From Hyphomonadaceae bacterium BRH_c29 (lineage in GTDB: Bacteria; Pseudomonadota; Alphaproteobacteria; Caulobacterales; Hyphomonadaceae): a stretch of DNA of 64,000 nucleotides. Below are positions 1 through 64,000 of the stretch, one piece after another. A model generated the notes under the pieces. That model worked only from the letters and a program-made list of their open reading frames with translations, did not search any database and had not been told where the DNA came from. How positions within the stretch are numbered: position 1 is the first letter of the stretch; every line of letters begins with the position of its first letter. The stretch lies in the NCBI GenBank assembly GCA_000961695.1, contig LADW01000084.1, positions 1 through 64,000 on the forward strand. Reading direction: 5' to 3'. Both the position numbers and the translations under genes were made by a program.

Positions 1-952
1 GCGGAGGCACGCCGATCACGCGGCCCCGGCGGTTGCGCGGGCCTCGCACGCGGCACACGATACGGAGGGTCTTGTCGGACAGTTCCGTAACCTCAATGTC
101 CGGATTTTCCTGCGAAAGCTTGCGCATCAGGGCGTTGAAATTGCGCTGGCCCAGCCACGGCTTCACCCGGTTGCCATACTTGGTCTGGAAGCCTTCCACG
201 CCTTGCAGGGCGCGGATCACCTTGTTGCGCGGCAGCGGCTGGTCCGGCATGCGGGTGCCCAGCTGCATCACAATGTCGGCGGCCAGGGCCATCTGCTGCA
301 CTGCCAGCGGCGTGCCATTCGCCTTCTCGACCCGAACAGCCTCACGCACCTTCTTCATCAGGGGCGAGCGGCGCTCAGCCTCCTGGCGCAGCGGCGCGAT
401 GACCGGCGGATCGGAGCGCAGTTTGTACCATTTGCGGGGGCTGCGCTCATAATCGAAGGCCGCTTTCAGGGCGCCAATATGGATCACGCCGTCAGCATGT
501 TCGGAATAGAGCCCATAGGTCGGGTCCGTTTCCTTGCCCGCCGTCACCACGCGCAGGCGGGACAGCTGAAGCCGGTTCACCACGGGCACGAAGTCTGAAT
601 CGGTGGTCAGCAGGATAATCTCGTCCAGCCCTTCCACGGTCTGGCGCAGCTCGATCGCGTCCATCGTCATCACGATGTCGGCCGAGGACTTGCCCGAGGC
701 AATCTTGGTCTTGGCATGGGCGCGGCAATTGAACGCCTCGAAGCCCGCCGCCTCGAAGGCTTCGCGATGGGCGTCATACTGGCTATTCCAGTAGACCCGT
801 TTTGTCAGAAATTTGCGTCGCTTGCCCCGGTCCGACAGCGCCCCGTCCGACAGCCAGAGCAGCCATTTCGGGAGCGTGTCGACCATGGCTATGCCCGTGG
901 CGGCAAATATATTGTCAAAGTCCACGAGCAAAACGCTCTTCACGCGCGCCAC
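1..952 (-). CDS. NYN-domain (PIN-like) protein, partial (C-terminus beyond window)
   Basis: At least 317 residues, running off the left edge. The GTG start at 952 opens directly onto the domain core. The NYN acidic residues are visible: LLVDFDNI near residues 8-15, ADIVMTMDAIEL in the middle and LLTTDSDFVPVV after it, the DxD being typical of this PIN-like nuclease fold. The region after about residue 200 is basic and helical and may be an OST-HTH/LOTUS-like RNA-binding part, but this is weak. The family acts on RNA or is predicted to; the substrate is unknown. It lies downstream of tatC in the same direction, 87 bases away, so readthrough from tatABC is possible. Confidence 0.8.
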   Translation of the reverse strand, partial: MARVKSVLLVDFDNIFAATGIAMVDTLPKWLLWLSDGALSDRGKRRKFLTKRVYWNSQYDAHREAFEAAGFEAFNCRAHAKTKIASGKSSADIVMTMDAIELRQTVEGLDEIILLTTDSDFVPVVNRLQLSRLRVVTAGKETDPTYGLYSEHADGVIHIGALKAAFDYERSPRKWYKLRSDPPVIAPLRQEAERRSPLMKKVREAVRVEKANGTPLAVQQMALAADIVMQLGTRMPDQPLPRNKVIRALQGVEGFQTKYGNRVKPWLGQRNFNALMRKLSQENPDIEVTELSDKTLRIVCRVRGPRNRRGRVIGVPP

Positions 953-1039
953 AGATCACTCCTTGCTTCTCAAGGTCAGGCTCAAGCTTACCGTTCTACA
1001 TCCAAGCAGTCATTACAACAGCGCCAGACAGCGCATGTC

Positions 1040-1864
1040 TCACTCTGCCGCAGCAGCGTCGCGCTCTGCTTCCTTCTTTTCGATCATCTTCACGCTCAGA
1101 ATGCCGATCTCATACAGGAGGAGCACCGGTGCGGCGAGGAGGATCTGCGAGATCATGTCGGGCGGTGTAAAAACCGCCGCGAAAGCAAGGATGCCAACCA
1201 CGGCGAACTTGCGACCGCTCGACAGGGCCTTGGACGACACAATGCCGATCTTGCCCAGAAGCGCCATGATCAGCGGCAGCTGGAACGAGATGCCGAAGGC
1301 CAGCATCAGCGCCATCACCAGAGACAGATAATCAGCCACGCGCGGCAGCATGGTGATGTTGGCGACTTCACTGTCGGTCAGCTCCATGCCGACGGTGAAC
1401 CGGGCGAGCATGGGCAGCATCACGAAATAGACGAACGAGGCCCCGGCTGTGAACAGGATTGGCGCCAGTACCAGATAGGGCCAGAACGCGCCGCGCTCAT
1501 TCTTGTAGAGCCCCGGCGCCACGAAGGCATAGACCTGATAGGCGAGGAACGGGAACGCCACGAACAGGCCGCCAAACAGCGCCAGCTTCAGCTTGGCGAA
1601 GAAGAACTCCATCGGCGCGGTGTAGATGAAGTCGAGCTTCGTACCGCGGATCTCCTGCGCCATGCGGGCGAAGGGTTCGAGCAGGAGTTCATAGATGTCC
1701 AGCGCGATGAAAAAGCAGCCAATCGTCGCCACGGACAACGCGACAAGCGCCCAGATCAGGCGCGAGCGCAGCTCGTTCAGGTGATCCAGCAGCGGGGCGC
1801 GGCTCGATTCGACCTCGTCATCCACGATGTCGGGCTGCTCATCCTTGGGCGGGGTATGGCTCAT
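1040..1864 (-). CDS. tatC: Sec-independent (twin-arginine) translocase subunit TatC
   Basis: 274 residues. TatC is the six-helix inner-membrane receptor that, with TatB, binds twin-arginine signal peptides of folded proteins. Visible marks are the N-terminal DHLNELRSRL segment before the first membrane helix (about residues 25-35) and the conserved PFLAYQVYAFVAPGLYKNE stretch near residues 105-123, with the family's periplasmic glutamate. Hydrophobic segments follow at regular spacing. The N-terminal about 20 residues are acidic and variable; the C-terminal tail is charged (KKEAERDAAAAE). The ATG overlaps the tatB stop in an ATGA, so the two are translationally coupled. Order tatA-tatB-tatC is the usual one. 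Confidence 0.97.
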   Translation of the reverse strand: MSHTPPKDEQPDIVDDEVESSRAPLLDHLNELRSRLIWALVALSVATIGCFFIALDIYELLLEPFARMAQEIRGTKLDFIYTAPMEFFFAKLKLALFGGLFVAFPFLAYQVYAFVAPGLYKNERGAFWPYLVLAPILFTAGASFVYFVMLPMLARFTVGMELTDSEVANITMLPRVADYLSLVMALMLAFGISFQLPLIMALLGKIGIVSSKALSSGRKFAVVGILAFAAVFTPPDMISQILLAAPVLLLYEIGILSVKMIEKKEAERDAAAAE

Positions 1865-2244
1865 GCCGGGTCGCCCTTGGGCTCGGTTTCAGGCTGGGAG
1901 GCGGGCTCTGGTTCCGGGTCCGGCTTTGCCGGCTCGGCCGTGGACGCGGCGGTCTGGGCCATGACGGCGGAATTCACGTCTTTCTCGTAGGACGACAGGT
2001 CGTCCGTCGCCTCTTTCAGCGAATTCTTGAGCTTCAGGTCTTCGATTTCCTTGCGCAGCTCCTGCAGCTCGCTCTGACGGGCAATGTCGTCAAAGGCAGC
2101 CTGGAACTCGCGCGCCATGGCGCGGCCCTTGCCCACGAACTGGCCAAGGCGGCGCATCATCATGGGCAGATCCTTCGGCCCGACAATAATCAGGGCTGCG
2201 ATCGCCAGTACCATAAGTTCGGTGAAGCCGATTCCGGGCAGCAT
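1861..2244 (-). CDS. tatB: Sec-independent translocase subunit TatB
   Basis: 127 residues. One N-terminal membrane helix (about 5-21) ends in the family turn VGPKDLP and is followed by a long amphipathic helix (RRLGQFVGKGRAMAREFQAAF) and a charged coiled-coil region. The C-terminal third is rich in Pro, Glu and Ala and looks disordered. GIGFTEL at the N-terminus, including the conserved glutamate, separates TatB from TatA. TatB forms the substrate-binding complex with TatC. Its end overlaps the start of tatC by four bases; tatA ends 22 bases upstream. Confidence 0.96.
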   Translation of the reverse strand: MLPGIGFTELMVLAIAALIIVGPKDLPMMMRRLGQFVGKGRAMAREFQAAFDDIARQSELQELRKEIEDLKLKNSLKEATDDLSSYEKDVNSAVMAQTAASTAEPAKPDPEPEPASQPETEPKGDPA

Positions 2245-2266
2245 CGGGTGTGCCCTCCGTCAGGGT

Positions 2267-2491
2267 TCAGGACGAGGCCTTGGTCTCGTCTTTCTTGGGC
2301 GTGACGTCGACCATCTCGTCCTTGGAAACCGATTTCGGTTCCTTGGGCGCGTCTTCGTCCTTGAGACCTTTGCGGAAGGCGCCGATGCCTTTTGCCATGT
2401 CGGTCATGATCCCGGAGATCCGGCCGCGGCCGCCGAACAGCAGCAGCGCGACGATCACAACGATCAGCATTTGAATCCAGCTGGGGGCCAT
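2267..2491 (-). CDS. tatA: Sec-independent translocase subunit TatA
   Basis: 74 residues, the usual size for TatA. One membrane helix (about 6-19) is followed by the conserved [21 protein letters not shown] segment: the family's FG at the hinge and then an amphipathic helix, followed by an acidic and lysine-rich tail. TatA oligomers form the export pore or membrane-weakening patch. The start at 2491 is preceded by AAGGAGACTCCCGGC in the reading direction, a good ribosome-binding site. It is first in the tatABC operon; the promoter should lie in the 84 bases shared with the divergent exonuclease III gene. Confidence 0.95.
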
Positions 2492-2575
2492 GCCGGGAGT
2501 CTCCTTGAAGTTTCTGCAAGTATAGGGGCGGCAACTGGCTGGAACAATGGGGCGAAGCTGCTTAAAGGTCAGCGC

Positions 2576-3352
2576 ATGCGTATTGCCACATGGAACGTCA
2601 ATTCGATCAAAGCCCGCTTCCCCACTGTGCAGGAAGTGCTGCAGGACATTAATTGTGATGTCGTCTGCCTTCAGGAACTGAAGTGCGAGACCGATGCCTT
2701 CCCCTATATGGAGCTGGAAGAGGCTGGCTGGAACTGCGCCGTGCTGGGGCAGAAATCCTATAATGGCGTGGCCATTCTCTCCAAATACCCGCTGGAAGAC
2801 GTCACCAAAGGCCTCCCCACGATGGAGGACGATCAGGCCCGCTTCATCGAGGCGCTGGTCATGGCCGAGACGCCGATCCGCGTCGGCGGGCTGTATCTGC
2901 CGAACGGCAACCCGGCGCCGGGGCCGAAATTCGACTACAAGCTCGAATGGATGGACTGCCTGCTCGCCCATGCGCGTGAGCGGCTGAAGTCGGAGGAGCC
3001 ATATGTCCTCTGCGGTGACTATAACACGATCCCCGGCGCGCTCGACTGCTGGGACGAGACCAAATGGGCCGATGACGCCCTCGCTTTGCCCGAAACGCGC
3101 GAAGCCTTCCGCCGGATCAAGCATGCCGGCTTTGCCGAAGCCTTCGAGATCGCCGATGGCCGGGCGCACCAGTACACGTTCTGGGACTATCAGGGCGGCG
3201 CCTTCCAGAAGGATCACGGCATCCGGATCGACCACCTGCTGCTCTCGCCGCAAGCCGCCGACCGGCTGCAGTCCGTGGAAATCTACCGCAAGGCGCGAAG
3301 CCTGGAGAAACCGTCAGACCATGTGCCGGTGATTGGTGTGTTTGAGGACTAG
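2576..3352 (+). CDS. xth: Exodeoxyribonuclease III (class II AP endonuclease)
   Basis: 258 residues, the normal length. The enzyme cuts DNA 5' of abasic sites and removes 3' blocking groups in base excision repair. The EEP-fold catalytic landmarks are all present: TWNVNSI with Asn7, CLQELK with Glu34, [12 protein letters not shown] with the Asp/Asn pair, RIDHLLLS, and the terminal SDHVPVIG carrying the catalytic His. The frame is open further upstream, but the protein aligns from MRIATWNV, so the ATG at 2576 is chosen. It is divergent from tatA with 84 bases between them and seems to be a single-gene unit. Confidence 0.96.
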
Positions 3353-3377
3353 GGCGGCATCGCACTTCGCCATCATC

Positions 3378-3450
3378 CTTCGACTTCGCTCAGGATGAGT
3401 CCCGTTTATGCCGCGATTCCATAGCGCTCTTGGCTCGAGCGAAGTCGAAG
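3378..3450. repeat. Long inverted repeat between converging genes
   Basis: Perfect 14-base arms CTTCGACTTCGCTC (3378-3391) and GAGCGAAGTCGAAG (3437-3450) separated by 45 bases. It lies in the gap between the 3' ends of xth and the 3476-4252 gene, so it may end transcription from both sides. The left arm with its flank (CATCCTTCGACTTCGCTCAG) also resembles intergenic repeats common in alphaproteobacterial genomes; that resemblance is from memory. There is no U-tract. Confidence 0.55.
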
Positions 3451-3475
3451 CACGGGCGCGGGCTTGCTTCCTTGC

Positions 3476-4252
3476 CTAATTCACAGAGCCATACGTCGCG
3501 CCGGCATCGTCGAAATAGCGGCGCCAGAAGCCGCGCACGTCGGCGAGCGGCAGGTCGTAGATCTGACGCGGCACAATGCGGGCGACGACGTCGACGCCTT
3601 CGAGCTTGGGCTGGGTCTCGGCCAGTTTCGATTCCAGATAGGCATCATAATCGGCGCCCTTCTTGTAGAAGGAGAAGCCGTCGGAATGCTGCATCAGATC
3701 TGACATCAGAACCACGCGGCGGCCTTCCTGCTGGGGCTGGAAATCGGCCCGGTCGGAGATCGTGTAGATGGCTTCGGTGAGCGGCGAGCTGGGCTGCTCC
3801 TTCTCCATCAGCGCGGCTTCCACGGTGCCGACCAGCGGCTGGTAGAATTTCTTCTGCCAGTCCTGCTCGATCATCTTCGGGTTCTGCGTGATCGGATTGG
3901 CAGCAGCGGCGCTGCCCGGCGAACAGGACGCATACAGAACTTTCGGATTGTACGGGTCTGTCGCGTTCGGCACCATGATGGTCAGCTTGCCATATTTCGG
4001 CAGGGCGCGGGCCTCGTCGTTGACCAGCTCGCGCACCCAGTCGAGGTCGTTCGGATTGAACGGGTCAGACTGGTCGATCAGCAGGATCGTGTGGGCCGGG
4101 TCCTTGCGGTCTACCCGGCAATTGTTCTCCGCCATCACGGCAGGCGGCTGGTTGAACGCCACGAGGGCGAACACGCCGAACACACAGGCCAGCATGGCAC
4201 CAATTGTGCCGCGCCAGAACCATGGGCCTCGAGTGCTCCTGCGTCTTGCCAT
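3476..4252 (-). CDS. Membrane-anchored vWA-like protein of unknown function
   Basis: 258 residues. A basic N-terminus (ARRRSTRG) and one membrane helix (about 16-38) put the rest of the chain outside the cytoplasm. The exported part resembles a von Willebrand factor A fold: HTILLIDQSDPF after the first strand sits where DxSxS of the metal site belongs but is altered (DQSD), a Ser-Pro-Leu-Thr-Glu segment lies at the Thr position, and VVLMSDLMQHSDGFSF contains a late Asp. The fold call is inference. It follows the 4267-5865 gene by 14 bases and is almost certainly co-transcribed, suggesting both act in one complex. Not recognised as a named family. Confidence 0.8.
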   Translation of the reverse strand: MARRRSTRGPWFWRGTIGAMLACVFGVFALVAFNQPPAVMAENNCRVDRKDPAHTILLIDQSDPFNPNDLDWVRELVNDEARALPKYGKLTIMVPNATDPYNPKVLYASCSPGSAAAANPITQNPKMIEQDWQKKFYQPLVGTVEAALMEKEQPSSPLTEAIYTISDRADFQPQQEGRRVVLMSDLMQHSDGFSFYKKGADYDAYLESKLAETQPKLEGVDVVARIVPRQIYDLPLADVRGFWRRYFDDAGATYGSVN

Positions 4253-4266
4253 GACTTACCGTCTCC

Positions 4267-5865
4267 TCAGGCGCGGCGAGCCTGGTCAACGGGCACATGC
4301 GTGCTGCCTTTGACCTGCTTGGCTTCGCGCACCATGCCGATTTCTTCGACGACTTTCTTTTCGATGGACGACAGGCCCTGCTGGACGTGCTGGATGTGCT
4401 GTTCCAGCCATTCACGGCAGATGTTCAGGGCGGTCATGTTGTTGTCGATGGCCTTGATCGCGGCCTGTGCCTGTTCGCGTTCCTTGACCATGTCGTATGA
4501 CGGCAGCTGCGGCGTGACGATCTCATCGAAATAGGCGGGACAAGCAGCCTGCTCGCCGAGGCGGTCGCGGTTGGCATTGCGGGCGCGGCGATGGGCCTGG
4601 CGGTAAGCCACTTTCAGGCTGCGCTCCTGGTCGGCCGCGCGCGAGGCGATGGCGATGGCGAAGTCGCGGCGGGCGTCGAGCAGGTTCATCGCCTTCTCGA
4701 TTTCACGCTTGGCGGCGACGTGACGCGATTGCTGCGTCTCGAACCATTGGCGGCACTGGGTGAAATAGTCCGACAGGTCGTCGCGCACGGCGTTGCGGAC
4801 CGTCTGGCGGCGCTCATAGGCCTTGCGTTCCTTGCGCCACACGCGGCCATAGCCCGGATAGCGGTCAGAGATGCGGTCATAGCCTTCGTAGATGGCCAGG
4901 CCGAAAACCGTCAGCCCCATGAACAGGAGACCGAGCGCGATGAAGCTGTCGAGGGCGAAGATGTTCGGGAACATCGAGCCGACCACTTCGGTCGGAGAGA
5001 TCGAGAACAGCGAGAAGCCGCCCATCGCTCCGGCTGTGTCAGCGGAGATCAGGCCGGATTCCACAGCGTCGCGGAAGTGCGCGATGAAGAAGTTCAGCAA
5101 CAGGCCGGAGACGATGCAGACGGTCGCAACCGCGCCGCCAAAGATCTTCCAGCCCATATTGGCGTGATTGAAGGCATAGCGCAGGCCGAAGAAGCCGGCG
5201 ACGACGCCGACGCAGACGTTCACGGCGCTGACGCCGAAGGCGATCATCATGCCGCCGATCAGACCATTGGACTGGGCATCCTTGAACAGGAGCGCATTGA
5301 AGCCGCCTTCCAGGATCATGATGAAAACGAGGATGGCGATGGCCTGTTCCACGTTCTTCTTGATGTCCGGCATGCGATCCCCGATCCGGTCGCCATGCAG
5401 GGCGCGGAACTGCTGCAGCTCAACAATCGCAGCCGTATGGGATTCCTTGGCCTCGATCGTGTCGTCGGTTTCGTAGTGACGATACTCGTTCTCTTCCGAC
5501 TTGATGGCTTCCCGCAGCTGGTCGGGATGAATGTCGATCGGCGTATAGTCAGCAATATAGTTGCGCACGGTGGCAGACGCTGTGGACATCCATGTGCCGA
5601 GACCGCGGCGCACTTCCTCAGCGCGTTCGGCGATCATCTGTTCGCGCTCGCTCCACTGGTCCTGCGTGAGGGCCTCGGACACGGGCAGGCCATCCTGCGC
5701 ATCGGACTTTGCGTCCTTGCGGGTCATCTGGCGGCTGATTCCCAGCTCGCCTTTCGCGCGTTTGCCTTTCAGGCCGTGCTCAGACAGGCCACCGCTCAGC
5801 TCCAGCGGCTTGACCTTGGTCTGACAACCGACGTCTGCGCCCCAGCGCACAGTCTTCTTCGCCAT
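4267..5865 (-). CDS. Four-helix membrane protein with cytoplasmic coiled coils, function unknown
   Basis: 532 residues. Residues 1-165 are hydrophilic and helical with many charged residues; membrane segments follow at about 174-194, 202-232, 239-263 and 303-326; residues 335-520 are again charged and helical, including an Arg-rich stretch (YRQAHRRARNANRDR) and a late probable coiled coil (about 465-515). The design, membrane core flanked by long helical domains, suggests a scaffold or mechanosensing part. It is the first gene of a two-gene unit with the vWA-like protein. I do not recognise the family; nothing here indicates an enzyme. Confidence 0.8.
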   Translation of the reverse strand: MAKKTVRWGADVGCQTKVKPLELSGGLSEHGLKGKRAKGELGISRQMTRKDAKSDAQDGLPVSEALTQDQWSEREQMIAERAEEVRRGLGTWMSTASATVRNYIADYTPIDIHPDQLREAIKSEENEYRHYETDDTIEAKESHTAAIVELQQFRALHGDRIGDRMPDIKKNVEQAIAILVFIMILEGGFNALLFKDAQSNGLIGGMMIAFGVSAVNVCVGVVAGFFGLRYAFNHANMGWKIFGGAVATVCIVSGLLLNFFIAHFRDAVESGLISADTAGAMGGFSLFSISPTEVVGSMFPNIFALDSFIALGLLFMGLTVFGLAIYEGYDRISDRYPGYGRVWRKERKAYERRQTVRNAVRDDLSDYFTQCRQWFETQQSRHVAAKREIEKAMNLLDARRDFAIAIASRAADQERSLKVAYRQAHRRARNANRDRLGEQAACPAYFDEIVTPQLPSYDMVKEREQAQAAIKAIDNNMTALNICREWLEQHIQHVQQGLSSIEKKVVEEIGMVREAKQVKGSTHVPVDQARRA

Positions 5866-5993
5866 AACGGATCCTCATTAACAATACGGGCTTTGGAATT
5901 AACTTTCGCCAGAATGCGCTGGCTTGGTTACCAACTGCCTAAGGCCGCCGCGTCATGTGCAATTGGTAATGTTGATCCGCCGGGCCTGCCCGA

Positions 5994-6917
5994 TCAGGCG
6001 TATTGCCGAAGCGTATCCATGAGCTCGCCAGCGGACTGGTACATGACCAGCGCGTCGCCGGAGGACAGATAGTGCAGCGGCACGCCGACACGGTCGGCTT
6101 CTGCCTCGATGCCCGCCTTCCAGGAATCGCTGTTTTCCCTGCCGCTGACAGAAATCACTGGCGCGTCTGCAAAACAGCCATCGTGAAGAACCGGGTCGAC
6201 ACTCAGAGAGCTGCGCAATTCCGTCAGGAATGTATGGATATCCGTACCCAGGTTAATGGCGTCCATGGCCTCCCCGAACAAGGCTTTGTTTTGCCTTAGA
6301 TATTCCAGGTCACCCGGACTTTTCTGCACGAAATTCTCGGTGACCCAGAACTTCCCGAACAGGCCCTTCGCGCTCTTGAGGCCCATAAGGGCCAGACGTG
6401 CGCCAGTCATGCTGGTCAGCGTCTGCTCGATATGCCGCGCGAACCAGTCGGGCCGGATTTCGGCCATCGGATCATAGTTGAAGAAGCAATTGCAGACCGC
6501 GACGAGGCGCACACTCGGATGACGCGCGAGCCTGTAGCTCAGCGTATTGCCGGTGCCCGAGCTGACAATGACCACATCCTTGCGTCCCAGCGAGTCCAGG
6601 AATGCCCCGATCAGCTGTGCCTGCCGGTCCGGATCCGGCAAAGGCGGCACAGCGCCGAAGCCTGGACGGCGGATACAGATTGTCTGAAATCCGTTCGCTT
6701 CAGCCTGCTTGCAGAACGCCTCATCGGACCAGCCCGGATATTCCAGCGAGTGCAACACAACCAGCGGCCGCAGCTTTGGATCGCCACGGGCCATAAACTC
6801 CAGGGCGCCGCCGTACCGCTCAAATCTCTGAATGCCTCGCCCAAATGGATCCACCGATGCAGGCCAGCTCTGAGCAACGCGCTGGTCCATTCCGACAGTA
6901 TGACTTTGGGCAAGCAT
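5994..6917 (-). CDS. Alpha/beta-hydrolase-fold protein lacking catalytic Ser and His
   Basis: 307 residues from the ATG at 6917 (a TTG at 6929 is also possible). The fold is recognisable: LVVLHSLEYPGW at the oxyanion strand, CIRRPGFGAV, then VVIVSSGTGNTLSYRLA where the nucleophile elbow belongs, and a C-terminal VPLHYLSSGDALVMYQSAGEL. At the elbow the family GxSxG is replaced by SSGTGN, so the nucleophile position is Gly; near the C-terminus the usual Gly-His is Gly-Asp. Both losses together suggest a non-catalytic member, perhaps a ligand-binding protein. There is no signal peptide. It is an isolated gene between the membrane-protein pair and the amidohydrolase. Confidence 0.8.
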   Translation of the reverse strand: MLAQSHTVGMDQRVAQSWPASVDPFGRGIQRFERYGGALEFMARGDPKLRPLVVLHSLEYPGWSDEAFCKQAEANGFQTICIRRPGFGAVPPLPDPDRQAQLIGAFLDSLGRKDVVIVSSGTGNTLSYRLARHPSVRLVAVCNCFFNYDPMAEIRPDWFARHIEQTLTSMTGARLALMGLKSAKGLFGKFWVTENFVQKSPGDLEYLRQNKALFGEAMDAINLGTDIHTFLTELRSSLSVDPVLHDGCFADAPVISVSGRENSDSWKAGIEAEADRVGVPLHYLSSGDALVMYQSAGELMDTLRQYA

Positions 6918-7033
6918 GCTTGATCTCAATACAGGCCGGGTGATTCTGGAATGATTATAATTTCCACAAGAATAGAAAGCACGAACGAATCAGGCTGTCT
7001 TTCGTGGAAAAGGGGGAAGTCGCCTCGTTTTGC

Positions 7034-9130
7034 TCAATCCCTCGATGCTGGTGTCTGAACTTCCGGCACATCGGCAAACGGGCGAATTCCGAACCAAGGG
7101 TAGATTTCGGCCGGGAAGTAGACCGTGTCGCCCTTCGAGACAAGGCGGATCGTCTTGATCGCTTTCAGATCCTCCACCGGATTGCCCGGCACGAGGATGA
7201 AATCGGCCTTCTTGCCGGGCTCGATGGAGCCAAGCTCGTCGCCAAGGCCCATATATGAGGCTTCTTCCAGCGTCGCGCGGGCGAGGATCTCCGCCGGGGT
7301 GAAGCCAACATTCTGGTACAGTTCCAGCTCGCGGTGCAGCGTCAGCGCGCCGCCAAGGTCTGTGCCGAAGACGATGAAGATGCCGCGATCCTTCATGCGC
7401 CGGATCGTATCGGTGATCTGGTCGAACGCACCCTTGTAGGCAGCGTCTTCTTCCGGGCTGCCAATGGCCGACCAGGCCGCCTTGGCCTGGCGCTGCACGC
7501 CGACCGGCATATGGTCGACATAGTCGGCCATGCCGGCCTGCGTCTCGCCATTGCGCGACAGAAGCAGCGCTTCGTGGATCGCATAGGTCGGGTCGATGGC
7601 GATGTCTTTTTCAGCCATCAGGTCCAGCGTGTGCTGCACAGCCGGGCCGTCGAGATCGAGCCCCGGCAGGCGCTGCAGGGCGGTCAGGCGGAGCAGCGTG
7701 CGGGTGTCTTCGCCCTGCGCCAGAACCCAGCCCAGCATGACCTGGTTGATATGGGTCATCTCGTCATAACCGGCCTCGATCATGTGGTCGGCATCGGTAA
7801 AGGCCGGGACGTGGCCGGTGACGCGCAGGCCGCGCTCATGCGCCCGTTTCACGACGGCCGGCACCCAGGCCGGGTTCATCGAGTTGTAGACCTTGATCTC
7901 CCAGAAGTCGCCCTGATCGGCGTACCAGTCGACCGCCGCGACGGCCTCTTCTTCGCTTTTCACGAGGATGCCATTGTTCGAGCTGAATGGGCTTTTGCCT
8001 TCGATGAAACCGGAGCGGACGATACGCGGCCCGGCGAGCTGGCCGTCCTCGATCTTGCCGATCAGATCGCTCAGCACGGCATTGTCATTGCCCATGTCGC
8101 GGATCAGCGTAACCCCGGCGGCGATGTTCTTCAGGGCGGCGTCCTGGCTGACATGGCCGTGCATGTCGATCAGGCCCGGCACCAGTGTTCCGCCCTGCCC
8201 GTCGACCACGTACGACCCGGCCGTATCCGAGACTCCAGACGCCACGGACGTGATCACACCGTGATCCACCGTGACTGTAGAGGCCTCCGTGAGAGCTTTT
8301 GCGTGCGGATCGAACACGCGGACATTCGTAATTGCGAGCGGCGCGTCGTACGTGTGCGCGGTGGCGGCCTGAATGGCTTCCAGCCGCTCGGTCGAGAGGC
8401 GCGCGGCGAGGTCTTTCAGCTGCGTGTCGGCGGCTTCATAGCCCTCCCGCACGATCACGAAGCGCGGCGAGATCAGCGCGAACAGGTCGCCATTCGCTTC
8501 GGCGAGGAAATAGGTCGGATCGACATCATCGCCGACCAGCGCATAGGCCGTTGCCTCGACCGGGCCAGCTGCGCCATCGACGCTGACCTGTTCCAGCGCG
8601 TCCAGTTTCAGCTCGCCCGCAGGCCAGGCGGGCAGCGTGTGGTCTGCATCCGCCAGCAGCGCTTTGGCATAGACGGCGAGCGCATAAGGCGTGCCGTTTT
8701 GTGGGATGTAGATCGTTGGCTCAGTCTGTTCCGCCGTGCCAGGGCCGGTCGTGTCGGTCCAGCTGGCGACGCCGTCTGCCAGCGCGAAAGTCTCGTGGAT
8801 CTCGTTGCCGAACGTGGTGGCGCCATCGACCTTCCAGCCGGTCGGCAGGCCGTCCGCGCCCAGCTCGATCGTCTCGGCCAGCGTCGGGCCGCGGCCATTG
8901 TTGCGGTACTCGTAATCCACCGTGACCGTGTCGCCGTCTGTGGTGGCGACCATCTGGCCAATCGTGGAGTCAAACAGGCGGACGGAGTATGTTTCCGTGA
9001 TCGTTGTGTCGGTATCCGTGATCGTCGTGACCGTATCGGTGATCTCCGGGGCCGCCACGTCCCCCTCATGTGTGCAGGCACCCAGAAGGAACAGCGCCCC
9101 CAGCGCCGAATAGCCAAACCGATCCAACAT
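7034..9130 (-). CDS. Lipoprotein amidohydrolase (imidazolonepropionase/prolidase-like group)
   Basis: 698 residues. The N-terminus is a lipoprotein signal (LFLLGAC, Cys19), so the enzyme is probably anchored in the periplasm or outer membrane. Residues 25-250 are a Thr/Asp-rich region unlike the catalytic part. The amidohydrolase domain follows: composite-domain strands from about 265, LVPGLIDMHGHVS with the HxH metal pair (His324, His326), VTGHVP (His440), MTHINQ (His460), and IVFGTDLGG near 595 with the catalytic Asp, then the second half of the beta-sandwich (KADFILVPGNP). Secreted homologues hydrolyse cyclic amides or peptides. It seems to be a single-gene unit. Confidence 0.9.
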   Translation of the reverse strand: MLDRFGYSALGALFLLGACTHEGDVAAPEITDTVTTITDTDTTITETYSVRLFDSTIGQMVATTDGDTVTVDYEYRNNGRGPTLAETIELGADGLPTGWKVDGATTFGNEIHETFALADGVASWTDTTGPGTAEQTEPTIYIPQNGTPYALAVYAKALLADADHTLPAWPAGELKLDALEQVSVDGAAGPVEATAYALVGDDVDPTYFLAEANGDLFALISPRFVIVREGYEAADTQLKDLAARLSTERLEAIQAATAHTYDAPLAITNVRVFDPHAKALTEASTVTVDHGVITSVASGVSDTAGSYVVDGQGGTLVPGLIDMHGHVSQDAALKNIAAGVTLIRDMGNDNAVLSDLIGKIEDGQLAGPRIVRSGFIEGKSPFSSNNGILVKSEEEAVAAVDWYADQGDFWEIKVYNSMNPAWVPAVVKRAHERGLRVTGHVPAFTDADHMIEAGYDEMTHINQVMLGWVLAQGEDTRTLLRLTALQRLPGLDLDGPAVQHTLDLMAEKDIAIDPTYAIHEALLLSRNGETQAGMADYVDHMPVGVQRQAKAAWSAIGSPEEDAAYKGAFDQITDTIRRMKDRGIFIVFGTDLGGALTLHRELELYQNVGFTPAEILARATLEEASYMGLGDELGSIEPGKKADFILVPGNPVEDLKAIKTIRLVSKGDTVYFPAEIYPWFGIRPFADVPEVQTPASRD

Positions 9131-9229
9131 GCCGAAGCTCCCTTTTGCCCGCCGCTCCGGTCAGAGCGATTCCGGGCGGAAGTTGGCATATCGGGGGTGG
9201 AGAGGGAAGTATGGCGCCTGTTCGCCGTG

Positions 9230-11647
9230 TCAGGCCCGGAATCGCCCCTGCCACGCGCCGACCAGCGCAGGAGCACTGACAGTCGCCTCCGGCGGAGGAA
9301 GATCATGCTTCACCAGCAAGCCTGCCTCAACAAGCTGATCCGGCGTTTGCCCCTTGCCGAAGAAATAGCCCTGAAGTTCGGAGCACCCTTCTGCAATCAG
9401 CGCATCCGCCAGCGCCTGCGTTTCGACACCTTCAGCCGTGGTGCGCATGCCAAGGCTTTTCGCGAGGCTCAGCACAGAGCGGACGATAGCCCGGCACTCG
9501 CCATGGGTCCCCATTTTCTGGACGAAGGACTTGTCGATCTTGATCTTGTTGAACGGGAAAACCTGGAGCAGCGTCAGCGAGGAATAGCCAGTGCCGAAAT
9601 CGTCCAGCGAAATCGTCACACCCAGTCCCTGCAGGGCCTTCAGGGTCGCAAGGATTTCCTCGGTGTTGTCGATCAGGGCTGTTTCCGTGATCTCAAAGTC
9701 CACGCGGCCAGGATCAACGCCGTACTGAGCCAGCGCATTGGCGACAATCGTGACGATGGACCGGTTGCGCGCCTGCAAGGGCGAAAGGTTTATCGAGATA
9801 CGGAGGGACGGGTCCCAGGTTGCCGCCTCGCGCAGCGCTTCCCTTATAATCCACTCGCCCACAACCGGGATCATGCCTGCCTGTTCCAGCATCGGCACAA
9901 AATATTCAGGGCTCACAGCGCCCCGTGTCGGATGGTTCCAGCGAATGAGGGTTTCGAAGCCACCAATACGCTGCGTCCTGGTGTTGAAGATCGGCTGAAA
10001 ATGGAGCGAGAATTCATTTGCGTCGAGCGCATCACGCAAATCATTTTCCATCGCGATGGCTTCGCCCGCGTCGTACATCATGCCTGCGTCGAAAGCACGA
10101 ACCGTGTTCCGGCCAGCCTTACGGGATGCCAGCAGCGCAATGTCGGCGAATTTCAACAGTTCGGAAGGATCGGCAGAATGTTCCGGACACAGCGAAAATC
10201 CAATACTGATGCTGGACTGCACCTGTGCGCCGTCGATGAATACGGGCTGATGCAGATCGTGCAGCATCCGGTTTGCCAGCACCCTGATCGCCTTCCGGTC
10301 TGTCACACTCCGCAACAGGACCAGGAACCCGTCGCTGCCAAAACGGGCAACGACATCCTGCGTCCCGACAGTCTCACGCAGGCGGTCGGCCGTCGCCCGA
10401 AGGAACGCGTCCCCGACCGTATGCCCGAAGACGTCGTTGATGGTCTTGAAGCGGTCAAGGTCAAGCGCAATAAGGGCAAAGCCGGGTGCATCCGCATCCA
10501 GCGTACTGACGGCCTTCTCCAGAACCTGAAGCAGGAGCACGCGCTTGGGAAGGCCCGTCAGCGTGTCGAAATGCGCCAGATTGTAGATCTGTTTTTCGGC
10601 TTCGTACTTTTCTGTCACGTCGGAGGCCACGCCCCGATAGCCCTCGAAGACACCCGCTTCATTGTACACCGGCTTTGCGGAGATGCGCCACCAGATGGTC
10701 TTGCCCGACATCTTCACCGGCAGACGAAGGTCGTTGAATTCGCCGTTGACTTCCAGAGCGTCGCGCAGGCGCTGGAAATCTGCTGCCGCGCCCGGATTGT
10801 CGGTATCAAAGAACCTTGTGATTGGCTGTCCTTCGAGTTGAGTAGCCGAAAACCCGGTACGCTCTACCAGAACGTCTGAGGGACGCACCACGCAATGCCG
10901 GGCGTCCAGTTCCCAGAGACAGTCCGAAGCGGCCAGCTCGAATTCATTTAGCAATAGGCTGATCACTTCCTGCTTTTTCTTAAGCTGCGAGGCTTGGTCC
11001 TTGAGCTTGACCTGCTGCATCCAGTTGCGCACGAAATTCGCGTGGTTCCAGAACGTTGCGCGGATCGCGACAAGCGTGAAAGAGACGAAGACGGAAGCAA
11101 GCAACAAATTGCCTTGCTCTGCGGGCGAACGGAGCAAGCCCAGAATGATGCCGAACGCCATGGAAATCATAAACGGGATCGCCGCACCAGGCAGTGTGGA
11201 CATGGTGAAGCCCGCCCCCAGCAACATGCCGCCACAGATGCACACGATGATCGTCGTGTCGTAACCGGTCGACGTCGGCAGGAAGATGATCGGGCACAAG
11301 GCCCATGCAACGCCCACAATTGTGGATTCCATGATCGGACGGGCCAGATCCTCAGCGGACCGGGGCCGATCTTGTGTCTTGTAGCGCGTAACCAGCCATA
11401 CCGAGCGAAGGCCAAGCAGCGCCACGGCAACCATGATGCCGGCCCAGATATTCAGGGCCGGACCAGGCTGGTGCCAGGCAAGAAGCGCGATCATCATAAC
11501 GGAATTGAAAACGCTACCGGGCACACTGAACGGCAGGAGCTGGCGATAAGTGTGCAACTGTTTGCCGCGAATGAACGCGGAATGCTGCTCACTCAATTCG
11601 GCTTGCCGTTTGCGTCTCTGCGCAATGGCAGTCTTTTCCCGTTCCAA
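9230..11647 (-). CDS. Membrane PAS-GGDEF-EAL protein, probable c-di-GMP phosphodiesterase
   Basis: 805 residues from a TTG start preceded by GGGAGAG. Five or six membrane helices occupy about 38-205, then a short coiled coil, a PAS domain (about 230-350), a GGDEF domain (355-520) and an EAL domain (540-790). The GGDEF signature reads GSDGF at 437-441, so the catalytic acidic residue is lost and cyclase activity is unlikely. In the EAL domain the motif is ETL (565-567, Glu kept), with NLSP, DDFGTGYSS (682-690), KIDKSFV and EGVET (739-743) present, so phosphodiesterase activity is likely. The membrane region plus PAS should sense a signal in or near the membrane. Confidence 0.92.
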   Translation of the reverse strand: MEREKTAIAQRRKRQAELSEQHSAFIRGKQLHTYRQLLPFSVPGSVFNSVMMIALLAWHQPGPALNIWAGIMVAVALLGLRSVWLVTRYKTQDRPRSAEDLARPIMESTIVGVAWALCPIIFLPTSTGYDTTIIVCICGGMLLGAGFTMSTLPGAAIPFMISMAFGIILGLLRSPAEQGNLLLASVFVSFTLVAIRATFWNHANFVRNWMQQVKLKDQASQLKKKQEVISLLLNEFELAASDCLWELDARHCVVRPSDVLVERTGFSATQLEGQPITRFFDTDNPGAAADFQRLRDALEVNGEFNDLRLPVKMSGKTIWWRISAKPVYNEAGVFEGYRGVASDVTEKYEAEKQIYNLAHFDTLTGLPKRVLLLQVLEKAVSTLDADAPGFALIALDLDRFKTINDVFGHTVGDAFLRATADRLRETVGTQDVVARFGSDGFLVLLRSVTDRKAIRVLANRMLHDLHQPVFIDGAQVQSSISIGFSLCPEHSADPSELLKFADIALLASRKAGRNTVRAFDAGMMYDAGEAIAMENDLRDALDANEFSLHFQPIFNTRTQRIGGFETLIRWNHPTRGAVSPEYFVPMLEQAGMIPVVGEWIIREALREAATWDPSLRISINLSPLQARNRSIVTIVANALAQYGVDPGRVDFEITETALIDNTEEILATLKALQGLGVTISLDDFGTGYSSLTLLQVFPFNKIKIDKSFVQKMGTHGECRAIVRSVLSLAKSLGMRTTAEGVETQALADALIAEGCSELQGYFFGKGQTPDQLVEAGLLVKHDLPPPEATVSAPALVGAWQGRFRA

Positions 11648-11940
11648 ACCCGTCTCTCCCGCGACCTGGCATCTGCATGTGCCAACTTCCCCATGGCGGC
11701 TTTGATAGCGGAAACATGTAAAGATGCTGGCTAATGGGTTAGGTTAAATTTGCGGGAATTTTTCAGGATACGTTTTGGCCTGCTTACAATCGCGGCGCAG
11801 CCTCCCCATGTATTCGCCACGCCATCGCGCCCAGCCGGGCGCCCCCGCCCGGCGTAGCTCTTCCCGACACTGACACCCTCCGCGTTCCCGGCGCCCGGCC
11901 TCCCGTGCCGCGCCGCGCGCTCACCCAAAGGATCACGACC
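11648..11940. other. 293-base intergenic region with a GC-rich hairpin
   Basis: This gap separates the divergent GGDEF-EAL gene and the 42-residue protein gene and should hold both promoters. I see a perfect 8-base stem GCCGGGCG / CGCCCGGC at 11834-11853 with a four-C loop, without a U-tract, in the probable leader of the small gene. No other gene, repeat or RNA is evident. Confidence 0.4.
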
Positions 11941-12069
11941 ATGGCCAAAGGCCAGAAGAAATCGAACAAGGAAATCCGCAAACCCAAGGCCGACAAGTCC
12001 AAAGCCAAGGGCGCAAGCCCGACGCTGAAAGACGACGCGATGCTGGGCGTGGAAAAGAAGAAGCGCTGA
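11941..12069 (+). CDS. Small basic conserved protein (42 aa)
   Basis: The ATG is preceded by AAAGGA at eight bases. The product is 42 residues and very basic: MAKGQKKSNKEIRKPKADK at the start, a short SKAKGASPTLKDD middle and a GVEKKKR end. The N-terminal pattern Met-Ala-Lys-Gly-Gln-x-x-Ser-Asn-Lys-Glu-x-Arg-Lys-Pro-Lys recurs in short unannotated proteins of many Proteobacteria, as I remember them, so I judge this a real gene in spite of its size. Function is unknown; charge and lack of a hydrophobic core suggest a disordered nucleic-acid- or ribosome-associated protein. It converges on the SDR gene with 13 bases between the stops. Confidence 0.75.
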   Translation: MAKGQKKSNKEIRKPKADKSKAKGASPTLKDDAMLGVEKKKR

Positions 12070-12082
12070 GGGTTCGAACGGC

Positions 12083-12838
12083 CTAATCTGGGAGCGGGAG
12101 CAACTGCCCGGTGACCGCACCACCATCAATGATGAACTCACTGCCTGTCGAGTAGGTCGCTTCCGTCATGAGGAAACGAACCATCCGCGCGACTTCCGCC
12201 GGCTCGCCAAAGCGTGGCATTGGTTGGGCCGAGACCGTCTCCTGACCGAACCCTTCCGTCATGGGCGTCCGGATCGGACCGGGGTGCAGCGAGACAACCC
12301 TTATCTTGTCTATGGCCAGGTCGAGCGCTGCCGCTTTGGTGAGCCCACGTACGCCCCACTTGCTGGCAACATAGGCCGCCAAGTTTGCATACCCCTGGAG
12401 ACCTGCGGTCGAGGACGTGTTCACGATCACACCACCCCCGTTGCGACGAAGCGCGGGCGCACACGTGTGAATGCCGAGGAACATGCCGTAGAGGTTCACA
12501 TCAATCACTTTCCGGAAATCTTCCGGTGAACACGTCTCCACGGAGCCGACCGACAGTATACCGGCATTGTTGAAGACGGCGTTGATGCCTCCAAACGCCT
12601 TGTCGGCGCTGTCGACAGCCGACCGCCAGTCGCTTTCGCTTGTAACGTCCATCCGGTGATACATGACCCGCTCGCCGAGTTCGTCTGCCAGAGCCTTGCC
12701 TGCATCATCGATGATATCGCCGATGATAACGTGCGCGCCGTCAGCCGCCAGAAGGCGGGCGACCGCGCCACCTATCCCTCGGGCACCGCCCGTGATGAGA
12801 ATGCGAAGGTCTTTCGGCGGAATAACTGCGTCAGCCAT
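12083..12838 (-). CDS. Short-chain dehydrogenase/reductase (SDR family)
   Basis: 251 residues, the classical SDR length. The Rossmann motif TGGARGIGG lies near residue 16, VIIGDI follows beta-2 with the Asp that favours NAD(H), NNAG is near residue 88, and the catalytic Ser-Tyr-Lys is seen as NTSSTAG (Ser), then YVASKWG (Tyr, Lys). GPIRTPM and the C-terminal GSEFIIDGG complete the pattern. The frame opens 24 residues upstream, but the ATG at 12838 has AAGGAG at a good distance and begins MADAVIPPKDLRILIT, so it is chosen. A perfect 12-base palindrome lies 54 bases upstream. Substrate unknown. Confidence 0.93.
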   Translation of the reverse strand: MADAVIPPKDLRILITGGARGIGGAVARLLAADGAHVIIGDIIDDAGKALADELGERVMYHRMDVTSESDWRSAVDSADKAFGGINAVFNNAGILSVGSVETCSPEDFRKVIDVNLYGMFLGIHTCAPALRRNGGGVIVNTSSTAGLQGYANLAAYVASKWGVRGLTKAAALDLAIDKIRVVSLHPGPIRTPMTEGFGQETVSAQPMPRFGEPAEVARMVRFLMTEATYSTGSEFIIDGGAVTGQLLPLPD

Positions 12839-12891
12839 TGTGCTGCTCCTTGTGTGCAAAACCTTGCTTCGGGTTTGCAACAGTCTGGACC

Positions 12892-12903
12892 CAGACCGGT
12901 CTG
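12892..12903. promoter_or_regulatory. Palindromic operator candidate upstream of the SDR gene
   Basis: CAGACCGGTCTG is a perfect 12-base palindrome in the 118-base gap between the SDR start and the pccB stop. Its position about 54 bases before the SDR start fits a promoter-region operator, and short GC-centred palindromes of this kind are often bound by TetR-type repressors. No regulator gene is adjacent, so the binder is unknown. Confidence 0.4.
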
Positions 12904-12956
12904 TCTTCAAATACGCAATGTCCGCAATCGCGTCAGGAGTGTGCTCGCTTCCGCCC

Positions 12957-14489
12957 CTACAGCGGAATGTTATCGTGCTTCTTCCATGGGTTCTCCAGCT
13001 GCTTGTTCTTCAGGCTGCGGAGGGATTTGGCGACGCGGCGGCGGGTTGAGTGGGGCATGATGATGTCGTCGATATAGCCCTTGCGGGCGGCGACGTAGGG
13101 GTTCGCGAAGTTGTCTTCGTACATCTTCGTGTGCTCGGCGATCTTCTCGGCGTCGCCGATGTCTTTCCGGAAGATGATTTCGACCGCGCCCTTGGCGCCC
13201 ATCACGGCGATCTCTGCCGTCGGCCAGGCATAGTTCACGTCGCCGCGCAGGTGCTTGGAGCTCATCACGTCATACGCGCCGCCATAGGCCTTCCGTGTAA
13301 TGACGGTGACTTTCGGAACCGTGGCCTCGGCATAGGCGAACAGCAGTTTCGCGCCGTGCTTGATGAGGCCGCCATATTCCTGCTTGGTGCCCGGCATGAA
13401 GCCCGGCACGTCCACGAAAGTGACGATCGGAATATTGAAACAGTCGCAGAAGCGCACGAACCGCGCCGCCTTGCGGGAGGCGTCGATGTCGAGCACGCCG
13501 GCCAGCGTCATCGGCTGGTTGGCAACAAAGCCCACGGTCGAGCCTTCGATGCGGCCGAAACCGCACAGGATGTTGGCGCCGAATTTGGGGCTGATCTCGA
13601 AGAAGTCGCCTTCGTCAGACACTTTCTCGATCAGCTCGCGCATGTCGTAGGGCGAGTTCGGATTGGGCGGGATCAGCGTGTCGAGGCTGGCATCCTGACG
13701 CTCGATGTCGTCGAACACGTCGCGCACTGGCGGGTCTTCGCGGTTGGAACCGGGCAGGAAGTCGATCAGGCGGCGCATCTGCACCAGCGCTTCGATGTCG
13801 TTCTCGAACGCGCCGTCGACCACACCGGATTTCGCCGCGTGGACCGAGGCCCCGCCGAGCGTCTCGTGGGTGACTTCCTCGTTGGTCACGGTTTTCACCA
13901 CGTCCGGGCCGGTCACGTACATGTAGGACGTGTCCTTCACCATGAAGATGAAGTCCGTCATGGCCGGGGAGTAGACGTCGCCGCCTGCGCACGGGCCCAT
14001 GATGACGGAGATCTGCGGGATCACGCCGGAGGAGAGCACGTTCTCCATGAAGATGTCGGCATAGCCGGCAAGGCTGTCGACGCCTTCCTGAATGCGCGCG
14101 CCGCCCGCGTCAAAGATGCCGACCACAGGTGCGCCAACGCGGGCCGCGGCCTGCTGGACCTTCACGATCTTGGCGGCATGGGTCTTCGAGAGCGAGCCGC
14201 CGAAGACGGTGAAGTCTTTCGAGAAGACATAGACCAGGCGGCCATTGATGGTGCCCTGGCCGGTGACGACGCCGTCGCCGGGGATTTTCTGGCTTTCCAT
14301 GCCGAAATCGGCGCACTGGTGCTCGACGAACATGTCGTATTCTTCGAAGCTGCCTTCATCGAGCAGGACAGCGATCCGCTCGCGGGCCGTCAGCTTGCCT
14401 TTGGCGTGCTGGGATTCGATCCGCCGCTCGCCGCCGCCAAGACGTGCCTCTGCCCGTTTCTGCTCAAGCGCTTCGATAACATCCTGCAT
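12957..14489 (-). CDS. pccB: Propionyl-CoA (acyl-CoA) carboxylase, beta (carboxyltransferase) subunit
   Basis: 510 residues, the length of PccB, with very strong family agreement throughout. The carboxyltransferase subunit moves CO2 from biotin to propionyl-CoA, giving methylmalonyl-CoA. Landmarks are [10 protein letters not shown] near the start, the first oxyanion-hole region ([20 protein letters not shown]) and [13 protein letters not shown], then in the second half [14 protein letters not shown] and [12 protein letters not shown]. The frame opens 24 residues earlier, but the ATG at 14489 has AAGGAG nine bases upstream and matches the family N-terminus ([20 protein letters not shown]). The biotin-carrying alpha subunit is not in the window. 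Confidence 0.95.
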
Positions 14490-14714
14490 GCGAGCCGGCT
14501 CCTTGCCAAAAGTCTGTGCCAAAAGTCTGTCATATAAAGTGTCCGCTTGCTTGATAATCACGTCGGATGGCTTGGCAAGGGCAAGTCGGGCGCTATCTCG
14601 CCGCGCCCCGCGTCAATTGACCTAGCGTCACAGGCAAATTAGACCTCTTTTGCTGACAGGACGGCCTGTTCCTTGCTAGATCTGCGGCAAGTTCCCCAAC
14701 CAGAGAGACACGCC

Positions 14715-15455
14715 ATGTGCCCTGCCTTCAGCGCCCTGCTCCGCGCGACTGCCCTTTCAGGCGCCATCCTGCTGACCGGCGGCCTCGAAGGCCCGTCCCA
14801 GGCCCAGTGCGGGCCGGACGCCCTCGGCGTGTCGCGCACCCTGATGCTGACAGCGGAGTCGCCGCCGCCCTATGACCTGCTGGAACCGGGCGAAGTGATC
14901 CTGACATTTGATGACGGCCCGGCCACGTTCCGCACCAAACGGGTGATGAAAGCCCTCGATCAGGAATGCACGCGGGCGACCTTCTTCCTTCTGGGCAACG
15001 AGGCGGAGGTCAGGCCGGGGCTGGCGAAGGACATACGCGAGGCCGGCCATACGGTGGGCAGCCACAGTCTGGACCACGCGAGGCTCACAAACTTGAGCCT
15101 CGCAGCGGCAGTTGAGAACGCCGAAGCAGGCAAAACCGCCGTCGAGGCCGCCATCGGCCAGCCGACGCCGCTGTTCCGCTTCCCCTATGTCGCGACCAAT
15201 CCGGAGCTGTCACAGGCGATCCGCGCGGCCGGCATGATTGAAGTGGCGGTGACTGCCGACGGGGCGGACTGGACGTACAATACGCCGGAAGAGGCGGTCG
15301 AAATGATCCTCGCCAAGCTGGAACAGCACGGCCGGCGCGGCATGGTCCTGCTGCACGATCCACAGGAAAATTCCGCCGCACGCACGCGCCTCCTGTTGCA
15401 GGCATTGAAGGAACAGGGTTACCGGGTGGTTGCGCTGGAACAGCCCGAAGGCTGA
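14715..15455 (+). CDS. Secreted polysaccharide deacetylase (NodB domain)
   Basis: 246 residues. A signal peptide covers about the first 30 residues (ALLRATALSGAILLTGG, cleavage probably after SQAQ or nearby). The NodB homology domain shows ILTFDDGP with the catalytic and metal Asp pair, TFFLLGNEAE, HTVGSHSLDH with the two metal His, FRFPYVATN (motif 3) and a late VLLHDP. These carbohydrate esterase family 4 enzymes remove N- or O-acetyl groups from peptidoglycan, chitin-like or capsular glycans. It lies 70 bases before an SGNH-like gene and an MBOAT acyltransferase, which together suggest control of acetylation of an envelope glycan. Confidence 0.9.
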   Translation: MCPAFSALLRATALSGAILLTGGLEGPSQAQCGPDALGVSRTLMLTAESPPPYDLLEPGEVILTFDDGPATFRTKRVMKALDQECTRATFFLLGNEAEVRPGLAKDIREAGHTVGSHSLDHARLTNLSLAAAVENAEAGKTAVEAAIGQPTPLFRFPYVATNPELSQAIRAAGMIEVAVTADGADWTYNTPEEAVEMILAKLEQHGRRGMVLLHDPQENSAARTRLLLQALKEQGYRVVALEQPEG

Positions 15456-15525
15456 GCCCGGCACAGGCCGCGCTGGCATATTTCCTGCACCTGAGGGCCG
15501 ATACAAACCCCCAGATCCGGCTGTC

Positions 15526-16578
15526 ATGATTACCCAGATTCGAACTGCCCTCGTTTCAGCTGTCCTGTTCGGTATCGGCTTTGTCGCCGTGGCCGTGCCC
15601 TTGTCGCTGGGCCTGCGGGCCGCAACGCCCCTGCCGGACCTGCTGGTGCTGAGCCCCAAGCTGAAGGCCTATCAGGCGGCGCCGGAAAAGTACGACACCG
15701 TGTTCGTCGGCACCTCGCGCACTTTCTACCATATCGTCCCGGACGAGGTGGAACGCGGCGCGGCGGAGGCTGGCTGCCCGGACTGGAACGTCTACAATCT
15801 CGGCGTCTTCGGCCTGACCGGCGCAGAGGAAGACTGGATGGTCGACCAGGTGCTGGCCGCCGGGGGCGACAACCTCAAGCGCGTCGTGATCGAAGACCCG
15901 CTGCCGAATGCACGCGAGCTTTCCGAAGTCACCACAGACCGTGCCCGCTATTTCAATGACCCGGCTTTGCTGCCCGCGCAGATCGAGGCGATCACGTCCT
16001 ATCCGGAATCCCTGCCCAAGCGCGTGTTTCGCGCTGGCATGCAAGCACTCGGCATGGGCTTTGACCTGTCCGGTGTCGGCCGCGGCGCGGCGATGGCCTT
16101 CCCGCCGGGCGTCGCGCCGGACCCGATGACCTTCGACATGTCGAAAGACGGCTTCGAGGCGCTGGGCTCCATCCTGACGCCGGAGATCGAAGCCCGCCGC
16201 AAGGATTTCGAGGATCACCCTGAACGCTATGCCGAAGAGCTGACCCGCTATGGCGCGCACAGCGATGAAGACGTCACCGCCCGCGCTGTCTATCTGGCCG
16301 AACGCCTCGACCGTCTGACGGCGCGCGGCCTGAACGCGGCGCTCTATATTTCGCCGGACCTGCCGGAACTCGACCGCACGCCGCGCACAGGCGAGGCCGT
16401 CAAGGCCCTGCCCGGCGACTACAAAGTGCTGAACTTCAACCGGCCGGACGTCTATCCTGACCTGTTCGACCGCGACCTCTGGTTTGACTTCAGCCATTTC
16501 GGGGAAACCGGCGCGCGCAAGCTGAGCTACAAAGTCGGCAGCGAATACTGCGCCATGTCCAAGGCCGGTAAGGAATAA
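15526..16578 (+). CDS. SGNH-like membrane-anchored protein, probable polysaccharide O-acetylation partner
   Basis: 350 residues from the ATG at 15526. One N-terminal membrane helix (about 7-30) puts the rest in the periplasm. SGNH-type blocks are visible: TVFVGTSRTFYHI with a candidate nucleophile Ser in block I, and LWFDFSHFGETGARKLS near the C-terminus with the Asp-x-x-His of block V. This is the arrangement of AlgJ/AlgX-like acetylation partners, though overall similarity is low. It ends four bases before the MBOAT gene, so the pair should be translated together and hand acyl groups from membrane to glycan. Substrate unknown. Confidence 0.8.
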   Translation: MITQIRTALVSAVLFGIGFVAVAVPLSLGLRAATPLPDLLVLSPKLKAYQAAPEKYDTVFVGTSRTFYHIVPDEVERGAAEAGCPDWNVYNLGVFGLTGAEEDWMVDQVLAAGGDNLKRVVIEDPLPNARELSEVTTDRARYFNDPALLPAQIEAITSYPESLPKRVFRAGMQALGMGFDLSGVGRGAAMAFPPGVAPDPMTFDMSKDGFEALGSILTPEIEARRKDFEDHPERYAEELTRYGAHSDEDVTARAVYLAERLDRLTARGLNAALYISPDLPELDRTPRTGEAVKALPGDYKVLNFNRPDVYPDLFDRDLWFDFSHFGETGARKLSYKVGSEYCAMSKAGKE

Positions 16579-16582
16579 GCCG

Positions 16583-17995
16583 ATGCTGTTCGTTGAAGCC
16601 CGCTTCTTCCTCTTCTTCGCGCTCGTCTTCGGTCTGGTCTGGGCCCTGCGCAGCAATCTCTGGCGCAAACGTATTCTGACGCTGGCCTCCTATGTCTTCT
16701 ATGGCGCGTGGGACTGGCGCTTCCTTGGCCTGATCCTGATGGTGACGCTGGTCAGCTATCTGGTCGGCAGCGCGGCGACCCTGCCGGAAAGCGAAACGAA
16801 GAAACGCAAATGGGCGCTCGGCACAGGCATCGTCTTTGCCCTGATCGTTCTCGGCCTGTTCAAATACTTCAACTTCTTCGCTGACAGCTTTGTCGACTTC
16901 GCTGGCCTGATGGGCTTCAGCGCCGGACATGTGACGCTGAACCTCGTCCTGCCGGTCGGCATCAGCTTCTACACGTTCCAGGCCATCTCCTACATGGTGG
17001 ACGTGCACCGCGGCGTGATCGGCGCCAGGCGCAGCTTCCTCGATGTTGCCTTCTATATCGCCTTCTTCCCTCAGCTGGTGGCAGGCCCCATCGTGCGCGC
17101 CTCGGACTTCATCCCCCAGATGGATACCGCGCGCAAATGGAGCGATGTGGCGGTGCGCGCGAGCGTCGCCCTGTTCCTGGTCGGCTTCTTCAAGAAGGCC
17201 TGTATCTCCGACAATATGGCGCCCTATGTGGACCTGATCTTCTCCGATCCTTCCACTTATACCGCGCACAGCGTGATCGCCGGCGTGCTGCTCTATGGCA
17301 TCCAGATCTATTGCGACTTCTCGGGCTATTCCGACATGGCCATCGCGACAGCAGCCCTGCTCGGCTACAAGTTCCCGGCGAACTTTGACTCGCCTTACCT
17401 GTCGGCCAACATCCAGGATTTCTGGCGCCGGTGGCACATCTCGCTGTCCAGCTGGCTGCGCGACTATCTCTACATTCCACTGGGCGGGAACCGCAAAGGC
17501 AACATGCGCCGCGACGTGAACCTGATGACCACAATGGTGCTGGGCGGCCTGTGGCACGGGGCTTCGTTCAACTTCATCATCTGGGGATTCCTGCACGGCC
17601 TCGCCCTGATGGTGGAGCGCACGTGGAGCGACATGGTGGCGAAACGCGTGAAGCCGCTGGGCGCCATCGGCATCGTGCTGGGCACGGCGATCACGTATTA
17701 CTGGGTGAACCTTACCTGGATTTTCTTCCGTGCCCCGAACCTGGACGAAGCGCTCGCCATCACGAAAACCTATGCGACGTTCAGCTCAGCTGGCACACAA
17801 AACCTGCCCGCCATCGTCTGGCCGTTCATTGTGGGCATCAGCGTGTTCCACTTCGTCAGCCACCGGTTCAGGATCGGCGAGATGCTGGGACGGATCCCGC
17901 CTGTCGGCTTTGCCCTTGCAACCGGCGCACTGGCCGCCCTGGCCCTCTCCTTCGTGCCGCTCGGCTATAGGCCGTTCATCTACTTCCAGTTCTAA
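16583..17995 (+). CDS. MBOAT-family O-acyltransferase (AlgI/DltB-like)
   Basis: 470 residues, multispanning. Family blocks are clear: LPVGISFYTFQAISYMVDV, FPQLVAGPIVR, IYCDFSGYSDMAIATAALLG, then FWRRWHISLSSWLRDY with the first conserved His and YIPLGGNRKG, and GGLWHGASFNFIIWG with the catalytic His. AlgI/DltB-type proteins carry an acyl group, usually acetyl, across the inner membrane for transfer to an envelope polymer by a periplasmic partner, here probably the SGNH-like gene just upstream. Alginate genes proper (alg8/44) are not seen, so the polymer is open. A strong terminator follows five bases after the stop. Confidence 0.95.
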   Translation: MLFVEARFFLFFALVFGLVWALRSNLWRKRILTLASYVFYGAWDWRFLGLILMVTLVSYLVGSAATLPESETKKRKWALGTGIVFALIVLGLFKYFNFFADSFVDFAGLMGFSAGHVTLNLVLPVGISFYTFQAISYMVDVHRGVIGARRSFLDVAFYIAFFPQLVAGPIVRASDFIPQMDTARKWSDVAVRASVALFLVGFFKKACISDNMAPYVDLIFSDPSTYTAHSVIAGVLLYGIQIYCDFSGYSDMAIATAALLGYKFPANFDSPYLSANIQDFWRRWHISLSSWLRDYLYIPLGGNRKGNMRRDVNLMTTMVLGGLWHGASFNFIIWGFLHGLALMVERTWSDMVAKRVKPLGAIGIVLGTAITYYWVNLTWIFFRAPNLDEALAITKTYATFSSAGTQNLPAIVWPFIVGISVFHFVSHRFRIGEMLGRIPPVGFALATGALAALALSFVPLGYRPFIYFQF

Positions 17996-17999
17996 AAGA

Positions 18000-18037
18000 A
18001 ACGCCCCGGATGTTCAGTCCGGGGCGTTCTTCCTTTT
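18000..18037 (+). terminator. Rho-independent terminator after the MBOAT gene
   Basis: An 11-base perfect stem AACGCCCCGGA / TCCGGGGCGTT with a seven-base loop, followed by CTTCCTTTTT. It ends the deacetylase-SGNH-MBOAT unit. Confidence 0.9.
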
Positions 18038-18071
18038 TGAGCCATTCTGGCTGGGAGGAAATTGTCAGGGC

Positions 18072-18587
18072 CTAGCGGTAAGCCCGGCGGTCATCATGGC
18101 CACGTGGGCCGGCACCGCTGCGCGGAAGGCCGTCAATATCGGTGACGCGGCCATTGCGGACGGTGCAGCTCACGCTGCGCTCGACATCATGGCGGCGGCC
18201 TTCGAACTCGACCTCACGGAAGCGGACCGTGTAGCCGGCCCGACCGAACGGCTGGGCCCAGGCCCGGCTGTCAAAGTCGACATCGCGATAGCCGATACGG
18301 CGAGCTTCCTGCTTGATGCCCTGTCGGCATGCGCGGATGGCATCGCGGCTGTAGCGATCAGACATGTCCTGCCTGTAGCCGCGCGCCGGGCTGCGATAAC
18401 TGTAAGCGGCCGGACGATAGTCATCCCCGCCATGACCGACGGCGATGAACAGGGTCGACGTGTCGCCGATCTGTGTGGAGACAGCCGCCTTGACCCGCGG
18501 GCTGTCCGCAGCGGCGGGGAGAGCGAAGAGGGCCGACGCAGCAAGGGCAACGGCGGCCACTCCAGAAGTCATGACGTGGTTCATCAT
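18072..18587 (-). CDS. Secreted protein of unknown function
   Basis: 171 residues (two adjacent ATGs at 18587 and 18584; the GGGAGG site is very close to both, so a start at the MTSG Met, 18572, is also possible). A clear signal peptide (GVAAVALAASALFALPAAA) is followed by a mature protein rich in Arg, Tyr and Asp. Two Cys, in RACRQGI and SVSCTVRNG, may pair. The C-terminal half (TVRFREVEFEGRRHDVERSVSCTVRNGRV) looks like a small beta-sheet domain. No enzyme motif is seen. It is a single-gene unit, converging on the MBOAT terminator. Confidence 0.75.
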   Translation of the reverse strand: MMNHVMTSGVAAVALAASALFALPAAADSPRVKAAVSTQIGDTSTLFIAVGHGGDDYRPAAYSYRSPARGYRQDMSDRYSRDAIRACRQGIKQEARRIGYRDVDFDSRAWAQPFGRAGYTVRFREVEFEGRRHDVERSVSCTVRNGRVTDIDGLPRSGAGPRGHDDRRAYR

Positions 18588-18724
18588 GCCTCCCAGAAAT
18601 CACGCCCCGCTGGAACCGGGCCTGAAAGCTGCGTTCATCCGCGGTTGTCTCCGCACGCCGCGAGACCACATGACAGCCACTCGCTTGTTGCGGGAGCAAA
18701 AAAAAGCCCGCCCAGCGTTCGCGC

Positions 18725-18913
18725 ATGACGCGAGTTTTTGCGCAGGATGCCGACAATGGGCGTCTGATCCCGACGACGTCTGTGGAGCAAAATGCTGAGC
18801 CGCTCGGCCGTTGGTTCGGCCTGACGGATGCAGAACTTGCTGCCGCCCTGCCGAACCTCAGCAGCTTCCCTGCGAACGCGGCAGTGCAGAACGTCCTGAA
18901 GGCGAAAGTCTGA
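18725..18913 (+). pseudogene. C-terminal remnant of a DUF1501 protein
   Basis: A 62-codon open frame whose product matches the last about 50 residues of DUF1501 proteins as I remember them: RLIPTTSVEQNAEPLGRWFG, then LTDAELAAALPNLSSF. Intact members have about 400-500 residues and a Tat signal and usually stand beside a DUF1800 gene. Here nothing upstream in any frame continues the family (the 137 bases before it hold an A-tract and the promoter side of the secreted-protein gene), so this looks like the stump of a deleted gene. The alternative, a new small protein using the DUF1501 tail, is less likely. Confidence 0.65.
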
Positions 18914-18919
18914 CGGCGC

Positions 18920-19636
18920 TTAGCGCGGCAGAGACTTCATCCAGATTTCCAGCGCGCGGACTTCCGTGCGGCGGATTTCGGTGGCCTCTTTGATCTCTTC
19001 GTCTTCGCCCCATTGCTCGTTCTGCCAGACCTCATCGACGCGGGAGACTTCGAACGCGTCCATGGCCGACAGCTGCCCCTCGGCCACAGCCAGCGCAAGC
19101 AGGGCCGAGCCATACAGTCCGCATGCATACAGCGTACCGGTGAGGCGGAAATCATCCATGTCGAGCGCCGCATTGCGGGCCGCTTCCAGCGAGGCATCCG
19201 GCTGCGGTGAGGCGAGCACGCCTTCGACCGGCACGAGAATAATGTCCAGTTCCTGCCCGGCCCACTCACGCACCGGGCGCCAGTATTCCTCTTCCCGCTC
19301 GACCAGTTCCTCCGGCCCTTCAGCCAGGTGGCAGACAAGGTCTGTCTCGCAATAGCGGGCGAGTTCATCGGCCATCTCGAAGCGCATCTCCGGCGTCCGG
19401 TCGATGGCGACATTGGCGAGGCGCGTCAGGTGCATGGCGGTGAGGTCGATCTCGTCCTCCTGCGCGTTCCATTCCGCGGCCAGCGCGCGGGCGAGGCGCT
19501 GGCTCGGCAGGGTCAGGGCGACGCGGGCGGGCGTCTTGATCGAGCGTCCGTCAAGCTCGACGGTCCAGCCACCCGACGTCTGCTCGACGGCGGCATTCTT
19601 GTAAAAGCGCTTCGGATTGGGCGTATCATCAGTCAT
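18920..19636 (-). CDS. ATP12-family F1-ATPase assembly chaperone
   Basis: 238 residues from the ATG at 19636 (another at 19645). ATP12 proteins bind the F1 alpha subunit before it enters the F1 hexamer. Family features include the N-terminal KRFYKNAAV and WTVELDGRSIKTPAR strands, LAAEWNAQ, LTRLANVAID, ARYCETDLVCH, the acidic W-x-P-x-x-x-W segment (YWRPVREWAGQEL), and the helical C-terminus. The open frame continues more than 70 residues upstream but the extra part is unlike the family. It lies in the block crcB - rluA-type - HAD - (small membrane protein) - ATP12, an order common in Alphaproteobacteria. Confidence 0.93.
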   Translation of the reverse strand: MTDDTPNPKRFYKNAAVEQTSGGWTVELDGRSIKTPARVALTLPSQRLARALAAEWNAQEDEIDLTAMHLTRLANVAIDRTPEMRFEMADELARYCETDLVCHLAEGPEELVEREEEYWRPVREWAGQELDIILVPVEGVLASPQPDASLEAARNAALDMDDFRLTGTLYACGLYGSALLALAVAEGQLSAMDAFEVSRVDEVWQNEQWGEDEEIKEATEIRRTEVRALEIWMKSLPR

Positions 19637-19712
19637 GGCGCGCATGTACGCGCTGTGAGGGAGGTTTCCAAGGGGGCACGTGTTGCAGGCGGATGTTGCC
19701 CCGGCAAATGGC

Positions 19713-20090
19713 CTAAGGCCGCGTTTCACCGAAATTCCAGAATACCAGGCAGTAAACGAACCAGAGGAGAGATAAGCCCCCAGCCGCCCTCCAAAGCCAT
19801 GGCTCAATGCCCTTGCGGATCCGCCAATTGCGAACTGCTCCTGCCAGCCCCACGCCAATCGGGATCAGCGACACCCAGAGCGGGACCTTCTCATGCACCG
19901 CCATGGCGAAAGCGAATGGCACCCACGGGATTAAGGTTATCAAACGGTCCTTCAGAGACAAATCGCTCACAGGCGCGCGATACGTCCCTGCGATCTTCGC
20001 TCGCATCTCGTCCGTCATCGCCGGGCTGTTCAGGATAGCACCGTTCGGACCGAATTCAGGGAGCTGAGATCGCGGCATGTTGGGAAACAT
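19713..20090 (-). CDS. Small membrane protein of unknown function
   Basis: 125 residues. A hydrophilic N-terminus of about 45 residues is followed by hydrophobic segments near 48-65 (LITLIPWVPFAFAMAV), 70-84 (LWVSLIPIGVGLAGAV) and 98-118 (AAGGLSLLWFVYCLVF). No motif is recognised. It lies in the same direction as its neighbours, 76 bases from ATP12 and 38 bases from the HAD gene, with GAGAG upstream of the start. Codon use looks like that of adjacent genes, so I judge it real. Confidence 0.65.
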   Translation of the reverse strand: MFPNMPRSQLPEFGPNGAILNSPAMTDEMRAKIAGTYRAPVSDLSLKDRLITLIPWVPFAFAMAVHEKVPLWVSLIPIGVGLAGAVRNWRIRKGIEPWLWRAAGGLSLLWFVYCLVFWNFGETRP

Positions 20091-20128
20091 GCTCTCAAAC
20101 TACAGGTTGCACAAGAAGAAACCTTGCA

Positions 20129-20806
20129 TCATACACCCGGCTCAAACGCCAGCAGGCTGGCTCGCAGGGTGGTGAAGTCGTGGTGGACTTCGTGGGCGCC
20201 GGCCTCTTCCAGTTCGTGCGCGGCGCCGAAGCCCCAACTGACGCCGAGGGTACGCACGCCGGCGGCGCGACCCATGGCGATGTCGTGGATGGCATCGCCG
20301 ATCATCAGGCTTTCCTGCGGCTGGGCGCCGAGGGCGTACATGGCCTTTTCGACCATGAACGGGTGCGGCTTGCCGGGGCCGTCATCGGCGCACCAGATCG
20401 TGTCGAAGAAATGGTCCAGCTTGTGCAGCCCGAACAGGCCCTCGATGCCACGCCGGGACTTGCCCGTCGCCATGGCCATCAGCCAGCCTTCCTCGCGAAG
20501 GGTCTCCAGCGTTTCCATCGCGCCATCATAGAGCGGCTGGGCATAGTCCGGACGCCCGCGCGCGCGGACATAGGTGTCGCGATAGGTGTTGACCAAGTGA
20601 TCGATCTGCTCGGCGCTGAAATCCGGCGGGGCGAGCTGTCCGCAGCCATCATGCAGGCTGAGGCCGACAATGCGGCGCGTCGCGTCATATTCCGGCGGCG
20701 TCAGGCCCGCGATCTTGAACGTCTCGACCATGACGCCATGAATGGTTTCACGGCTGTCGATGAGTGTTCCGTCCACGTCCCAGATGGCAAGGCGCAGGTC
20801 AGTCAT
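20129..20806 (-). CDS. HAD-family hydrolase (phosphoglycolate-phosphatase-like)
   Basis: 225 residues. Motif I is WDVDGTLIDS at the N-terminus with both catalytic Asp residues; motif II is MATGKSRRG with Thr; motif III Lys and motif IV (MIGDAIHDIAMGRAAG) follow, then VSWGFGAAHEL. The cap of about 65 residues after motif I makes it a subclass IA enzyme, like Gph or PPase-type phosphatases. It starts nine bases after the RluA-type gene ends, so the two share a transcript. In this syntenic block the substrate is not known. Confidence 0.92.
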   Translation of the reverse strand: MTDLRLAIWDVDGTLIDSRETIHGVMVETFKIAGLTPPEYDATRRIVGLSLHDGCGQLAPPDFSAEQIDHLVNTYRDTYVRARGRPDYAQPLYDGAMETLETLREEGWLMAMATGKSRRGIEGLFGLHKLDHFFDTIWCADDGPGKPHPFMVEKAMYALGAQPQESLMIGDAIHDIAMGRAAGVRTLGVSWGFGAAHELEEAGAHEVHHDFTTLRASLLAFEPGV

Positions 20807-20815
20807 GGGCCAGCC

Positions 20816-21862
20816 TCAAACGAACGGCGCCATCGGGTTCTTGCCGGCTTCCTGCTCCAGGAAGCCGAGCGTTTCGAAGGTCTGCTTCATGTGTGGCGGC
20901 AGCGGCGCGATGATCGTGACCGGCTTGCCGTTCGGGCGCGGGATGACCAGCGCGCGGGCGTGCAGGTGCAGGCCGGGGGCGAGCCCCTGCGGCACTTCGC
21001 GGCGGCACTGGTACTTGAAGTCGCCGAGGATGGACGTGTTCATTTCCAGCATGTGGAAGCGCAGCTGGTGCATGCGGCCGGTTTCCGGCTTCAGCGCCAC
21101 CCAGGCAGCCTTCTGGCCCGCCGTGGAGATGACGGCATAGTCCGTGATCGAATGGCGTGCGCCCTCGACGCCCTGCGCTGAGCGGAACATGCGTTCGCGG
21201 TCAGAGTCGCGGCGGCCGCGGCTTTTCGGATCGACGATGCGGTAGCCGTCTTCCTCGTTCTCGTCCTCAACGCCTTTCACCATCCAGCAGCGGATCTGAC
21301 CGAAGGGCGGGTTGGGCACGGCAACGGTGATGGCCCAGTAGACCTTGTTCATGTCACGGCTGCGGAACAGCTCTGCCAGACGCGCGGCAGCAGCCGGATG
21401 TTTCGCCACGAGGAGGACGCCGGACGTGTCCTTGTCCAGACGGTGCACCAGCACAGGCCGGTGCGTGCCATCGCTGAGCGAGGCCAGCATGCCGTCGACG
21501 TGCTTGCCCTGACCCGACCCGCCCTGCACGGCGAGGCCGGCGGGCTTGTTGAGGGCGATCATGTCGTCGTCTTCGTAGAGCGTGATCTCTTGCAGGAACT
21601 CGCGGTCTTCGCGCGACAGTTTCACGGCCTTGTCCGGTGCGGGCTTTGTCGAGTCGCCGCTGAGGATTGGCAGGCGCACCTGCATGCCTGCGCTGAGGCG
21701 TGTGTTGGACTTTGCCCGTGCGCCATCCACCCGGATCTGCCCGGTGCGGATCATCTTCTCCACCTGGCCCTGAGTGAGCTGGACGCGCCGTTTCACCCAG
21801 CGGTCGAGGCGCGTGCCTTCTTCCTTGCTGGTAACGGTTTCGGTGACGATCTGGCCGCTCAT
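20816..21862 (-). CDS. RluA-family 23S rRNA pseudouridine synthase (RluC-like)
   Basis: 348 residues. An N-terminal S4 RNA-binding domain (RLDRWVKRRVQLTQGQVEKM, about 16-35) precedes the synthase domain with VLVHRLDKDTSGVLLVAKH, where the Asp is the catalytic nucleophile, and LETGRMHQLRFHM in the last third. The arrangement is that of RluC, which modifies positions 955, 2504 and 2580 of E. coli 23S rRNA; RluD is the alternative. The ATG at 21862 overlaps the crcB stop (ATGA), so it is translationally coupled, and is chosen over an in-frame codon eight residues upstream. Confidence 0.93.
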   Translation of the reverse strand: MSGQIVTETVTSKEEGTRLDRWVKRRVQLTQGQVEKMIRTGQIRVDGARAKSNTRLSAGMQVRLPILSGDSTKPAPDKAVKLSREDREFLQEITLYEDDDMIALNKPAGLAVQGGSGQGKHVDGMLASLSDGTHRPVLVHRLDKDTSGVLLVAKHPAAAARLAELFRSRDMNKVYWAITVAVPNPPFGQIRCWMVKGVEDENEEDGYRIVDPKSRGRRDSDRERMFRSAQGVEGARHSITDYAVISTAGQKAAWVALKPETGRMHQLRFHMLEMNTSILGDFKYQCRREVPQGLAPGLHLHARALVIPRPNGKPVTIIAPLPPHMKQTFETLGFLEQEAGKNPMAPFV

Positions 21863-22242
21863 GCGAACACTTTCCGGGAAAGCCACATGCCGATGAGCAG
21901 CGCGGCAAGGCCGAGCGTCACCGACAGGAAGGCGTAAAGCGCGGCGCGGGTCATGTCGCCCGACCGCACATAATTGGCGACTTCCAGAGAGAAAGCCGAA
22001 AACGTGGTGAAACCGCCGAGCAAACCGGTGGCCAGGAACAGGCGCAGCTCCTGCGGGCCGCCCTGACCGCGAAAGGCCAGCCAGCTGATCAGTAAGCCCA
22101 TGGCAAAGCTGCCAATGATGTTCACCGCAAAGGTGCCGTGCGGCCAGCCTGATGGCAGGTGACGCAAGGCCATAAGGCTCACTCCATGGCGCATCGCAGC
22201 GCCCAGGGCGCCGCCGGCCGCGACTGCAAGAAATCCGTTCAT
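21859..22242 (-). CDS. crcB: Fluoride channel CrcB/Fluc
   Basis: 127 residues, four membrane helices. CrcB forms dual-topology dimers that export fluoride. The marks are GGALGAAMRHGVS at the N-terminus, FAVNIIGSFAMGLL with the conserved Asn, and the GLLGGFTTFSAFSLE segment carrying the pore-lining Phe and Ser/Thr residues. No fluoride riboswitch is evident in the upstream 129 bases shared with the divergent arabinofuranosidase gene. It starts the crcB - RluC-like - HAD unit. Confidence 0.95.
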   Translation of the reverse strand: MNGFLAVAAGGALGAAMRHGVSLMALRHLPSGWPHGTFAVNIIGSFAMGLLISWLAFRGQGGPQELRLFLATGLLGGFTTFSAFSLEVANYVRSGDMTRAALYAFLSVTLGLAALLIGMWLSRKVFA

Positions 22243-22341
22243 GGCGGGCCTTCTAACCGCATCCTTGTTTCTGCGCCAGCGCCGCGCGCGGCTGGTTTGT
22301 TCCGGAATGCAGCTTGACTTGGATGGCCATGGCCGGAAATG

Positions 22342-22351
22342 TTAGCGCTAA
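22342..22351. promoter_or_regulatory. LacI-type operator candidate before the arabinofuranosidase gene
   Basis: TTAGCGCTAA is a perfect 10-base palindrome with the CG centre typical of LacI/GalR-family operators, and near the TTAGCG half-site of the Caulobacter xylose operator as I remember it. It ends 20 bases before the ATG, between any promoter and the GGGAGGA ribosome site at 22361-22367, a good place for repression. No LacI gene is in the window. Confidence 0.55.
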
Positions 22352-22371
22352 AATAGCTCAGGGAGGACTTC

Positions 22372-23910
22372 ATGATATCCAGACTGGCCGCCGGCCTCGC
22401 CGCGCTTCTGCTGAGCGCCGCCCCCGCTTTCGCGCAAACGCAGCTGAAAGTGGACACATCCGCCCCCATCGGCACGATCCAGCCGGAGGTCTACGGCCAG
22501 TTCCTCGAACATGTCGGCCTGCTGCCCTATGACGGCATCTGGGTCGGCCCGGACAGCGAGATTCCCAATACGGACGGCATAAGAGACGATGTGTTCATCG
22601 CGCTGAAGGCGCTGGACGTACCGGTGATCCGCTGGCCGGGCGGCTGCTATGCCGACCTCTATCACTGGCGCGACGGCATCGGCCCGCAGGATAGCCGCCC
22701 CTTGCGCACCAACATGGTGTGGGGCGGCACGCCGGAACCGAACAGCTTCGGCACCCATGAATTCTTCAACTTCGCCGAACGCCTCGGCGCGAAGACCTAT
22801 CTGAACCTCAATCTCGGCACAGGCACCACGAAGGAGGCCGCCGACTGGCTGGAATACCTGACGGCCACCAAGGGCGACCGGGCCGCAGAGCGCCGCGCCA
22901 ATGGCCGCGAGGCGCCTTGGAAAGTCGACTATATCGCCATCGGCAACGAGACCTGGGGCTGTGGCGGCCACCAGACGGCCACGACCTATGCCGACCAGTA
23001 CGCCCTGTTTGCCAGCTTCGCGATGACCGAGGGCGACCAGCCGGTGCGCATCATCTCGGGCTCGCATGATGGCAATCCGGAATATTCAGACACCGTGCTC
23101 AGCCATCCCTATATCGCAGACCTCGCCGAGGGCATCTCGATGCACTTCTACACGCTACCGACCGGCGACTGGGACAGGAAGGGTGCCGCCACCGGTTTTC
23201 CGGAGACCGAATGGATCTCCACCATGGCGCGCACCCTGCGCATGGACGAGATCATCACCGGTCAGGAAGCCATGTTCGCGGCGCACCCGGACCTGAAGCC
23301 GGACTTCGGCCTCTACGTCGATGAGTGGGGCATGTGGGTGGACAAGGACTCGCCGGACGATCCCTCCCTCCTCCAGCAGAACACGATCCGCGACGCCGTG
23401 GTGGCGGGCCTCAACCTCAACATCTTCCATGCCCATGCAGACAGCGTGAAGATGACCAATATCGCGCAGATGGTGAACGTGCTGCAGGCCATGATCCTCA
23501 CCGACGGGCCGGACATGGTGCTGACGCCGACCTATCATGTGCTCGAAATGTACAAGCCTTTCATGGGCGCCGAAGCCCTGCCTGTCAGCCTGGAAGACGG
23601 CCCGGCCTACACGCTGGGCAAGACAAGCGTGCCGGCCCTCAGCGCAAGCGCCGCGCGTACACCGGATGGCCGGCTCATGCTCGCTCTGGTCAATGCCGAT
23701 GCGAGGGCAAGCCATGAGATCGACGCCAGCGCCTTCGGCGCCACAGAGGCCAAAGGCCGGATGCTGAGCGGCAAGACCATGGACGCGCACAATGATTTTG
23801 ATGCCCCGGACACGGTCCACCCGGTCGCCATCAAGGCCCGCGCCGGCAAGCGAGGCCTGATCCTCACCCTGCCCGCACGATCTGTCACCGTGGTGGAACT
23901 GACGGACTAG
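22372..23910 (+). CDS. Secreted alpha-L-arabinofuranosidase (GH51)
   Basis: 512 residues. A signal peptide (residues 1-22, cleavage at AFA-QTQ) sends it to the periplasm or outside; many GH51 enzymes are cytoplasmic, so secretion is notable. The TIM barrel shows IRWPGGCYADLYHW, then YIAIGNETWGCGG with the acid/base Glu, ISMHFYTLP, and LYVDEWGMW with the nucleophile Glu. The C-terminal beta domain ends in LPARSVTVVEL. It removes terminal arabinofuranosyl groups from arabinan or arabinoxylan. GGGAGGA precedes the ATG, and a LacI-type palindrome lies just upstream, suggesting induction by plant or algal sugars. Confidence 0.92.
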   Translation: MISRLAAGLAALLLSAAPAFAQTQLKVDTSAPIGTIQPEVYGQFLEHVGLLPYDGIWVGPDSEIPNTDGIRDDVFIALKALDVPVIRWPGGCYADLYHWRDGIGPQDSRPLRTNMVWGGTPEPNSFGTHEFFNFAERLGAKTYLNLNLGTGTTKEAADWLEYLTATKGDRAAERRANGREAPWKVDYIAIGNETWGCGGHQTATTYADQYALFASFAMTEGDQPVRIISGSHDGNPEYSDTVLSHPYIADLAEGISMHFYTLPTGDWDRKGAATGFPETEWISTMARTLRMDEIITGQEAMFAAHPDLKPDFGLYVDEWGMWVDKDSPDDPSLLQQNTIRDAVVAGLNLNIFHAHADSVKMTNIAQMVNVLQAMILTDGPDMVLTPTYHVLEMYKPFMGAEALPVSLEDGPAYTLGKTSVPALSASAARTPDGRLMLALVNADARASHEIDASAFGATEAKGRMLSGKTMDAHNDFDAPDTVHPVAIKARAGKRGLILTLPARSVTVVELTD

Positions 23911-23955
23911 CCCTCTTGCGCGCGAGGCGAAACCGGCTCAAATACGGCCCGGAAC

Positions 23956-24029
23956 GCGGGTGTAGCTCAATGGTAGAGCAGCAGCTTCCCAAGCTGAATA
24001 CGAGGGTTCGATTCCCTTCACCCGCTCCA
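23956..24029 (+). tRNA. tRNA-Gly (anticodon CCC)
   Basis: 74 bases including encoded CCA. The acceptor stem GCGGGTG / CACCCGC, D arm GCTC-AATGGTA-GAGC, anticodon arm with loop TTCCCAA (anticodon at 23988-23990), and T arm GAGGG-TTCGATT-CCCTT all fold. The first anticodon-stem pair is G-A. It reads GGG codons, and lies between the arabinofuranosidase and Lrp genes. Confidence 0.96.
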
Positions 24030-24088
24030 GGCTTTTCCATGATCTGAAGGTTGCCGGCTGGCCTGCCTCGACAGGCGGTGAGCGCCGC

Positions 24089-24529
24089 TTATGAGCGCCG
24101 GTTGATGCGGGTGGACAGAATGACCGACGAGCGGGTGCGCTCGACGCCGTCGATGGCGATCACGGTGTCGACATAGGCTTCAAGGTTTTGCACGGAAGGG
24201 GCCGCGATGACGACGATCAGGTCGAACTCGCCGCTGACCGAGTGCACTTCCTCGACACCCGTCACGCGCGACAGTTTCTGCACCACGGCGTCCATCGTCT
24301 TCGGCGCCACCGTGACCAGAACATGCGCGCTCACCCAGTCTCGCTGGTAGGGCGCCGCCAGGATGCAGGTGTAGGAGTCGATCACACCCGACGTCTCCAG
24401 CCGTTCCAGCCGCTTTTGCGCGGTGGACCTTGAGACCGAGAGCGCTTTGGCAAGATCGGTCACGCTGATGCGGCCCGAGCGTTTGAGCACCTCGATCATC
24501 TCATAGTCGCTGTCCGTCAGCCTGATCAT
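24089..24529 (-). CDS. Lrp/AsnC-family transcriptional regulator
   Basis: 146 residues. An N-terminal winged helix (RISVTDLAKALSVSRSTAQK, about 18-37) is followed by the RAM/AsnC ligand-binding domain with SGEFDLIVVIAAPS and the final SSVILSTRINRR. Such regulators respond to amino acids. It is divergent from the five-gene astC-astA-hglS-type operon across 127 bases that include an inverted repeat GCCTA-ATCA-TAGGC, so it very probably controls that operon and itself. Given the operon content the effector is probably lysine or a related amino acid (inference). Confidence 0.94.
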   Translation of the reverse strand: MIRLTDSDYEMIEVLKRSGRISVTDLAKALSVSRSTAQKRLERLETSGVIDSYTCILAAPYQRDWVSAHVLVTVAPKTMDAVVQKLSRVTGVEEVHSVSGEFDLIVVIAAPSVQNLEAYVDTVIAIDGVERTRSSVILSTRINRRS

Positions 24530-24566
24530 CGCATTTTATCACTTTGCCTATTTTTGGCGCCATATC

Positions 24567-24580
24567 GCCTAATCATAGGC
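24567..24580. promoter_or_regulatory. Inverted repeat, probable Lrp-type operator
   Basis: GCCTA-ATCA-TAGGC with flanking ATAT on both sides (CATATCGCCTA ... TAGGCATTATAT). A further half-site-like TGCCTA lies at 24545-24550. The site is 37 bases from the Lrp start and 76 bases from the astC-like start, in their shared promoter region. Confidence 0.6.
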
Positions 24581-24656
24581 ATTATATCGTTCCCTTTGAC
24601 GATTACAATGATCAGGCAGATGCGGCACCCATGGGCGAACCAGAAAAGAGGTCCCC

Positions 24657-25868
24657 ATGAACCGCGACAGCCTGTTTCCGACTTATGCCCCGCCAGAACT
24701 GCAGTTTTCTCACGGCAAAGGAAGCTGGCTGACCGACACGTCAGGCCGCCAGTATCTCGACTTTATTGCGGGCATTTCCGTCAACACGCTAGGCCATGCA
24801 CACCCTGCCCTGGTCGAAGCGCTGCACACGCAGGCGCTGAAGATCTGGCATCTCAGCAACATGTTCGACGTGCCCGGCCAGGCCGATCTGGCGCGCCGGT
24901 ATTGCGAGCTGACCTTTGCAGATCGCGTCTTCTTCACGAACTCCGGCGCCGAGTCGATCGAATGCGCGCTCAAGAGCGCCCGCAAATTCCACTCCGCGCA
25001 GGGACACCCCGAGCGCATCGACATTGTCGGCTTCGAGGGTGCCTTCCACGGGCGCACCTATGCCTCGGTCAACGCAGCCGGAAACCCGAACTATATCGAG
25101 GGCTTCGGCCCCCGCCTTCCCGGCTACAAGCAAGCCCCGTTCGGAAACATTGATGCCCTCCGTGCAATGACGGATGAGCAGACGGCGGCGATCCTGATCG
25201 AGCCCGTCCAGGGCGAAGGCGGGCTGCGGCCTGCGCCGATGTCCTATCTGGAAGCGCTGCGGGAGCTGTGCGATGAACAAGGCATCCTGCTGATCTATGA
25301 CGAAGTACAATGCGGCGCCGGACGCACCGGACAATTGTTTGCCCACCAATGGAGCGAGTGCGCTGCGCCGGACCTTATGGCGACCGCCAAAGGCGTCGGC
25401 GGGGGCTTCCCGCTCGGCATGTGTCTCGCGACCAGTGAGGTGGCACGCCACATGATGCCCGGCACGCACGGCACCACCTATGGCGGCAACCCGCTCGCGG
25501 TGGCCGTCGGCACCGCTGTCCTCGATCACCTGACCGCACCGGGCTTTCTCGAAAACGTCCGCGAAAGATCGGCGCAGCTGCACGGCGAACTGAGCCGCCT
25601 GAAAGCGAAACATCCGGACCTCGTAGCCGAAGTGCGCGGCAAGGGCCTGCTGGCGGGCTTCAAGCTCGCCAGCGGCGTCAACACGGCAATGCGTGACCGT
25701 CTCCGTGAAAGCGGCCTGCTGGCGGGTGTCGCCGGTGACAACACGGTTCGCCTCGCGCCGCCGCTGAATGTCAGCGCGGCAGAAATCGATCAAGCCATCG
25801 AGATCATCGACAGCGCTCTGGAGAGCCTGAAGCAGGTGCCGGTGGCGGCCGCCGGAACATCGCATTGA
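24657..25868 (+). CDS. astC: Class III aminotransferase, AstC/ArgD-like
   Basis: 403 residues, in the family that transaminates the terminal amino group of N-acylated ornithine. Landmarks are FIAGISVNTLGHAHP, FFTNSGAESIE (phosphate-binding), FEGAFHGRTYAS, IEPVQGEGG, IYDEVQCGAGRTG with the PLP Asp, ATAKGVGGGFPLG with the PLP Lys, and GTTYGGNPLAVAVG. AGAGG precedes the ATG. Its end overlaps the AstA-like start (TGATG). The gene could be called argD on sequence alone; the AstA/AstD partners favour an N-succinyl substrate. With HglS-type genes in the operon, N2-succinyl-lysine is a plausible substrate (inference). The symbol denotes family, not tested substrate. Confidence 0.88.
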   Translation: MNRDSLFPTYAPPELQFSHGKGSWLTDTSGRQYLDFIAGISVNTLGHAHPALVEALHTQALKIWHLSNMFDVPGQADLARRYCELTFADRVFFTNSGAESIECALKSARKFHSAQGHPERIDIVGFEGAFHGRTYASVNAAGNPNYIEGFGPRLPGYKQAPFGNIDALRAMTDEQTAAILIEPVQGEGGLRPAPMSYLEALRELCDEQGILLIYDEVQCGAGRTGQLFAHQWSECAAPDLMATAKGVGGGFPLGMCLATSEVARHMMPGTHGTTYGGNPLAVAVGTAVLDHLTAPGFLENVRERSAQLHGELSRLKAKHPDLVAEVRGKGLLAGFKLASGVNTAMRDRLRESGLLAGVAGDNTVRLAPPLNVSAAEIDQAIEIIDSALESLKQVPVAAAGTSH

Positions 25869-26929
25869 TGGTTTCGTCCGGATACATCATCAGGCCCGTC
25901 AACGCCGGTGATCTGGAAGGGCTTTTCGCCCTCTGCCTGCAGGCTGGCCCTGGTTTTACCAGTCTGCAGGCAGAGGAAACCTATCTGCGCGCGCTGATTG
26001 CCTGCAGCGAAGCCTCGTTCGGATCATCGGGCGTTAGCGCCAAAGGCACCTATTTCCTCGTGATGGAGCATTGCCAGACCGGCGATGTCGTCGGGTGCGC
26101 AAGCGTCAAGTCCGGCGTCGGATCAGACACATTCATGTGCGCTGACTTCGAACTGAACGGCCCATCACAACGCCCCGATGCCCTGACGCTCCGACGGACA
26201 CTGCAGGGCTTTACGGAAGTCGGTTCCCTCTTCCTCCACCCGGCGCACCGCACGTCCGGCGCAGGGCGCTATCTGGCGAGAGCCCGCTACATGCTCATAG
26301 CCACGCGCCCGGACCTGTTCGACAAGCCCATCGTCTCGCAACTGAGAGGCTGGTGCGACGAGGCAGAGTGCTCGCCCTTCTATGATGCGATCTGGTCACC
26401 ACGCCTCGGCCAGACATATGAAGAGTCGGATGCCAAGCTCGCGCGGGACGGCGCCGGGTTTATCCTGGCGGAATTCGACGGCCTGAATGTGCCGCTTGAT
26501 ACACTGGACCAGAAGGCCCTGCACGCCATCGGGCGGCCGCATGACACAGCCGCCGGCGCATTGCGCTTGCTGGCGCAGGAAGGGTTCCACCCCTCCCCCC
26601 TTATCGACATGTCAGACGGCGGCCCGATTGTCGTGTCGACGCTCGCCCAGCTGCACAGTGCACGCACGGCGCGGCCGGTCTTCCTGATGGATGGAACGCC
26701 CGAGCCCTCACCACACATGACGCTGATCGCGTCGTCTTCCCTTCAGGATTTCAGGACCTATGTCGGCTGCGTCAGCATCGACGCGCAAGATCGCGTCATC
26801 TGCCCCGGATCGGCCTTGAGCCAACTCCGCGCAAGCGAAGAGACCCGCTTTCTGATCAGCACACCGCCAACCGCCACCTCTGGCAGAGAAAACCATGCCC
26901 TCACCAATTGGAGCCTCGACAATGTCTGA
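25868..26929 (+). CDS. astA: AstA-like amino acid N-succinyltransferase (divergent)
   Basis: 353 residues. AstA uses succinyl-CoA to acylate the alpha-amino group of arginine or ornithine. The GNAT-like pattern is recognisable: YIIRPVNAGDLEGLFALCLQ, PGFTSLQAEETYL, GSLFLHPAHRTSGAGRYLAR, LRGWCDEAECSPFYDAIW in place of the usual EMRG...SPFW...G, and a late AIGRPHDTAAGALRLLAQEGF. Several positions differ from classical AstA (Trp, Tyr and Ile where MRGV, FW and LG are expected), so another amino acid acceptor is possible. ATG at 25868 overlaps the previous stop; its own stop lies inside the start region of the next gene. Confidence 0.85.
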   Translation: MVSSGYIIRPVNAGDLEGLFALCLQAGPGFTSLQAEETYLRALIACSEASFGSSGVSAKGTYFLVMEHCQTGDVVGCASVKSGVGSDTFMCADFELNGPSQRPDALTLRRTLQGFTEVGSLFLHPAHRTSGAGRYLARARYMLIATRPDLFDKPIVSQLRGWCDEAECSPFYDAIWSPRLGQTYEESDAKLARDGAGFILAEFDGLNVPLDTLDQKALHAIGRPHDTAAGALRLLAQEGFHPSPLIDMSDGGPIVVSTLAQLHSARTARPVFLMDGTPEPSPHMTLIASSSLQDFRTYVGCVSIDAQDRVICPGSALSQLRASEETRFLISTPPTATSGRENHALTNWSLDNV

Positions 26930-28235
26930 GTTCACCCCGTCATGGCGCCTGCGCCAGCAATTCGCAGATCGGCTTTCGCTGATGTATCGCGAGGAAGTTC
27001 CCGCCTATGGATCACTGGTCGACCTCGTCGAGAAGATTAACTCCGCAGACGATCCGACCGCCACCTTTTCCGGCGCCCGACTGGGCCAGGAGCGGCACGG
27101 CGCCATTCGTCTCGCCCTGCCGGAAGAACTCTCCCTCCTCCGCAGAGCCCTCGGCGTGCTGGGCATGTTCCCGGTCGAGTATTACGACCTCGCGGCAGCC
27201 GGACTGCCCGTCCACTCCACCGCATTCCGCCCGATCGAAAGCGACGCGATTGAGCACAGCCCATTTCGTCTTTTTGTCTCGCTGGTGCGGCTTGACCAGA
27301 TCGCCTCTCCGGCGCTGCAAAGCGAAGTGGAGCGCCTTACCCGCGAGCGATCCGTCATATCCCCCGTCGCCCTGCGCTATATCGAACGGGCAGAACACCA
27401 GGGCGGCCTGACTGAAACGGAAGGTGAAGCTTTCCTGGACGCACTCATCGAGACGTTCCGGTGGCGCGGCGAAGCGCTCTCTACGAAGCATATCTATGAT
27501 GCCCTCATCAACGAACATCCTCTGCTTGCGGATATTGTCTGCTTCCCCAATCCGCACATCAATCACCTGACCCCGCGCGTCAGTGACATCGACGCTGCCC
27601 AGCAAAAGATGATCGAGCTTGGGCTGCCCGCCAAGGCTGTCATTGAGGGTCCTCCACGGCGGCAATGCCCTATCCTGCTGCGCCAAACGGCCTTCCGGGC
27701 GCTTGAGGAAGACGTCACCTTCCGCAATCTGGACGGCGTCGACGCCGCCGGCGTTCACACGGCCCGTTTTGGCGAAATCGAGTCGCGTGGCGCAGCGCTC
27801 ACGCGCGCGGGTATGGATCTCTACAATACCTGTTTGGCGAGCGGGGACTTTGACGCCCTTCCGGACGACTGGAATGAATTGCGGACGCGGAAACTGGCCT
27901 GGTTCAAGTACCGCACCGCAACCGGCGCGCGCCTGCCGGCCTCGCTTCCGGAAAGCGCCGAAGCCCTGGAAGACCTGATCGTAAAAGGCGTCATCATCCC
28001 GGAGCCGATTACTTACGAAGACTTTCTACCAGTCAGCGCGGCGGGCATCTTCCGGTCCAATCTGCGATCGGAAGGTAACACCAATACCGACGCGAAAGGC
28101 AACCAGGCCGCTTTCGAAGAAGCCCTCGGCTGCCCCGTCTCCGTGGCTCAAGCTCTGTACGAGCAGGAATCCCGCGCATCGCTGCAACAGCTGTTTGCGT
28201 ATGACCGGCCGAAAGAGCTGGCAGTCCATGAATAG
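26922..28235 (+). CDS. hglS: DUF1338 / HglS-type 2-oxoadipate dioxygenase-decarboxylase
   Basis: 437 residues. HglS is an Fe(II) enzyme that converts 2-oxoadipate to D-2-hydroxyglutarate and CO2 in lysine catabolism. The motifs that carry its metal and substrate residues are intact: QERHGAIRLALP (His59 with Arg63 four residues later, as H70/R74 in the characterised enzyme), NPHINHLTPRVSD (His215), IEGPPRRQCPILLRQTAF, and FGEIESRGAALT with the third metal ligand Glu. It overlaps the AstA-like gene by eight bases upstream and the FAD gene by eight bases downstream. It occupies the place where arginine-specific astB might be expected, but is unrelated to it. Confidence 0.9.
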   Translation: MSEFTPSWRLRQQFADRLSLMYREEVPAYGSLVDLVEKINSADDPTATFSGARLGQERHGAIRLALPEELSLLRRALGVLGMFPVEYYDLAAAGLPVHSTAFRPIESDAIEHSPFRLFVSLVRLDQIASPALQSEVERLTRERSVISPVALRYIERAEHQGGLTETEGEAFLDALIETFRWRGEALSTKHIYDALINEHPLLADIVCFPNPHINHLTPRVSDIDAAQQKMIELGLPAKAVIEGPPRRQCPILLRQTAFRALEEDVTFRNLDGVDAAGVHTARFGEIESRGAALTRAGMDLYNTCLASGDFDALPDDWNELRTRKLAWFKYRTATGARLPASLPESAEALEDLIVKGVIIPEPITYEDFLPVSAAGIFRSNLRSEGNTNTDAKGNQAAFEEALGCPVSVAQALYEQESRASLQQLFAYDRPKELAVHE

Positions 28236-29646
28236 GTCCCTGCCAGCCGCCCTTGCTGAACGAGGCGATATAGATCTCGATCCGCAGATCATCGAAACCT
28301 ATTGCCGGGGCGGACGCGGAGAAAAAGGCACCGCCATGTTCGTGGCGCGCCCCCGGTCAACGCAGGACGCCTCGGACATCATTCGCGCGTGCGTCGAACA
28401 GGGCATTCAGCTTGTGCCGCAATCGGCCAGGACCGGGCTTGTCGGCGCAAGTGTTCCGGACTCGGAAGGCCAACACGCGGTTCTCAGTCTTGAGCGGATG
28501 ACGGGCGACTTCCGCCTCGACCGGATCAACCGAACCGTCACGTGCAGTGCAGGCCTTCGCCTGTCGGATATCAACACCCGCCTCGCCCCCGAAGCGCTTT
28601 GCCTTCCGATTGATGTTGGATCAGATCCCTGCATCGGCGGCATGGTGGCCACCAATACCGGCGGGAGCCGCCTGATGCGCCACGGCGATGTCCGGCGCCA
28701 TGTGCTTGGTCTGACCGTCGTCCTCGGCGATTCCAAAGGGACGATTGTCCGGCTCGGCGGCGCCTTGCGCAAGACCGCGACCGGCCCGGACTGGAAGCAA
28801 CTCTTCGTCGGAACCGGCGCCAGCTTCGGCGTGATTACCGAATGCACTTTCAATGTCGAACCCACGCCCAAACACAGAGCCACCGCGTTGATTGCACTGC
28901 CAGACGAGAGCGCGCTTCCAGACCTCCTTCTGGAACTGGAACGGCGCTTTGGCTCCCTCCTGTCGGCGCTCGAGTTCATGTCTGCCAATGCAATGCGGGC
29001 GGCACATTCACACGTCCCGTCTCTGAGGAAACCATTTGGCGGCGACTTGCCGGACATTGCGCTGTTGGTTGAGCTTTCCTGCGATTGGCCTCTGGATGAG
29101 GCGGATCGGTTGCTGGATGACATGCTCATCGGCGGGCTGGTCAATATCGCGGAGTCCGGCGCGGCAAACATGGCCGATGTCGTGGTCGGCCGGGCCGAGG
29201 AAGTCTGGGCCATCCGGCACGCTCTGTCTGAAGGCGTCCGCAAGCGGGGCCGTCTCTATGCGTTCGATCTGTCCTTTCGGAGAGGCGATGTGCTGAGATT
29301 CAGGGCGGCCATGAAAACCCAACTCGCCCAGCTGTTTCCGGATATCGAAATCTGCGACTTCGGACATGTCGGCGATGGTGGCATCCACTTCAACCTTGTC
29401 GATCATATCGCCGCAAGTGACTGGTCGCCAGGCCGTGAGCGGACGATCCGCGATACCGTCATCAAAGCTGCCGTCGAAGACTTCGATGGCAGCTATAGCG
29501 CGGAACATGGCATCGGCCCGGTGAACTACCGGTACTTTGACACTTACGCGTCTGCCGAAACCAGACACTTCTCCGCCGCACTGGAGGCTGTGACCTCCGG
29601 AAAGCGTCTCGGACGTGTCCACTTCTCCCCGGAGCAAACACAATGA
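28228..29646 (+). CDS. FAD-linked oxidase, D-2-hydroxyglutarate dehydrogenase-like
   Basis: 472 residues. An N-terminal FAD_binding_4 domain (about 25-205) shows LVPQSARTGLVGASV, CLPIDVGSDPCIGGMVATNTGG and LFVGTGASFGVITE; the C-terminal oxidase domain has FGHVGDGGIHFNL with metal-type His residues, and SAEHGIGPVN. This is the D-lactate/D-2-hydroxyglutarate/glycolate oxidase group (D2HGDH, GlcD). Coupled by an eight-base overlap to an HglS-type gene, its expected substrate is D-2-hydroxyglutarate, giving 2-oxoglutarate with electrons passed to ETF or quinone. That assignment rests on context; D-lactate is the alternative. The stop overlaps the AstD-like start by four bases. Confidence 0.87.
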   Translation: MNRSLPAALAERGDIDLDPQIIETYCRGGRGEKGTAMFVARPRSTQDASDIIRACVEQGIQLVPQSARTGLVGASVPDSEGQHAVLSLERMTGDFRLDRINRTVTCSAGLRLSDINTRLAPEALCLPIDVGSDPCIGGMVATNTGGSRLMRHGDVRRHVLGLTVVLGDSKGTIVRLGGALRKTATGPDWKQLFVGTGASFGVITECTFNVEPTPKHRATALIALPDESALPDLLLELERRFGSLLSALEFMSANAMRAAHSHVPSLRKPFGGDLPDIALLVELSCDWPLDEADRLLDDMLIGGLVNIAESGAANMADVVVGRAEEVWAIRHALSEGVRKRGRLYAFDLSFRRGDVLRFRAAMKTQLAQLFPDIEICDFGHVGDGGIHFNLVDHIAASDWSPGRERTIRDTVIKAAVEDFDGSYSAEHGIGPVNYRYFDTYASAETRHFSAALEAVTSGKRLGRVHFSPEQTQ

Positions 29647-31085
29647 CCGATCCGTCCCATTCAGGCGATTGCTTCATCACCGGCGAATGGATGTCCGGAG
29701 AGGGCGCCCCCTTCCAGAAGACCTGCCCGGCGAACGGAGACGTGGTCTGGACTGGCCGAGCCGCGTCTGGCGCGCAAGTGGGCCAGGCCGTCAAGGCAGC
29801 TCGCGCCGCTTTCGAGACATGGGGGCGAACAGAACAGGTTGCCCGGCAGGTGGTTCTTGAGCGGTATGCGGAAGAATTGCGCCTCAGAAAAGAAGCTATG
29901 GCGCTCGCCATCAGCCGCGACATGGGCAAGCTGCTCAAGGAAGCGCGCACCGAAGTCGATACCATGGTCGCCAAGGTCGCGGTTTCCATCAAGGCGCAGG
30001 CCGACCGCGCCGGGGAACACAGCCTGCCAGCCGATTTCGGGCATCTGGACCTGACGCATAGACCCCACGGCGTGATGGCGGTTTTCGGGCCTTACAACTT
30101 CCCCGGCCACCTGCCCAACGGCCATATTGTGCCTGCTCTACTGGCGGGAAATACGTGCGTGTTTAAAGCCTCTGAACTGGCACCTTCGGTGGCGCCTCTC
30201 ATGATGGATGCCTTCCGCGCAGCAGGCCTCCCCCCCGGCTGCGTCAATCTTGTACAGGGCGGACGGGAAACCGGCGGAGACTTGCTCGCTGCGGATATCA
30301 ACGGCCTCCTGTTCACAGGGTCCGAACACACCGGCCGCATGTTCCATCGCTTCTTAGCTGGCCGGCCAGAAGTCATTCTGGCTCTGGAGATGGGCGGCAA
30401 CAATCCGCTGATCGTCTGGGATTCGGCAGACGCCGAAGCAGCCGCAGACATTGCGATCCAGTCCGCCTATCTGACCACGGGACAAAGATGCTCCTGCGCA
30501 AGGCGCCTCATTCTGCCCAAAGGGCGCTTCGGGGATCAGGTTCTGGAATCCATCGTAGATCGCGCGAGGCGTCTCTCTATCGGCCCGTGGAATGACGACA
30601 CCGCCTTCATGGGTCCACTCGTCAGCGCACATGCTGCGGCTCAGGCGGTCGCGTTCCAGAACAAGCTGATTGCGGGCGGCGCGCGCGCCATCCTCCCGCT
30701 GGAACAGAGAGACAAAAATCTCGGCTTTGTCTCCGCCGGGGTGGTCGACATGTCGGACGCACCCCCCATGGACGAGGAGATGTTCGGCCCGCTGCTGCAA
30801 GTCTACCGTGCCGATGACATCGACCAAGCTATTACGCTCGCTAACGCGACGCGGTTCGGACTGGCAGGCGGTCTTGTGTGTGACGATCTCCCGACATGGG
30901 ATCTTGTGAGAAACCGGCTGCGCGCCGGCATTCTCAACCTGAACCGGCCAACCGTCGGCGCCAGCGGCCAGATGCCTTTCGGCGGACCGGGCGCATCAGG
31001 AAACTTCCGTCCGGGCGCCTACTATGCGGCTGACTATTGCGCCTGGCCACAGGCCTCGCAGGTGGCGCCCTCAAGCCTTGGGTAA
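29643..31085 (+). CDS. astD: AstD-like N-succinyl-glutamate-semialdehyde dehydrogenase
   Basis: 480 residues. The AstD signature is strong: VFGPYNFPGHLPNGHIVPALLAGN, LLFTGSEHTGRMFH, LEMGGNNPLIV with the general-base Glu, TTGQRCSCARRL with the catalytic Cys, EEMFGPLLQVY, and the C-terminal PFGGPGASGNFRPGAYYAADY. AstD oxidises N-succinylglutamate semialdehyde to N-succinylglutamate with NAD+. In this operon a one-carbon-longer substrate (N-succinyl-2-aminoadipate semialdehyde from lysine) is possible. It ends the five-gene operon and is followed by an inverted repeat. Confidence 0.92.
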   Translation: MTDPSHSGDCFITGEWMSGEGAPFQKTCPANGDVVWTGRAASGAQVGQAVKAARAAFETWGRTEQVARQVVLERYAEELRLRKEAMALAISRDMGKLLKEARTEVDTMVAKVAVSIKAQADRAGEHSLPADFGHLDLTHRPHGVMAVFGPYNFPGHLPNGHIVPALLAGNTCVFKASELAPSVAPLMMDAFRAAGLPPGCVNLVQGGRETGGDLLAADINGLLFTGSEHTGRMFHRFLAGRPEVILALEMGGNNPLIVWDSADAEAAADIAIQSAYLTTGQRCSCARRLILPKGRFGDQVLESIVDRARRLSIGPWNDDTAFMGPLVSAHAAAQAVAFQNKLIAGGARAILPLEQRDKNLGFVSAGVVDMSDAPPMDEEMFGPLLQVYRADDIDQAITLANATRFGLAGGLVCDDLPTWDLVRNRLRAGILNLNRPTVGASGQMPFGGPGASGNFRPGAYYAADYCAWPQASQVAPSSLG

Positions 31086-31093
31086 ACCGGCAG

Positions 31094-31127
31094 GGCTAGC
31101 AGTGATGTCTCCTGTTCACTGCCAGCC
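31094..31127. terminator. Hairpin between converging astD-like and enolase-superfamily genes
   Basis: Twelve-base arms GGCTAGCAGTGA and TCACTGCCAGCC with one mismatch and a ten-base loop fill most of the 53-base gap. It probably ends transcription from both directions, though no U-tract is present. Confidence 0.6.
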
Positions 31128-31138
31128 CACGCCAAACA

Positions 31139-32317
31139 TCACGCCTCGATCACGATCGGATTCTGGATCTGATACTTGTCGATCGCATCCTCATCGAGCT
31201 CCACGCCCCAGCCCGGCCCTTCGGGCAGATGCGCAAAGCCGTCCTCGTAAACGATCTCATCCTTGACCAGATCGTCTTCCATCATAATGTGGCCCTGCAA
31301 TTCGGTCGCGTGCCGGATGTTGCGGGCCCGCGCAGCATGCATGTGCAGGATCACCGCGCTGCCTATGCCGGAAGGCTGATTGTGTAGCACGACATCAAGC
31401 CCCTTGGCCGCCGCATAGTCGATGGCCTTCAGCCCCGCCGTCATACCGCCGGGCCTTTCCGGGTTGATACCGAACGTGCGCACCGCCCCCATTTCCGCGA
31501 GCGTCACGATATCGCGCATGCCGAAGGCGCTTTCATGGGCCATCAGCGGCACATTTGTGCGGGATTGAACCCAGGCCATTCCAACGAAATCATCGCCTTT
31601 GACCGGCTGTTCCGCATAGTCGATGCCATAAGGCGCGATGGCTTCAATTGCTGCCAGCGCTTCATTCGGACTGTAGGCCTGATTGTAGTCGACGCGCAGC
31701 CCGGCTTCCGGCCCGATCAGTTCCCGGACGGCCTTGATGATCTCTGCATCCTTGTGCGCGCCATCGCCAAGCTTGCACCGGAACGACTTCATACCGGCCT
31801 GAAGACCCAGCCCGACAACATGGCGGATGGTTTCCACATTGGTCAGTGGCAGAACCATGCTCATCGGAATGCGGTCGATCTGCTTCCCGCCGCACAGATC
31901 GTGCACGGGGCGGTTGATCGTTCGCGCCGCGACGTCATACAGCGCCAAGTCCAGCACGCCCTTTGCCATTTCATTCCGGGCGACATTGTTGTCCATCTTG
32001 TCATGGACCAGTTCCATGTCGAAGGCTGATCGGCCGAGCACAAACCGGGCAAGGTGATCCCGGATCACTTCCGCCATCATGGCTGGCGAAGCAGAGCTCT
32101 CAACCAGCCAGACATAGGAATCGCCAATGCCAACAACGCCGTTTTCCGTGGTCATCCGGCAGACGAGAAAGTCCGCGCCGAGCCAGTGGTCATCTACCTT
32201 GAGGCCCATGGCGACTTTGCCGCTGCCGCCTTGCAACATGTCACGGATATATTCCTTGAAAGGAACAAAGACCGTGAAAAGCTCAATCTTGCGGATCGGA
32301 TCCTGTGATGCACGCAT
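31139..32317 (-). CDS. Enolase-superfamily enzyme (mandelate racemase/muconate-lactonizing-like)
   Basis: 392 residues from the ATG at 32317. The N-terminal capping domain is followed by the barrel: SFRCKLGDG on the second strand (Lys base candidate), LRVDYNQA (metal Asp), IDYAEQPV (metal Glu), PLMAHESAFG (third metal acid) and VVLHNQPSGIGSA (His on the seventh strand). Members abstract a proton alpha to a carboxylate for racemisation, epimerisation, dehydration or cycloisomerisation. It starts four bases after the DUF2817 stop, so both are on one transcript with the amidohydrolase, suggesting action on a peptide or N-acyl amino acid product (inference). Confidence 0.9.
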   Translation of the reverse strand: MRASQDPIRKIELFTVFVPFKEYIRDMLQGGSGKVAMGLKVDDHWLGADFLVCRMTTENGVVGIGDSYVWLVESSASPAMMAEVIRDHLARFVLGRSAFDMELVHDKMDNNVARNEMAKGVLDLALYDVAARTINRPVHDLCGGKQIDRIPMSMVLPLTNVETIRHVVGLGLQAGMKSFRCKLGDGAHKDAEIIKAVRELIGPEAGLRVDYNQAYSPNEALAAIEAIAPYGIDYAEQPVKGDDFVGMAWVQSRTNVPLMAHESAFGMRDIVTLAEMGAVRTFGINPERPGGMTAGLKAIDYAAAKGLDVVLHNQPSGIGSAVILHMHAARARNIRHATELQGHIMMEDDLVKDEIVYEDGFAHLPEGPGWGVELDEDAIDKYQIQNPIVIEA

Positions 32318-32321
32318 GTTC

Positions 32322-33413
32322 TTATACCTTTTCTCTCTGAAGCTGTCCGAGACCACCCAACGCCTGACCGAAGACCTGTTCGCCCCGCGTCAGGACCGCG
32401 TCTCGCCACGTATCGCTATCCGGATAGAAAGCGCTCATGACGCGCCCTTTGATCTCCCGCCCGAGCGCGCTGTTCACATCCCCATGATGCACCAGCCAAT
32501 TGTCTTCGATCATGGCCCGCAACACGATTTCCGGCGGTTCTGTGCCGTATTCCAGCGTCATCGGGATGACCCAGGCCTTGTCCACCTGTTGTTCCATTCC
32601 ACCGTTCAGATAGCCGCCCAGAATGGTGTCGGCCCGGCTGGCGGGGCGCGGGGTCACCAGCATGTCACCGAACCAGTCGGCGGTGACTTTCTTGTGTGGC
32701 TCATCCGGATTGGCAGCCATCATCAGCGCGCCGTATCCGGACGGTCCGAGTCCTGTATGCACATCGATCTGAACGACGATGTTCGCGTGCCCAAGCAGTT
32801 GCTTCCAGATCGCTTCGATGGTGCGACGCGACCAGGTAGGCTGAATGCCACCGTACTGAACGCCCTTGGGGAACTCGTACTGCCCGCCCGAAATGGCCTT
32901 CATGAAGCTGAGGAAATCCATGGAGCGCTGCAGCGCCTGGACTTTCTCCATGATCACCTCAATCGCGCCGGGAGGCATTTCAACCGGGTTCAGCAAGGCG
33001 TCGAGCCCCTGGTAGGCCTCGTTGGCCGGCAGGTCTTCGGAGAAGTCGACAAAGTTCCGGTTCAGATCGACATTATCTTCGGTCACGCGGCGAAAATGGG
33101 AGAACCCGTGCGGATTGATGCCGTGAACCAGGAGGACGGCAACGTCGTCCGGAAGAGAAGTTACCTGCTCGACAAACTGACTCTGAAGCGCAGACCCGCA
33201 AAGTCCCTCAGCACCATGCGTTCCGCTGCAAATGACCAGAACGCGCGATGCGGTTTCAGGCCCCTTCCAGAACGTGTCGATAAAGATCGGGAGATGATCC
33301 AGACCTTTGAGGGGGTGCTCATGAGACGCATGCTGCCAACCTCCGGCTTTGTCTGTGTGAGACAAGAGCTTGTCCCGGGCTGTCCGGTAATCCGGCGAAA
33401 AGTATGAGGACAC
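32322..33413 (-). CDS. DUF2817 / M14-like zinc carboxypeptidase or deacylase
   Basis: 363 residues with a GTG start, supported by AAGGAG six bases upstream. Zinc residues are visible: CSGTHGAEGLCGS has the HxxE pair, VQIDVHTGLG has the later His, and MTLEYGTEP has the candidate catalytic Glu. DUF2817 belongs to the M14 clan with carboxypeptidases and succinylglutamate desuccinylase/aspartoacylase. There is no signal peptide, so it acts in the cytoplasm on imported peptides or N-acyl amino acids. It lies between the amidohydrolase (49 bases upstream) and the enolase-superfamily gene (four bases downstream). An N-succinyl-amino-acid desuccinylase role for the nearby Ast-like operon is possible but unproven. 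Confidence 0.88.
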   Translation of the reverse strand: MSSYFSPDYRTARDKLLSHTDKAGGWQHASHEHPLKGLDHLPIFIDTFWKGPETASRVLVICSGTHGAEGLCGSALQSQFVEQVTSLPDDVAVLLVHGINPHGFSHFRRVTEDNVDLNRNFVDFSEDLPANEAYQGLDALLNPVEMPPGAIEVIMEKVQALQRSMDFLSFMKAISGGQYEFPKGVQYGGIQPTWSRRTIEAIWKQLLGHANIVVQIDVHTGLGPSGYGALMMAANPDEPHKKVTADWFGDMLVTPRPASRADTILGGYLNGGMEQQVDKAWVIPMTLEYGTEPPEIVLRAMIEDNWLVHHGDVNSALGREIKGRVMSAFYPDSDTWRDAVLTRGEQVFGQALGGLGQLQREKV

Positions 33414-33462
33414 GTTACACTCCTTAATTTGAGTATTCGTAGTGTTGAGATGGCGCCTCTAC

Positions 33463-35061
33463 TCAGGCACCAAAGAAGATGCCGCCAATCATGGTCCTGA
33501 GGACTTTGAGGTTAGCTATTCGGGCCGCAGGCACAGCCAGCGGATTCTGATCGAGCATTACGATATCCGCCACCTTACCCACTTCGAGCGTGCCTTTTTC
33601 AGCTTCTTCAAACTGGATGAAGGCGGCATTTCGCGTGAACATCGCCAGCGCTTCTTCCGGTGTCAGCCCTTGCTCGGGGTGAAAGCCGCCGCGGTTGACG
33701 GCATAGTCCATCGCCGCAATCACATCCGTCGCCTCAATGGGCGCATCGGACGACCCGACGACCGGAATGCCCGCATCAAAGAAGTCGCGCAGAGGATACG
33801 CCATGCCGGAGCGGCCCGGCCCAAGGCGCGCGGGCAGCCAGTCTTTCTCGGACCGGATGAACAGCGGCTGGGTACAAATCTGCAAACCAAGCGAAGCAAT
33901 CCGTCCGATCAGTTCCTTCGGCGCAATTGAGGCATGCTCAATGCGGTGGCGGTGATCCGGCTTTGGATACTCCGTCAAAAGACGCTCGAACAGGCGCACA
34001 CAATTGGCGATGCCCTGATCGCCAACCGCGTGAATGCAGACCTGAAACCCCGCCAGATGCGCAGAGCTCATCCGGCTGTAAATCTCGTCCTCGTCCAACG
34101 TCATATAGCCGTGCGTGCAGGCCTTGTCGGTGTAAGGCTCGCTCATGCAGGCGGTGCAGGACCCGAAGGTTCCGTCTGCGAAGATCTTGAACGCGCGCGT
34201 CTTTGCCTTGTTATCCGGCGCGTTCAGCGGCGTCTGGATCAGGGCATTGATCCCGTCCAGTGTCTTCCCGATGACGATGGCATAGATCGACTGCGGAATA
34301 TTCTCCCGCAACGCCTGGACTACCATGCTTTCCATGCGGGCAGACGCGCCGCCGGGACCTTCTTCGTCGCTCTGCAACATTGCACCGATGGAAGTTATCC
34401 CATTGCGCGCCAGACCGTCGAACAGGCCTTGGCTCGCCTCGATCATGCGTGCGGGCGACGGCGTCGGCATGTGCGCAAGCGGCAGGGCAACGGCCTTTTC
34501 GTTGAACACGCCGCTCAGCGTTCCGTCAGCATAGTAACTGATCTCCCCTCCTTCGGGGCTTTGCGTCTCCGGACCGATGCCCACGCCCTCAAGGAGGCAC
34601 GTGTTCGCCACGACGCAATGTCCGTCACGCGCATAGATCAGCACTGGGCGATCCGGAAACAGAGCGTCGAGTTCGTGGCGCGTCAACTGCTCACCCGGAG
34701 GTAATCGTTTGCTCTCGAACTGAACGCCGACGATCCATTCGGACCTGTCCACGCGCTCTGCGTGCTGTAACAGGCGGTGGCTGATGTCGGCCATATTCCT
34801 TGCGCGATCGAGATCCGCGCTCATCGCGAAAAAGATCATCGGCAAAGGATGGAGGTGGGCGTCAATAAACCCCGGAAGGATCGCCGCGCCCGCAAGATCG
34901 ACGTTGACAGGCTGGATGTCGCGGCTCGCGACCCATTGGCGGCCTGCTTCCAGCTTGCCCAGGAAAGCAATCCGCCCGCCCTCCGTCACGAGGCATTCTG
35001 GACTGCCCCCGTCCTTCACCATCGTCACAATGGAGCCGTTGTGAAAGAGATAGGTCTCCAC
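33463..35061 (-). CDS. YtcJ-type metal-dependent amidohydrolase
   Basis: 532 residues with a GTG start and GAGGA upstream. Amidohydrolase_3 landmarks: ILPGFIDAHLHPLP (HxH metal pair), YARDGHCVVANT, FKIFADGTFGS, VCIHAVGDQGI, RIEHASI, VVGSSDAPIE with the metal Asp, and the C-terminal GKVADIVMLDQNPL. No signal peptide. Members hydrolyse formamides, N-acyl or urea-type bonds; substrates are mostly unknown. It heads the unit amidohydrolase - DUF2817 - enolase-superfamily, divergent from an MFS transporter across a region with a perfect palindrome. Confidence 0.9.
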   Translation of the reverse strand: METYLFHNGSIVTMVKDGGSPECLVTEGGRIAFLGKLEAGRQWVASRDIQPVNVDLAGAAILPGFIDAHLHPLPMIFFAMSADLDRARNMADISHRLLQHAERVDRSEWIVGVQFESKRLPPGEQLTRHELDALFPDRPVLIYARDGHCVVANTCLLEGVGIGPETQSPEGGEISYYADGTLSGVFNEKAVALPLAHMPTPSPARMIEASQGLFDGLARNGITSIGAMLQSDEEGPGGASARMESMVVQALRENIPQSIYAIVIGKTLDGINALIQTPLNAPDNKAKTRAFKIFADGTFGSCTACMSEPYTDKACTHGYMTLDEDEIYSRMSSAHLAGFQVCIHAVGDQGIANCVRLFERLLTEYPKPDHRHRIEHASIAPKELIGRIASLGLQICTQPLFIRSEKDWLPARLGPGRSGMAYPLRDFFDAGIPVVGSSDAPIEATDVIAAMDYAVNRGGFHPEQGLTPEEALAMFTRNAAFIQFEEAEKGTLEVGKVADIVMLDQNPLAVPAARIANLKVLRTMIGGIFFGA

Positions 35062-35128
35062 GTTTCGTTCCTCGCATTACCCATACCTGCATTCGCAGAA
35101 AGAGATGACAGGTGCGCCGGAAGATGTC

Positions 35129-35144
35129 TATAGTAAATACTATA
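35129..35144. promoter_or_regulatory. Perfect inverted repeat, probable TetR operator
   Basis: TATAGTA-AA-TACTATA, seven-base arms, lies in the 107-base gap between the divergent amidohydrolase (start 35061) and MFS transporter (start 35169). Its size and symmetry fit a TetR-family dimer; the nearest candidate is the TetR gene at 36528-37118. Confidence 0.65.
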
Positions 35145-35168
35145 CTATCCGCAGAAAGTGAGACCCAC

Positions 35169-36527
35169 ATGACAAACCCGGCGACGGAAAGCAGACGAGG
35201 ATTGCCGCTTTCGGGAATCTGGTGGGCCAGCTTCGACTGGGCGAGAAGCCCGTTCTACTATGTTGTCATCATCTATGTGTTCACGACCTATTTTGCCGAG
35301 ACCGTGATCGGCGACAGCGCCCGTGGTCAGGCGATTGTCAGCACGACCGTGACGATTGGCGGTCTGATCATGGCCCTGATCGCGCCGCTCCTCGGAGGCT
35401 ATATGGACAGAGGCGGTGCCAAGAAACCTGTGCTGTTCATCCTGATGCTTGTTCTGGCGATATCGAGTGCCGCTTTGGTCTTCGTCATTCCCGGAGCACT
35501 TTATTCTGTCCTGCTTGGCATGACGCTTCTGGTGATCGCGGGGTGTGCCTATTCCGTGTCGGAACTCTTTCACAACGCCCTGCTGCCAGCAGCCGGAAAC
35601 CACCGCCAGATCCCTCTCATCTCGGGGCTCGGACTCTCCATGGGCAGCCTGGCTGCCGTCGTGGTGCTGCTTCTGGTGATACACCTCGTAGACGCCCCGC
35701 CGTTTGGATTGGAAACGCATGATATCGCGCGCGGATCAGGCCTGATCTGCGCCATCTGGATGCTGGTTTTCCTGATCCCATTCTGGCTGGGCATGCCCGA
35801 TCATTTCCGCGAGGGCGCGACCTGGAAAGGCGCACGCCGTCTTCCGGAGACCTGGTCGCCGCTGCGCAGCACGCGCCAGCTGTTCCGGGACTATCCAGCG
35901 ATCATGCGCTTCCTGATGGCCCGGATGATATTTATGGACGGTCTTACGGCTCTCTTTGCCATCGGCGCGGTTTACGTCGCCGGCACACTCGGATGGACAC
36001 AAGGTCAGACGGCGCTGATGGGCGTTGTCGCGACCGTTTCAGCTGTCGCCGGCGGCTTCCTTGGCGGCTTTCTGGACCGGTCATTCGGGCCGCGAAATGC
36101 GATCCTCATCGAACTGTTCTCGATCACGGCGATTTTCTGCTTTCAGATCAGCATCTCGCAAGACGCCCTGCTCTTTGGCCTCATCAGCACGCCTGAAGTT
36201 GCCACAGGTTGGGAAATCATGCCGCGAAGCATAGACGTGATCTACCTGGCCACGGTCATCCCGCTCAGCGCCTTCATCATCGGGGCATATAGTTCATGCC
36301 GCTCACTGCTGGTCTTTCTCAGCCCGCCCGACAAGCTCGGGCAATTCTTCGGGATCTACGCCATGATCAGCACTGTGACAGTGTGGATCGGCCCCGGGCT
36401 GGTTGCATTGGTGACGTTTGCAACCCATAGCCAGAAACTCGGCTTCAGCAGTCTCGTCATCCTGTTTCTGGCAGGCAGCCTGATCATGCTCGGCGTCAGG
36501 AGCCCCGAGCGGTCAACGATCTCCTGA
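35169..36527 (+). CDS. MFS transporter, UMF1/Atg22-like
   Basis: 452 residues, about 12 membrane helices. The N-terminus has WWASFDWARSPFYYVVIIYVF, the UMF1-type first helix with the Asp-Trp pair, followed by GLIMALIAPLLGGYMDRGGAKKP, the MFS loop 2-3 signature. The frame is open 19 residues upstream, but MTNPATESRR is the likely start. UMF1 proteins are related to vacuolar Atg22 amino-acid effluxers. It is divergent from the amidohydrolase operon and converges exactly on the TetR gene (no bases between stops), so it should carry the operon's substrate or product. Confidence 0.9.
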   Translation: MTNPATESRRGLPLSGIWWASFDWARSPFYYVVIIYVFTTYFAETVIGDSARGQAIVSTTVTIGGLIMALIAPLLGGYMDRGGAKKPVLFILMLVLAISSAALVFVIPGALYSVLLGMTLLVIAGCAYSVSELFHNALLPAAGNHRQIPLISGLGLSMGSLAAVVVLLLVIHLVDAPPFGLETHDIARGSGLICAIWMLVFLIPFWLGMPDHFREGATWKGARRLPETWSPLRSTRQLFRDYPAIMRFLMARMIFMDGLTALFAIGAVYVAGTLGWTQGQTALMGVVATVSAVAGGFLGGFLDRSFGPRNAILIELFSITAIFCFQISISQDALLFGLISTPEVATGWEIMPRSIDVIYLATVIPLSAFIIGAYSSCRSLLVFLSPPDKLGQFFGIYAMISTVTVWIGPGLVALVTFATHSQKLGFSSLVILFLAGSLIMLGVRSPERSTIS

Positions 36528-37118
36528 TCAGAACAGATCGTAGATTTTTACCAGCCCGTCAGCCGTATAGGACAATACGGCCTCCTGGTTCTTGAAGTTC
36601 GTTTCAAACAGCATCTCGATGGCCGCATAGCTGAGCTCCAGCGCCAGCCGCGAGCGGACAACCAGGTCGTCGAAATTTTCGGACAGCCCCTGCCCCTTCA
36701 GGTATTCCGCGACGAGAATGGACATATCTGCGTGCGACTCCAGGCGCACATCGCGAAGCTCAGGGATGGCGCGCAGCGAGACGAGCAGGGCGTAGCCCCC
36801 GCGAAACGCCCGCGTCATCTTGAAAGACTCGCGCAGCGTGCGCAATGACGCGGCGTGCAGGTCCGCTTCCGTCGTGATCCGAAGGCCGGTATCGGCCCGC
36901 AGCGCTTCGCTCTGCGCCAGCATCATGCGGGTGCCGAGTTCACGCAGAAGCGCATGCTTGTTCTGGAAGTAGTGATAGAAAGAGGGCGGTGTCACACCGG
37001 CGCGCTCGACAATCGCGTTGGAGTTCAACGCCTCCAGCCCGGACTCGGCCATGATGTCCTGCGCCGCGAGCAACAGCCGCTCACGTGTCGGGATATTCGG
37101 CGTCGTCTTTTCTTTCAT
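36528..37118 (-). CDS. TetR-family transcriptional regulator
   Basis: 196 residues. The N-terminal helix-turn-helix is clear (RERLLLAAQDIMAESGLEAL then AIVERAGVTPPSFYHYFQNK, about 12-55). The C-terminal ligand domain is helical without known signature. It is the likely repressor of the divergent amidohydrolase/MFS promoters, where a TATAGTA-AA-TACTATA site lies. Its own promoter region (37119-37200) does not repeat that site, so autoregulation is not evident. Confidence 0.92.
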   Translation of the reverse strand: MKEKTTPNIPTRERLLLAAQDIMAESGLEALNSNAIVERAGVTPPSFYHYFQNKHALLRELGTRMMLAQSEALRADTGLRITTEADLHAASLRTLRESFKMTRAFRGGYALLVSLRAIPELRDVRLESHADMSILVAEYLKGQGLSENFDDLVVRSRLALELSYAAIEMLFETNFKNQEAVLSYTADGLVKIYDLF

Positions 37119-37305
37119 CGGATCGACCTACGGACAGTATGTTGCACAATCGGATTGGCGCTGTCATGTCGGCCAGCGCCCGGTTCGGCAAGCATAAAGT
37201 TCGTCGGGTCTCCTTGCGAGGCGTCACAACGCCACCGGCATAGAGAGGAAAAGCGACAGGGCGAAGCTTACAGTGAAGCCCCGCGCTGCCCTGATACTCG
37301 GATGC

Positions 37306-37378
37306 CTAATTAAGGCCGATGGGCCGAGCCGTGCAGGCTCCCGGCTCGGGCTCTCCCTGCATCAGGCGCCTGACGAAC
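37306..37378 (-). pseudogene. 3'-end remnant of a second LIP-type lipase gene
   Basis: Bases 37326-37378 match 38965-39017, the 3' end of the intact lipase gene, in 50 of 53 positions without gaps and in the same orientation. Translated in the lipase frame the remnant reads FVRRLMQGEPEPGACTARPI then a stop at 37306-37308, against FVRRLMQGEPEPGTCKAQH in the intact gene. It begins six bases after the stop of the altronate dehydratase-like gene, so that gene is bracketed by two copies of a lipase tail. The 266-base gap to the TetR gene holds nothing else I recognise. Confidence 0.75.
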
Positions 37379-37384
37379 ACAAAC

Positions 37385-38911
37385 CTAAAGCATCACACCC
37401 ATGTCCCAGGGCGCAAATTCCTCGTCCCCATACCCCAACCGTTCGCTTGCAGTCATTTTCCCGGACGCCGTTGCTATGATCTCCTCAAAGATGCGCTCTC
37501 CCGCCTCTTCAAGGACCTCCTGCCCATCCAGTATTGTTCCGCAATTAATGTCCATATCATCCCGCATACGCTCATAAAGCGCCGTATTGCTCGCGAGCTT
37601 CAAAGACGGAACAGGCTTGCACCCGAACGCCGACCCGCGCCCTGTCGTAAAGCACATTATGTTTGCGCCGCCTGCAACCTGCGCAGTCGCTCCGACCGGA
37701 TCAAACGCGGGAGCATCCATGAAGACCAGTCCCTTTTCTGCAACGAACTCGGCATACTCATAGACCGCCATCAGATTTGTCGTTCCCGCTTTGGCAATTG
37801 AGCCAAGCGACTTCTCGGCAATGGTCGTCAATCCGCCAGCCTTATTTCCGGGCGATGGATTGTTGTTTATCTTCATTCCATTTTTTGCGGCGAACTCTTC
37901 CCACCACTTGACTCTGGCCACGAATTTTTCTGCCACGTCCCGTGAGATCGCCCTGCGCGTGAGAACGTGTTCCGCGCCATAGCATTCCGTGGTTTCAGAG
38001 AGGATTGCCGTCCCGCCATGGGAGACAAGAAGGTCAACCGCCACACCCAATGCAGCATTGACGCTGACACCGGAATATCCATCCGATCCACCACATTGCA
38101 ATGCAAGCTTTAGTTCACTGACCGGAACCGGCTGCCTACGAACGTTATTTGCCTCATCAAGACAGGCTTCAACACGCTCTATACCAGCACGAATCGTCGC
38201 GGCTGTTCCGCCCGTTTGCTGGATAACCAGCGCATCTCCTTCCGCACCCCCAAGCACATCATCGAGATTCCCGACCTCGCAGCCCAGCCCAATCATCAGG
38301 ACTTTGCTGAAATTCGGATGAGCGGCATAGCCCGCAATGCATCTTCGTAAGGATTCAACGCCCTCAACCCTGGCATCCAGCCCGCACCCGCGCTTGTGCG
38401 TCAGCGGAACAACGCCATCAATGCCCGGATATTCTGATAACCGCCCTCTGAAATGGTCGGCGATCGCACGAGCAACCGTTGCTGAACAGTTCACACTCGA
38501 CAAGACGCCGATGTAATTACGGGTGGCTATTCTACCGTCAGCCCGCACATATCCATTGAAGGTCCTGTGCTCTTTCGACATTGGCGTTGGGCGGACCTCG
38601 GAACAATAGTCGTAGTCCCGGGCAAAATCGACCATGTCCAGATTGTGGGTGTGAACATGCTCACCCGGAGCGATCGGCGCTGTTGCCCTTCCGATGAGTG
38701 AGTTGTAGCGACGCACGGCCCCACCCGCGGGGATAGCATGGCGCGCAATCTTGTGGCCGGGCCGGATCGGATCTCTTGCAATCAGACCCTCCAGGAGTTG
38801 TTCACCTGCCGCGATATCGCAAAGCGCGATGACAACATCATCTGCTTCGTTCAGAAGCAGCGTGAGGGATGCATCGTCTCTCGAACCCCGGCCACTTGAC
38901 TGTTCGCTCAT
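37385..38911 (-). CDS. UxaA/GarD-family sugar-acid dehydratase (altronate dehydratase-like)
   Basis: 508 residues from the ATG at 38911 (GGGAG upstream). An N-terminal SAF domain (about 15-100, with DIAAGEQL and the H-x-H segment GEHVHTHN) precedes the dehydratase domain: GRIATRNYIGVLSSVNCSA, PLTHKRGCGLD, MIGLGCEVGN, LKLALQCGGSDGYSGVSVN, ILSETTECYGAEH, FTTGRGSAFGC. The Cys/His residues bind iron in the family. Substrates are altronate, galactarate or similar aldonic/aldaric acids, but no uronate isomerase, reductase or KDG genes are nearby. By eye it is AT-richer than its neighbours (several AT runs in 37500-37900), and it is flanked by duplicated lipase tails, so acquisition by transfer is plausible. 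Confidence 0.88.
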   Translation of the reverse strand: MSEQSSGRGSRDDASLTLLLNEADDVVIALCDIAAGEQLLEGLIARDPIRPGHKIARHAIPAGGAVRRYNSLIGRATAPIAPGEHVHTHNLDMVDFARDYDYCSEVRPTPMSKEHRTFNGYVRADGRIATRNYIGVLSSVNCSATVARAIADHFRGRLSEYPGIDGVVPLTHKRGCGLDARVEGVESLRRCIAGYAAHPNFSKVLMIGLGCEVGNLDDVLGGAEGDALVIQQTGGTAATIRAGIERVEACLDEANNVRRQPVPVSELKLALQCGGSDGYSGVSVNAALGVAVDLLVSHGGTAILSETTECYGAEHVLTRRAISRDVAEKFVARVKWWEEFAAKNGMKINNNPSPGNKAGGLTTIAEKSLGSIAKAGTTNLMAVYEYAEFVAEKGLVFMDAPAFDPVGATAQVAGGANIMCFTTGRGSAFGCKPVPSLKLASNTALYERMRDDMDINCGTILDGQEVLEEAGERIFEEIIATASGKMTASERLGYGDEEFAPWDMGVML

Positions 38912-38956
38912 GTTATCTCCCGCGTGTAGGATTAAGTCTCGCAATATCAGACGTGA

Positions 38957-40195
38957 CTAGTGCTGAGCCTTGCAGGTTCCCGGCTCAGGCTCTCCCTGCA
39001 TCAGGCGCCTGACGAACGGGACGGAATCCTTCAGGGATTCGTTCACGGCCGTGCTGTGATCGAAGCCTTTGTAGATGTGATGCTGCGTTTCTGCACCGGC
39101 ATCGCAAAGCATGTCATACATGGCATCCTGCATCGCCGGCGGGGCATCGATATCCTGGTCGCCGGTCCCGAGAAAGATGGGTGTCGTATAGCCGCTCGAC
39201 GGCGGAACCAGTGTATCCTTCTGGGCGCCAAGAGCTTTCCAGCCTGCCGGCGTCAGCGTGTCTGCCATTGAGAGGTCCGCGATAAGCGTATCGTATTCCA
39301 GCTCATAAACGCAGCGGACTTTGGCGAGATCCAGCAGCGGGAGAGATTTCTCTGTCAGCGTGATTTCTGGCGGGATCGGCTCGGGAAGTCCGTCCAGCGC
39401 CAGCGACAAATAGAGAAGCACGGCGGACATCGGATCCGGCTCGTCCTCTGTTTCCGGCCGTGGCCCGGCATCGGTCACCGAAGCGACGTCAATCAAGGCC
39501 GCGCCGGTCGCCACGGTGCCGAGAACATGGAGGTCTGGCGCATACTCACCCGCCAGCGCGGATGCCGTGATGACCGCAGGTCCGCCCTGAGACTGGCCGA
39601 CAAAAACGACCTGATTGCTGAAATCCGTTCCCTCACCGATAAGTGCGCGTGCCGCATCGATGATGGAAAGACCGCCTGCCCGCCCGTTGCTGTAGGGGTG
39701 GCGCCCCGGTGTTCCGATCCCCTGATAGTCTGAGGAAACGACCGCAAAGCCTTCTGACAGCCAGCGCGAGATATAGGCCACATCCCGCCACGACCGCCCG
39801 GCCCAGGACGGCGCACAAATGTCTGCAAGACCGACAGTACCGTGCCCGAAAGAGATAACCGGCCAACCGCCCTCAGGCATGTCGCCCTCAGGAACGAAAA
39901 GCGCCCCCGAAACGGTAATAGGCGTCACACCATCAACACCGCTGGTGGAGGAGTACAGGATGCGTTGCCCCTTCGCGGCGCCGGGGATCATGAACGACGC
40001 TGGCAACTCTTCCTGCCGCAACAGCTTGCCTGGCATCGTCGGGATCGACTCTTTCCAGACATAAAAATCTGAAACCCGCCCATCCGTCACATCAAACTTG
40101 ACAGGCTCAGCCAGCGAACAGCCGGGCGCAATGAAAGCCCCACCCATCAAGGCAAGCGCCACCAGCGCCTTGTGATACTTATTTTCCGAAAACAT
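38957..40195 (-). CDS. Secreted LIP-type lipase/esterase
   Basis: 412 residues. A hydrophobic N-terminus with Cys26 (AFIAPGCSLAEP) is either a signal peptide or an atypical lipoprotein signal. The alpha/beta-hydrolase core shows ISFGHGTVGLAD, then VVFVGQSQGGPAV with the nucleophile Ser, LGTGDQDIDAP with the Asp, and YKGFDHSTAVN with the His. Two or more Cys (DICAPSW, VRCVYEL, MLCDAGA, GTCKAQH) may form disulfides. This is the secretory lipase family known from fungi and actinobacteria. Its last 53 bases have a second copy at 37326-37378. GGAG lies seven bases before the ATG. Confidence 0.88.
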   Translation of the reverse strand: MFSENKYHKALVALALMGGAFIAPGCSLAEPVKFDVTDGRVSDFYVWKESIPTMPGKLLRQEELPASFMIPGAAKGQRILYSSTSGVDGVTPITVSGALFVPEGDMPEGGWPVISFGHGTVGLADICAPSWAGRSWRDVAYISRWLSEGFAVVSSDYQGIGTPGRHPYSNGRAGGLSIIDAARALIGEGTDFSNQVVFVGQSQGGPAVITASALAGEYAPDLHVLGTVATGAALIDVASVTDAGPRPETEDEPDPMSAVLLYLSLALDGLPEPIPPEITLTEKSLPLLDLAKVRCVYELEYDTLIADLSMADTLTPAGWKALGAQKDTLVPPSSGYTTPIFLGTGDQDIDAPPAMQDAMYDMLCDAGAETQHHIYKGFDHSTAVNESLKDSVPFVRRLMQGEPEPGTCKAQH

Positions 40196-40262
40196 GAGGC
40201 AACTCCAATGCTATGTACACGTATTGTTTAGTCGTGGCAGGTCTTGTTCAAATGGCTTCCTG

Positions 40263-41717
40263 CTAGCCCGAAATCAGATCTGGTGCGGGAGAGACCTCCC
40301 GGCGCCGCAAGGCGATGCCGGATCCGATATAGATGCAAGCCACCAGTGGGCTCGCGATATTGAAGATACAGAACGGCAGGTAGGTCAGTGTGCCGACCCC
40401 CAGTGTCGCAGCCATGAAGGCGCCGCACGTGTTCCACGGCACAAGCGGTGAGGTGACCGTGCCAAAATCCTCTGCTGTTCTGGACAGCATTTCAGGACGA
40501 AATCCCCGCGAGTGAACTTCATCTGCATACATGCGCGTTGAGAGAACGATCGAAAGATATTGATCGGCCGCAACAATGTTGCCGAACAGGGCCGTCGCAC
40601 CGACGCCGAAGAAGATGCTGCGGTCTTTCCGCATCAGCCCCAGAAGGGAATTCAGGATGCGCTGAAGGCAGCCCGTCCGCTCCATCATCCCGCTGAAGAA
40701 CATGGCAGACAGGATCAGCCAGACGGTCGTCATCATGCTCGCCATGCCACCACGGGACAAAAGCTCATCCGCGTCTGCAACGCCCGTATGCGCCTCGTAG
40801 CCGGTCGCCGCCGTGCGCCAATAGTCGACAATGAGCTGGGGCAAGGATGCCTGATCCCCGCGCTGGAAGGCGAGCCCGAACACCACGCCCACAATAATCG
40901 AAATAACAATTGCCATCAGAGGCGGCACGCGCGCGATGGCAAGTCCGATCAGGATCGCCATGGGCAACAACAAGGCCCAGCTGATCGTGAAGTTGCTGCT
41001 GAGCGTTCCAGTCAGCAGGGCCAGCTGCGCCGTATCAACGTGCTGGCCTGCCCGGAGGCTCAGGAAAAGAAAGACAACCAACGCAATCAGAAATGCCGGA
41101 ACTGTCGTCCACAGCATGTACCGCACATGCACGAACAATTCCGCCCCCGCCATGCCGGATGCCAGGTTGGTCGTATCGGAAAGCGGCGACAGCTTGTCAC
41201 CGAAATACACGCCCGAGATGATCGCTCCGGCCGTGATCGGCAGCGACAGGTCCGACGCCTGCGAAATCCCCATCAAGGCGACACCAATTGTCCCAGCCGT
41301 CGTCCAGGCGCTGCCGCTCGACATCGCCACAACCGAACAGAGCACAAGAACCGCAGCGTAAAAGATTGAAGGGTGCAGGATCTCGGAACCAAACACGATC
41401 AGTGTCGGGATGACACCTGATGCGAGCCAGACACCGATGAGCCCACCGATTGAAAACAACAGCATGATCGGAATGATCACCATGCTGGAAAATTCCGACA
41501 CGGCTTTTTCAAGCGTGCTCCAGGTCAACCCGTTGCTCAATCCCACGATGCCCGCAACCAGTCCGGCACACATCAGGACGATCTGAACAGGTCCCCCGGT
41601 CGCCTCGTCGCCGAAGTTCATAACCGCGAGAAACAGGCCCACGAACAGGACCAGCAGAGGTATGGCGCCCTGCCAGAGCTGAGGGAGATTGCCGCCACGC
41701 TTGGTTTCGTTGTGCAT
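40263..41717 (-). CDS. NhaC-family Na+/H+ antiporter-like transporter
   Basis: 484 residues from the ATG at 41717, about 11-12 membrane helices. Family stretches include MVIIPIMLLFSIGGLIGVWL, VVAMSSGSAWTTAGTIGVAL, SGVYFGDKLSPLSDTTNLA (the conserved ion-site region with Asp and Ser/Thr) and DFGTVTSPLVPWNTCGAF. NhaC members exchange Na+ for H+, and some carry organic anions or amino acids (malate/lactate, lysine or arginine relatives). Standing between a TonB receptor and a lipase in a catabolic island, uptake of an organic acid or amino acid is as likely as pH control. It is 67 bases upstream of the lipase gene. Confidence 0.9.
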   Translation of the reverse strand: MHNETKRGGNLPQLWQGAIPLLVLFVGLFLAVMNFGDEATGGPVQIVLMCAGLVAGIVGLSNGLTWSTLEKAVSEFSSMVIIPIMLLFSIGGLIGVWLASGVIPTLIVFGSEILHPSIFYAAVLVLCSVVAMSSGSAWTTAGTIGVALMGISQASDLSLPITAGAIISGVYFGDKLSPLSDTTNLASGMAGAELFVHVRYMLWTTVPAFLIALVVFLFLSLRAGQHVDTAQLALLTGTLSSNFTISWALLLPMAILIGLAIARVPPLMAIVISIIVGVVFGLAFQRGDQASLPQLIVDYWRTAATGYEAHTGVADADELLSRGGMASMMTTVWLILSAMFFSGMMERTGCLQRILNSLLGLMRKDRSIFFGVGATALFGNIVAADQYLSIVLSTRMYADEVHSRGFRPEMLSRTAEDFGTVTSPLVPWNTCGAFMAATLGVGTLTYLPFCIFNIASPLVACIYIGSGIALRRREVSPAPDLISG

Positions 41718-41780
41718 AAGAATTTCCAGAGCTCGCCAATACCTGTGGCAGGTTTCGCGTGCGGCGGACCTCACGCAAGA

Positions 41781-41829
41781 AAATAAAAAATGTCAGGCGG
41801 AACGGATCACACCTCCGTTCCGCCTGACA
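41781..41829 (-). terminator. Rho-independent terminator of the TonB-receptor gene
   Basis: A perfect 16-base stem TGTCAGGCGGAACGGA / TCCGTTCCGCCTGACA with a seven-base loop; read on the minus strand it is followed by TTTTTTATTTTC. It begins ten bases after the receptor stop. Confidence 0.93.
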
Positions 41830-41838
41830 GGATGCGAC

Positions 41839-44061
41839 CTAGAACGAACGCTTCAGGCTTACGCCGACGGTCCGAGGGGTCAGGAAGGATTCCGAAGGCG
41901 ATCCTGCATACGAGAATGTGTTGGACAGCGTTGCCGCATCTTCCCCAAACAGGTTCTTGGCAAATGCCGACACATCCCAGTCATCGGTGCTGAGACCGAT
42001 ACGGAGGTTGACGAGAACATAGTCGCCGACTTCTTCGTCTTTGGTTATGCCGAACCGCGTATCCAGGTTGTTCGCAGCCACGTTATCGGCGAACTCTTCG
42101 ATCAACGTGGATTTGTACGAGCCGACATAGTTGGCATTGCCGTTGGCATAGACCTGCCAGCCATTGTCGAGCGGCCGTTCATACGACATCGCAATGTTCA
42201 GCATCGTTTCAGGCGAAGCCGGAAGGCGCTGCGTCTGGTACTGCGCGTTCCCCTCCAGTTCGGTCTTCGTATAAGATCCGTTGACCGACAGGGTGAGGTT
42301 TTCGTTCACCGCGACAGAGTATTCCGCTTCGACACCTTTGCTGGTGGCGTTGCCCAGGTTGACGAGCGGCGTATAGGCGCCACCGGCGAGGGTGAGGAAC
42401 ACAGGGATCTCGGTCCAGTCAGCATAGAAGACCGCACCGCTCAGATTTGCGCGGCCACCGTCCAGCACAAGCTTGGTGCCCGCTTCATAGTTCCAGATGG
42501 AGTCAGACTTGTAAGCCAGATATTGCTCGACATTCGGAATGCTGATGCCCGGCAGGTTTGGCGGGGCGCCATTGAACCCACCCAGACGGAAGCCTTTCGA
42601 GATCTGGACGTAATAGAGCTGGTCTTCGTTCGGCTCGAACCGAAGGTTGACCCGAGGCGTCCAGACCTTCTCGGATTGGCCACCCGCCTCGCTATCGACC
42701 GTGATATCCTGTTTGTAGTCAGAGTACCGCAGACCAACGTCAAGACCCCAGGCGCCCGGCAGGTCGATATTGGCTTCACCGAAGCCCGACCATTGCGTCG
42801 TTTCATTGGTCCGGTCGATCACAAGGATCGGACCGAACAGCGCACCTTCCGTGAACACGCTCTGGCGCACGGAGTCTTCGTGCCGGTAGTAGGCCCCGAT
42901 GATCCACTGCACGGGCGAGTCCGTTTCGGACGTCAGGCGCAGTTCCTGCGAGAAGACATCGCTGTCGACATGGTCATCCGAATACAAGTCGTAGGACGAA
43001 AGGCCATAAAGTCCGGGAGGCCCGGCAAGCGCGGCGACGTTTCCGTCAAAAAGGCTCGCATCCTGACGTCCCTGGTATTGGGTCTGGTAGTAGCCAGTTG
43101 CCGAGTCCAGGCGAACATTTCCGAAATCATACCCGACATTGGCGTTGTACAGCGCCAGATCTGTATCGTCCCGCTCGTCGCCGCGGCGGCGTTGAGCGTT
43201 CCCGGCATTTTCGAACGGCTCACGGGCCCGGCGCCCCTCCGCGACGGTGCTTTGCGCGACCGCCTGAAGCAGGATGTCGAGATTGTCCGTCGGCTCCATC
43301 AGGAGCGCAATCCGCCCGCCTTCAATCGTGCCGCCGCCGACCTTCTGGCCAGTCTGAAGGTTGTCGACATGGGCAGCCTCATCACGCTGGAACAGACTAC
43401 CGCGCAGGGCAGCCTTTCCGGCGGCGATGGGAAGGTTGATGGTGCCCGACACGTCGGTACCAAGATCGTCAGCGCCATCGGCGGAGCTGGCGGTGCCGGA
43501 AATCTCGGCAGAGAATTCATCAAGGTCAGGACGCTTGGGAAGCACACGCAGAGTGCCGCCCAGAGAGCCCGCGCCGTAATAGGTACCCTGCGGACCACGC
43601 AGGACCTCAATCCGGTCAATATCAACCGGCTCGACCTCGATTGCCCGAAGTCCCCCATTCAGGGCAACCTCATCGAAATATGTCACAACCGTACCGCCGA
43701 GATTGCTGCCACCCGGCGTGGTTGCGAGCCCGCGAATGATGACGTTGCTGATCCCGATGCCGCCTTCAACGAGCGCCACGCCGGGCACCGTTGTCAGGTA
43801 GTCCCGGTATTCGTTGGCGCCGATCTTTTCCAGCGTATCGCCGGTCAGGGCTGAAATCGAATAAGGCGCGTCGAGAATATCTTCTTCGCGCTTGCTCGCC
43901 GTCACCGTGACGCTTTGCAGAACATACTTTTCATCGGCAGGACTATCCGTGCTCGACGCTTCTTGCGCCTGCGCGACTTGCGAGGTCGCAATAAGCGCGA
44001 TTGCCGGCAACATCGCTGTCGTCAGAAATAGTTTGGTCTTTGACATGTTGAGTATTTTCAT
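41839..44061 (-). CDS. TonB-dependent outer-membrane receptor (catabolic island)
   Basis: 740 residues from the ATG at 44061 (GGGGGAGAG upstream). A signal peptide covers about 1-39 (ending QVAQAQ), then a TonB-box-like region (LQSVTVTASKREEDI), plug domain with TTVPGVALVEGGIG and IRGLATTP, and EVLRGPQGTYYGAGSLGG, and a beta barrel ending in the terminal aromatic residue (GVSLKRSF). The KREE-type sequence is common in receptors of sphingomonads and hyphomonads. It imports a compound too large or scarce for porins, likely the ester or amide substrate of the nearby hydrolases. It is followed by a strong terminator. Confidence 0.95.
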   Translation of the reverse strand: MKILNMSKTKLFLTTAMLPAIALIATSQVAQAQEASSTDSPADEKYVLQSVTVTASKREEDILDAPYSISALTGDTLEKIGANEYRDYLTTVPGVALVEGGIGISNVIIRGLATTPGGSNLGGTVVTYFDEVALNGGLRAIEVEPVDIDRIEVLRGPQGTYYGAGSLGGTLRVLPKRPDLDEFSAEISGTASSADGADDLGTDVSGTINLPIAAGKAALRGSLFQRDEAAHVDNLQTGQKVGGGTIEGGRIALLMEPTDNLDILLQAVAQSTVAEGRRAREPFENAGNAQRRRGDERDDTDLALYNANVGYDFGNVRLDSATGYYQTQYQGRQDASLFDGNVAALAGPPGLYGLSSYDLYSDDHVDSDVFSQELRLTSETDSPVQWIIGAYYRHEDSVRQSVFTEGALFGPILVIDRTNETTQWSGFGEANIDLPGAWGLDVGLRYSDYKQDITVDSEAGGQSEKVWTPRVNLRFEPNEDQLYYVQISKGFRLGGFNGAPPNLPGISIPNVEQYLAYKSDSIWNYEAGTKLVLDGGRANLSGAVFYADWTEIPVFLTLAGGAYTPLVNLGNATSKGVEAEYSVAVNENLTLSVNGSYTKTELEGNAQYQTQRLPASPETMLNIAMSYERPLDNGWQVYANGNANYVGSYKSTLIEEFADNVAANNLDTRFGITKDEEVGDYVLVNLRIGLSTDDWDVSAFAKNLFGEDAATLSNTFSYAGSPSESFLTPRTVGVSLKRSF

Positions 44062-44265
44062 TGCCACTCTCCCCCTTTTTGGATCTGGGCTATTTGTTTG
44101 GTCTTGTGAGCACCGGCACCCGAGGCTCTGAAGCTCTGCTTCACGAAACAATCTTCCTCCTCATTTCGCTGGCCTGTCCGCGAACCTTTCCGATGGACGG
44201 CGCACATTTCTCCACGGTCCTCCCCTGTTGGGGGAACTTTTTCATCCGGTTTTCACCAGCTTTTT

Positions 44266-45327
44266 CTATTCGATATGCTCATCCCAAAAGGCGGCGGATC
44301 GCGCGTACGCAGTGTCCGATTCCGGTGTTCCGGGCAGCAGAGACTGAAAGACATGCGGCATGCCTTCATAGACATCCAGGACAGCCTCACCCCCGGTTTT
44401 GCTGATCTGCTGATACAGCCGAACAGAGTCGCTCAGCACGATTTCCCGCGTCCCAGCCTGAATCAGAACCGGCGGGAACCCGGCGGCATATGTTCCGTAG
44501 ACGGGCGAGACATAAGGGTTTGTGAACTCAGACGGAGAGGCGTATTGCGCAAACCGCGCCCGCGCATAGCCGACATCCAGCGCCGGATCGAACGCCGCCA
44601 CAGTCCGGATCGTATCGCCCGACAATGTCAGGTCAGAAACGGGCGATTGGAGCACAACCGCGGCCGGCATCGGCCCACCCTTGTCTCGCAGCTTCAACAT
44701 GCTCGCCGCAACGATCGTGCCGCCGGCAGAGTCTCCGAATATCCCGATCTGGTTTGCAGTTTTCCCATCAGCCAGCAAAGCCGCATAGGCGGAGAGAACC
44801 TGATCCGCTATCTCGTCCCACTTCGCGTCAGGTGCCCGCGTATAATCCAGAGAATAGACCACGCGTCCGGTCTTGGCCGCCATCAAGGCTGCGCCAGAAA
44901 GCGTCGACCTCGCAGACAAATTCGTAAACCCGCCGCCATGCACGTAGATCAGCACGCCCGCCTTCGAAGCTCCGCCATTCGGAACAACTTTCAGAGCCGG
45001 TACGCCGCCGAGCTCTATCTCTGACACGTCCGGAGACAGAGTGTCGACAAGCGGCTGTGTGAAGGCCAGGGTGAACTGTTCGACCTGCTCGCGGCCAGCG
45101 GCCCACTCGGCTGGCGTCTTTGGATAGTCCGTGGAAGGCTGAACCTGGCCAACAAGCGCCAGCAACGCCGTCATGGCCGTCTTCGCTTCCGGAGACACGC
45201 TATCGGCGATCCAGAGCGCGTCAGCTTTTGGAGGCTCGTTGCTCTCAACGGCTGGGGTGGCGCACGCCGTCATGATTGCCACCGTGGCTGCAGCCAGCCC
45301 CAATTGGAGAATCCTAGTGATTGGCAT
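44266..45327 (-). CDS. Lipoprotein esterase of the hormone-sensitive-lipase family
   Basis: 353 residues. Lipoprotein signal IMTAC (Cys22). The HSL-type catalytic core is complete: IYVHGGGFTNLS (oxyanion hole), GIFGDSAGGTIVA (nucleophile Ser), PVLIQAGTREIVLSD (Asp) and YEGMPHVFQS (His). These enzymes hydrolyse short-chain esters or lactones, here in the periplasm. It lies upstream of the TonB receptor in the same direction, 204 bases away. GGGAGG precedes the ATG. The gap 44062-44265 shows the receptor promoter side and nothing else I recognise. Confidence 0.92.
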   Translation of the reverse strand: MPITRILQLGLAAATVAIMTACATPAVESNEPPKADALWIADSVSPEAKTAMTALLALVGQVQPSTDYPKTPAEWAAGREQVEQFTLAFTQPLVDTLSPDVSEIELGGVPALKVVPNGGASKAGVLIYVHGGGFTNLSARSTLSGAALMAAKTGRVVYSLDYTRAPDAKWDEIADQVLSAYAALLADGKTANQIGIFGDSAGGTIVAASMLKLRDKGGPMPAAVVLQSPVSDLTLSGDTIRTVAAFDPALDVGYARARFAQYASPSEFTNPYVSPVYGTYAAGFPPVLIQAGTREIVLSDSVRLYQQISKTGGEAVLDVYEGMPHVFQSLLPGTPESDTAYARSAAFWDEHIE

Positions 45328-45385
45328 GGTGAAAGCCTCCCAAGGCCAGAAAAATCATTCATGAAAAGAGTTGCGCCCGGCTGGG

Positions 45386-46435
45386 TCACGATCCGCCTCC
45401 ATCTTCAGCGGCCAGGATCGCCTTGAACTTCTCCAGCGCGATATTCTTTCCGCAAAGGACAACCACTGCCGTCTTGCCAGCGAGCCGGGGCGCGCATTTC
45501 TCAAGCGCCGCGAGGGCCAGAGCCGCCGAGCCTTCGACGATCAGCCCGTCGCCCATGGCGAGATCCCTCATCGAGCGGGCAATTTCCAACTCGCTCACCA
45601 GAACAGGTGTGGGATCGAGCGTATGAGCCAGATTGATCGTGATCGCGCCGGGCTCAACACCGCCCGCTGTGCCATCCGCGAGTGTCGGTGTTTCATTGAA
45701 GTCGACTGCTCGCCCGGCACGCATCGAGTGCAACAGGCTCTGCGCATTCTCGGGCCAGGCAGCAATCACCTCAACATCTGGCGCTTCCTTGCGAAGGACA
45801 GCGCCGATGCCAGACAGCAGTCCGCCACCACCAACGGATACAACAACCGCATCGACTTTGCGGCCATCATCAAGGATCTCGGCGGCACAGCCCCCCTGTC
45901 CGGCGATGACGTCCACATCATTGTAAGGCGACACGTAGACGGCGCCACTTTCGAAAGCGAGCCGGCGCGCCAGAAGCTCGACGGTCAGCGGATCGGCATC
46001 GTGAAGCTCAACTTTCGCCCCGAGCGACCGGATCGCCTCGATCTTCCGGATAGAGGCGTTCTGCGTTGCATGAACCGTAATCGGAATACCTGCCTCGGAC
46101 GCGACAGTGGCCAGAGCCAGGCCGTGATTTCCGGTCGAGGCCGTGACAATCCCAAGCGCTTTCTCGCTATCCGACATGTTGGAGAGCTTGTTGTAAGCCC
46201 CCCGGAACTTGAATGAGCCGGTCGGCAGAAATTGTTCGCACTTCAGCAAAACGCGGCAGCCAAAACGCTGCGACAGGAATTCGCTTTCGACCAGTGGGCT
46301 GGGCTGCGCACGATCGCGCAGACGCGCCACGGCGCCGCGTGCAAGACGGGCCACAGTCTCCAGGGACGGGACGTCCGCAGCGGCTGCTGGGCTGCCCTTC
46401 CCGTCCTTTATCTTGTCCTGTTTGGTCGTGGTCAT
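45386..46435 (-). CDS. PLP fold-type II dehydratase (threonine/hydroxyaspartate dehydratase-like)
   Basis: 349 residues. LLKCEQFLPTGSFKFRGA carries the PLP Lys, TASTGNHGLALA the Asn/Gly substrate-phosphate loop, and VVVSVGGGGLLSGIG the glycine-rich loop. No C-terminal ACT regulatory domain, so it is not biosynthetic IlvA. The group includes threonine dehydratase, serine racemase, 3-hydroxyaspartate dehydratase (BhcB) and hydroxyectoine-pathway EutB. Divergent from a DauR-like regulator and an ornithine-cyclodeaminase-family gene, it fits a pair that makes and reduces an imino acid, as BhcB/BhcD do (inference). Confidence 0.88.
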   Translation of the reverse strand: MTTTKQDKIKDGKGSPAAAADVPSLETVARLARGAVARLRDRAQPSPLVESEFLSQRFGCRVLLKCEQFLPTGSFKFRGAYNKLSNMSDSEKALGIVTASTGNHGLALATVASEAGIPITVHATQNASIRKIEAIRSLGAKVELHDADPLTVELLARRLAFESGAVYVSPYNDVDVIAGQGGCAAEILDDGRKVDAVVVSVGGGGLLSGIGAVLRKEAPDVEVIAAWPENAQSLLHSMRAGRAVDFNETPTLADGTAGGVEPGAITINLAHTLDPTPVLVSELEIARSMRDLAMGDGLIVEGSAALALAALEKCAPRLAGKTAVVVLCGKNIALEKFKAILAAEDGGGS

Positions 46436-46471
46436 GATTCCGGCTTGCCTCTCTGATGAATTGACGATATT

Positions 46472-46482
46472 TCTAAATTAGA
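46472..46482. promoter_or_regulatory. Palindrome in the dehydratase / DauR-like divergent promoter
   Basis: TCTAA-A-TTAGA, five-base arms, at the centre of the 78-base AT-rich gap between the dehydratase start (46435) and the regulator start (46514). It is the likely operator of the DauR-like protein. Confidence 0.5.
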
Positions 46483-46513
46483 TTTTTTGTCAACCACGAT
46501 TCAGGAGAGACTT

Positions 46514-47161
46514 TTGACCGAACTGTCAGACTCCCAGGCATTCACTCCCGGCCTTGAGGCACATTTTGCAATCGCCGATGGCATCGCTGCCCTGTTCGCT
46601 CCCTATGTGGAAGTCGTGATCCACGATCTGGCGACGGAGGAAGTCGCCTATATTTCCAATGATCTATCCCGCCGGGTCGCAGGCGACCCCTCGCAACTCG
46701 ACGAAATCGGCTTCGATCCAGACCTTCGTGTCATCGGCCCCTACCAGAAAACGAACTGGGACGGCCGGCGCATGAAATGCATTTCGATCGTTCTTCGCGA
46801 AAAAGACACGCCGATCGGCCTGATGTGCCTGAACGTGGACGTCACCCAGTTTGATCTGGTCCGGCGCGCGCTCGACGGTTTTCTGGGCGCTGAACCGCGC
46901 AATGAGGGCGTCCAGGCCCTGTTCGTTCACGACTGGCATGAGAAGATCAACCAGTTCGTGGCGGACTGGTGCGCCACGCGAGACATCCGCATCGAGCAGA
47001 TCGACAAGGCATCGCGCCGTGAACTGATCAGTGCCCTGCGCGATAGCGGCGCACTGGAACAGCGCCGCGCGCCTGCCTACATCGCCCGCATTCTCGGCGT
47101 CAGCCGCGCGACCGTGTACAACGAACTCGCAGCCCTGAAACAAGGCAGCAGCTCGACGTGA
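46514..47161 (+). CDS. YheO/DauR-like PAS-HTH transcriptional regulator
   Basis: 215 residues from a TTG at 46514 with AGGAG six bases upstream; an in-frame TTG at 46487 is poorer. The N-terminal YheO-type PAS domain (about 20-115) includes PYVEVVIHDLATEEVAYI, WDGRRMKCISIVLR and GLMCLNVDV; the C-terminal HTH_22 shows RRAPAYIARILGVSRATVYN. In Pseudomonas DauR controls D-arginine catabolism genes (dauBA), DauB being of the ornithine-cyclodeaminase family like the next gene here. The stop overlaps the next start (GTGA). Confidence 0.9.
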   Translation: MTELSDSQAFTPGLEAHFAIADGIAALFAPYVEVVIHDLATEEVAYISNDLSRRVAGDPSQLDEIGFDPDLRVIGPYQKTNWDGRRMKCISIVLREKDTPIGLMCLNVDVTQFDLVRRALDGFLGAEPRNEGVQALFVHDWHEKINQFVADWCATRDIRIEQIDKASRRELISALRDSGALEQRRAPAYIARILGVSRATVYNELAALKQGSSST

Positions 47162-48114
47162 GACTCTATCATCGTGAGAACATCCTGCAGGTGGTCGATT
47201 CACCTGACATTATCGGCGTCATCGAAAAGGCCTTTCAGAGCTATTCAGACAGAACCGCCCAATCGGGCACCGTCGCGCACCTGGCCTTCACAGACCCGCC
47301 TGGCGACTTTCATATAAAGTCTGCGCACCTGGCCGGAGCACCGGTGTTCGTGGTGAAGATGGCCAGCAGCTTTTACAAGAACCCGTCCAGAGGTGTGCCT
47401 TCCAGCAATGGCATCATGATGGTCTTCGACGCGGCGACAGGGCACCCCGAAGGCGTCCTGCTCGACGAAGGTGCCTTGACCGATATGCGGACCGCCATTG
47501 CAGGCGCCGTCGCAGCCCGGCTGATCGCCCCGGCAAATCCGACGCGCCTTGGCGTCGTCGGATCGGGCACACAAGCCCGGGTTCAGGCAGAATGGATCGC
47601 ACGCGTTCTCGGCATCCGCGACGTGCAGATCTGGGCGCGCGACATGGATAAAGCCTCTGTTCTGGCAAAAACGCTCGGGCAAGGCGGCCTCTCGGCGACC
47701 CCTCAGGCCTCGCTGGAATCCTTGTGCGTGGATTGCGATCTCGTCGTCACGACAACGCCAAGCCGCACGCCGCTGATTACGAAAGCGATGATCCGCCCCG
47801 GTCTTCGCGTTGTCGCCATCGGATCAGACACGCCCGGCAAGCAGGAAGTCTCCGACGAGGTCATGGCAGCTGCCGACATCATCCTCGTGGACTCCTTTGA
47901 CCAGTGCTTCGAATACGGCGACACCGCATCGGCTTTGGCCAGAGGCATCGTGGACCGGGAGCGGATACAGGAAATTGGTCAGGCGCTGAACAACGCGTTC
48001 TGTTTGAATCTGCGTCCGGATGCTATCGCCGTGGCAGACCTGACAGGCATCGGCGCCCTCGACGCCGCCATCGCCGAGTTTGCCTTTCACCAGCTCACGG
48101 CCGGAACATTCTGA
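47158..48114 (+). CDS. Ornithine cyclodeaminase / mu-crystallin family NAD(P)-dependent oxidoreductase
   Basis: 318 residues, GTG start overlapping the regulator stop. LGVVGSGTQARVQAEWI is the Rossmann motif; FVVKMASSFYKN contains the conserved Lys of the active site; DEGALTDMRTAIAGAVAA and VDSFDQCFEYGD are family blocks. The family includes ornithine cyclodeaminase, ketimine reductase, DauB, EutC and iminosuccinate reductase BhcD. Paired with a PLP dehydratase, imino-acid reduction or D-amino-acid metabolism is more likely than ornithine cyclisation. Confidence 0.9.
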   Translation: MRLYHRENILQVVDSPDIIGVIEKAFQSYSDRTAQSGTVAHLAFTDPPGDFHIKSAHLAGAPVFVVKMASSFYKNPSRGVPSSNGIMMVFDAATGHPEGVLLDEGALTDMRTAIAGAVAARLIAPANPTRLGVVGSGTQARVQAEWIARVLGIRDVQIWARDMDKASVLAKTLGQGGLSATPQASLESLCVDCDLVVTTTPSRTPLITKAMIRPGLRVVAIGSDTPGKQEVSDEVMAAADIILVDSFDQCFEYGDTASALARGIVDRERIQEIGQALNNAFCLNLRPDAIAVADLTGIGALDAAIAEFAFHQLTAGTF

Positions 48115-48167
48115 TCACGGAGCACGATCACCAGGACAAGTGTGCCCCCCAGTCCGAACACTCTCCT

Positions 48168-48195
48168 GCGATCCGGTAGATCTATCCCGGATCGC
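48168..48195. terminator. Hairpin between converging genes
   Basis: Perfect nine-base arms GCGATCCGG (48168-48176) and CCGGATCGC (48187-48195). It spans the stop codon of the TetR gene and lies 54 bases after the oxidoreductase stop. No U-tract. Confidence 0.55.
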
Positions 48196-48823
48196 GTGAA
48201 GAGGACGAACCACCCAAAATAGTCATCACCTGATCGACGGCTCCGTCAGAAAGCGCCTTCAGTTTTGTCTGGCTCCAGCCGGCTCTGGCCCGCAAGGCCA
48301 GGCTGTTCAGCGTAGAGCCGAGCAATGACGAAAGCGATGCAAGATCAACGGGCATTGCGCCCGGTAACAACCGCTCCTTCTCCAGACGTTTGAGAAACAA
48401 GGCGTCAATAGCTTCAAGCGATTGTTCCAGAATGGTCTGGCAAACCGGATTGGTGTGCGCCTCCGCTGGCGCTGTACAGATCACAAAGCACCCATCCGCA
48501 CCGTCCGCCGTATAGATGTCGATTGCTGTGTCGAATGCCGCCTTGAGGGCAAGACGCAAATCATCGGCCTCCAATGCCTGGCTGAGCCGCGCGTCCATCA
48601 TGGCCGCATACTCCGATGCCGCTTTTGCATAGATTGCGTCCTTGTCTCCGAATGCGGCGGCCAGGCTCGGCCGATTGAGGCCTGCGGAACGGGCAATACC
48701 GTCGAGCGACACACCAGACAGCCCCGTAGACCAGAGCTGGCGCTGCATTTTTCCGAGCGCCTCGGCCTCGTCGAACTTCCTCGGGCGCCCGCCGCGAGCG
48801 TTAGGTTTTGTGCGATTTTGCAT
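48182..48823 (-). CDS. TetR-family transcriptional regulator
   Basis: 213 residues from the ATG at 48823. A basic N-terminus (RTKPNARGGRPRKFDEAEAL) leads to the helix-turn-helix VSLDGIARSAGLNRPSLAAAFGDKDAIY. The GRPRKFD start and C-terminal TCTAPAEAH-like region are typical of the AcrR/NemR-type group. A TTTTGT...ACAAAA inverted repeat lies in the 92 bases shared with the divergent HD-domain gene, so it probably represses that gene and MAPEG. Confidence 0.9.
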   Translation of the reverse strand: MQNRTKPNARGGRPRKFDEAEALGKMQRQLWSTGLSGVSLDGIARSAGLNRPSLAAAFGDKDAIYAKAASEYAAMMDARLSQALEADDLRLALKAAFDTAIDIYTADGADGCFVICTAPAEAHTNPVCQTILEQSLEAIDALFLKRLEKERLLPGAMPVDLASLSSLLGSTLNSLALRARAGWSQTKLKALSDGAVDQVMTILGGSSSSRDPG

Positions 48824-48843
48824 AAAATGTTTGCTTTCGTCTA

Positions 48844-48865
48844 TTTTGTGCGTCATTGTACAAAA
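48844..48865. promoter_or_regulatory. TetR operator candidate before the HD-domain gene
   Basis: TTTTGT (48844-48849) and ACAAAA (48860-48865) form an inverted repeat with a ten-base spacer, inside an AT-rich divergent promoter region. A second TTTTGTGCG-like copy lies at 48807-48814. Confidence 0.5.
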
Positions 48866-48915
48866 CATATCCGGATTTGGCGAGCGCCATTCTGCGGGCT
48901 CATGGGAGAAGAGAC

Positions 48916-49569
48916 ATGCATCACCAGATTTCACTGCCATCCGAGGTGGCCGGCATTCGGCTGCCAGACAGTGCACTTGCCCGCAAAGCGGTCGATCTCG
49001 CCTTTCGCGTGTCGCCCAATACCGTTTGCACTCACGTCATCCGGACCTTCGTGTTTGGCTCTCTGATCGGGAAGGCGCAGGGACTTCACTATGACGAGGA
49101 GCTCTTCTTTCTCGGCGCCATATTGCACGACCTGGGCCTGACATCGGAGTTCCGTTCGACGATCCGCTTCGAAGTCGCGGGCGCCGATGCCGCCGAGGCT
49201 TTCCTCGCAGCCGAGGGCGTCGCCCCGGAACGCCGGGAAATCATCTGGGACGCAATCGCCCTGCACACATCGATCGACATCGCTTCGCGCAAGCGGCCCG
49301 AAATCGCGCTTGTTCACATTGGTGCCGGCGTGGACGTTCTGGGCATGGGCCTGGAAAGCCTGCCAGCCTCACGCGTCGCCGAGACGATTGAGGCTTTTCC
49401 CCGCCACGATTTCAAGAACGCCTTCTTCGACACGCTCGTCGAGACACTCGCCCATGCGCCTCAGAGCGCGACCATGACCTGGCTCAGCGAGACAGCCAAC
49501 ACGCATGTCCACAGCGGTTGCTGCCCTAGCTTCGAATGCCTCGTCAAAAACAGTCCATTTCAAGAATAA
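48916..49569 (+). CDS. HD-domain hydrolase (cyanamide-hydratase-like)
   Basis: 217 residues, ATG preceded by GGGAGAAGAG. The HD signature is GAILHDLGL, with an earlier conserved His in VCTHVIRTFVFG and later His residues in IALHTSIDI. The pattern FGSLIGKAQGLHYDEELFFLGAILHD matches the cyanamide hydratase-like HD family, some of which hydrate cyanamide to urea; most members are untested. It is followed 18 bases later by a MAPEG gene. Regulation by the divergent TetR is likely. A late Cys-rich piece (HSGCCPSFECL) is unusual. Confidence 0.87.
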   Translation: MHHQISLPSEVAGIRLPDSALARKAVDLAFRVSPNTVCTHVIRTFVFGSLIGKAQGLHYDEELFFLGAILHDLGLTSEFRSTIRFEVAGADAAEAFLAAEGVAPERREIIWDAIALHTSIDIASRKRPEIALVHIGAGVDVLGMGLESLPASRVAETIEAFPRHDFKNAFFDTLVETLAHAPQSATMTWLSETANTHVHSGCCPSFECLVKNSPFQE

Positions 49570-49587
49570 GAGAGAGACCGCTGCATC

Positions 49588-49998
49588 ATGCCCAATACAC
49601 ACGCACCCGAGCTGTTCTGGCTCGCCGCCACGATCCTGCTGACGTCCATTCTGTGGATTCCCTATGTCGCCAATCGCTTCCGGGAACTTGGGCCGCCTGG
49701 CTGGTCATGGTTTCCGCTGCCCGATCCACCGCCGCGCGCACCCTGGGCGATGCGGGCCGTACAAGCCCACGTCAATGCGGTCGAGAATCTCGTACTCTTT
49801 GCCCCGTTGGTGCTGGCCATCCACGCCATTGGCCCCACCGCGATCGCTGTCGAAGCCTGTCGTGTCTACTTTTTCGCCCGGCTGGCCCATGCATCTCTGA
49901 CAATAGCCGGACTGCCGATTCCGTTTCGCACGATCGCCTTCCTGATCGGTGTCGCCTGCCAGGTCATATTGGTCATGACGGTTCTGATCAGAACGTAG
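49588..49998 (+). CDS. MAPEG-family membrane protein
   Basis: 136 residues, four membrane helices. The family stretch RAVQAHVNAVENLVLFAPLVL (an Arg-x-x-x-Asn-x-x-Glu-Asn type motif) is clear, with the N-terminal helix LFWLAATILLTSILWIPYVANRF and the C-terminal helices following. MAPEG proteins in bacteria include glutathione-dependent transferases and proteins of unknown role. Together with the HD-domain hydrolase under a TetR regulator, a detoxification unit is plausible (inference). AGAGAGA precedes the ATG. Confidence 0.9.
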   Translation: MPNTHAPELFWLAATILLTSILWIPYVANRFRELGPPGWSWFPLPDPPPRAPWAMRAVQAHVNAVENLVLFAPLVLAIHAIGPTAIAVEACRVYFFARLAHASLTIAGLPIPFRTIAFLIGVACQVILVMTVLIRT

Positions 49999-50409
49999 CG
50001 CCAAGACCGCTGCCTGAAGAAATACACGAGTCCGGCCATCGCGCGCACAACATCTTCCGGCGGGCCGAAAAGCCTGCCCGCCGGGCGCGGCGCCTGAACG
50101 CGGCTTCGGGCACACAATAGACAAAGGGGAAATCTTTTCCCCTATTGAGCGCGTTAGCGGAAGCCTTTGGTCGCGCGACACCCGCTGCAGCGCGCGAATC
50201 CGGTCACCTTTACCCGCTCGGCGCACACCGGGCCGTGCCGGCGTGCCTCTGGTGCGCCGCACAAGAAACATTCAAGCCTGCCCATTTTCGCTCGAATGCG
50301 GGCAGGTCGAAAGTTTTCTCAGCCTCTCTATCGGGTGCGCCGTTCCCGCCTCCCGCGTCCCCCGACATCTTGCGCACACACTCATCCAATCCAGCGGGAG
50401 AACTTTGTG
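49999..50409 (+). other. 411-base non-coding leader of a TonB receptor with three hairpins
   Basis: Three stems are visible. CCGGCGGGC / GCCCGCCGG at 50055-50082 probably ends the MAPEG transcript. AGGGGAAA-TCT-TTTCCCCT at 50125-50143 is a compact near-perfect hairpin. CCTGCCC ... GGGCAGG at 50277-50306 is followed by GAAAGTTTTC. An open frame of 81 codons leads into the receptor gene but has no signal peptide or family match, so I treat it as leader. I see no B12-box-like sequence of a cobalamin riboswitch. Confidence 0.5.
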
Positions 50410-52737
50410 ATGCGCCCTTTTTCCAGCCGCCTGAAGCTCGGCATTTGTCTAGCCTCTCTGATCGCCGCCTCAGTTACGAGCCCGGCCTTCGCACAAGAAG
50501 AGGCCGCACCGGCAGACGAACAGGCAACGATGCAGGCTGTCGTCGTCCAGGGTCGCCGGGTCTCAACCGCCGATACGGCAATCGGCCAGGGCGAAGCCAC
50601 CAACACCGTGGCCGTCACACGGGATGAGCTGCTGTCTGCGCCGGGCGGCATCTCCGGTCTGAAAATGCTGGAATCCCTTCCGGGCTTCAACGTGCAGACC
50701 GATGGCGCCCTTGGTCTTTATGAGTTCGGCAACTCGGTCACCGTGCGGGCCTTTAACCTGCAGCAGATCGGCTTCGTGCTCGACGGCGTGCCCATGGGCC
50801 GCTCCGATGCCTTCGGCGGCAGCCCGATCTTCCGCTATGTCGACAATGAAAACCTCGGCTCCGTTATCGCCTCTCCCGGCGCGGGCGACGTGTCCCTGCC
50901 GAGCTATTCTTCGCTCGGCCCGATTGTTTCCTACAACACGGTGGAAACGTCAGACACGCCCGGCGGTATGCTCTCCTACACGATGGGCGATGACAATCTG
51001 GAGCGCAGCTTCATCAAGCTGGAAACCGGCAACATCAACGGCCTGTCGGCCTATGTCAGCCGTTCCAAGACGGACAGCAACCTGTGGCGCGGCCCCGGCA
51101 CGATCGACCGCGAGCATATCGAAGGCAAGATCAAGTACGAGTTCGACGCCGACACGTTCCTGAAGTTCGGCTACGTCCACAACGACTTCCACGACTATGA
51201 CTCGCCGTCTGGTCCTGAGTCCGTGTTCCAGAACAACTATTACTACGCCTATCTCGATGCCATCCCGGAGACGGGCTGTATCAACCCGATTTCCAATGTC
51301 TACGACTACAATGGTGACAACGTCATCGACGGGAACGACTTCTCGCCGATCTTCACCGGCGGCGCCTGCACCAGCTATTATGAAGACCGGATCAACGTCC
51401 GTGATGACTCTCTCTACACCCTGAACTTCCAGACCGACATCACACCGAACCTGATGTTCACGGCGACAGCCTATCAGGAAGACAAGGATGGCTTCGGCGT
51501 CTCACCCGATAGCTACTCCAACTCCCTCGGCATCTATAACCGTCAGGTCGCGGCGGGTCTGGACGTGGTCCATCCGCGCGGCGTGCAGTATGGCCTGTCG
51601 GGCGTTGGTGGCACGCGCAAAGGCGCCGTGGCCGGGTTCGAATGGCAGGCTGCCAATCACAAGGTTGAGTTCGGCGCCTGGTATGAGGACGAAGACTATA
51701 ACCGCACGCAGATGCGTCTGAACAAGACCAACGGCTCGGCCGATGGTGACGTGATCTGGGATGAAGTGGCCTACTATCGCCGCAACTATACCTCGACCCG
51801 CAAGACCACCCAGCTCTACCTGAAGGACACGATCAGCCTGCTGGAAGACAAGCTGAACGTCGAACTTGGCGTGAAGACCCTCAGCGTGGATTACGCGCTG
51901 AACGGCTATCGGGACTATGCCGACTACGAACAGTATGGCCCGCAAAGCGTTGGCGAGAAATACGAAGACAATTTCCTGCCGATGGTCGGCGCAGTCTATG
52001 AGCTGAACGAGACCGATCAGATCTTCGCGTCCTACTCGCAGAACTACGCCCTGCCGCGCGGCGCTGACGATATCTTCTCCATCGCGTCCACCGATGCGTC
52101 GGTCGAGCCGCTGCCAGCACCGAAGGGTGAAGAGTCCAAGAACTACGAGATCGGTTACCGCACCAATCGCTCGCAGTTCTATGGCTCCGCCGCGCTGTTC
52201 TACACCACGTTCGACAACCGTCTCGTGGCTGGCAGCGTCATCAACCCGGCCACGCAGCAGCCGGAAGCCTTCTACATCAACGCAGGTCAGACTGAGGCCT
52301 ACGGCTTTGAACTGTCGGGCGTCTACCAGCCGGCCTTCCTGGGCGACAAAGTCTACTTCGATGGCAACCTGACCTACAACCACGCCGAAGACGAGTCAGG
52401 CTTTATCCTGGCCGACAGTCCGGAATGGCTGCTCACAGGCGGCATCACCTATGAGCCGACCGAGTGGATGGTCGCCAACATCTCGGGCAAATATACCGGC
52501 GAGCGCTATGCCGACTATACCGAAAGCTATGACATGGAGAGCTACTCCGTGCTCAGCGGGTATCTCGACCTTGGCGGCCCGAACGATTTCGGCGTGCCGG
52601 AGAATGTCAGCCTGCGGTTCAACGTCGATAACCTGCTCGACGAGGAAGTGCCGACGGCCTTCGTCTATGCCGGCTCGGCCTATTTCCGCCCGCTGAACCC
52701 GCGCACCTTCCAGGCCACGCTGACGGTGCGGTTCTGA
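50410..52737 (+). CDS. TonB-dependent receptor with a dockerin/EF-hand-like extracellular loop
   Basis: 775 residues from the ATG at 50410. The signal peptide ends near SPAFAQ, followed by MQAVVVQGRR (TonB-box-like), a plug with LESLPGFNVQTDG and FVLDGVPMGRSDAFGG, and a long barrel ending in TLTVRF. The plug lacks the common RGxxxxxxxxLxDG wording but keeps its order. Residues 299-310 read DYNGDNVIDGND, a calcium-loop pattern between Cys290 and Cys320 that probably lies in an external loop. A long leader with hairpins precedes it; a TauE/SafE exporter gene follows 49 bases after the stop and may be co-transcribed. Confidence 0.94.
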   Translation: MRPFSSRLKLGICLASLIAASVTSPAFAQEEAAPADEQATMQAVVVQGRRVSTADTAIGQGEATNTVAVTRDELLSAPGGISGLKMLESLPGFNVQTDGALGLYEFGNSVTVRAFNLQQIGFVLDGVPMGRSDAFGGSPIFRYVDNENLGSVIASPGAGDVSLPSYSSLGPIVSYNTVETSDTPGGMLSYTMGDDNLERSFIKLETGNINGLSAYVSRSKTDSNLWRGPGTIDREHIEGKIKYEFDADTFLKFGYVHNDFHDYDSPSGPESVFQNNYYYAYLDAIPETGCINPISNVYDYNGDNVIDGNDFSPIFTGGACTSYYEDRINVRDDSLYTLNFQTDITPNLMFTATAYQEDKDGFGVSPDSYSNSLGIYNRQVAAGLDVVHPRGVQYGLSGVGGTRKGAVAGFEWQAANHKVEFGAWYEDEDYNRTQMRLNKTNGSADGDVIWDEVAYYRRNYTSTRKTTQLYLKDTISLLEDKLNVELGVKTLSVDYALNGYRDYADYEQYGPQSVGEKYEDNFLPMVGAVYELNETDQIFASYSQNYALPRGADDIFSIASTDASVEPLPAPKGEESKNYEIGYRTNRSQFYGSAALFYTTFDNRLVAGSVINPATQQPEAFYINAGQTEAYGFELSGVYQPAFLGDKVYFDGNLTYNHAEDESGFILADSPEWLLTGGITYEPTEWMVANISGKYTGERYADYTESYDMESYSVLSGYLDLGGPNDFGVPENVSLRFNVDNLLDEEVPTAFVYAGSAYFRPLNPRTFQATLTVRF

Positions 52738-52786
52738 TCCATGCGGCTGAGCCCTTTTTTCCTTCAAATGAAATCGAGGCAGCAAA

Positions 52787-53698
52787 ATGCTTGCTGATGC
52801 ACTACCTTTGATTCTCTCAATGCTGGTGGCCGGGGCGTTTGCCGGGCTGCTAGCGGGTCTCTTCGGCATTGGCGGCGGTTTCGTCGTCGTGCCGGCCCTG
52901 GCCGCCGTGTTCACGCTCCTGTCGACGGCAGAGCATCCGCTCACCGATGACAAGATCATGCACGTCGCCATCGGCACGTCGCTGGCGACCATCATCTTCA
53001 CCTCCCTCCGCTCCGTGCAGGCACACGCGAAACGTGGCGCGGTGGATTTCAATATCCTGAAACAATGGGCGCCATGGGTCGTGCTCGGCGTCGTTCTGGG
53101 CCTGTCCCTCGCCCGCTTCCTGGATGGCAAGTCGCTGAAGATCATTTTCGGAGTCGGCGTCTTCATCATGGCCTGGCACTTCCTGTTCCCGGTCCTCAGC
53201 AAGCGCGGTCCGCTGTCCAATGAAATGCCGAAAGGCATCGCCCGTGGCGGTCTTGGCAGCTTCCTTGGCGGCTTCTGCACCCTGCTCGGTATTGGTGGCG
53301 GCACGCCGGCGATCCTGATCATGACGCTGAACGGCCAGCCGGTTCACCGCGCCATCGCCACAGCGGCCGGCTTCGGCACAATCATCGCTGTCCCGGGCAC
53401 GATCGGTTCGATCCTCACCGGCCTTGGCCAGCCCGGCCTGCCTTTTGGCTCGGTCGGCTATGTCAATGTCATCGCCATGCTGGCGATCATCTCGATGAGC
53501 ATGCTGACCGCACCGGTCGGCGCAGCGCTGGCTCACAGCCTGGATTCCGCGAAGCTCAAGAAAGCGCTTGGCGTCTACCTGCTGTGCACATCCAGCCTGA
53601 TGCTGTGGACGGCGTTCCACAAGGCACCGGCAAGACACCCGCTGCTTACGGAAGCACCCATCACCAGCATCGCGCCGGTTATGCAGGGACAACAATAA
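52787..53698 (+). CDS. TauE/SafE-family (DUF81) membrane transporter
   Basis: 303 residues with about eight or nine membrane helices in two repeats. Each repeat carries the family glycine motif: AGLLAGLFGIGGGFVVVP near residue 20 and GSFLGGFCTLLGIGGGTPAILIM near the middle. Members export sulfite or sulfoacetate or carry other small organic anions. It stands 49 bases after the TonB receptor in the same direction, so the receptor may bring in the compound of which this protein expels a product. A hairpin follows the stop. Confidence 0.92.
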   Translation: MLADALPLILSMLVAGAFAGLLAGLFGIGGGFVVVPALAAVFTLLSTAEHPLTDDKIMHVAIGTSLATIIFTSLRSVQAHAKRGAVDFNILKQWAPWVVLGVVLGLSLARFLDGKSLKIIFGVGVFIMAWHFLFPVLSKRGPLSNEMPKGIARGGLGSFLGGFCTLLGIGGGTPAILIMTLNGQPVHRAIATAAGFGTIIAVPGTIGSILTGLGQPGLPFGSVGYVNVIAMLAIISMSMLTAPVGAALAHSLDSAKLKKALGVYLLCTSSLMLWTAFHKAPARHPLLTEAPITSIAPVMQGQQ

Positions 53699-53710
53699 GC
53701 CGTCAGGTTC

Positions 53711-53748
53711 GGCCGGAAGCATCAGGATCTCCGAGACTGCTTCCGGCC
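53711..53748 (+). terminator. Hairpin after the TauE/SafE gene
   Basis: GGCCGGAAGC (53711-53720) and GCTTCCGGCC (53739-53748) form a perfect 10-base stem, with additional GTCA/TGAC outer pairing possible. There is no clear U-tract. Confidence 0.55.
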
Positions 53749-53839
53749 TGACCACACGCCTTGCTTGACGTTGCGCCACGGGCGCAAAGGATGGACATGC
53801 CTGCAAATGCAGCCTCGTCCACTCTGCAAGGAACACCCT

Positions 53840-54307
53840 ATGCTCTATTATGAAGACCTTGTGGTCGGCACCGTCACCAAGTCCGAGCGGACCTATGAAG
53901 TCACCCGCGAGGAAGTCATCGACTTTGCCAGCAAGTACGATCCCCAGGCCTTCCACCTCGATGACGCCGCCGCCGCGAAGACCCACTTCGGGCGTCTGTC
54001 CGCATCCGGCTGGCACACCGCTGCCATGACGATGCGCATGATGGTCGAAGGCTGGAAAACGCAGGAACCGACGGCGGGCCTCGGCTCTCCGGGTGTCGAT
54101 GAGCTGCGCTGGAAAAAGCCTGTCTATCCGGGCGATACGCTCCGGGTGGAATCAAAGCTCATCTCCAAGCGCCGCATGAACAGCCGCCGCGAGATCGGCC
54201 TGATGAAGTCGGAGCAGACCGTCTACAATCAGGATGGCGACGTGGTCATGACCATGGTCTCCAACGGCATGATCCAGGTCCGCGACCCGGAGAGCGACAC
54301 GGAATAG
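53840..54307 (+). CDS. MaoC-like (R)-hydratase
   Basis: 155 residues from the ATG at 53840 with AAGGA upstream; the open frame 25 residues earlier lacks similarity. The hot-dog fold hydratase motif FASKYDPQAFHLDD holds the catalytic Asp and His, followed by ASGWHTAAMTMRM and a late PVYPGDTLRVESKL. MaoC-type enzymes hydrate trans-2-enoyl-CoA to (R)-3-hydroxyacyl-CoA, for example toward polyhydroxyalkanoate or side-chain degradation. It converges on the desaturase gene with seven bases between stops. Confidence 0.92.
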   Translation: MLYYEDLVVGTVTKSERTYEVTREEVIDFASKYDPQAFHLDDAAAAKTHFGRLSASGWHTAAMTMRMMVEGWKTQEPTAGLGSPGVDELRWKKPVYPGDTLRVESKLISKRRMNSRREIGLMKSEQTVYNQDGDVVMTMVSNGMIQVRDPESDTE

Positions 54308-54314
54308 GCGCCGC

Positions 54315-55232
54315 CTATTCCGCCGGCACCATTTTCGGCTCGTCCGGGCGCACGGCGCGGCGGATGACGTCGAAATAGTCCTTCGAGATGCACTCGAAGC
54401 CGTCATAATAGCCCCGCTGCGACAGGATGCGGTGCAGCCGGCCCAGATTGTAGGGCGGGATCGACGCGAACATGTGATGCTCCAGATGGTAATTCACATC
54501 GTTCGGTGCGATCAGAACCCGCTGCCACAGCGGCGCGACCGTTGTACCGGTATTGAGGCGCGGTTCGAGCTGGGACCGGTCCTGCGCCGTGCCGTGCTCG
54601 CCGATCTGACGCAGGCGCACGATTGCGGGGTACACGAACAGTTCCGCCGCCCACCACATCAGGTATGCCCACGGCGCACCGGCCAGCGTCAACGTGCCCA
54701 GCAGGAGCACGTGAAACGTCAGCCACGGCCAGTTGCGGCTCAGCCTGAAATTTTTGATCTTGCGCTTCGTGTCACGAAAGCCGGTCTGGCCCGTGAAGTC
54801 CCTCACGAATTTGCGCCGCAGGCTGTCTTTGGACACCGGATAGTTCTTCACGAAGCCGATGTCCGGATCGTTCGGCGTGCCGGCATATTTATGGTGCTTC
54901 AGGTGATAGGCGCGATAGGCTGGCAGCGAGATGTTCATCGGCGCGCCGACCAGATAATGGCCTACGAACTCGTCCACCTTCGGACTCTTGAAGAAGGCAT
55001 GGTGGGCGCAGTCATGATTGATCACGCCGAGGCCCAGCTGACGTCCGCCAAGGATGAGGATGCCGGTCAGGATCGTCAGAGGATTTGGCCACACAATGGC
55101 CACGGCGAACGCCCCGGCGATCAGCCCCCAAGTGAACAGCAGCGATGCCAGCGCCTTGATGTCCGATTTCCGGCGCAGATCGCGCAGCTCATCTTTCGTC
55201 AGCGCATCGGATAGCTTCAGCTGGTTCGTCAC
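54315..55232 (-). CDS. Membrane fatty-acid desaturase
   Basis: 305 residues from a GTG at 55232, preceded by GGGAGAGAG. The three His boxes of the di-iron desaturases are complete: NHDCAHHAFF, YHLKHHKYAG and VNYHLEHHMFASIP. Hydrophobic pairs of helices lie before the first and between the second and third boxes. The third box without Gln (HxxHH) fits acyl-lipid or acyl-CoA desaturases and carotenoid-type hydroxylases rather than front-end desaturases. It is divergent from a PaaX-like regulator across 63 AT-rich bases. The reading frame stays open far upstream on this strand, but that part is antisense to the regulator and is not family-like. Confidence 0.92.
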   Translation of the reverse strand: MTNQLKLSDALTKDELRDLRRKSDIKALASLLFTWGLIAGAFAVAIVWPNPLTILTGILILGGRQLGLGVINHDCAHHAFFKSPKVDEFVGHYLVGAPMNISLPAYRAYHLKHHKYAGTPNDPDIGFVKNYPVSKDSLRRKFVRDFTGQTGFRDTKRKIKNFRLSRNWPWLTFHVLLLGTLTLAGAPWAYLMWWAAELFVYPAIVRLRQIGEHGTAQDRSQLEPRLNTGTTVAPLWQRVLIAPNDVNYHLEHHMFASIPPYNLGRLHRILSQRGYYDGFECISKDYFDVIRRAVRPDEPKMVPAE

Positions 55233-55295
55233 GGCATCTCTCTCCCACTGTGTATTTTCATTTTTATTACATATATTAGCAGTATAAGTCAATTC

Positions 55296-56123
55296 GTGTA
55301 TTATTTCGAACCTCTGGCCCCGCAGGACGTTTCCGCCCGCGCGCTGGTCCTGTCGCTGATGAGCAGCGCCTTCCACGTGCCGCAGTCGATCGCACGCCTG
55401 ATCCGCGCGGGCGAGCTGTTCGGCATCGAAGCGGCCACGCTGCGCGTCGCGGTCACGCGCCTGCTGAAGGAAGGCCTGCTGGAAAGCCCGGACCGCGGCG
55501 TCTACCAGCCGGGTCCGCAATCCCGCGCGCTTACCCGCCGTGTCCGTGGCTGGAAGGACGTCGCCCGCCGCCTCGTGCCCTGGAACGGCGACTGGCTGAT
55601 CGCCCTGACGGATCATCTCGGCCGCACCGACCGCAAACAGCTGCGCGCCCGCGAGCGGTCCCTCGCCCTTTCCGGCTACCAGCAGGCCACCACTGGCTTC
55701 TGGGTACGCCCGGCCAATCTTGCCGGCGCGCTGGCCGATCACCGGTCGGACCTGACCGCCATCGGCGCCGATGAAGACGTCATCCTCCTGCGCGCCACCG
55801 GTATCGCGATGGAGCCTCTCCCCGACTGGCCCTCCCTCTGGTCGTCGCAGGCGCTCGCCCGGTCCTACGAAAAGGCCATCGCCGCGATGACCGCCAGCCT
55901 CGCCCGCCTGCCCGGACTCTCTCCGGACGCCGCCGCCCGCGAGACCCTGCTGATCGGACAGGCCGTGATCCGCACCATCAACTTCGATCCCCTGCTGCCG
56001 CCCGAATTCGGCAACCAGCAGCAATTCCTGCAAATGGTCGAAACGATGGTCCGCTATAACGAGGCTGGCCGGAAATGCTGGCTGGCTTACTATGCGGCCT
56101 CCGAAACCGGCGCTGCTGACTGA
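55296..56123 (+). CDS. PaaX-family transcriptional regulator
   Basis: 275 residues with a GTG start. The N-terminal PaaX winged-helix region shows ARALVLSLMSSAFH, GIEAATLRVAVTRLLKEGLLES and a following wing; the middle (WNGDWLIALTD) and the C-terminal helical domain (ETLLIGQAVIRTINFDPLLPPE) also match PaaX. PaaX represses phenylacetyl-CoA catabolism and responds to an aryl-CoA. Here no paa gene is near, and the divergent partner is a fatty-acid desaturase, so a fatty acyl-CoA effector is suggested (inference). The 63-base gap holds TTATTAC...GTATAA, a weak inverted repeat. Confidence 0.88.
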   Translation: MYYFEPLAPQDVSARALVLSLMSSAFHVPQSIARLIRAGELFGIEAATLRVAVTRLLKEGLLESPDRGVYQPGPQSRALTRRVRGWKDVARRLVPWNGDWLIALTDHLGRTDRKQLRARERSLALSGYQQATTGFWVRPANLAGALADHRSDLTAIGADEDVILLRATGIAMEPLPDWPSLWSSQALARSYEKAIAAMTASLARLPGLSPDAAARETLLIGQAVIRTINFDPLLPPEFGNQQQFLQMVETMVRYNEAGRKCWLAYYAASETGAAD

Positions 56124-56181
56124 CTTGCGCTTCTGCGCTTTCGCTCTCACGATTGCAGGCTCAGTCTCCTACAAGGCCTGC

Positions 56182-57825
56182 ATGACCGACATCGCCACTG
56201 CTCCTCCGCCCTTTTCGATTCCGCTCTACCGGCGGATCTGGGTTGCGAATGTCGCCTCCCAGTTCGGCAGCCTGATCCAGAGCGTCGGCGCGGCCTGGCT
56301 GATGGTCGAGCTGGGCGGCACCAAGACACAGATCGCCCTCGTCCAGGCCTCGGTCACCCTGCCCATCATGATCCTGGCACTGCTGTCCGGCGCGATTGCC
56401 GACAATTACCCGCGGCGCACCGTGATGCTGATCTGCCAGAGCTGGATGTTCCTGCTCTCTGTGGCGCTCTGCGTGTTTGCCTGGTTCGGACACATGACGC
56501 CCTGGGCGCTGCTCGGCTTCACCTTCCTGCTGGGTTGCGGCACCGCCATGAATGCACCCTCCTGGCAGGCGACCGTGGGCGACATCGTCCCGCGCGGCAC
56601 CATCGCCGGGGCGATTGCCATGAACTCGATGGGCTTCAACATTGCCCGGACAGCCGGCCCGGCGCTGGGCGGCGCCATCGTGGCCGCCGCAGGCTCCGCC
56701 GCTGCCTTCACGGTCAACGCGTTCAGCTATCTTGGCATCATCTGGGTCCTGTTCCGATGGCACCCTGAAAAGCCTGCCCAGCCAGCACTGCGCGAAGACC
56801 TCGGCAGCGCCATGGCGGCAGGCGTGCGCTATGTCCTGCTGTCACCGCCGATCCGGCGCGTTCTGTTCCGAGCGGCTCTTTTCGGGCTAGCTGCCGCCAG
56901 CGTTCCCTCGCTCCTGCCGCTGGTGGCGAGCCATCTGATGAGTGGCAGCGCGGTCACGTTCGGCATCCTGTCAGGCAGTTTCGGCATCGGCGCCGTGACG
57001 GGCGCCCTGTCGAACCGGCCGATCCGCGCGCGGCTGACCAGCGAAGCCACGATCCGCATCACCGTCACCGCCATGATCACGGGCGCCGTCACCATCGCGC
57101 TCAGCCCCTGGCTGGCGCTGACCGTTGGCGGCCTCATCCTGTTCGGCTGGGGCTGGCTGCTTTCGATGGCGACGATGAATGTGTCGGTGCAGATGTCGGC
57201 GCCGCGCTGGGTCGTTGGGCGCGCGCTGTCGCTCTACCAGATGAGCGTCTTCGGCACGATGGCCGGCGGTAGCTGGATGAGCGGACGTCTGGCCGAGCAG
57301 CATGGCATCGCCGAAGCGATCCTGATCATGGCCGGGGTTCAGGCCATCGGCCTTTTCGTTGGCTTCTTCCTGCGCTTGCCGGAAGTTGGCGACCTGAACC
57401 TCGACCTGGTCGGGCGCTGGCGCGTGCCCGACGTGAAAGTGCCGGTGGAGCCGCGCGCAGGGCCGGTCCACATCGCCGTGCACTACAAGATCCGGGAGAA
57501 AGACATTCCACGCTTTCTGACCGCGATGAATGAGAGCCGCCGTGTCCGCCTGCGCGACGGAGCGCGGGGCTGGGCGCTGGTGCGCGATCTCAGTGATCCG
57601 GAAGTCTGGATCGAGAAATACCGTTTCGGCCGCTGGCTGGACTATGTGCTCCACAATGAGCGCCGCACCCATGCCGACCGGGACAATCTGATTATCCTCC
57701 ATACGCTGCATCAGGGCAGCTGGCCGCCGCTCATTGTGCGCATGCTGGAACGTCAGGTGACCGGCGTCACGATTGACCCGGACCTTTCAACGGAAACAGT
57801 CAACGACCCGACGCGCGGGCAGTGA
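56182..57825 (+). CDS. MFS_3 family transporter with C-terminal ferredoxin-like domain
   Basis: 547 residues from the ATG at 56182. Twelve membrane helices span about 20-405; the first half has GAIADNYPRRTVML (loop 2-3 motif) and NIARTAGPALGGAIVAAAG. A soluble tail of about 130 residues (VHIAVHYKIREKDIPRFL to the C-terminus) resembles an antibiotic-biosynthesis-monooxygenase (dimeric alpha+beta barrel) domain; this two-part layout is known for MFS_3 proteins such as EntS relatives. Substrate unknown. It starts 58 bases after the PaaX-like gene, same direction. Confidence 0.9.
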   Translation: MTDIATAPPPFSIPLYRRIWVANVASQFGSLIQSVGAAWLMVELGGTKTQIALVQASVTLPIMILALLSGAIADNYPRRTVMLICQSWMFLLSVALCVFAWFGHMTPWALLGFTFLLGCGTAMNAPSWQATVGDIVPRGTIAGAIAMNSMGFNIARTAGPALGGAIVAAAGSAAAFTVNAFSYLGIIWVLFRWHPEKPAQPALREDLGSAMAAGVRYVLLSPPIRRVLFRAALFGLAAASVPSLLPLVASHLMSGSAVTFGILSGSFGIGAVTGALSNRPIRARLTSEATIRITVTAMITGAVTIALSPWLALTVGGLILFGWGWLLSMATMNVSVQMSAPRWVVGRALSLYQMSVFGTMAGGSWMSGRLAEQHGIAEAILIMAGVQAIGLFVGFFLRLPEVGDLNLDLVGRWRVPDVKVPVEPRAGPVHIAVHYKIREKDIPRFLTAMNESRRVRLRDGARGWALVRDLSDPEVWIEKYRFGRWLDYVLHNERRTHADRDNLIILHTLHQGSWPPLIVRMLERQVTGVTIDPDLSTETVNDPTRGQ

Positions 57826-57844
57826 GCCCGGCGAGCCCGCCCGC

Positions 57845-58237
57845 TCAGGCCGGGTGCGGTTCCTGGATGCTTTCCAGATAGGTGATCAGCGAGTCGATCT
57901 CATAGGGGCTCAGCACGAACACCGGCATGTCGGGGTGACCGACCAGGATGCCTTCAGCCAGCGCTTCTTCCAGATTGCTGACCGGATAATTCTCGGACAG
58001 CTGACGGAAGGGCTTTGCGTCCGGATGGGTGCTGTCGCCTTCTGTGCCGATGGCGTGGCAAGTGGAACAGCGTGTTTCCGCAATCAGCCGGCCGACTTCG
58101 ACCTTGCTGTCATACGCGAAATCCGCGCCGTCTGCCGGGGCCAGGGCCGCAGGCTCTGCCTCAGGGGTTGGATTTGTGCTGCAGGCGCCAAGCGCCAAAA
58201 GGCCGAGGGCGAGAAATCCGGTGCGGCGCAGAACCAT
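57845..58237 (-). CDS. Lipoprotein c-type cytochrome
   Basis: 130 residues. Lipoprotein signal LGLLALGAC (Cys19), a short Pro/Ala linker, then one haem site RCSTCHAIG and a distal Met candidate in GHPDMPVFVLS, ending with the amphipathic YEIDSLITYLESIQ helix usual for class I cytochromes c. It is an envelope electron carrier; partner unknown. It converges on the MFS_3 gene with 19 bases between stops. Confidence 0.92.
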   Translation of the reverse strand: MVLRRTGFLALGLLALGACSTNPTPEAEPAALAPADGADFAYDSKVEVGRLIAETRCSTCHAIGTEGDSTHPDAKPFRQLSENYPVSNLEEALAEGILVGHPDMPVFVLSPYEIDSLITYLESIQEPHPA

Positions 58238-58315
58238 GTGAGTCCCTTTCAGTCAGTGATGCCAGTCTAGTCCCGCCCGCGCCCCGCGCATAGGCACGCA
58301 GGCATTACCGGACTT

Positions 58316-58882
58316 TCAGGAAAGGCCCTCAGGCGGTGGATAGCCCATCGCGTCGAGCGCATTCTCGATATAGTCGCTGCCCATTTGCAGCTCTTCCAGA
58401 TAATCGGTGACATCAAACGGCTCTGCTTCGCGCGCGGCCTTGCGGGCGGCGGACCAGTCTCCGGCGTCATAGTCGCCACGGCCAACCCAGATCAGGGCCA
58501 GCAGGTCGTGTTTGGCGTCCACATTGAGCCCCCGGATCAGGCCGTCCAGTTCATCGTCCTCCATGTCCTCATCGTAGGCACCGGCCTCGTCCGCGATGAC
58601 ATCCTCATCCGCAATCGGATCGTCCCGGTCGTCAAGGTCCACCGCGTCATCGTCTGCAAGTTCAACGTCCAGTCCATTGCCATAAGACCGTCCCGCCTCG
58701 TCTGCGACAACATCCATATCCGTGATCGGATCATCACCGACATCGCTGTCGATCACGTCATCGTCGATCAACGGCATGATGCCCTCACCCTGATAGGACT
58801 GGGCCAACACGGCGATCCGGTAGGCGACCTCCGGGTCGATGGTCAGGTCAAAGGCGCGATCACCGCGGAGCGTCTTTTTCAT
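58316..58882 (-). CDS. DUF3775 protein with Asp-rich tandem repeats
   Basis: 188 residues, strongly acidic in the middle. The C-terminal part has LNVDAKHDLLALIWVGRGDY, the DUF3775 signature, followed by DWSAARKAAREAE. Between the short N-terminus and this domain are two 25-residue repeats, residues 40-64 and 77-101, sharing 17 of 25 positions (both end DVxADEAG-like and contain DDPI). Ordinary DUF3775 proteins are shorter, without this insert, as I remember them. The insert could bind divalent metal or be a disordered spacer. It lies 13 bases from the universal stress protein gene, in the same direction downstream. Confidence 0.8.
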   Translation of the reverse strand: MKKTLRGDRAFDLTIDPEVAYRIAVLAQSYQGEGIMPLIDDDVIDSDVGDDPITDMDVVADEAGRSYGNGLDVELADDDAVDLDDRDDPIADEDVIADEAGAYDEDMEDDELDGLIRGLNVDAKHDLLALIWVGRGDYDAGDWSAARKAAREAEPFDVTDYLEELQMGSDYIENALDAMGYPPPEGLS

Positions 58883-58895
58883 TCTGTCTCTCCGG

Positions 58896-59735
58896 TCAGT
58901 GCGACAGCAGCAGCGGCACTTTCGCCTGACGCAGCAGGGTACGGGTCACGCCTGGCAGGATGGCCTGCTGGAGACGGGAATGCCGATAGCCGCCCATCAC
59001 GATCAGGTCTGCGCCAAACGACGCGGCCACATCCAGAAGGGCGGTAGAGGCGGACCGCCCCATACTGTCTTCATTGTGCACTTCGACCTCACAGCCGTGG
59101 CGGGACAGGTGCGCGCCAATATCCCAGGCCGGGCCTGCGCCATGGCTGGTATCGCCCGGCTTTGCATCGACCGTCGCAATGCAGACAGCGGCTTTCTCCG
59201 GCATCAGCAGAAGACTGTCATGCATGGCGCGTGTTGCCTCGCGGCTGGCATCCCAGGCGATCATTGTCCGCGTTCCGACGGTCTCTTTCTTCCAGTCGTG
59301 CGGCACAATCAGCACCGGACGACCACCGCCCAGCAGCACACCTTCCAGCAGGTCGGAATGCGGTTGATCGTCAGCTTTGGACGGCGCGCGAACGATGACG
59401 ATGTCCGCATGGCGGGCATTCATCGCCGACAGCGCCTCGACCCGGTTCGGATAGGCCTCGAAGCGGCGCATCTCGATGGCCGGCTCCTCACGCACAAGGC
59501 CCGCTTCGAATTTCGACCAGGCCTCGTCCATCGAGTCCCGCGTCTGCTGCAGGATCGAAGCGTAAACTTCTCCCGCCGATCCGTCGCCATAGCCAATGAC
59601 CATCGGCGGCAGGATGGTGAACGCGGCGCAGCTGAGATGCGCACCGTGGGTGGCCGCAAGTGCCTTGGCGAAGTCGAAGGCAGCCTTGTCACCATCCGGC
59701 GAGGCCATGCAAACGCTGATATCTTTGATTTTCAT
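58896..59735 (-). CDS. Universal stress protein (two-domain UspA type)
   Basis: 279 residues with two Usp-like halves. The second domain carries the ATP-binding type signature MGGYRHSRLQQAILPGVTRTLL near the C-terminus (Gly-x2-Gly-x9-Gly-like), and the first has DIVIVRAPSKADDQ and GRPVLIVP. Such proteins accumulate in low oxygen or other stress. It is followed by the DUF3775 gene 13 bases later and faces away from the host-attachment-type gene across 224 bases that should hold both promoters; I do not see an FNR-type TTGAT-N4-ATCAA site there. Confidence 0.92.
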   Translation of the reverse strand: MKIKDISVCMASPDGDKAAFDFAKALAATHGAHLSCAAFTILPPMVIGYGDGSAGEVYASILQQTRDSMDEAWSKFEAGLVREEPAIEMRRFEAYPNRVEALSAMNARHADIVIVRAPSKADDQPHSDLLEGVLLGGGRPVLIVPHDWKKETVGTRTMIAWDASREATRAMHDSLLLMPEKAAVCIATVDAKPGDTSHGAGPAWDIGAHLSRHGCEVEVHNEDSMGRSASTALLDVAASFGADLIVMGGYRHSRLQQAILPGVTRTLLRQAKVPLLLSH

Positions 59736-59959
59736 GAGGGGTCTCCGTTTGCGTCAGAAAAGATCTTCAGGTCACACCATAGCCGAAAACGACCGCCTTC
59801 AATACGGGTCCATACGTAGAACAGGCGCCCGCTGCGATGGCCGCTGGAGCCGGCAGGTTGAGTCAGCATGCCGGCGGATGCGGAAACTACGCATCGCACA
59901 ATGCCCGATTGCGCGCTATTGTTCCTGCAAAAGCTCGAATAGGAAAAAGGAGACATCAC

Positions 59960-60397
59960 ATGCATTTAAAAACCGGAGACTGGGTCGTCGTCTGCGATGC
60001 GGGCAAATATGTCGTCTATGAAAATCAGGGCGATACCGGACGACTGGACCTTCGCATCGTCAGCTTTGACGATCACGAAAACCCGCCGACACACGATCAG
60101 GGCACCGACAGGCCGGGGCGCCTCGGCACCCCAAAAGGTCCGCGCTCTGCTGTGGATGATACAGACTGGCACGATCAGGAAGAGCAACGCTTCATCGACG
60201 CGCTCGCCGAGCAGATGAATGGCTGGGCGACCGGTGCCCCGACGCGCCACTTCGTGCTCGTGGCCGATCCGCGCTCCATGGGCCGCCTGCGCAAGAGCCT
60301 CGACGAGCACACGCAGAGCCGGATCGAGCATTCAGTGACAGGCGACCATGCTCACCGCCCGGTCGATGCCATCGAGGCCCTGATCAACGGCGCCTGA
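59960..60397 (+). CDS. Host-attachment-type (eRF1-like fold) protein
   Basis: 145 residues from the ATG at 59960 with AAAAGGAGA upstream. The N-terminus WVVVCDAGKYVVYEN, the middle FIDALAEQMNGWATG, and LVADPRSMGRLRKSLD match the family annotated as protein required for attachment to host cells, now grouped with bacterial archaeo-eukaryotic release-factor-like proteins. The old name rests on one Agrobacterium study; the true role is probably RNA- or ribosome-related stress response (inference). It converges on the MgtC/DUF4010 gene with six bases between stops. Confidence 0.87.
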   Translation: MHLKTGDWVVVCDAGKYVVYENQGDTGRLDLRIVSFDDHENPPTHDQGTDRPGRLGTPKGPRSAVDDTDWHDQEEQRFIDALAEQMNGWATGAPTRHFVLVADPRSMGRLRKSLDEHTQSRIEHSVTGDHAHRPVDAIEALINGA

Positions 60398-60403
60398 ACG
60401 CGA

Positions 60404-61681
60404 TCACAGCCAGCCAAGGGCGAGCGCGCCGAGTGTTGCCAGCAGCCCGGAAGAAATGGTCAGCGCGCCGCTGAGCAGCACTTGGCCACCATACGTACGC
60501 GTGCCAGCCACCATGGCGAGCGCGGTCTTGAACATCGTGTTGGCAACAACGGCGATGATGATGGCTCTGGCGGCGACCGCATTGGCCAGCTCCCCGGCGC
60601 TAAGGTGACCCATGGAGACCGTGACCGCATCCGCGTCCACTGCGCCGGCGATCATGGCGACGCCAAACACGCCGCCCTGACCCCAGAAATCCTGCGCAAA
60701 CCGCGACAGGACCAGTGCCCCGGTCAGCACGGCCGCAAAGACCACAGCCGATTTCAGGTCCAGCGGGTTGGGCAGGGAGAGCGCCGCCTCGGTCTTCTCA
60801 GGCTGGCGCCCGAGCGTAATGCCCGCGATCAGAAGCGTCGTGGCGAACATGACTCCAAGCGGCAACCACAACATCGGCATCAGGCCCGGACGGATCGCCG
60901 TCACGATCACCACCGTCCGGACGAACATCACCGCCCAGGCCGCCGCCGTCCCGCCGGCAAAAGCAGAGCCTGCGCCCGTGCTGGACTTTGACAGCCGCGC
61001 CAGCGACAGCGTCGCCGCCGTGGACGAAGCGAGGCCGCCCGCCAAAGCCAGCAGGCCAATCCCGCCGCGCTCGCCCAGGAACTTCACACCCAGATAGCCA
61101 ATGAAGCCGAGGCCGCTGATCAGGACCACCATCCACCATATCTGACGCGGATTGATCACCTCATACGGACCCATGCCGACATCCGGCATCACCGGCAGCA
61201 CGACCACGGAGATCAGCAACAGCCGCAGGAAGGCGCCAAGCTCCTTCTGGTCGATCCGGTCCAGAAGGCGGTGCATCGGACCACGCAGCCACAGGACAAA
61301 GGCCGTCATGACGCCCCCGCCAGCGGCCAGAAGCGGCGACACGTTCACCGCCACGGCGCCCAGGCTGAACGTGATCAGCGCCGCCACCATGGTCGTCGCG
61401 CTGACATTGCGGGTCGCGCCGATACTGGCCTCGAATCCTTCGCGCAGCAGCAAAGCGAGGCCAATCACAGACGCCGAAATGACAAAGCCGTTGCCGGTGT
61501 CGAGACTGGCCGCCAGCCCGCCGGAAAGCCCGACCAGGCCGAACGTGCGAAAGCCCGCCACACGGCTGCCCGTCGGGTCGCCGCGATCCTTCCAGCCCCG
61601 CTCCAGCCCCACCAGCAGGCCCACGGCCAGCGCCGCCAGCAGGCCGCCAGCCAGGCTCAGGATCGTATCGGGCGTCTCCAA
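60404..61681 (-). CDS. MgtC / DUF4010 membrane protein
   Basis: 425 residues, about 12 membrane helices. The N-terminal MgtC-like domain has LAVGLLVGLERGWKDRG and GFRTFGLVGLSGGLAA with the conserved Arg and Gly residues; the larger rest is DUF4010, with GGLASSTAATLSLARLS and GAVDADAVTVSMG. Function is not established; MgtC proteins modulate Mg2+ or phosphate homeostasis and ATP synthase. The gene lies in a group of stress-type genes and is divergent from the beta-CASP gene across 162 bases. Confidence 0.9.
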   Translation of the reverse strand: METPDTILSLAGGLLAALAVGLLVGLERGWKDRGDPTGSRVAGFRTFGLVGLSGGLAASLDTGNGFVISASVIGLALLLREGFEASIGATRNVSATTMVAALITFSLGAVAVNVSPLLAAGGGVMTAFVLWLRGPMHRLLDRIDQKELGAFLRLLLISVVVLPVMPDVGMGPYEVINPRQIWWMVVLISGLGFIGYLGVKFLGERGGIGLLALAGGLASSTAATLSLARLSKSSTGAGSAFAGGTAAAWAVMFVRTVVIVTAIRPGLMPMLWLPLGVMFATTLLIAGITLGRQPEKTEAALSLPNPLDLKSAVVFAAVLTGALVLSRFAQDFWGQGGVFGVAMIAGAVDADAVTVSMGHLSAGELANAVAARAIIIAVVANTMFKTALAMVAGTRTYGGQVLLSGALTISSGLLATLGALALGWL

Positions 61682-61843
61682 ATGGCTCTCCGGATTGCGC
61701 AGCGGACGACCCTAGCGCCAATTGAAGACGGTGCAAAATCCGTAGTTCCCCCGGGAGCTGGCGACGAATGGCCCGCTTGTGATTTCGCGCGACGTGGCCT
61801 TTGATGGAGCGCAGCTCCAGAAAACCGCAAAGATCGGAACAAT

Positions 61844-63205
61844 ATGGACAGGATTACCTTTCTGGGCGGCGTCGGCACCGTCACAGGCTCGAAATACCTC
61901 GTTGAAGCAGGCGGGCGCCGCATCCTGGTGGATTGCGGCCTGTTCCAGGGCTTCAAGCAGTTGCGCAGCCGCAACCGCAAGCCGCTGCCGGTCCCGCCCG
62001 CTGACATCGATGCCGTCGTCCTGACCCACGCCCATATCGATCATTCCGGCTACCTGCCGCTTCTGGTGAAGGACGGATTCCGGGGAAAGGTTCACGCCAC
62101 CGCGCCGACAGAGGCCTTGTGCCAGATCCTGCTGCCCGACAGCGGACACCTGCAGGAGCGCGAGGCAGACCTGGCCAATCGCGAAGGCTTCTCCCGCCAT
62201 CATCCGGCCCTGCCGCTCTACACCATGGCCGATGCCGAAGCCTCCCTGAAACATTTCCGCAGGCACGCCTTCAAGGACACGGTCGACCTCGGCGCCGGCG
62301 TGAAGGCGACCTTCTTCGAGGCGGGGCATATCCTTGGCGCGGCGTGCATCCTTCTGGACACGGGCCGCAACAAGATCGTCTTTTCCGGCGATCTTGGCCG
62401 CTACAATGATCCGCTGATGCACGATCCGGCAGCCCTCCCGGAGGCGGACTATCTGCTCGTCGAGTCGACCTATGGTGACCGGGCACATCCCGCGACGGAT
62501 CCGCAGGATGCGCTCGAAGCCATCATCAACCGCACCTTCCAGCGCGGCGGAACGGTCATTATTCCGTCCTTCGCGGTGGGCCGCGCGCAGACCCTTCTCT
62601 ACCATATCAGCCGCCTGCGGGCGTCCGGACGCATTCCTCAGATGCCGGTCTATCTCGACAGTCCGATGGCGATCAATGCGAGCGAACTCTTCGTCCGCTT
62701 TGCCGATGCCCACAAGCTGACAAAGGACCAGGCCAGCGCCGCCTGCGGTGTCGCGACCTATACAAGGCAGGGGGAGGAGTCCCGCAAGCTGGACCTCGAC
62801 CAGATACCGAAGATCATCATCTCCGCCAGCGGCATGGCGACAGGTGGGCGCGTCCTGCACCATCTGAAAACCTACGCGCCGGATGCCCGCAACACGATCC
62901 TGTTCGCAGGCTTCCAGGCTGGCGGCACGCGCGGCGCGGCGATGCTGGGCGGGGCGGAGAAAATCAAGATCCATGGCAGCTGGCACGCCGTGCGCGCCGA
63001 AGTGCTGAACATGCACATGCTGTCAGCCCATGCCGACGCAAACGAAATCATGCGCTGGCTCGGCAATTTCACGGCCCCACCGAAAGAGACTTTCATCGTG
63101 CATGGCGAACCGGCTGCGTCCGACACGTTGCGTCACCGTATCAGCGAGGAGCTTGACTGGTCGTGCCGCGTTCCCGAGCAGGGCGAAACACTGGACCTCG
63201 CATGA
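61844..63205 (+). CDS. Beta-CASP metallo-beta-lactamase RNase (YsnF/CPSF73-like)
   Basis: 453 residues. The metallo-beta-lactamase core shows VVLTHAHIDHSGYLP (motif 2, HxHxDH), AGHILGAACI (motif 3 His), FSGDLGRY (motif 4 Asp); the beta-CASP domain shows VESTYGDR, IIPSFAVGRAQTLLYH (motif A/B region), IISASGMATGGRVLHHL and LSAHADANEIMRW with the last His. Members are RNA endo- or exonucleases or mRNA 3'-end processing relatives. The last codons overlap the start of the phosphorylase gene (ATGA), so RNA degradation and nucleotide salvage are translationally coupled. Confidence 0.93.
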   Translation: MDRITFLGGVGTVTGSKYLVEAGGRRILVDCGLFQGFKQLRSRNRKPLPVPPADIDAVVLTHAHIDHSGYLPLLVKDGFRGKVHATAPTEALCQILLPDSGHLQEREADLANREGFSRHHPALPLYTMADAEASLKHFRRHAFKDTVDLGAGVKATFFEAGHILGAACILLDTGRNKIVFSGDLGRYNDPLMHDPAALPEADYLLVESTYGDRAHPATDPQDALEAIINRTFQRGGTVIIPSFAVGRAQTLLYHISRLRASGRIPQMPVYLDSPMAINASELFVRFADAHKLTKDQASAACGVATYTRQGEESRKLDLDQIPKIIISASGMATGGRVLHHLKTYAPDARNTILFAGFQAGGTRGAAMLGGAEKIKIHGSWHAVRAEVLNMHMLSAHADANEIMRWLGNFTAPPKETFIVHGEPAASDTLRHRISEELDWSCRVPEQGETLDLA

Positions 63206-64000
63206 AAGACGACACGCCCAACCTGATGCGCACACAGCGCCTCGGCCTGTTGACCCAGCACGAAGCAATTGTGCTTGTGCGCGCCGACTGTCCGGTTTGC
63301 CGCTCCGAAGGCGTCGGCCCGCACAGCCAGGTGACGCTGACCCATGGCGACAAGTCAGTGGTCGCGACGCTTTATCAGGTTACGGAAGACTGGCTGCCTG
63401 TCGGCACGGCAGGGATAACAGAGTCTGCATGGGAGAGACTGGGCCTCGAAGACGGCGCGCTGATCCGCATCACACAGACCCCGCCGCCCGCTTCGCTTGC
63501 CTATGTCCGGCAGCGCATCTTCGAGGACGGTCTGACCGAAGCGCAGATCCGCGCCATCGTGAAGGACATTGTCGATGAGCGCTATTCCGACATCCACCTG
63601 ACCGCTTTCGTCACCGCTTGCGCCGCCCGGCCGCTGGCCACGCGGGAAGTCATCTCGCTGACGCGCGCTATGATCGACACCGGTGACCGGATCGACTGGG
63701 GCGTCACACCGGTGGCCGACAAGCATTGCGTCGGCGGCCTGCCTGCGAACCGCACGACCCCCATCGTGGTGTCCATCGTCGCCGCCAATGGCCTCCTCAT
63801 CCCGAAAACTTCCTCGCGCGCCATCACATCGCCTGCAGGCACCGCCGACACGATGGAAACCCTGACCCGCGTCGATCTCGACCAGGCTGACCTTCGCCGC
63901 GTGATCAAAGCCGAAGGCGGCTGTTTCATCTGGGGCGCTGCCGTGAACTTCTCGCCCGCAGACCGCGCCATCATCCGGATCGAACGGGCACTGAGCTTCG
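63202..64000 (+). CDS. AMP/thymidine phosphorylase family protein, partial (C-terminus beyond window)
   Basis: 266 residues are visible before the right edge. Residues 1-85 form an extra N-terminal domain as in archaeal-type AMP phosphorylase; the phosphorylase core follows with IFEDGLTEAQIRAIVKDI, SDIHLTAFVTACA, then DKHCVGGLPANRTTPIVV (phosphate and substrate loop) and PKTSSRAITSPAGTADTME. The VGGLPANRTT wording is typical of the AMP/putative thymidine phosphorylase branch, not of E. coli DeoA. It phosphorolyses NMPs to ribose-1,5-bisphosphate or thymidine to deoxyribose-1-phosphate. The start overlaps the beta-CASP stop by four bases. Confidence 0.88.
   Translation, partial: MKDDTPNLMRTQRLGLLTQHEAIVLVRADCPVCRSEGVGPHSQVTLTHGDKSVVATLYQVTEDWLPVGTAGITESAWERLGLEDGALIRITQTPPPASLAYVRQRIFEDGLTEAQIRAIVKDIVDERYSDIHLTAFVTACAARPLATREVISLTRAMIDTGDRIDWGVTPVADKHCVGGLPANRTTPIVVSIVAANGLLIPKTSSRAITSPAGTADTMETLTRVDLDQADLRRVIKAEGGCFIWGAAVNFSPADRAIIRIERALSF

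Follow-up and report, generated by a model that had tools for sequence, protein, structure and literature searches.

Which amino acid is degraded by an operon that places enzymes of the arginine succinyltransferase (AST) pathway next to enzymes of 2-oxoadipate breakdown? The question is raised by five same-strand genes in the order AstC-AstA-HglS-D2HGDH-AstD (positions 24657-31085) in a 64,000 nt stretch of DNA, here called the window, from Hyphomonadaceae bacterium BRH_c29 (GCA_000961695.1, contig LADW01000084.1; genome completeness 94.6%). Quite likely, the products of the operon form a variant of the AST pathway that degrades lysine, a reading in which we infer substrates and activities from the sequences.

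Operon Structure and Gene Families

The first gene codes for an AstC/ArgD-like class III aminotransferase (24657-25868, + strand like the other four; PF00202, 384 bits). It is followed by an AstA paralogue, AstA2 (25868-26929; PF04958, 224 bits), whose ATG at 25868 overlaps the AstC gene by 1 base, and by the DUF1338 protein HglS (26922-28235; PF07063, 430 bits against a cut-off of 25), which starts with an ATG at 26922 and overlaps AstA2 by 8 bases. The gene for the FAD-linked D2HGDH (28228-29646; PF01565 and PF02913) begins with the ATG at 28228, again with an 8-base overlap, and the AstD-type semialdehyde dehydrogenase (29643-31085) with the ATG at 29643, overlapping by 4 bases. The start and stop codons in the DNA thus confirm the five genes with overlaps of 1 to 8 bases described in the first-pass annotation. 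Its assignment of three of them to the AstC, AstA and AstD types also holds, with AstA2 and AstC scoring below the respective NCBIfam cut-offs (TIGR03244 and TIGR03246) and AstD above that of TIGR03240.

AstC exceeds the cut-offs of PRK01278, "acetylornithine transaminase" (567.7 vs 372), and TIGR00707 (439.9 vs 410) and stays under that of the AstC model TIGR03246 (409 vs 610); its best PDB matches are the acetylornithine aminotransferases 2ord and 2e54 and the succinylornithine transaminase 4adb. We propose it as N2-succinyl-lysine epsilon-transaminase. AstA2, with 157 bits against the 391 of the arginine AstA equivalog TIGR03244, has a single PDB match, the arginine N-succinyltransferase alpha chain 1yle, and is proposed to accept lysine as a lysine N2-succinyltransferase. 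AstD (TIGR03240, 629 vs 579 bits) would be the N-succinyl-2-aminoadipate semialdehyde dehydrogenase.

HglS reaches 501 of the 550 bits required by the NCBIfam HglS equivalog NF049974 (best of two matches). In alignments with the Pseudomonas putida enzyme 6w1g, 2rjb and relatives, the H/H/E metal ligands, the 2-oxoadipate-binding arginine and the V-S loop are kept; the metal motifs noted earlier (ERHGAIR, NHLTPR, GEIESRG) are present and align with 6w1g. According to passages of PMC7286885, the H/H/E metal triad is accompanied by a substrate arginine that sets 2-oxoadipate specificity, and the characterised HglS was active on only 2-oxoadipate among seven 2-oxoacids. The window protein is therefore a predicted 2-oxoadipate dioxygenase/decarboxylase.

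The D-2-hydroxyglutarate dehydrogenase-like enzyme has FAD_binding_4 and FAD-oxidase_C domains, and its closest solved relative is indeed a D2HGDH, the human enzyme 6lpn (161 bits). It also aligns with D2HGDHs adjoining HglS in other alphaproteobacteria. Of the residues that we take to bind substrate in human D2HGDH (R386, T390 and K401), our reading of the alignment has R kept, T replaced by S and K by A. The place of Lys401 is occupied by Ala in four and by Gly in one of five aligned D2HGDHs that neighbour HglS.

Divergent from the operon lies a gene for an Lrp/AsnC-type regulator (24089-24529, - strand; PF01037, 61 bits), whose best NCBIfam model is LysM (88 bits, below the cut-off of 180). 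The region between the two genes (24530-24656) is the presumed control region; aligned across five genomes, it shows similarity mainly inside Hyphomonas. A divergent Lrp gene adjoins AstA or AstC in Hyphomonas, Hirschia, Robiginitomaculum and nearly all Hellea-type loci, not in L086, and this regulator would control the operon.

A Separate astB Cluster

The first-pass annotation had noted that astB, needed for arginine, is missing. This stands for the operon and fails for the genome, since an astB gene lies on contig C28 (545 bits, over the cut-off) together with a second AstA (393 bits), an AstD that is 65% identical to the operon AstD, and an M20 hydrolase without a PDB match up to E 1e-20. 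The five-gene operon is therefore a paralogous second module, and we rejected arginine as its main substrate. An astB gene elsewhere forming a full arginine pathway dependent on the operon had been named as a refuting case: the cluster was found and has its own AstA and AstD, and no AstC was seen in the stretch examined, where the contig stops some 450 bases past the M20 gene, so that AstC may be shared between the modules. In 18 of the 22 genomes reached via AstA2-type loci, a contig carries an astB match with another AstA no more than 4 kb away.

AstA Lineages Linked to 2-Oxoadipate Exits

Sorted by the genes beside AstA, 45 related loci comprised 12 with DUF1338, 17 with glutaryl-CoA dehydrogenase (GcdH), a further 3 with E1, 7 of the astB type and 6 unclassified. 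In a tree of AstA proteins, none of the 28 rows of clade A (SH-aLRT 98), to which the window AstA2 belongs, stands beside astB; by the relabelled count, their partners are HglS (7) or GcdH and/or a 2-oxo-acid dehydrogenase E1 (19), with two rows unclassified. Clade B, from Sphingomonas/Sphingosinicella (eight rows: DUF1338 6, GcdH/E1 1, unclassified 1), branches beside two Caulobacter AstAs from astB clusters. Its loci have a different gene order and a different DUF1338 subfamily (one protein tested; best PDB match 3iuz), with the H..R/H/E positions kept in the two proteins aligned. Adjacency of AstA and DUF1338 without astB, the search proposed in the first-pass annotation, is thus recurrent and involves two DUF1338 subfamilies and two AstA lineages.

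For the acyl-CoA dehydrogenase of locus L079, the closest PDB entries are glutaryl-CoA dehydrogenases (3gnc, 605 bits; human 1siq, 538 bits); none of five acyl-CoA dehydrogenases scanned with NCBIfam received a glutaryl-CoA dehydrogenase assignment above the cut-off. Sixteen Hellea-type GcdH loci have AstA2 without an AstC or AstD match nearby. Locus L057 (genome G089) carries AstC-AstA2-AstD without HglS or D2HGDH, and three GcdH relatives are found in this genome. In Hirschia, AstC-AstA2-HglS converges on AstD-M20-AstB-AstA, and AstC or AstD may therefore be shared with arginine catabolism. Four of the 105 family genomes (G000, G040, G043 and G056) have the exact five-gene operon, and G084 has four of its genes where a contig begins; conservation between genomes extends to AstA identities of about 50%.

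With seven M20-AstA-AstD clusters lacking astB in the stretch (L007, L008, L009, L011, L014, L137 and L145) unlabelled, the astB- and exit-linked labels require two changes on the AstA tree, consistent with two gains or with a gain plus a reversal; a single origin of the HglS/GcdH-linked AstAs is thus not favoured. An alternative labelling (unclassified as a state, those seven as astB, L072 and L085 as "none") gave three changes. The L137 genome gave no match to astB; in the L145 genome the match lies on another contig. The tree was built by a quick method and carries a long-branch warning, which makes its deep placements uncertain. It leaves out 9 of the 80 extracted rows: L134 (two), L147 and L150, which duplicate the genes of L090 (two), L083 and L084; the further Halomonas rows of L089 and L091 (two each); and the truncated L059. 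Five of the 30 AstA loci L007-L036 entered it. No rows were extracted from L093, from L092, whose AstA is split in two, or from L058, which covers the genome region of L045.

Residues that set clade A apart from the remaining AstAs stand at positions 34 (Q), 93 (D), 135 (Y), 172 (Y/F) and 180 (L) of the window AstA. At position 243, 24 of 28 clade A rows and all eight clade B rows have Ser, against E/D in 27 of the 35 other rows. This comparison, made without L059, L096 and the second Halomonas-type rows, uses sequence rows and not a ligand-bound AstA structure, so that the positions are only a lead on specificity residues.

Co-occurrence and Other Lysine Routes

HglS or GcdH is encoded in all 8 family genomes with an AstA2 locus and in 7 of 97 others (Fisher p 2e-8; 1e-5 with close relatives collapsed, the sole kinship correction). 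Among the 16 HglS genomes of the class sample, HglS adjoins AstA in one, the window genome. At 8 of the other 15 HglS loci an aldehyde dehydrogenase is nearby, and all six tested exceed the cut-off for P6C/AASA dehydrogenase (NF050084, 730 bits), the enzyme of the known alternative route. Over this cut-off are proteins in 18 of 105 family genomes, not including the window genome (best E 2e-71), and none were found in six of the seven family genomes where AstA2 adjoins HglS, the window genome included; the seventh, G056, has the enzyme. It also occurs in 6 of 22 AstA2-type genomes and one of three controls, five of these seven being sphingomonads; with the enzyme in 7 of 25 genomes, its absence was not upheld as a general signature. 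No GcdH was found at E 1e-120 in the window genome, and G033 has a linked HglS plus an unlinked GcdH.

Proposed Pathway

In the proposed route, AstA2 would transfer succinate from succinyl-CoA to the alpha-amino group of lysine. The epsilon-amine of N2-succinyl-lysine would be transaminated by AstC to N2-succinyl-2-aminoadipate 6-semialdehyde, which the succinyl group would keep from cyclising to piperideine-6-carboxylate, and AstD would oxidise the semialdehyde to N2-succinyl-2-aminoadipate. A desuccinylase encoded elsewhere, possibly the M20 hydrolase of the astB cluster and less likely the nearby DUF2817 protein, would release 2-aminoadipate, and a general transaminase would yield 2-oxoadipate; neither a desuccinylase nor a 2-aminoadipate transaminase was recognised in the AstA2 operons. 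HglS would then decarboxylate and hydroxylate 2-oxoadipate to D-2-hydroxyglutarate, and D2HGDH would form 2-oxoglutarate. In relatives, a 2-oxo-acid dehydrogenase E1 and GcdH would replace these two steps.

The comparative evidence is the strongest support for the lysine route: two AstA lineages and the separate astB cluster argue for the N-succinyl-lysine reading that the first-pass annotation put forward. On balance we favour an undescribed N2-succinyl lysine pathway, assembled at least twice from duplicated AST genes and joined to either of the known 2-oxoadipate exits. A limited search of open-licence PMC literature found no description of a succinyl-lysine route, in line with the earlier remark that no lysine pathway of this form is described.

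Alternative Substrates

An operon for ornithine, or ornithine and arginine, is unlikely. Here AstA2 would succinylate ornithine, so that AstB is not needed, AstC and AstD would lead to N-succinylglutamate, and HglS and D2HGDH would be passengers finishing lysine degradation begun by another route. The AstC-AstA2-AstD set alone in L057 and the AstD score for succinylglutamate semialdehyde dehydrogenase fit this, and Pseudomonas AruFG takes both arginine and ornithine (a passage of PMC9007349, citing earlier work). Passengers would not be expected to sit inside the AstA-AstD interval in overlapping frames, however, nor would two DUF1338 subfamilies and GcdH/E1 be joined to AstA in two lineages. 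P6C/AASA dehydrogenase, the one other source of 2-oxoadipate looked for, stays below the cut-off in the window genome, which is 94.6% complete, and in most AstA2-HglS family genomes.

Against the lysine route we counted L057 without HglS, the Hellea-type loci without AstC/AstD, P6C/AASA dehydrogenase in several relatives, the best AstC score for acetylornithine transaminase, the possible sharing of AstC/AstD in Hirschia, the dual exits of G033, the single HglS-AstA adjacency among 16 genomes, the missing NCBIfam support for GcdH, the desuccinylase and 2-aminoadipate transaminase not recognised in the operons, and the Lys401 to Ala exchange in D2HGDH.

Entry of a lysine relative (D-lysine, hydroxylysine or an N6-modified lysine) into a succinylated route ending at 2-oxoadipate or a derivative is improbable. 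The exit enzymes tell us only that the end product has six carbons, and an enolase-superfamily neighbour has as its best PDB match 2p88 (entry title: mandelate racemase/muconate lactonizing enzyme family protein), presumably an N-succinyl-Arg/Lys racemase. This neighbour lies on the opposite strand, though, adjoins the operon only in the window and H. jannaschiana, and has no evident strand-6 lysine, expected of such racemases, in our reading of the alignment; lysine itself is the simplest source. A fortuitous or silent grouping of unrelated genes of amino-acid metabolism, which the rarity of the exact operon might suggest, is hardly credible given overlapping genes with intact frames, conservation between genomes and the same families in other gene orders elsewhere.

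Relation to Known Pathways

With the AST pathway (E. coli astCADBE/Pseudomonas aru), the operon shares the AstC, AstA and AstD families, AstC and AstA first with AstD later, and the proposed succinyl protecting group. It differs in lacking AstB and AstE, in the inserted HglS and D2HGDH, in an AstA below the arginine equivalog cut-off, and in its coexistence with an astB cluster. HglS, with the same catalytic residues, followed by D2HGDH to 2-oxoglutarate, resembles the exit of P. putida D-lysine and plant catabolism, whereas the earlier steps would fall to AstA, AstC and AstD and not to P6C/AASA dehydrogenase or the saccharopine route. The 2-oxoadipate dehydrogenase/GcdH exit of animals and many bacteria is matched by GcdH, sometimes with E1, beside Hellea-type AstA2, and is absent from the window operon, which has HglS instead. 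In the LysW-dependent alpha-aminoadipate lysine biosynthesis of Thermus and Sulfolobus, the alpha-amino group is likewise protected and an ArgD/LysJ-type enzyme handles the epsilon end; the proposed route, with succinyl in place of the LysW protein, would be a degradative counterpart.

If the lysine reading is true, one more bacterial lysine pathway would join the eleven annotated degradation pathways given for MetaCyc in a passage of a 2017 paper (PMC5653290), and the arginine-enzyme annotations of AstA, AstC and AstD would be wrong in clades A and B. A whole protecting-group pathway would have switched, apparently on two occasions, from a five-carbon amino acid to one with six carbons, and the proposed lysine N2-succinyltransferase is a directly assayable enzyme.

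Neighbouring Genes and Plasmids

Convergent to the operon and outside it lies the DUF2817 gene (32322-33413, - strand; PF10994, 319 bits), a mere candidate desuccinylase. The protein has a weak AstE/aspartoacylase-like match (PF24827 AstE_AspA_cat, 26 bits against a cut-off of 25) and no PDB match up to E 0.01. The gene also adjoins the operon in H. jannaschiana and has no match in the L050 stretch. On plasmids, the enolase-superfamily neighbour had 1329 matching records, all below 60% identity (27-32% among the 20 matches listed), and AstA2 had 84, likewise all below 60% (25-34% among the 30 matches listed).

An operon of AST-type genes with embedded hglS and D2HGDH genes

Five intact genes, with successive overlaps of 1, 8, 8 and 4 bases, are located at 24657-31085 on the + strand of the window. 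They encode an AstC/ArgD-type aminotransferase, an AstA-family protein (here AstA2, as are AstAs of the same type), a DUF1338/HglS protein, an FAD-linked D-2-hydroxyglutarate dehydrogenase (D2HGDH) and an AstD-type dehydrogenase. The first-pass annotation had described five overlapping genes of these types, which the DNA and the family matches confirm. Its statement that astB is missing holds for the operon and not for the genome, since astB sits on another contig, C28. The astB cluster there contains an AstA scoring 393 bits (the window AstA scores 223), AstD and an M20 hydrolase. A genome search showed that the PF07063 (HGLS) match in the operon is the only one. The closest named relatives found, Hyphomonas jannaschiana VP2 and H. 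oceanitis SCH89, have the same five genes with 83-92% identity, which suggests a Hyphomonas as the source of the window. A Lrp/AsnC gene (24089-24529) is divergent from the operon.

The window HglS can be aligned with the solved hydroxyglutarate synthase of P. putida (6w1g) and with 2rjb. According to PMC7286885, Arg74 of the P. putida enzyme forms a salt bridge to the distal carboxylate of 2-oxoadipate, Val402 and Ser403 provide hydrogen bonds, the R74A exchange abolishes activity, and of seven 2-oxoacids only 2-oxoadipate is converted. In the alignment, the window HglS and its close relatives retain the VS pair as well as the positions of HGAIR, NH and GE. The best solved relative of the window D2HGDH is human D2HGDH (161 bits), and the window protein can be aligned with D2HGDHs encoded near HglS in other alphaproteobacteria.

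Neighbors of HGLS in the class and in the family

HGLS is present in 16 of the 385 genomes of a class-wide sample. Stretches of 4.6-17 kb around the 15 HGLS genes other than that of the window contained an AstA match in none, an aldehyde dehydrogenase in eight and a D2HGDH in five cases. All six aldehyde dehydrogenases tested, one per locus from six of the eight loci, are P6C/AASA dehydrogenases over the curated cut-off, an enzyme of known lysine routes. Thus, a considerable share of the HglS genes in the class sample is close to a lysine gene, and the AST-type genes of the window occupy the place often held by P6C/AASA dehydrogenase.

Among 105 genomes of the family, 99 contain AstA and eight HGLS. 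HGLS directly adjoins AstA in seven of these eight (the window genome G000, G040, G043, G056, G084, G033 and G034), and is on a separate contig from AstA in the eighth, G035. G035 is a third genome of the Hirschia-type genus, and the 20 kb around its HGLS (L046) are without AstA, AstC or D2HGDH matches. A divergent AstA with 217-234 bits is present in G000, G040, G043, G056, G084 and G089. The last of these has AstC-AstA-AstD without HGLS and D2HGDH, and encodes three relatives of glutaryl-CoA dehydrogenase (GcdH) at E 1e-120 or better; such relatives are found in only 8 of the 105 genomes. Altogether, HGLS or GcdH is present in 8/8 genomes with an AstA2 locus, including two Hirschia-type genomes, versus 7/97 of the others (Fisher p 2e-8, or 1e-5 with close relatives collapsed, kinship not being otherwise corrected). 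One of the eight, G033, has HGLS plus an unlinked GcdH.

AstA2-type loci beyond the family

Scanning the collection with the AstA2 alignment yielded 45 loci from named genomes, some of them species of the family genomes. HGLS of the window subfamily is present in five (two Hyphomonas, an alphaproteobacterial MAG, Ponticaulis and Hirschia), the Hirschia locus additionally carrying a convergent astB cluster. In seven loci, from Sphingosinicella and Sphingomonas, the DUF1338 protein belongs to a second subfamily, which is divergent (PF07063 scores of 73-98 bits); the best solved relative of the one member tested is 3iuz. The gene order there is DUF1338-(D2HGDH)-AstC-AstA-AstD, with D2HGDH in 3/7; an AstD match was not found in one of these loci, L081.

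Acyl-CoA dehydrogenases of one family are encoded in 17 loci, namely L078 and 16 loci from Hellea and Caulobacterales genomes. The best solved relatives of the L079 protein are glutaryl-CoA dehydrogenases (3gnc, 605 bits; human, 538 bits), and the remaining 16 proteins share 69-96% identity with that of L079; none of five scanned was called glutaryl-CoA dehydrogenase over the NCBIfam cut-off. A fused 2-oxo-acid dehydrogenase-type E1 without visible GcdH is found in three loci (L060, L072, L085), where the contig ends within or just past E1, and together with GcdH in L071, L075 and L078. In the latter (L071:3109-7470, L075:9016-13464, L078:9045-13477) a set conserved across distant genomes lies beside AstA, consisting of the fused E1 (alpha-beta) of 2-oxo-acid dehydrogenase type, a protein of about 345 amino acids whose similarity to acyltransferases is weak at most, and the glutaryl-CoA dehydrogenase relative. 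Seven loci are astB-type clusters and six were left unresolved: L057, L086, L093 and L096 show no exit or astB module, while L059 and L066 are truncated at contig ends. HGLS and GcdH were together in none of the neighborhoods compared, which is the behavior expected of alternative exits from 2-oxoadipate.

Searches covered 25 genomes traced via these loci, 22 with an AstA2-type locus and three astB-type controls (L083, L084, L090); several are species that also figure in the family count. Of the 25, 23 contain an astB match, which in six is over the curated cut-off, and 23 contain at least two AstA matches; in G500 one AstA is split into two pieces. By coordinates, a further AstA lies at most 4 kb from astB in 18 of the 22 AstA2-type genomes. 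HGLS is present in 13/25 genomes, in none of the eight searched genomes of GcdH/E1-type loci and in neither genome of L057 and L059. The astB match at G495:C3:361666-362943 contains one TAG, and the AstA at L092:8004-9000 is in two pieces; these are possible pseudogenes or sequencing errors.

Two AstA lineages, each apparently combined with both exits

An AstA tree was calculated from 71 rows, of which 27 were taken as astB-linked, 33 as exit-linked and 11 as unlabelled; two label changes are needed. The window AstA falls into a set of 28 rows (SH-aLRT 98), with HGLS in seven, GcdH/E1 in 19, two unresolved and none beside astB. The two Hirschia rows of this set have a convergent astB cluster, with an AstA of its own, at a distance of 5-7 kb. 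A separate set of eight, the sphingomonad rows and L078 (SH-aLRT 98), has HGLS in six, GcdH/E1 in one and one unresolved, and adjoins two Caulobacter AstAs of astB clusters. Two AstA lineages thus appear to have each been joined with both known exits from 2-oxoadipate. In the Hirschia-type loci L044 and L045 the AstA beside AstB is very divergent (25-27% identity to the window AstA, long branch), and its cluster also holds AstB, M20 and AstD.

A possible N-succinyl route for lysine

From these gene combinations we infer the following series of reactions. AstA2 would join lysine and succinyl-CoA to N2-succinyl-lysine, which AstC would convert to N2-succinyl-2-aminoadipate 6-semialdehyde and AstD to N2-succinyl-2-aminoadipate. 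An unlinked desuccinylase would release succinate and 2-aminoadipate, and an unlinked transaminase would yield 2-oxoadipate. HglS would then form D-2-hydroxyglutarate and CO2, and D2HGDH 2-oxoglutarate. The leading candidate for the desuccinylase is the M20 hydrolase, which belongs to the astB cluster in the window genome and in Hirschia; no AstE match was seen in these two clusters. NCBIfam names it just "hydrolase" (PRK07338, over cut-off).

Several observations speak against this route: the AstC of the window operon has its best NCBIfam score as acetylornithine transaminase, the Hellea-type GcdH loci lack AstC and AstD matches next to AstA2, and P6C/AASA dehydrogenase coexists in several AstA2-type genomes (over cut-off in 6/22, and in 1/3 controls). 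In addition, the AstC-AstA2-HglS genes of Hirschia are convergent on the arginine cluster, and AstC and AstD may be common to both. By analogy AstA2 could prefer ornithine, which AruFG accepts according to PMC9007349. We see no reason why an enzyme for ornithine or arginine should be paired with both 2-oxoadipate exits, whereas this pairing in two lineages is expected if AstA2 makes N2-succinyl-lysine. A description of lysine catabolism via N-succinyl intermediates was not found in the portion of the open-licence PMC literature covered. The enzyme families are known, and the proposed pathway is a re-targeted variant.

Other genes in the window

Next to the operon, on the opposite strand, a block (31139-36527) encodes an enolase-superfamily protein, a DUF2817 protein and an Amidohydro_3 protein; it ends with an MFS/Atg22-like transporter gene on the + strand and is retained in H. 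jannaschiana. The best PDB match of the enolase-superfamily protein is 2p88, which we take to be an N-succinyl-Arg/Lys racemase. A tie to succinylated lysine is tempting, but this protein shows no evident strand-6 lysine. Genes for a threonine/serine dehydratase-like protein (PRK06815, over cut-off) and for a member of the ornithine cyclodeaminase family lie on opposite strands at 45386-48114, close to genes for an NhaC-type antiporter and TonB receptors. The protein encoded at 61844-63205 has a beta-CASP metallo-beta-lactamase fold and matches the Cas14 model of type VII CRISPR with 375 bits, well under the cut-off of 800; it is probably an ordinary beta-CASP ribonuclease.
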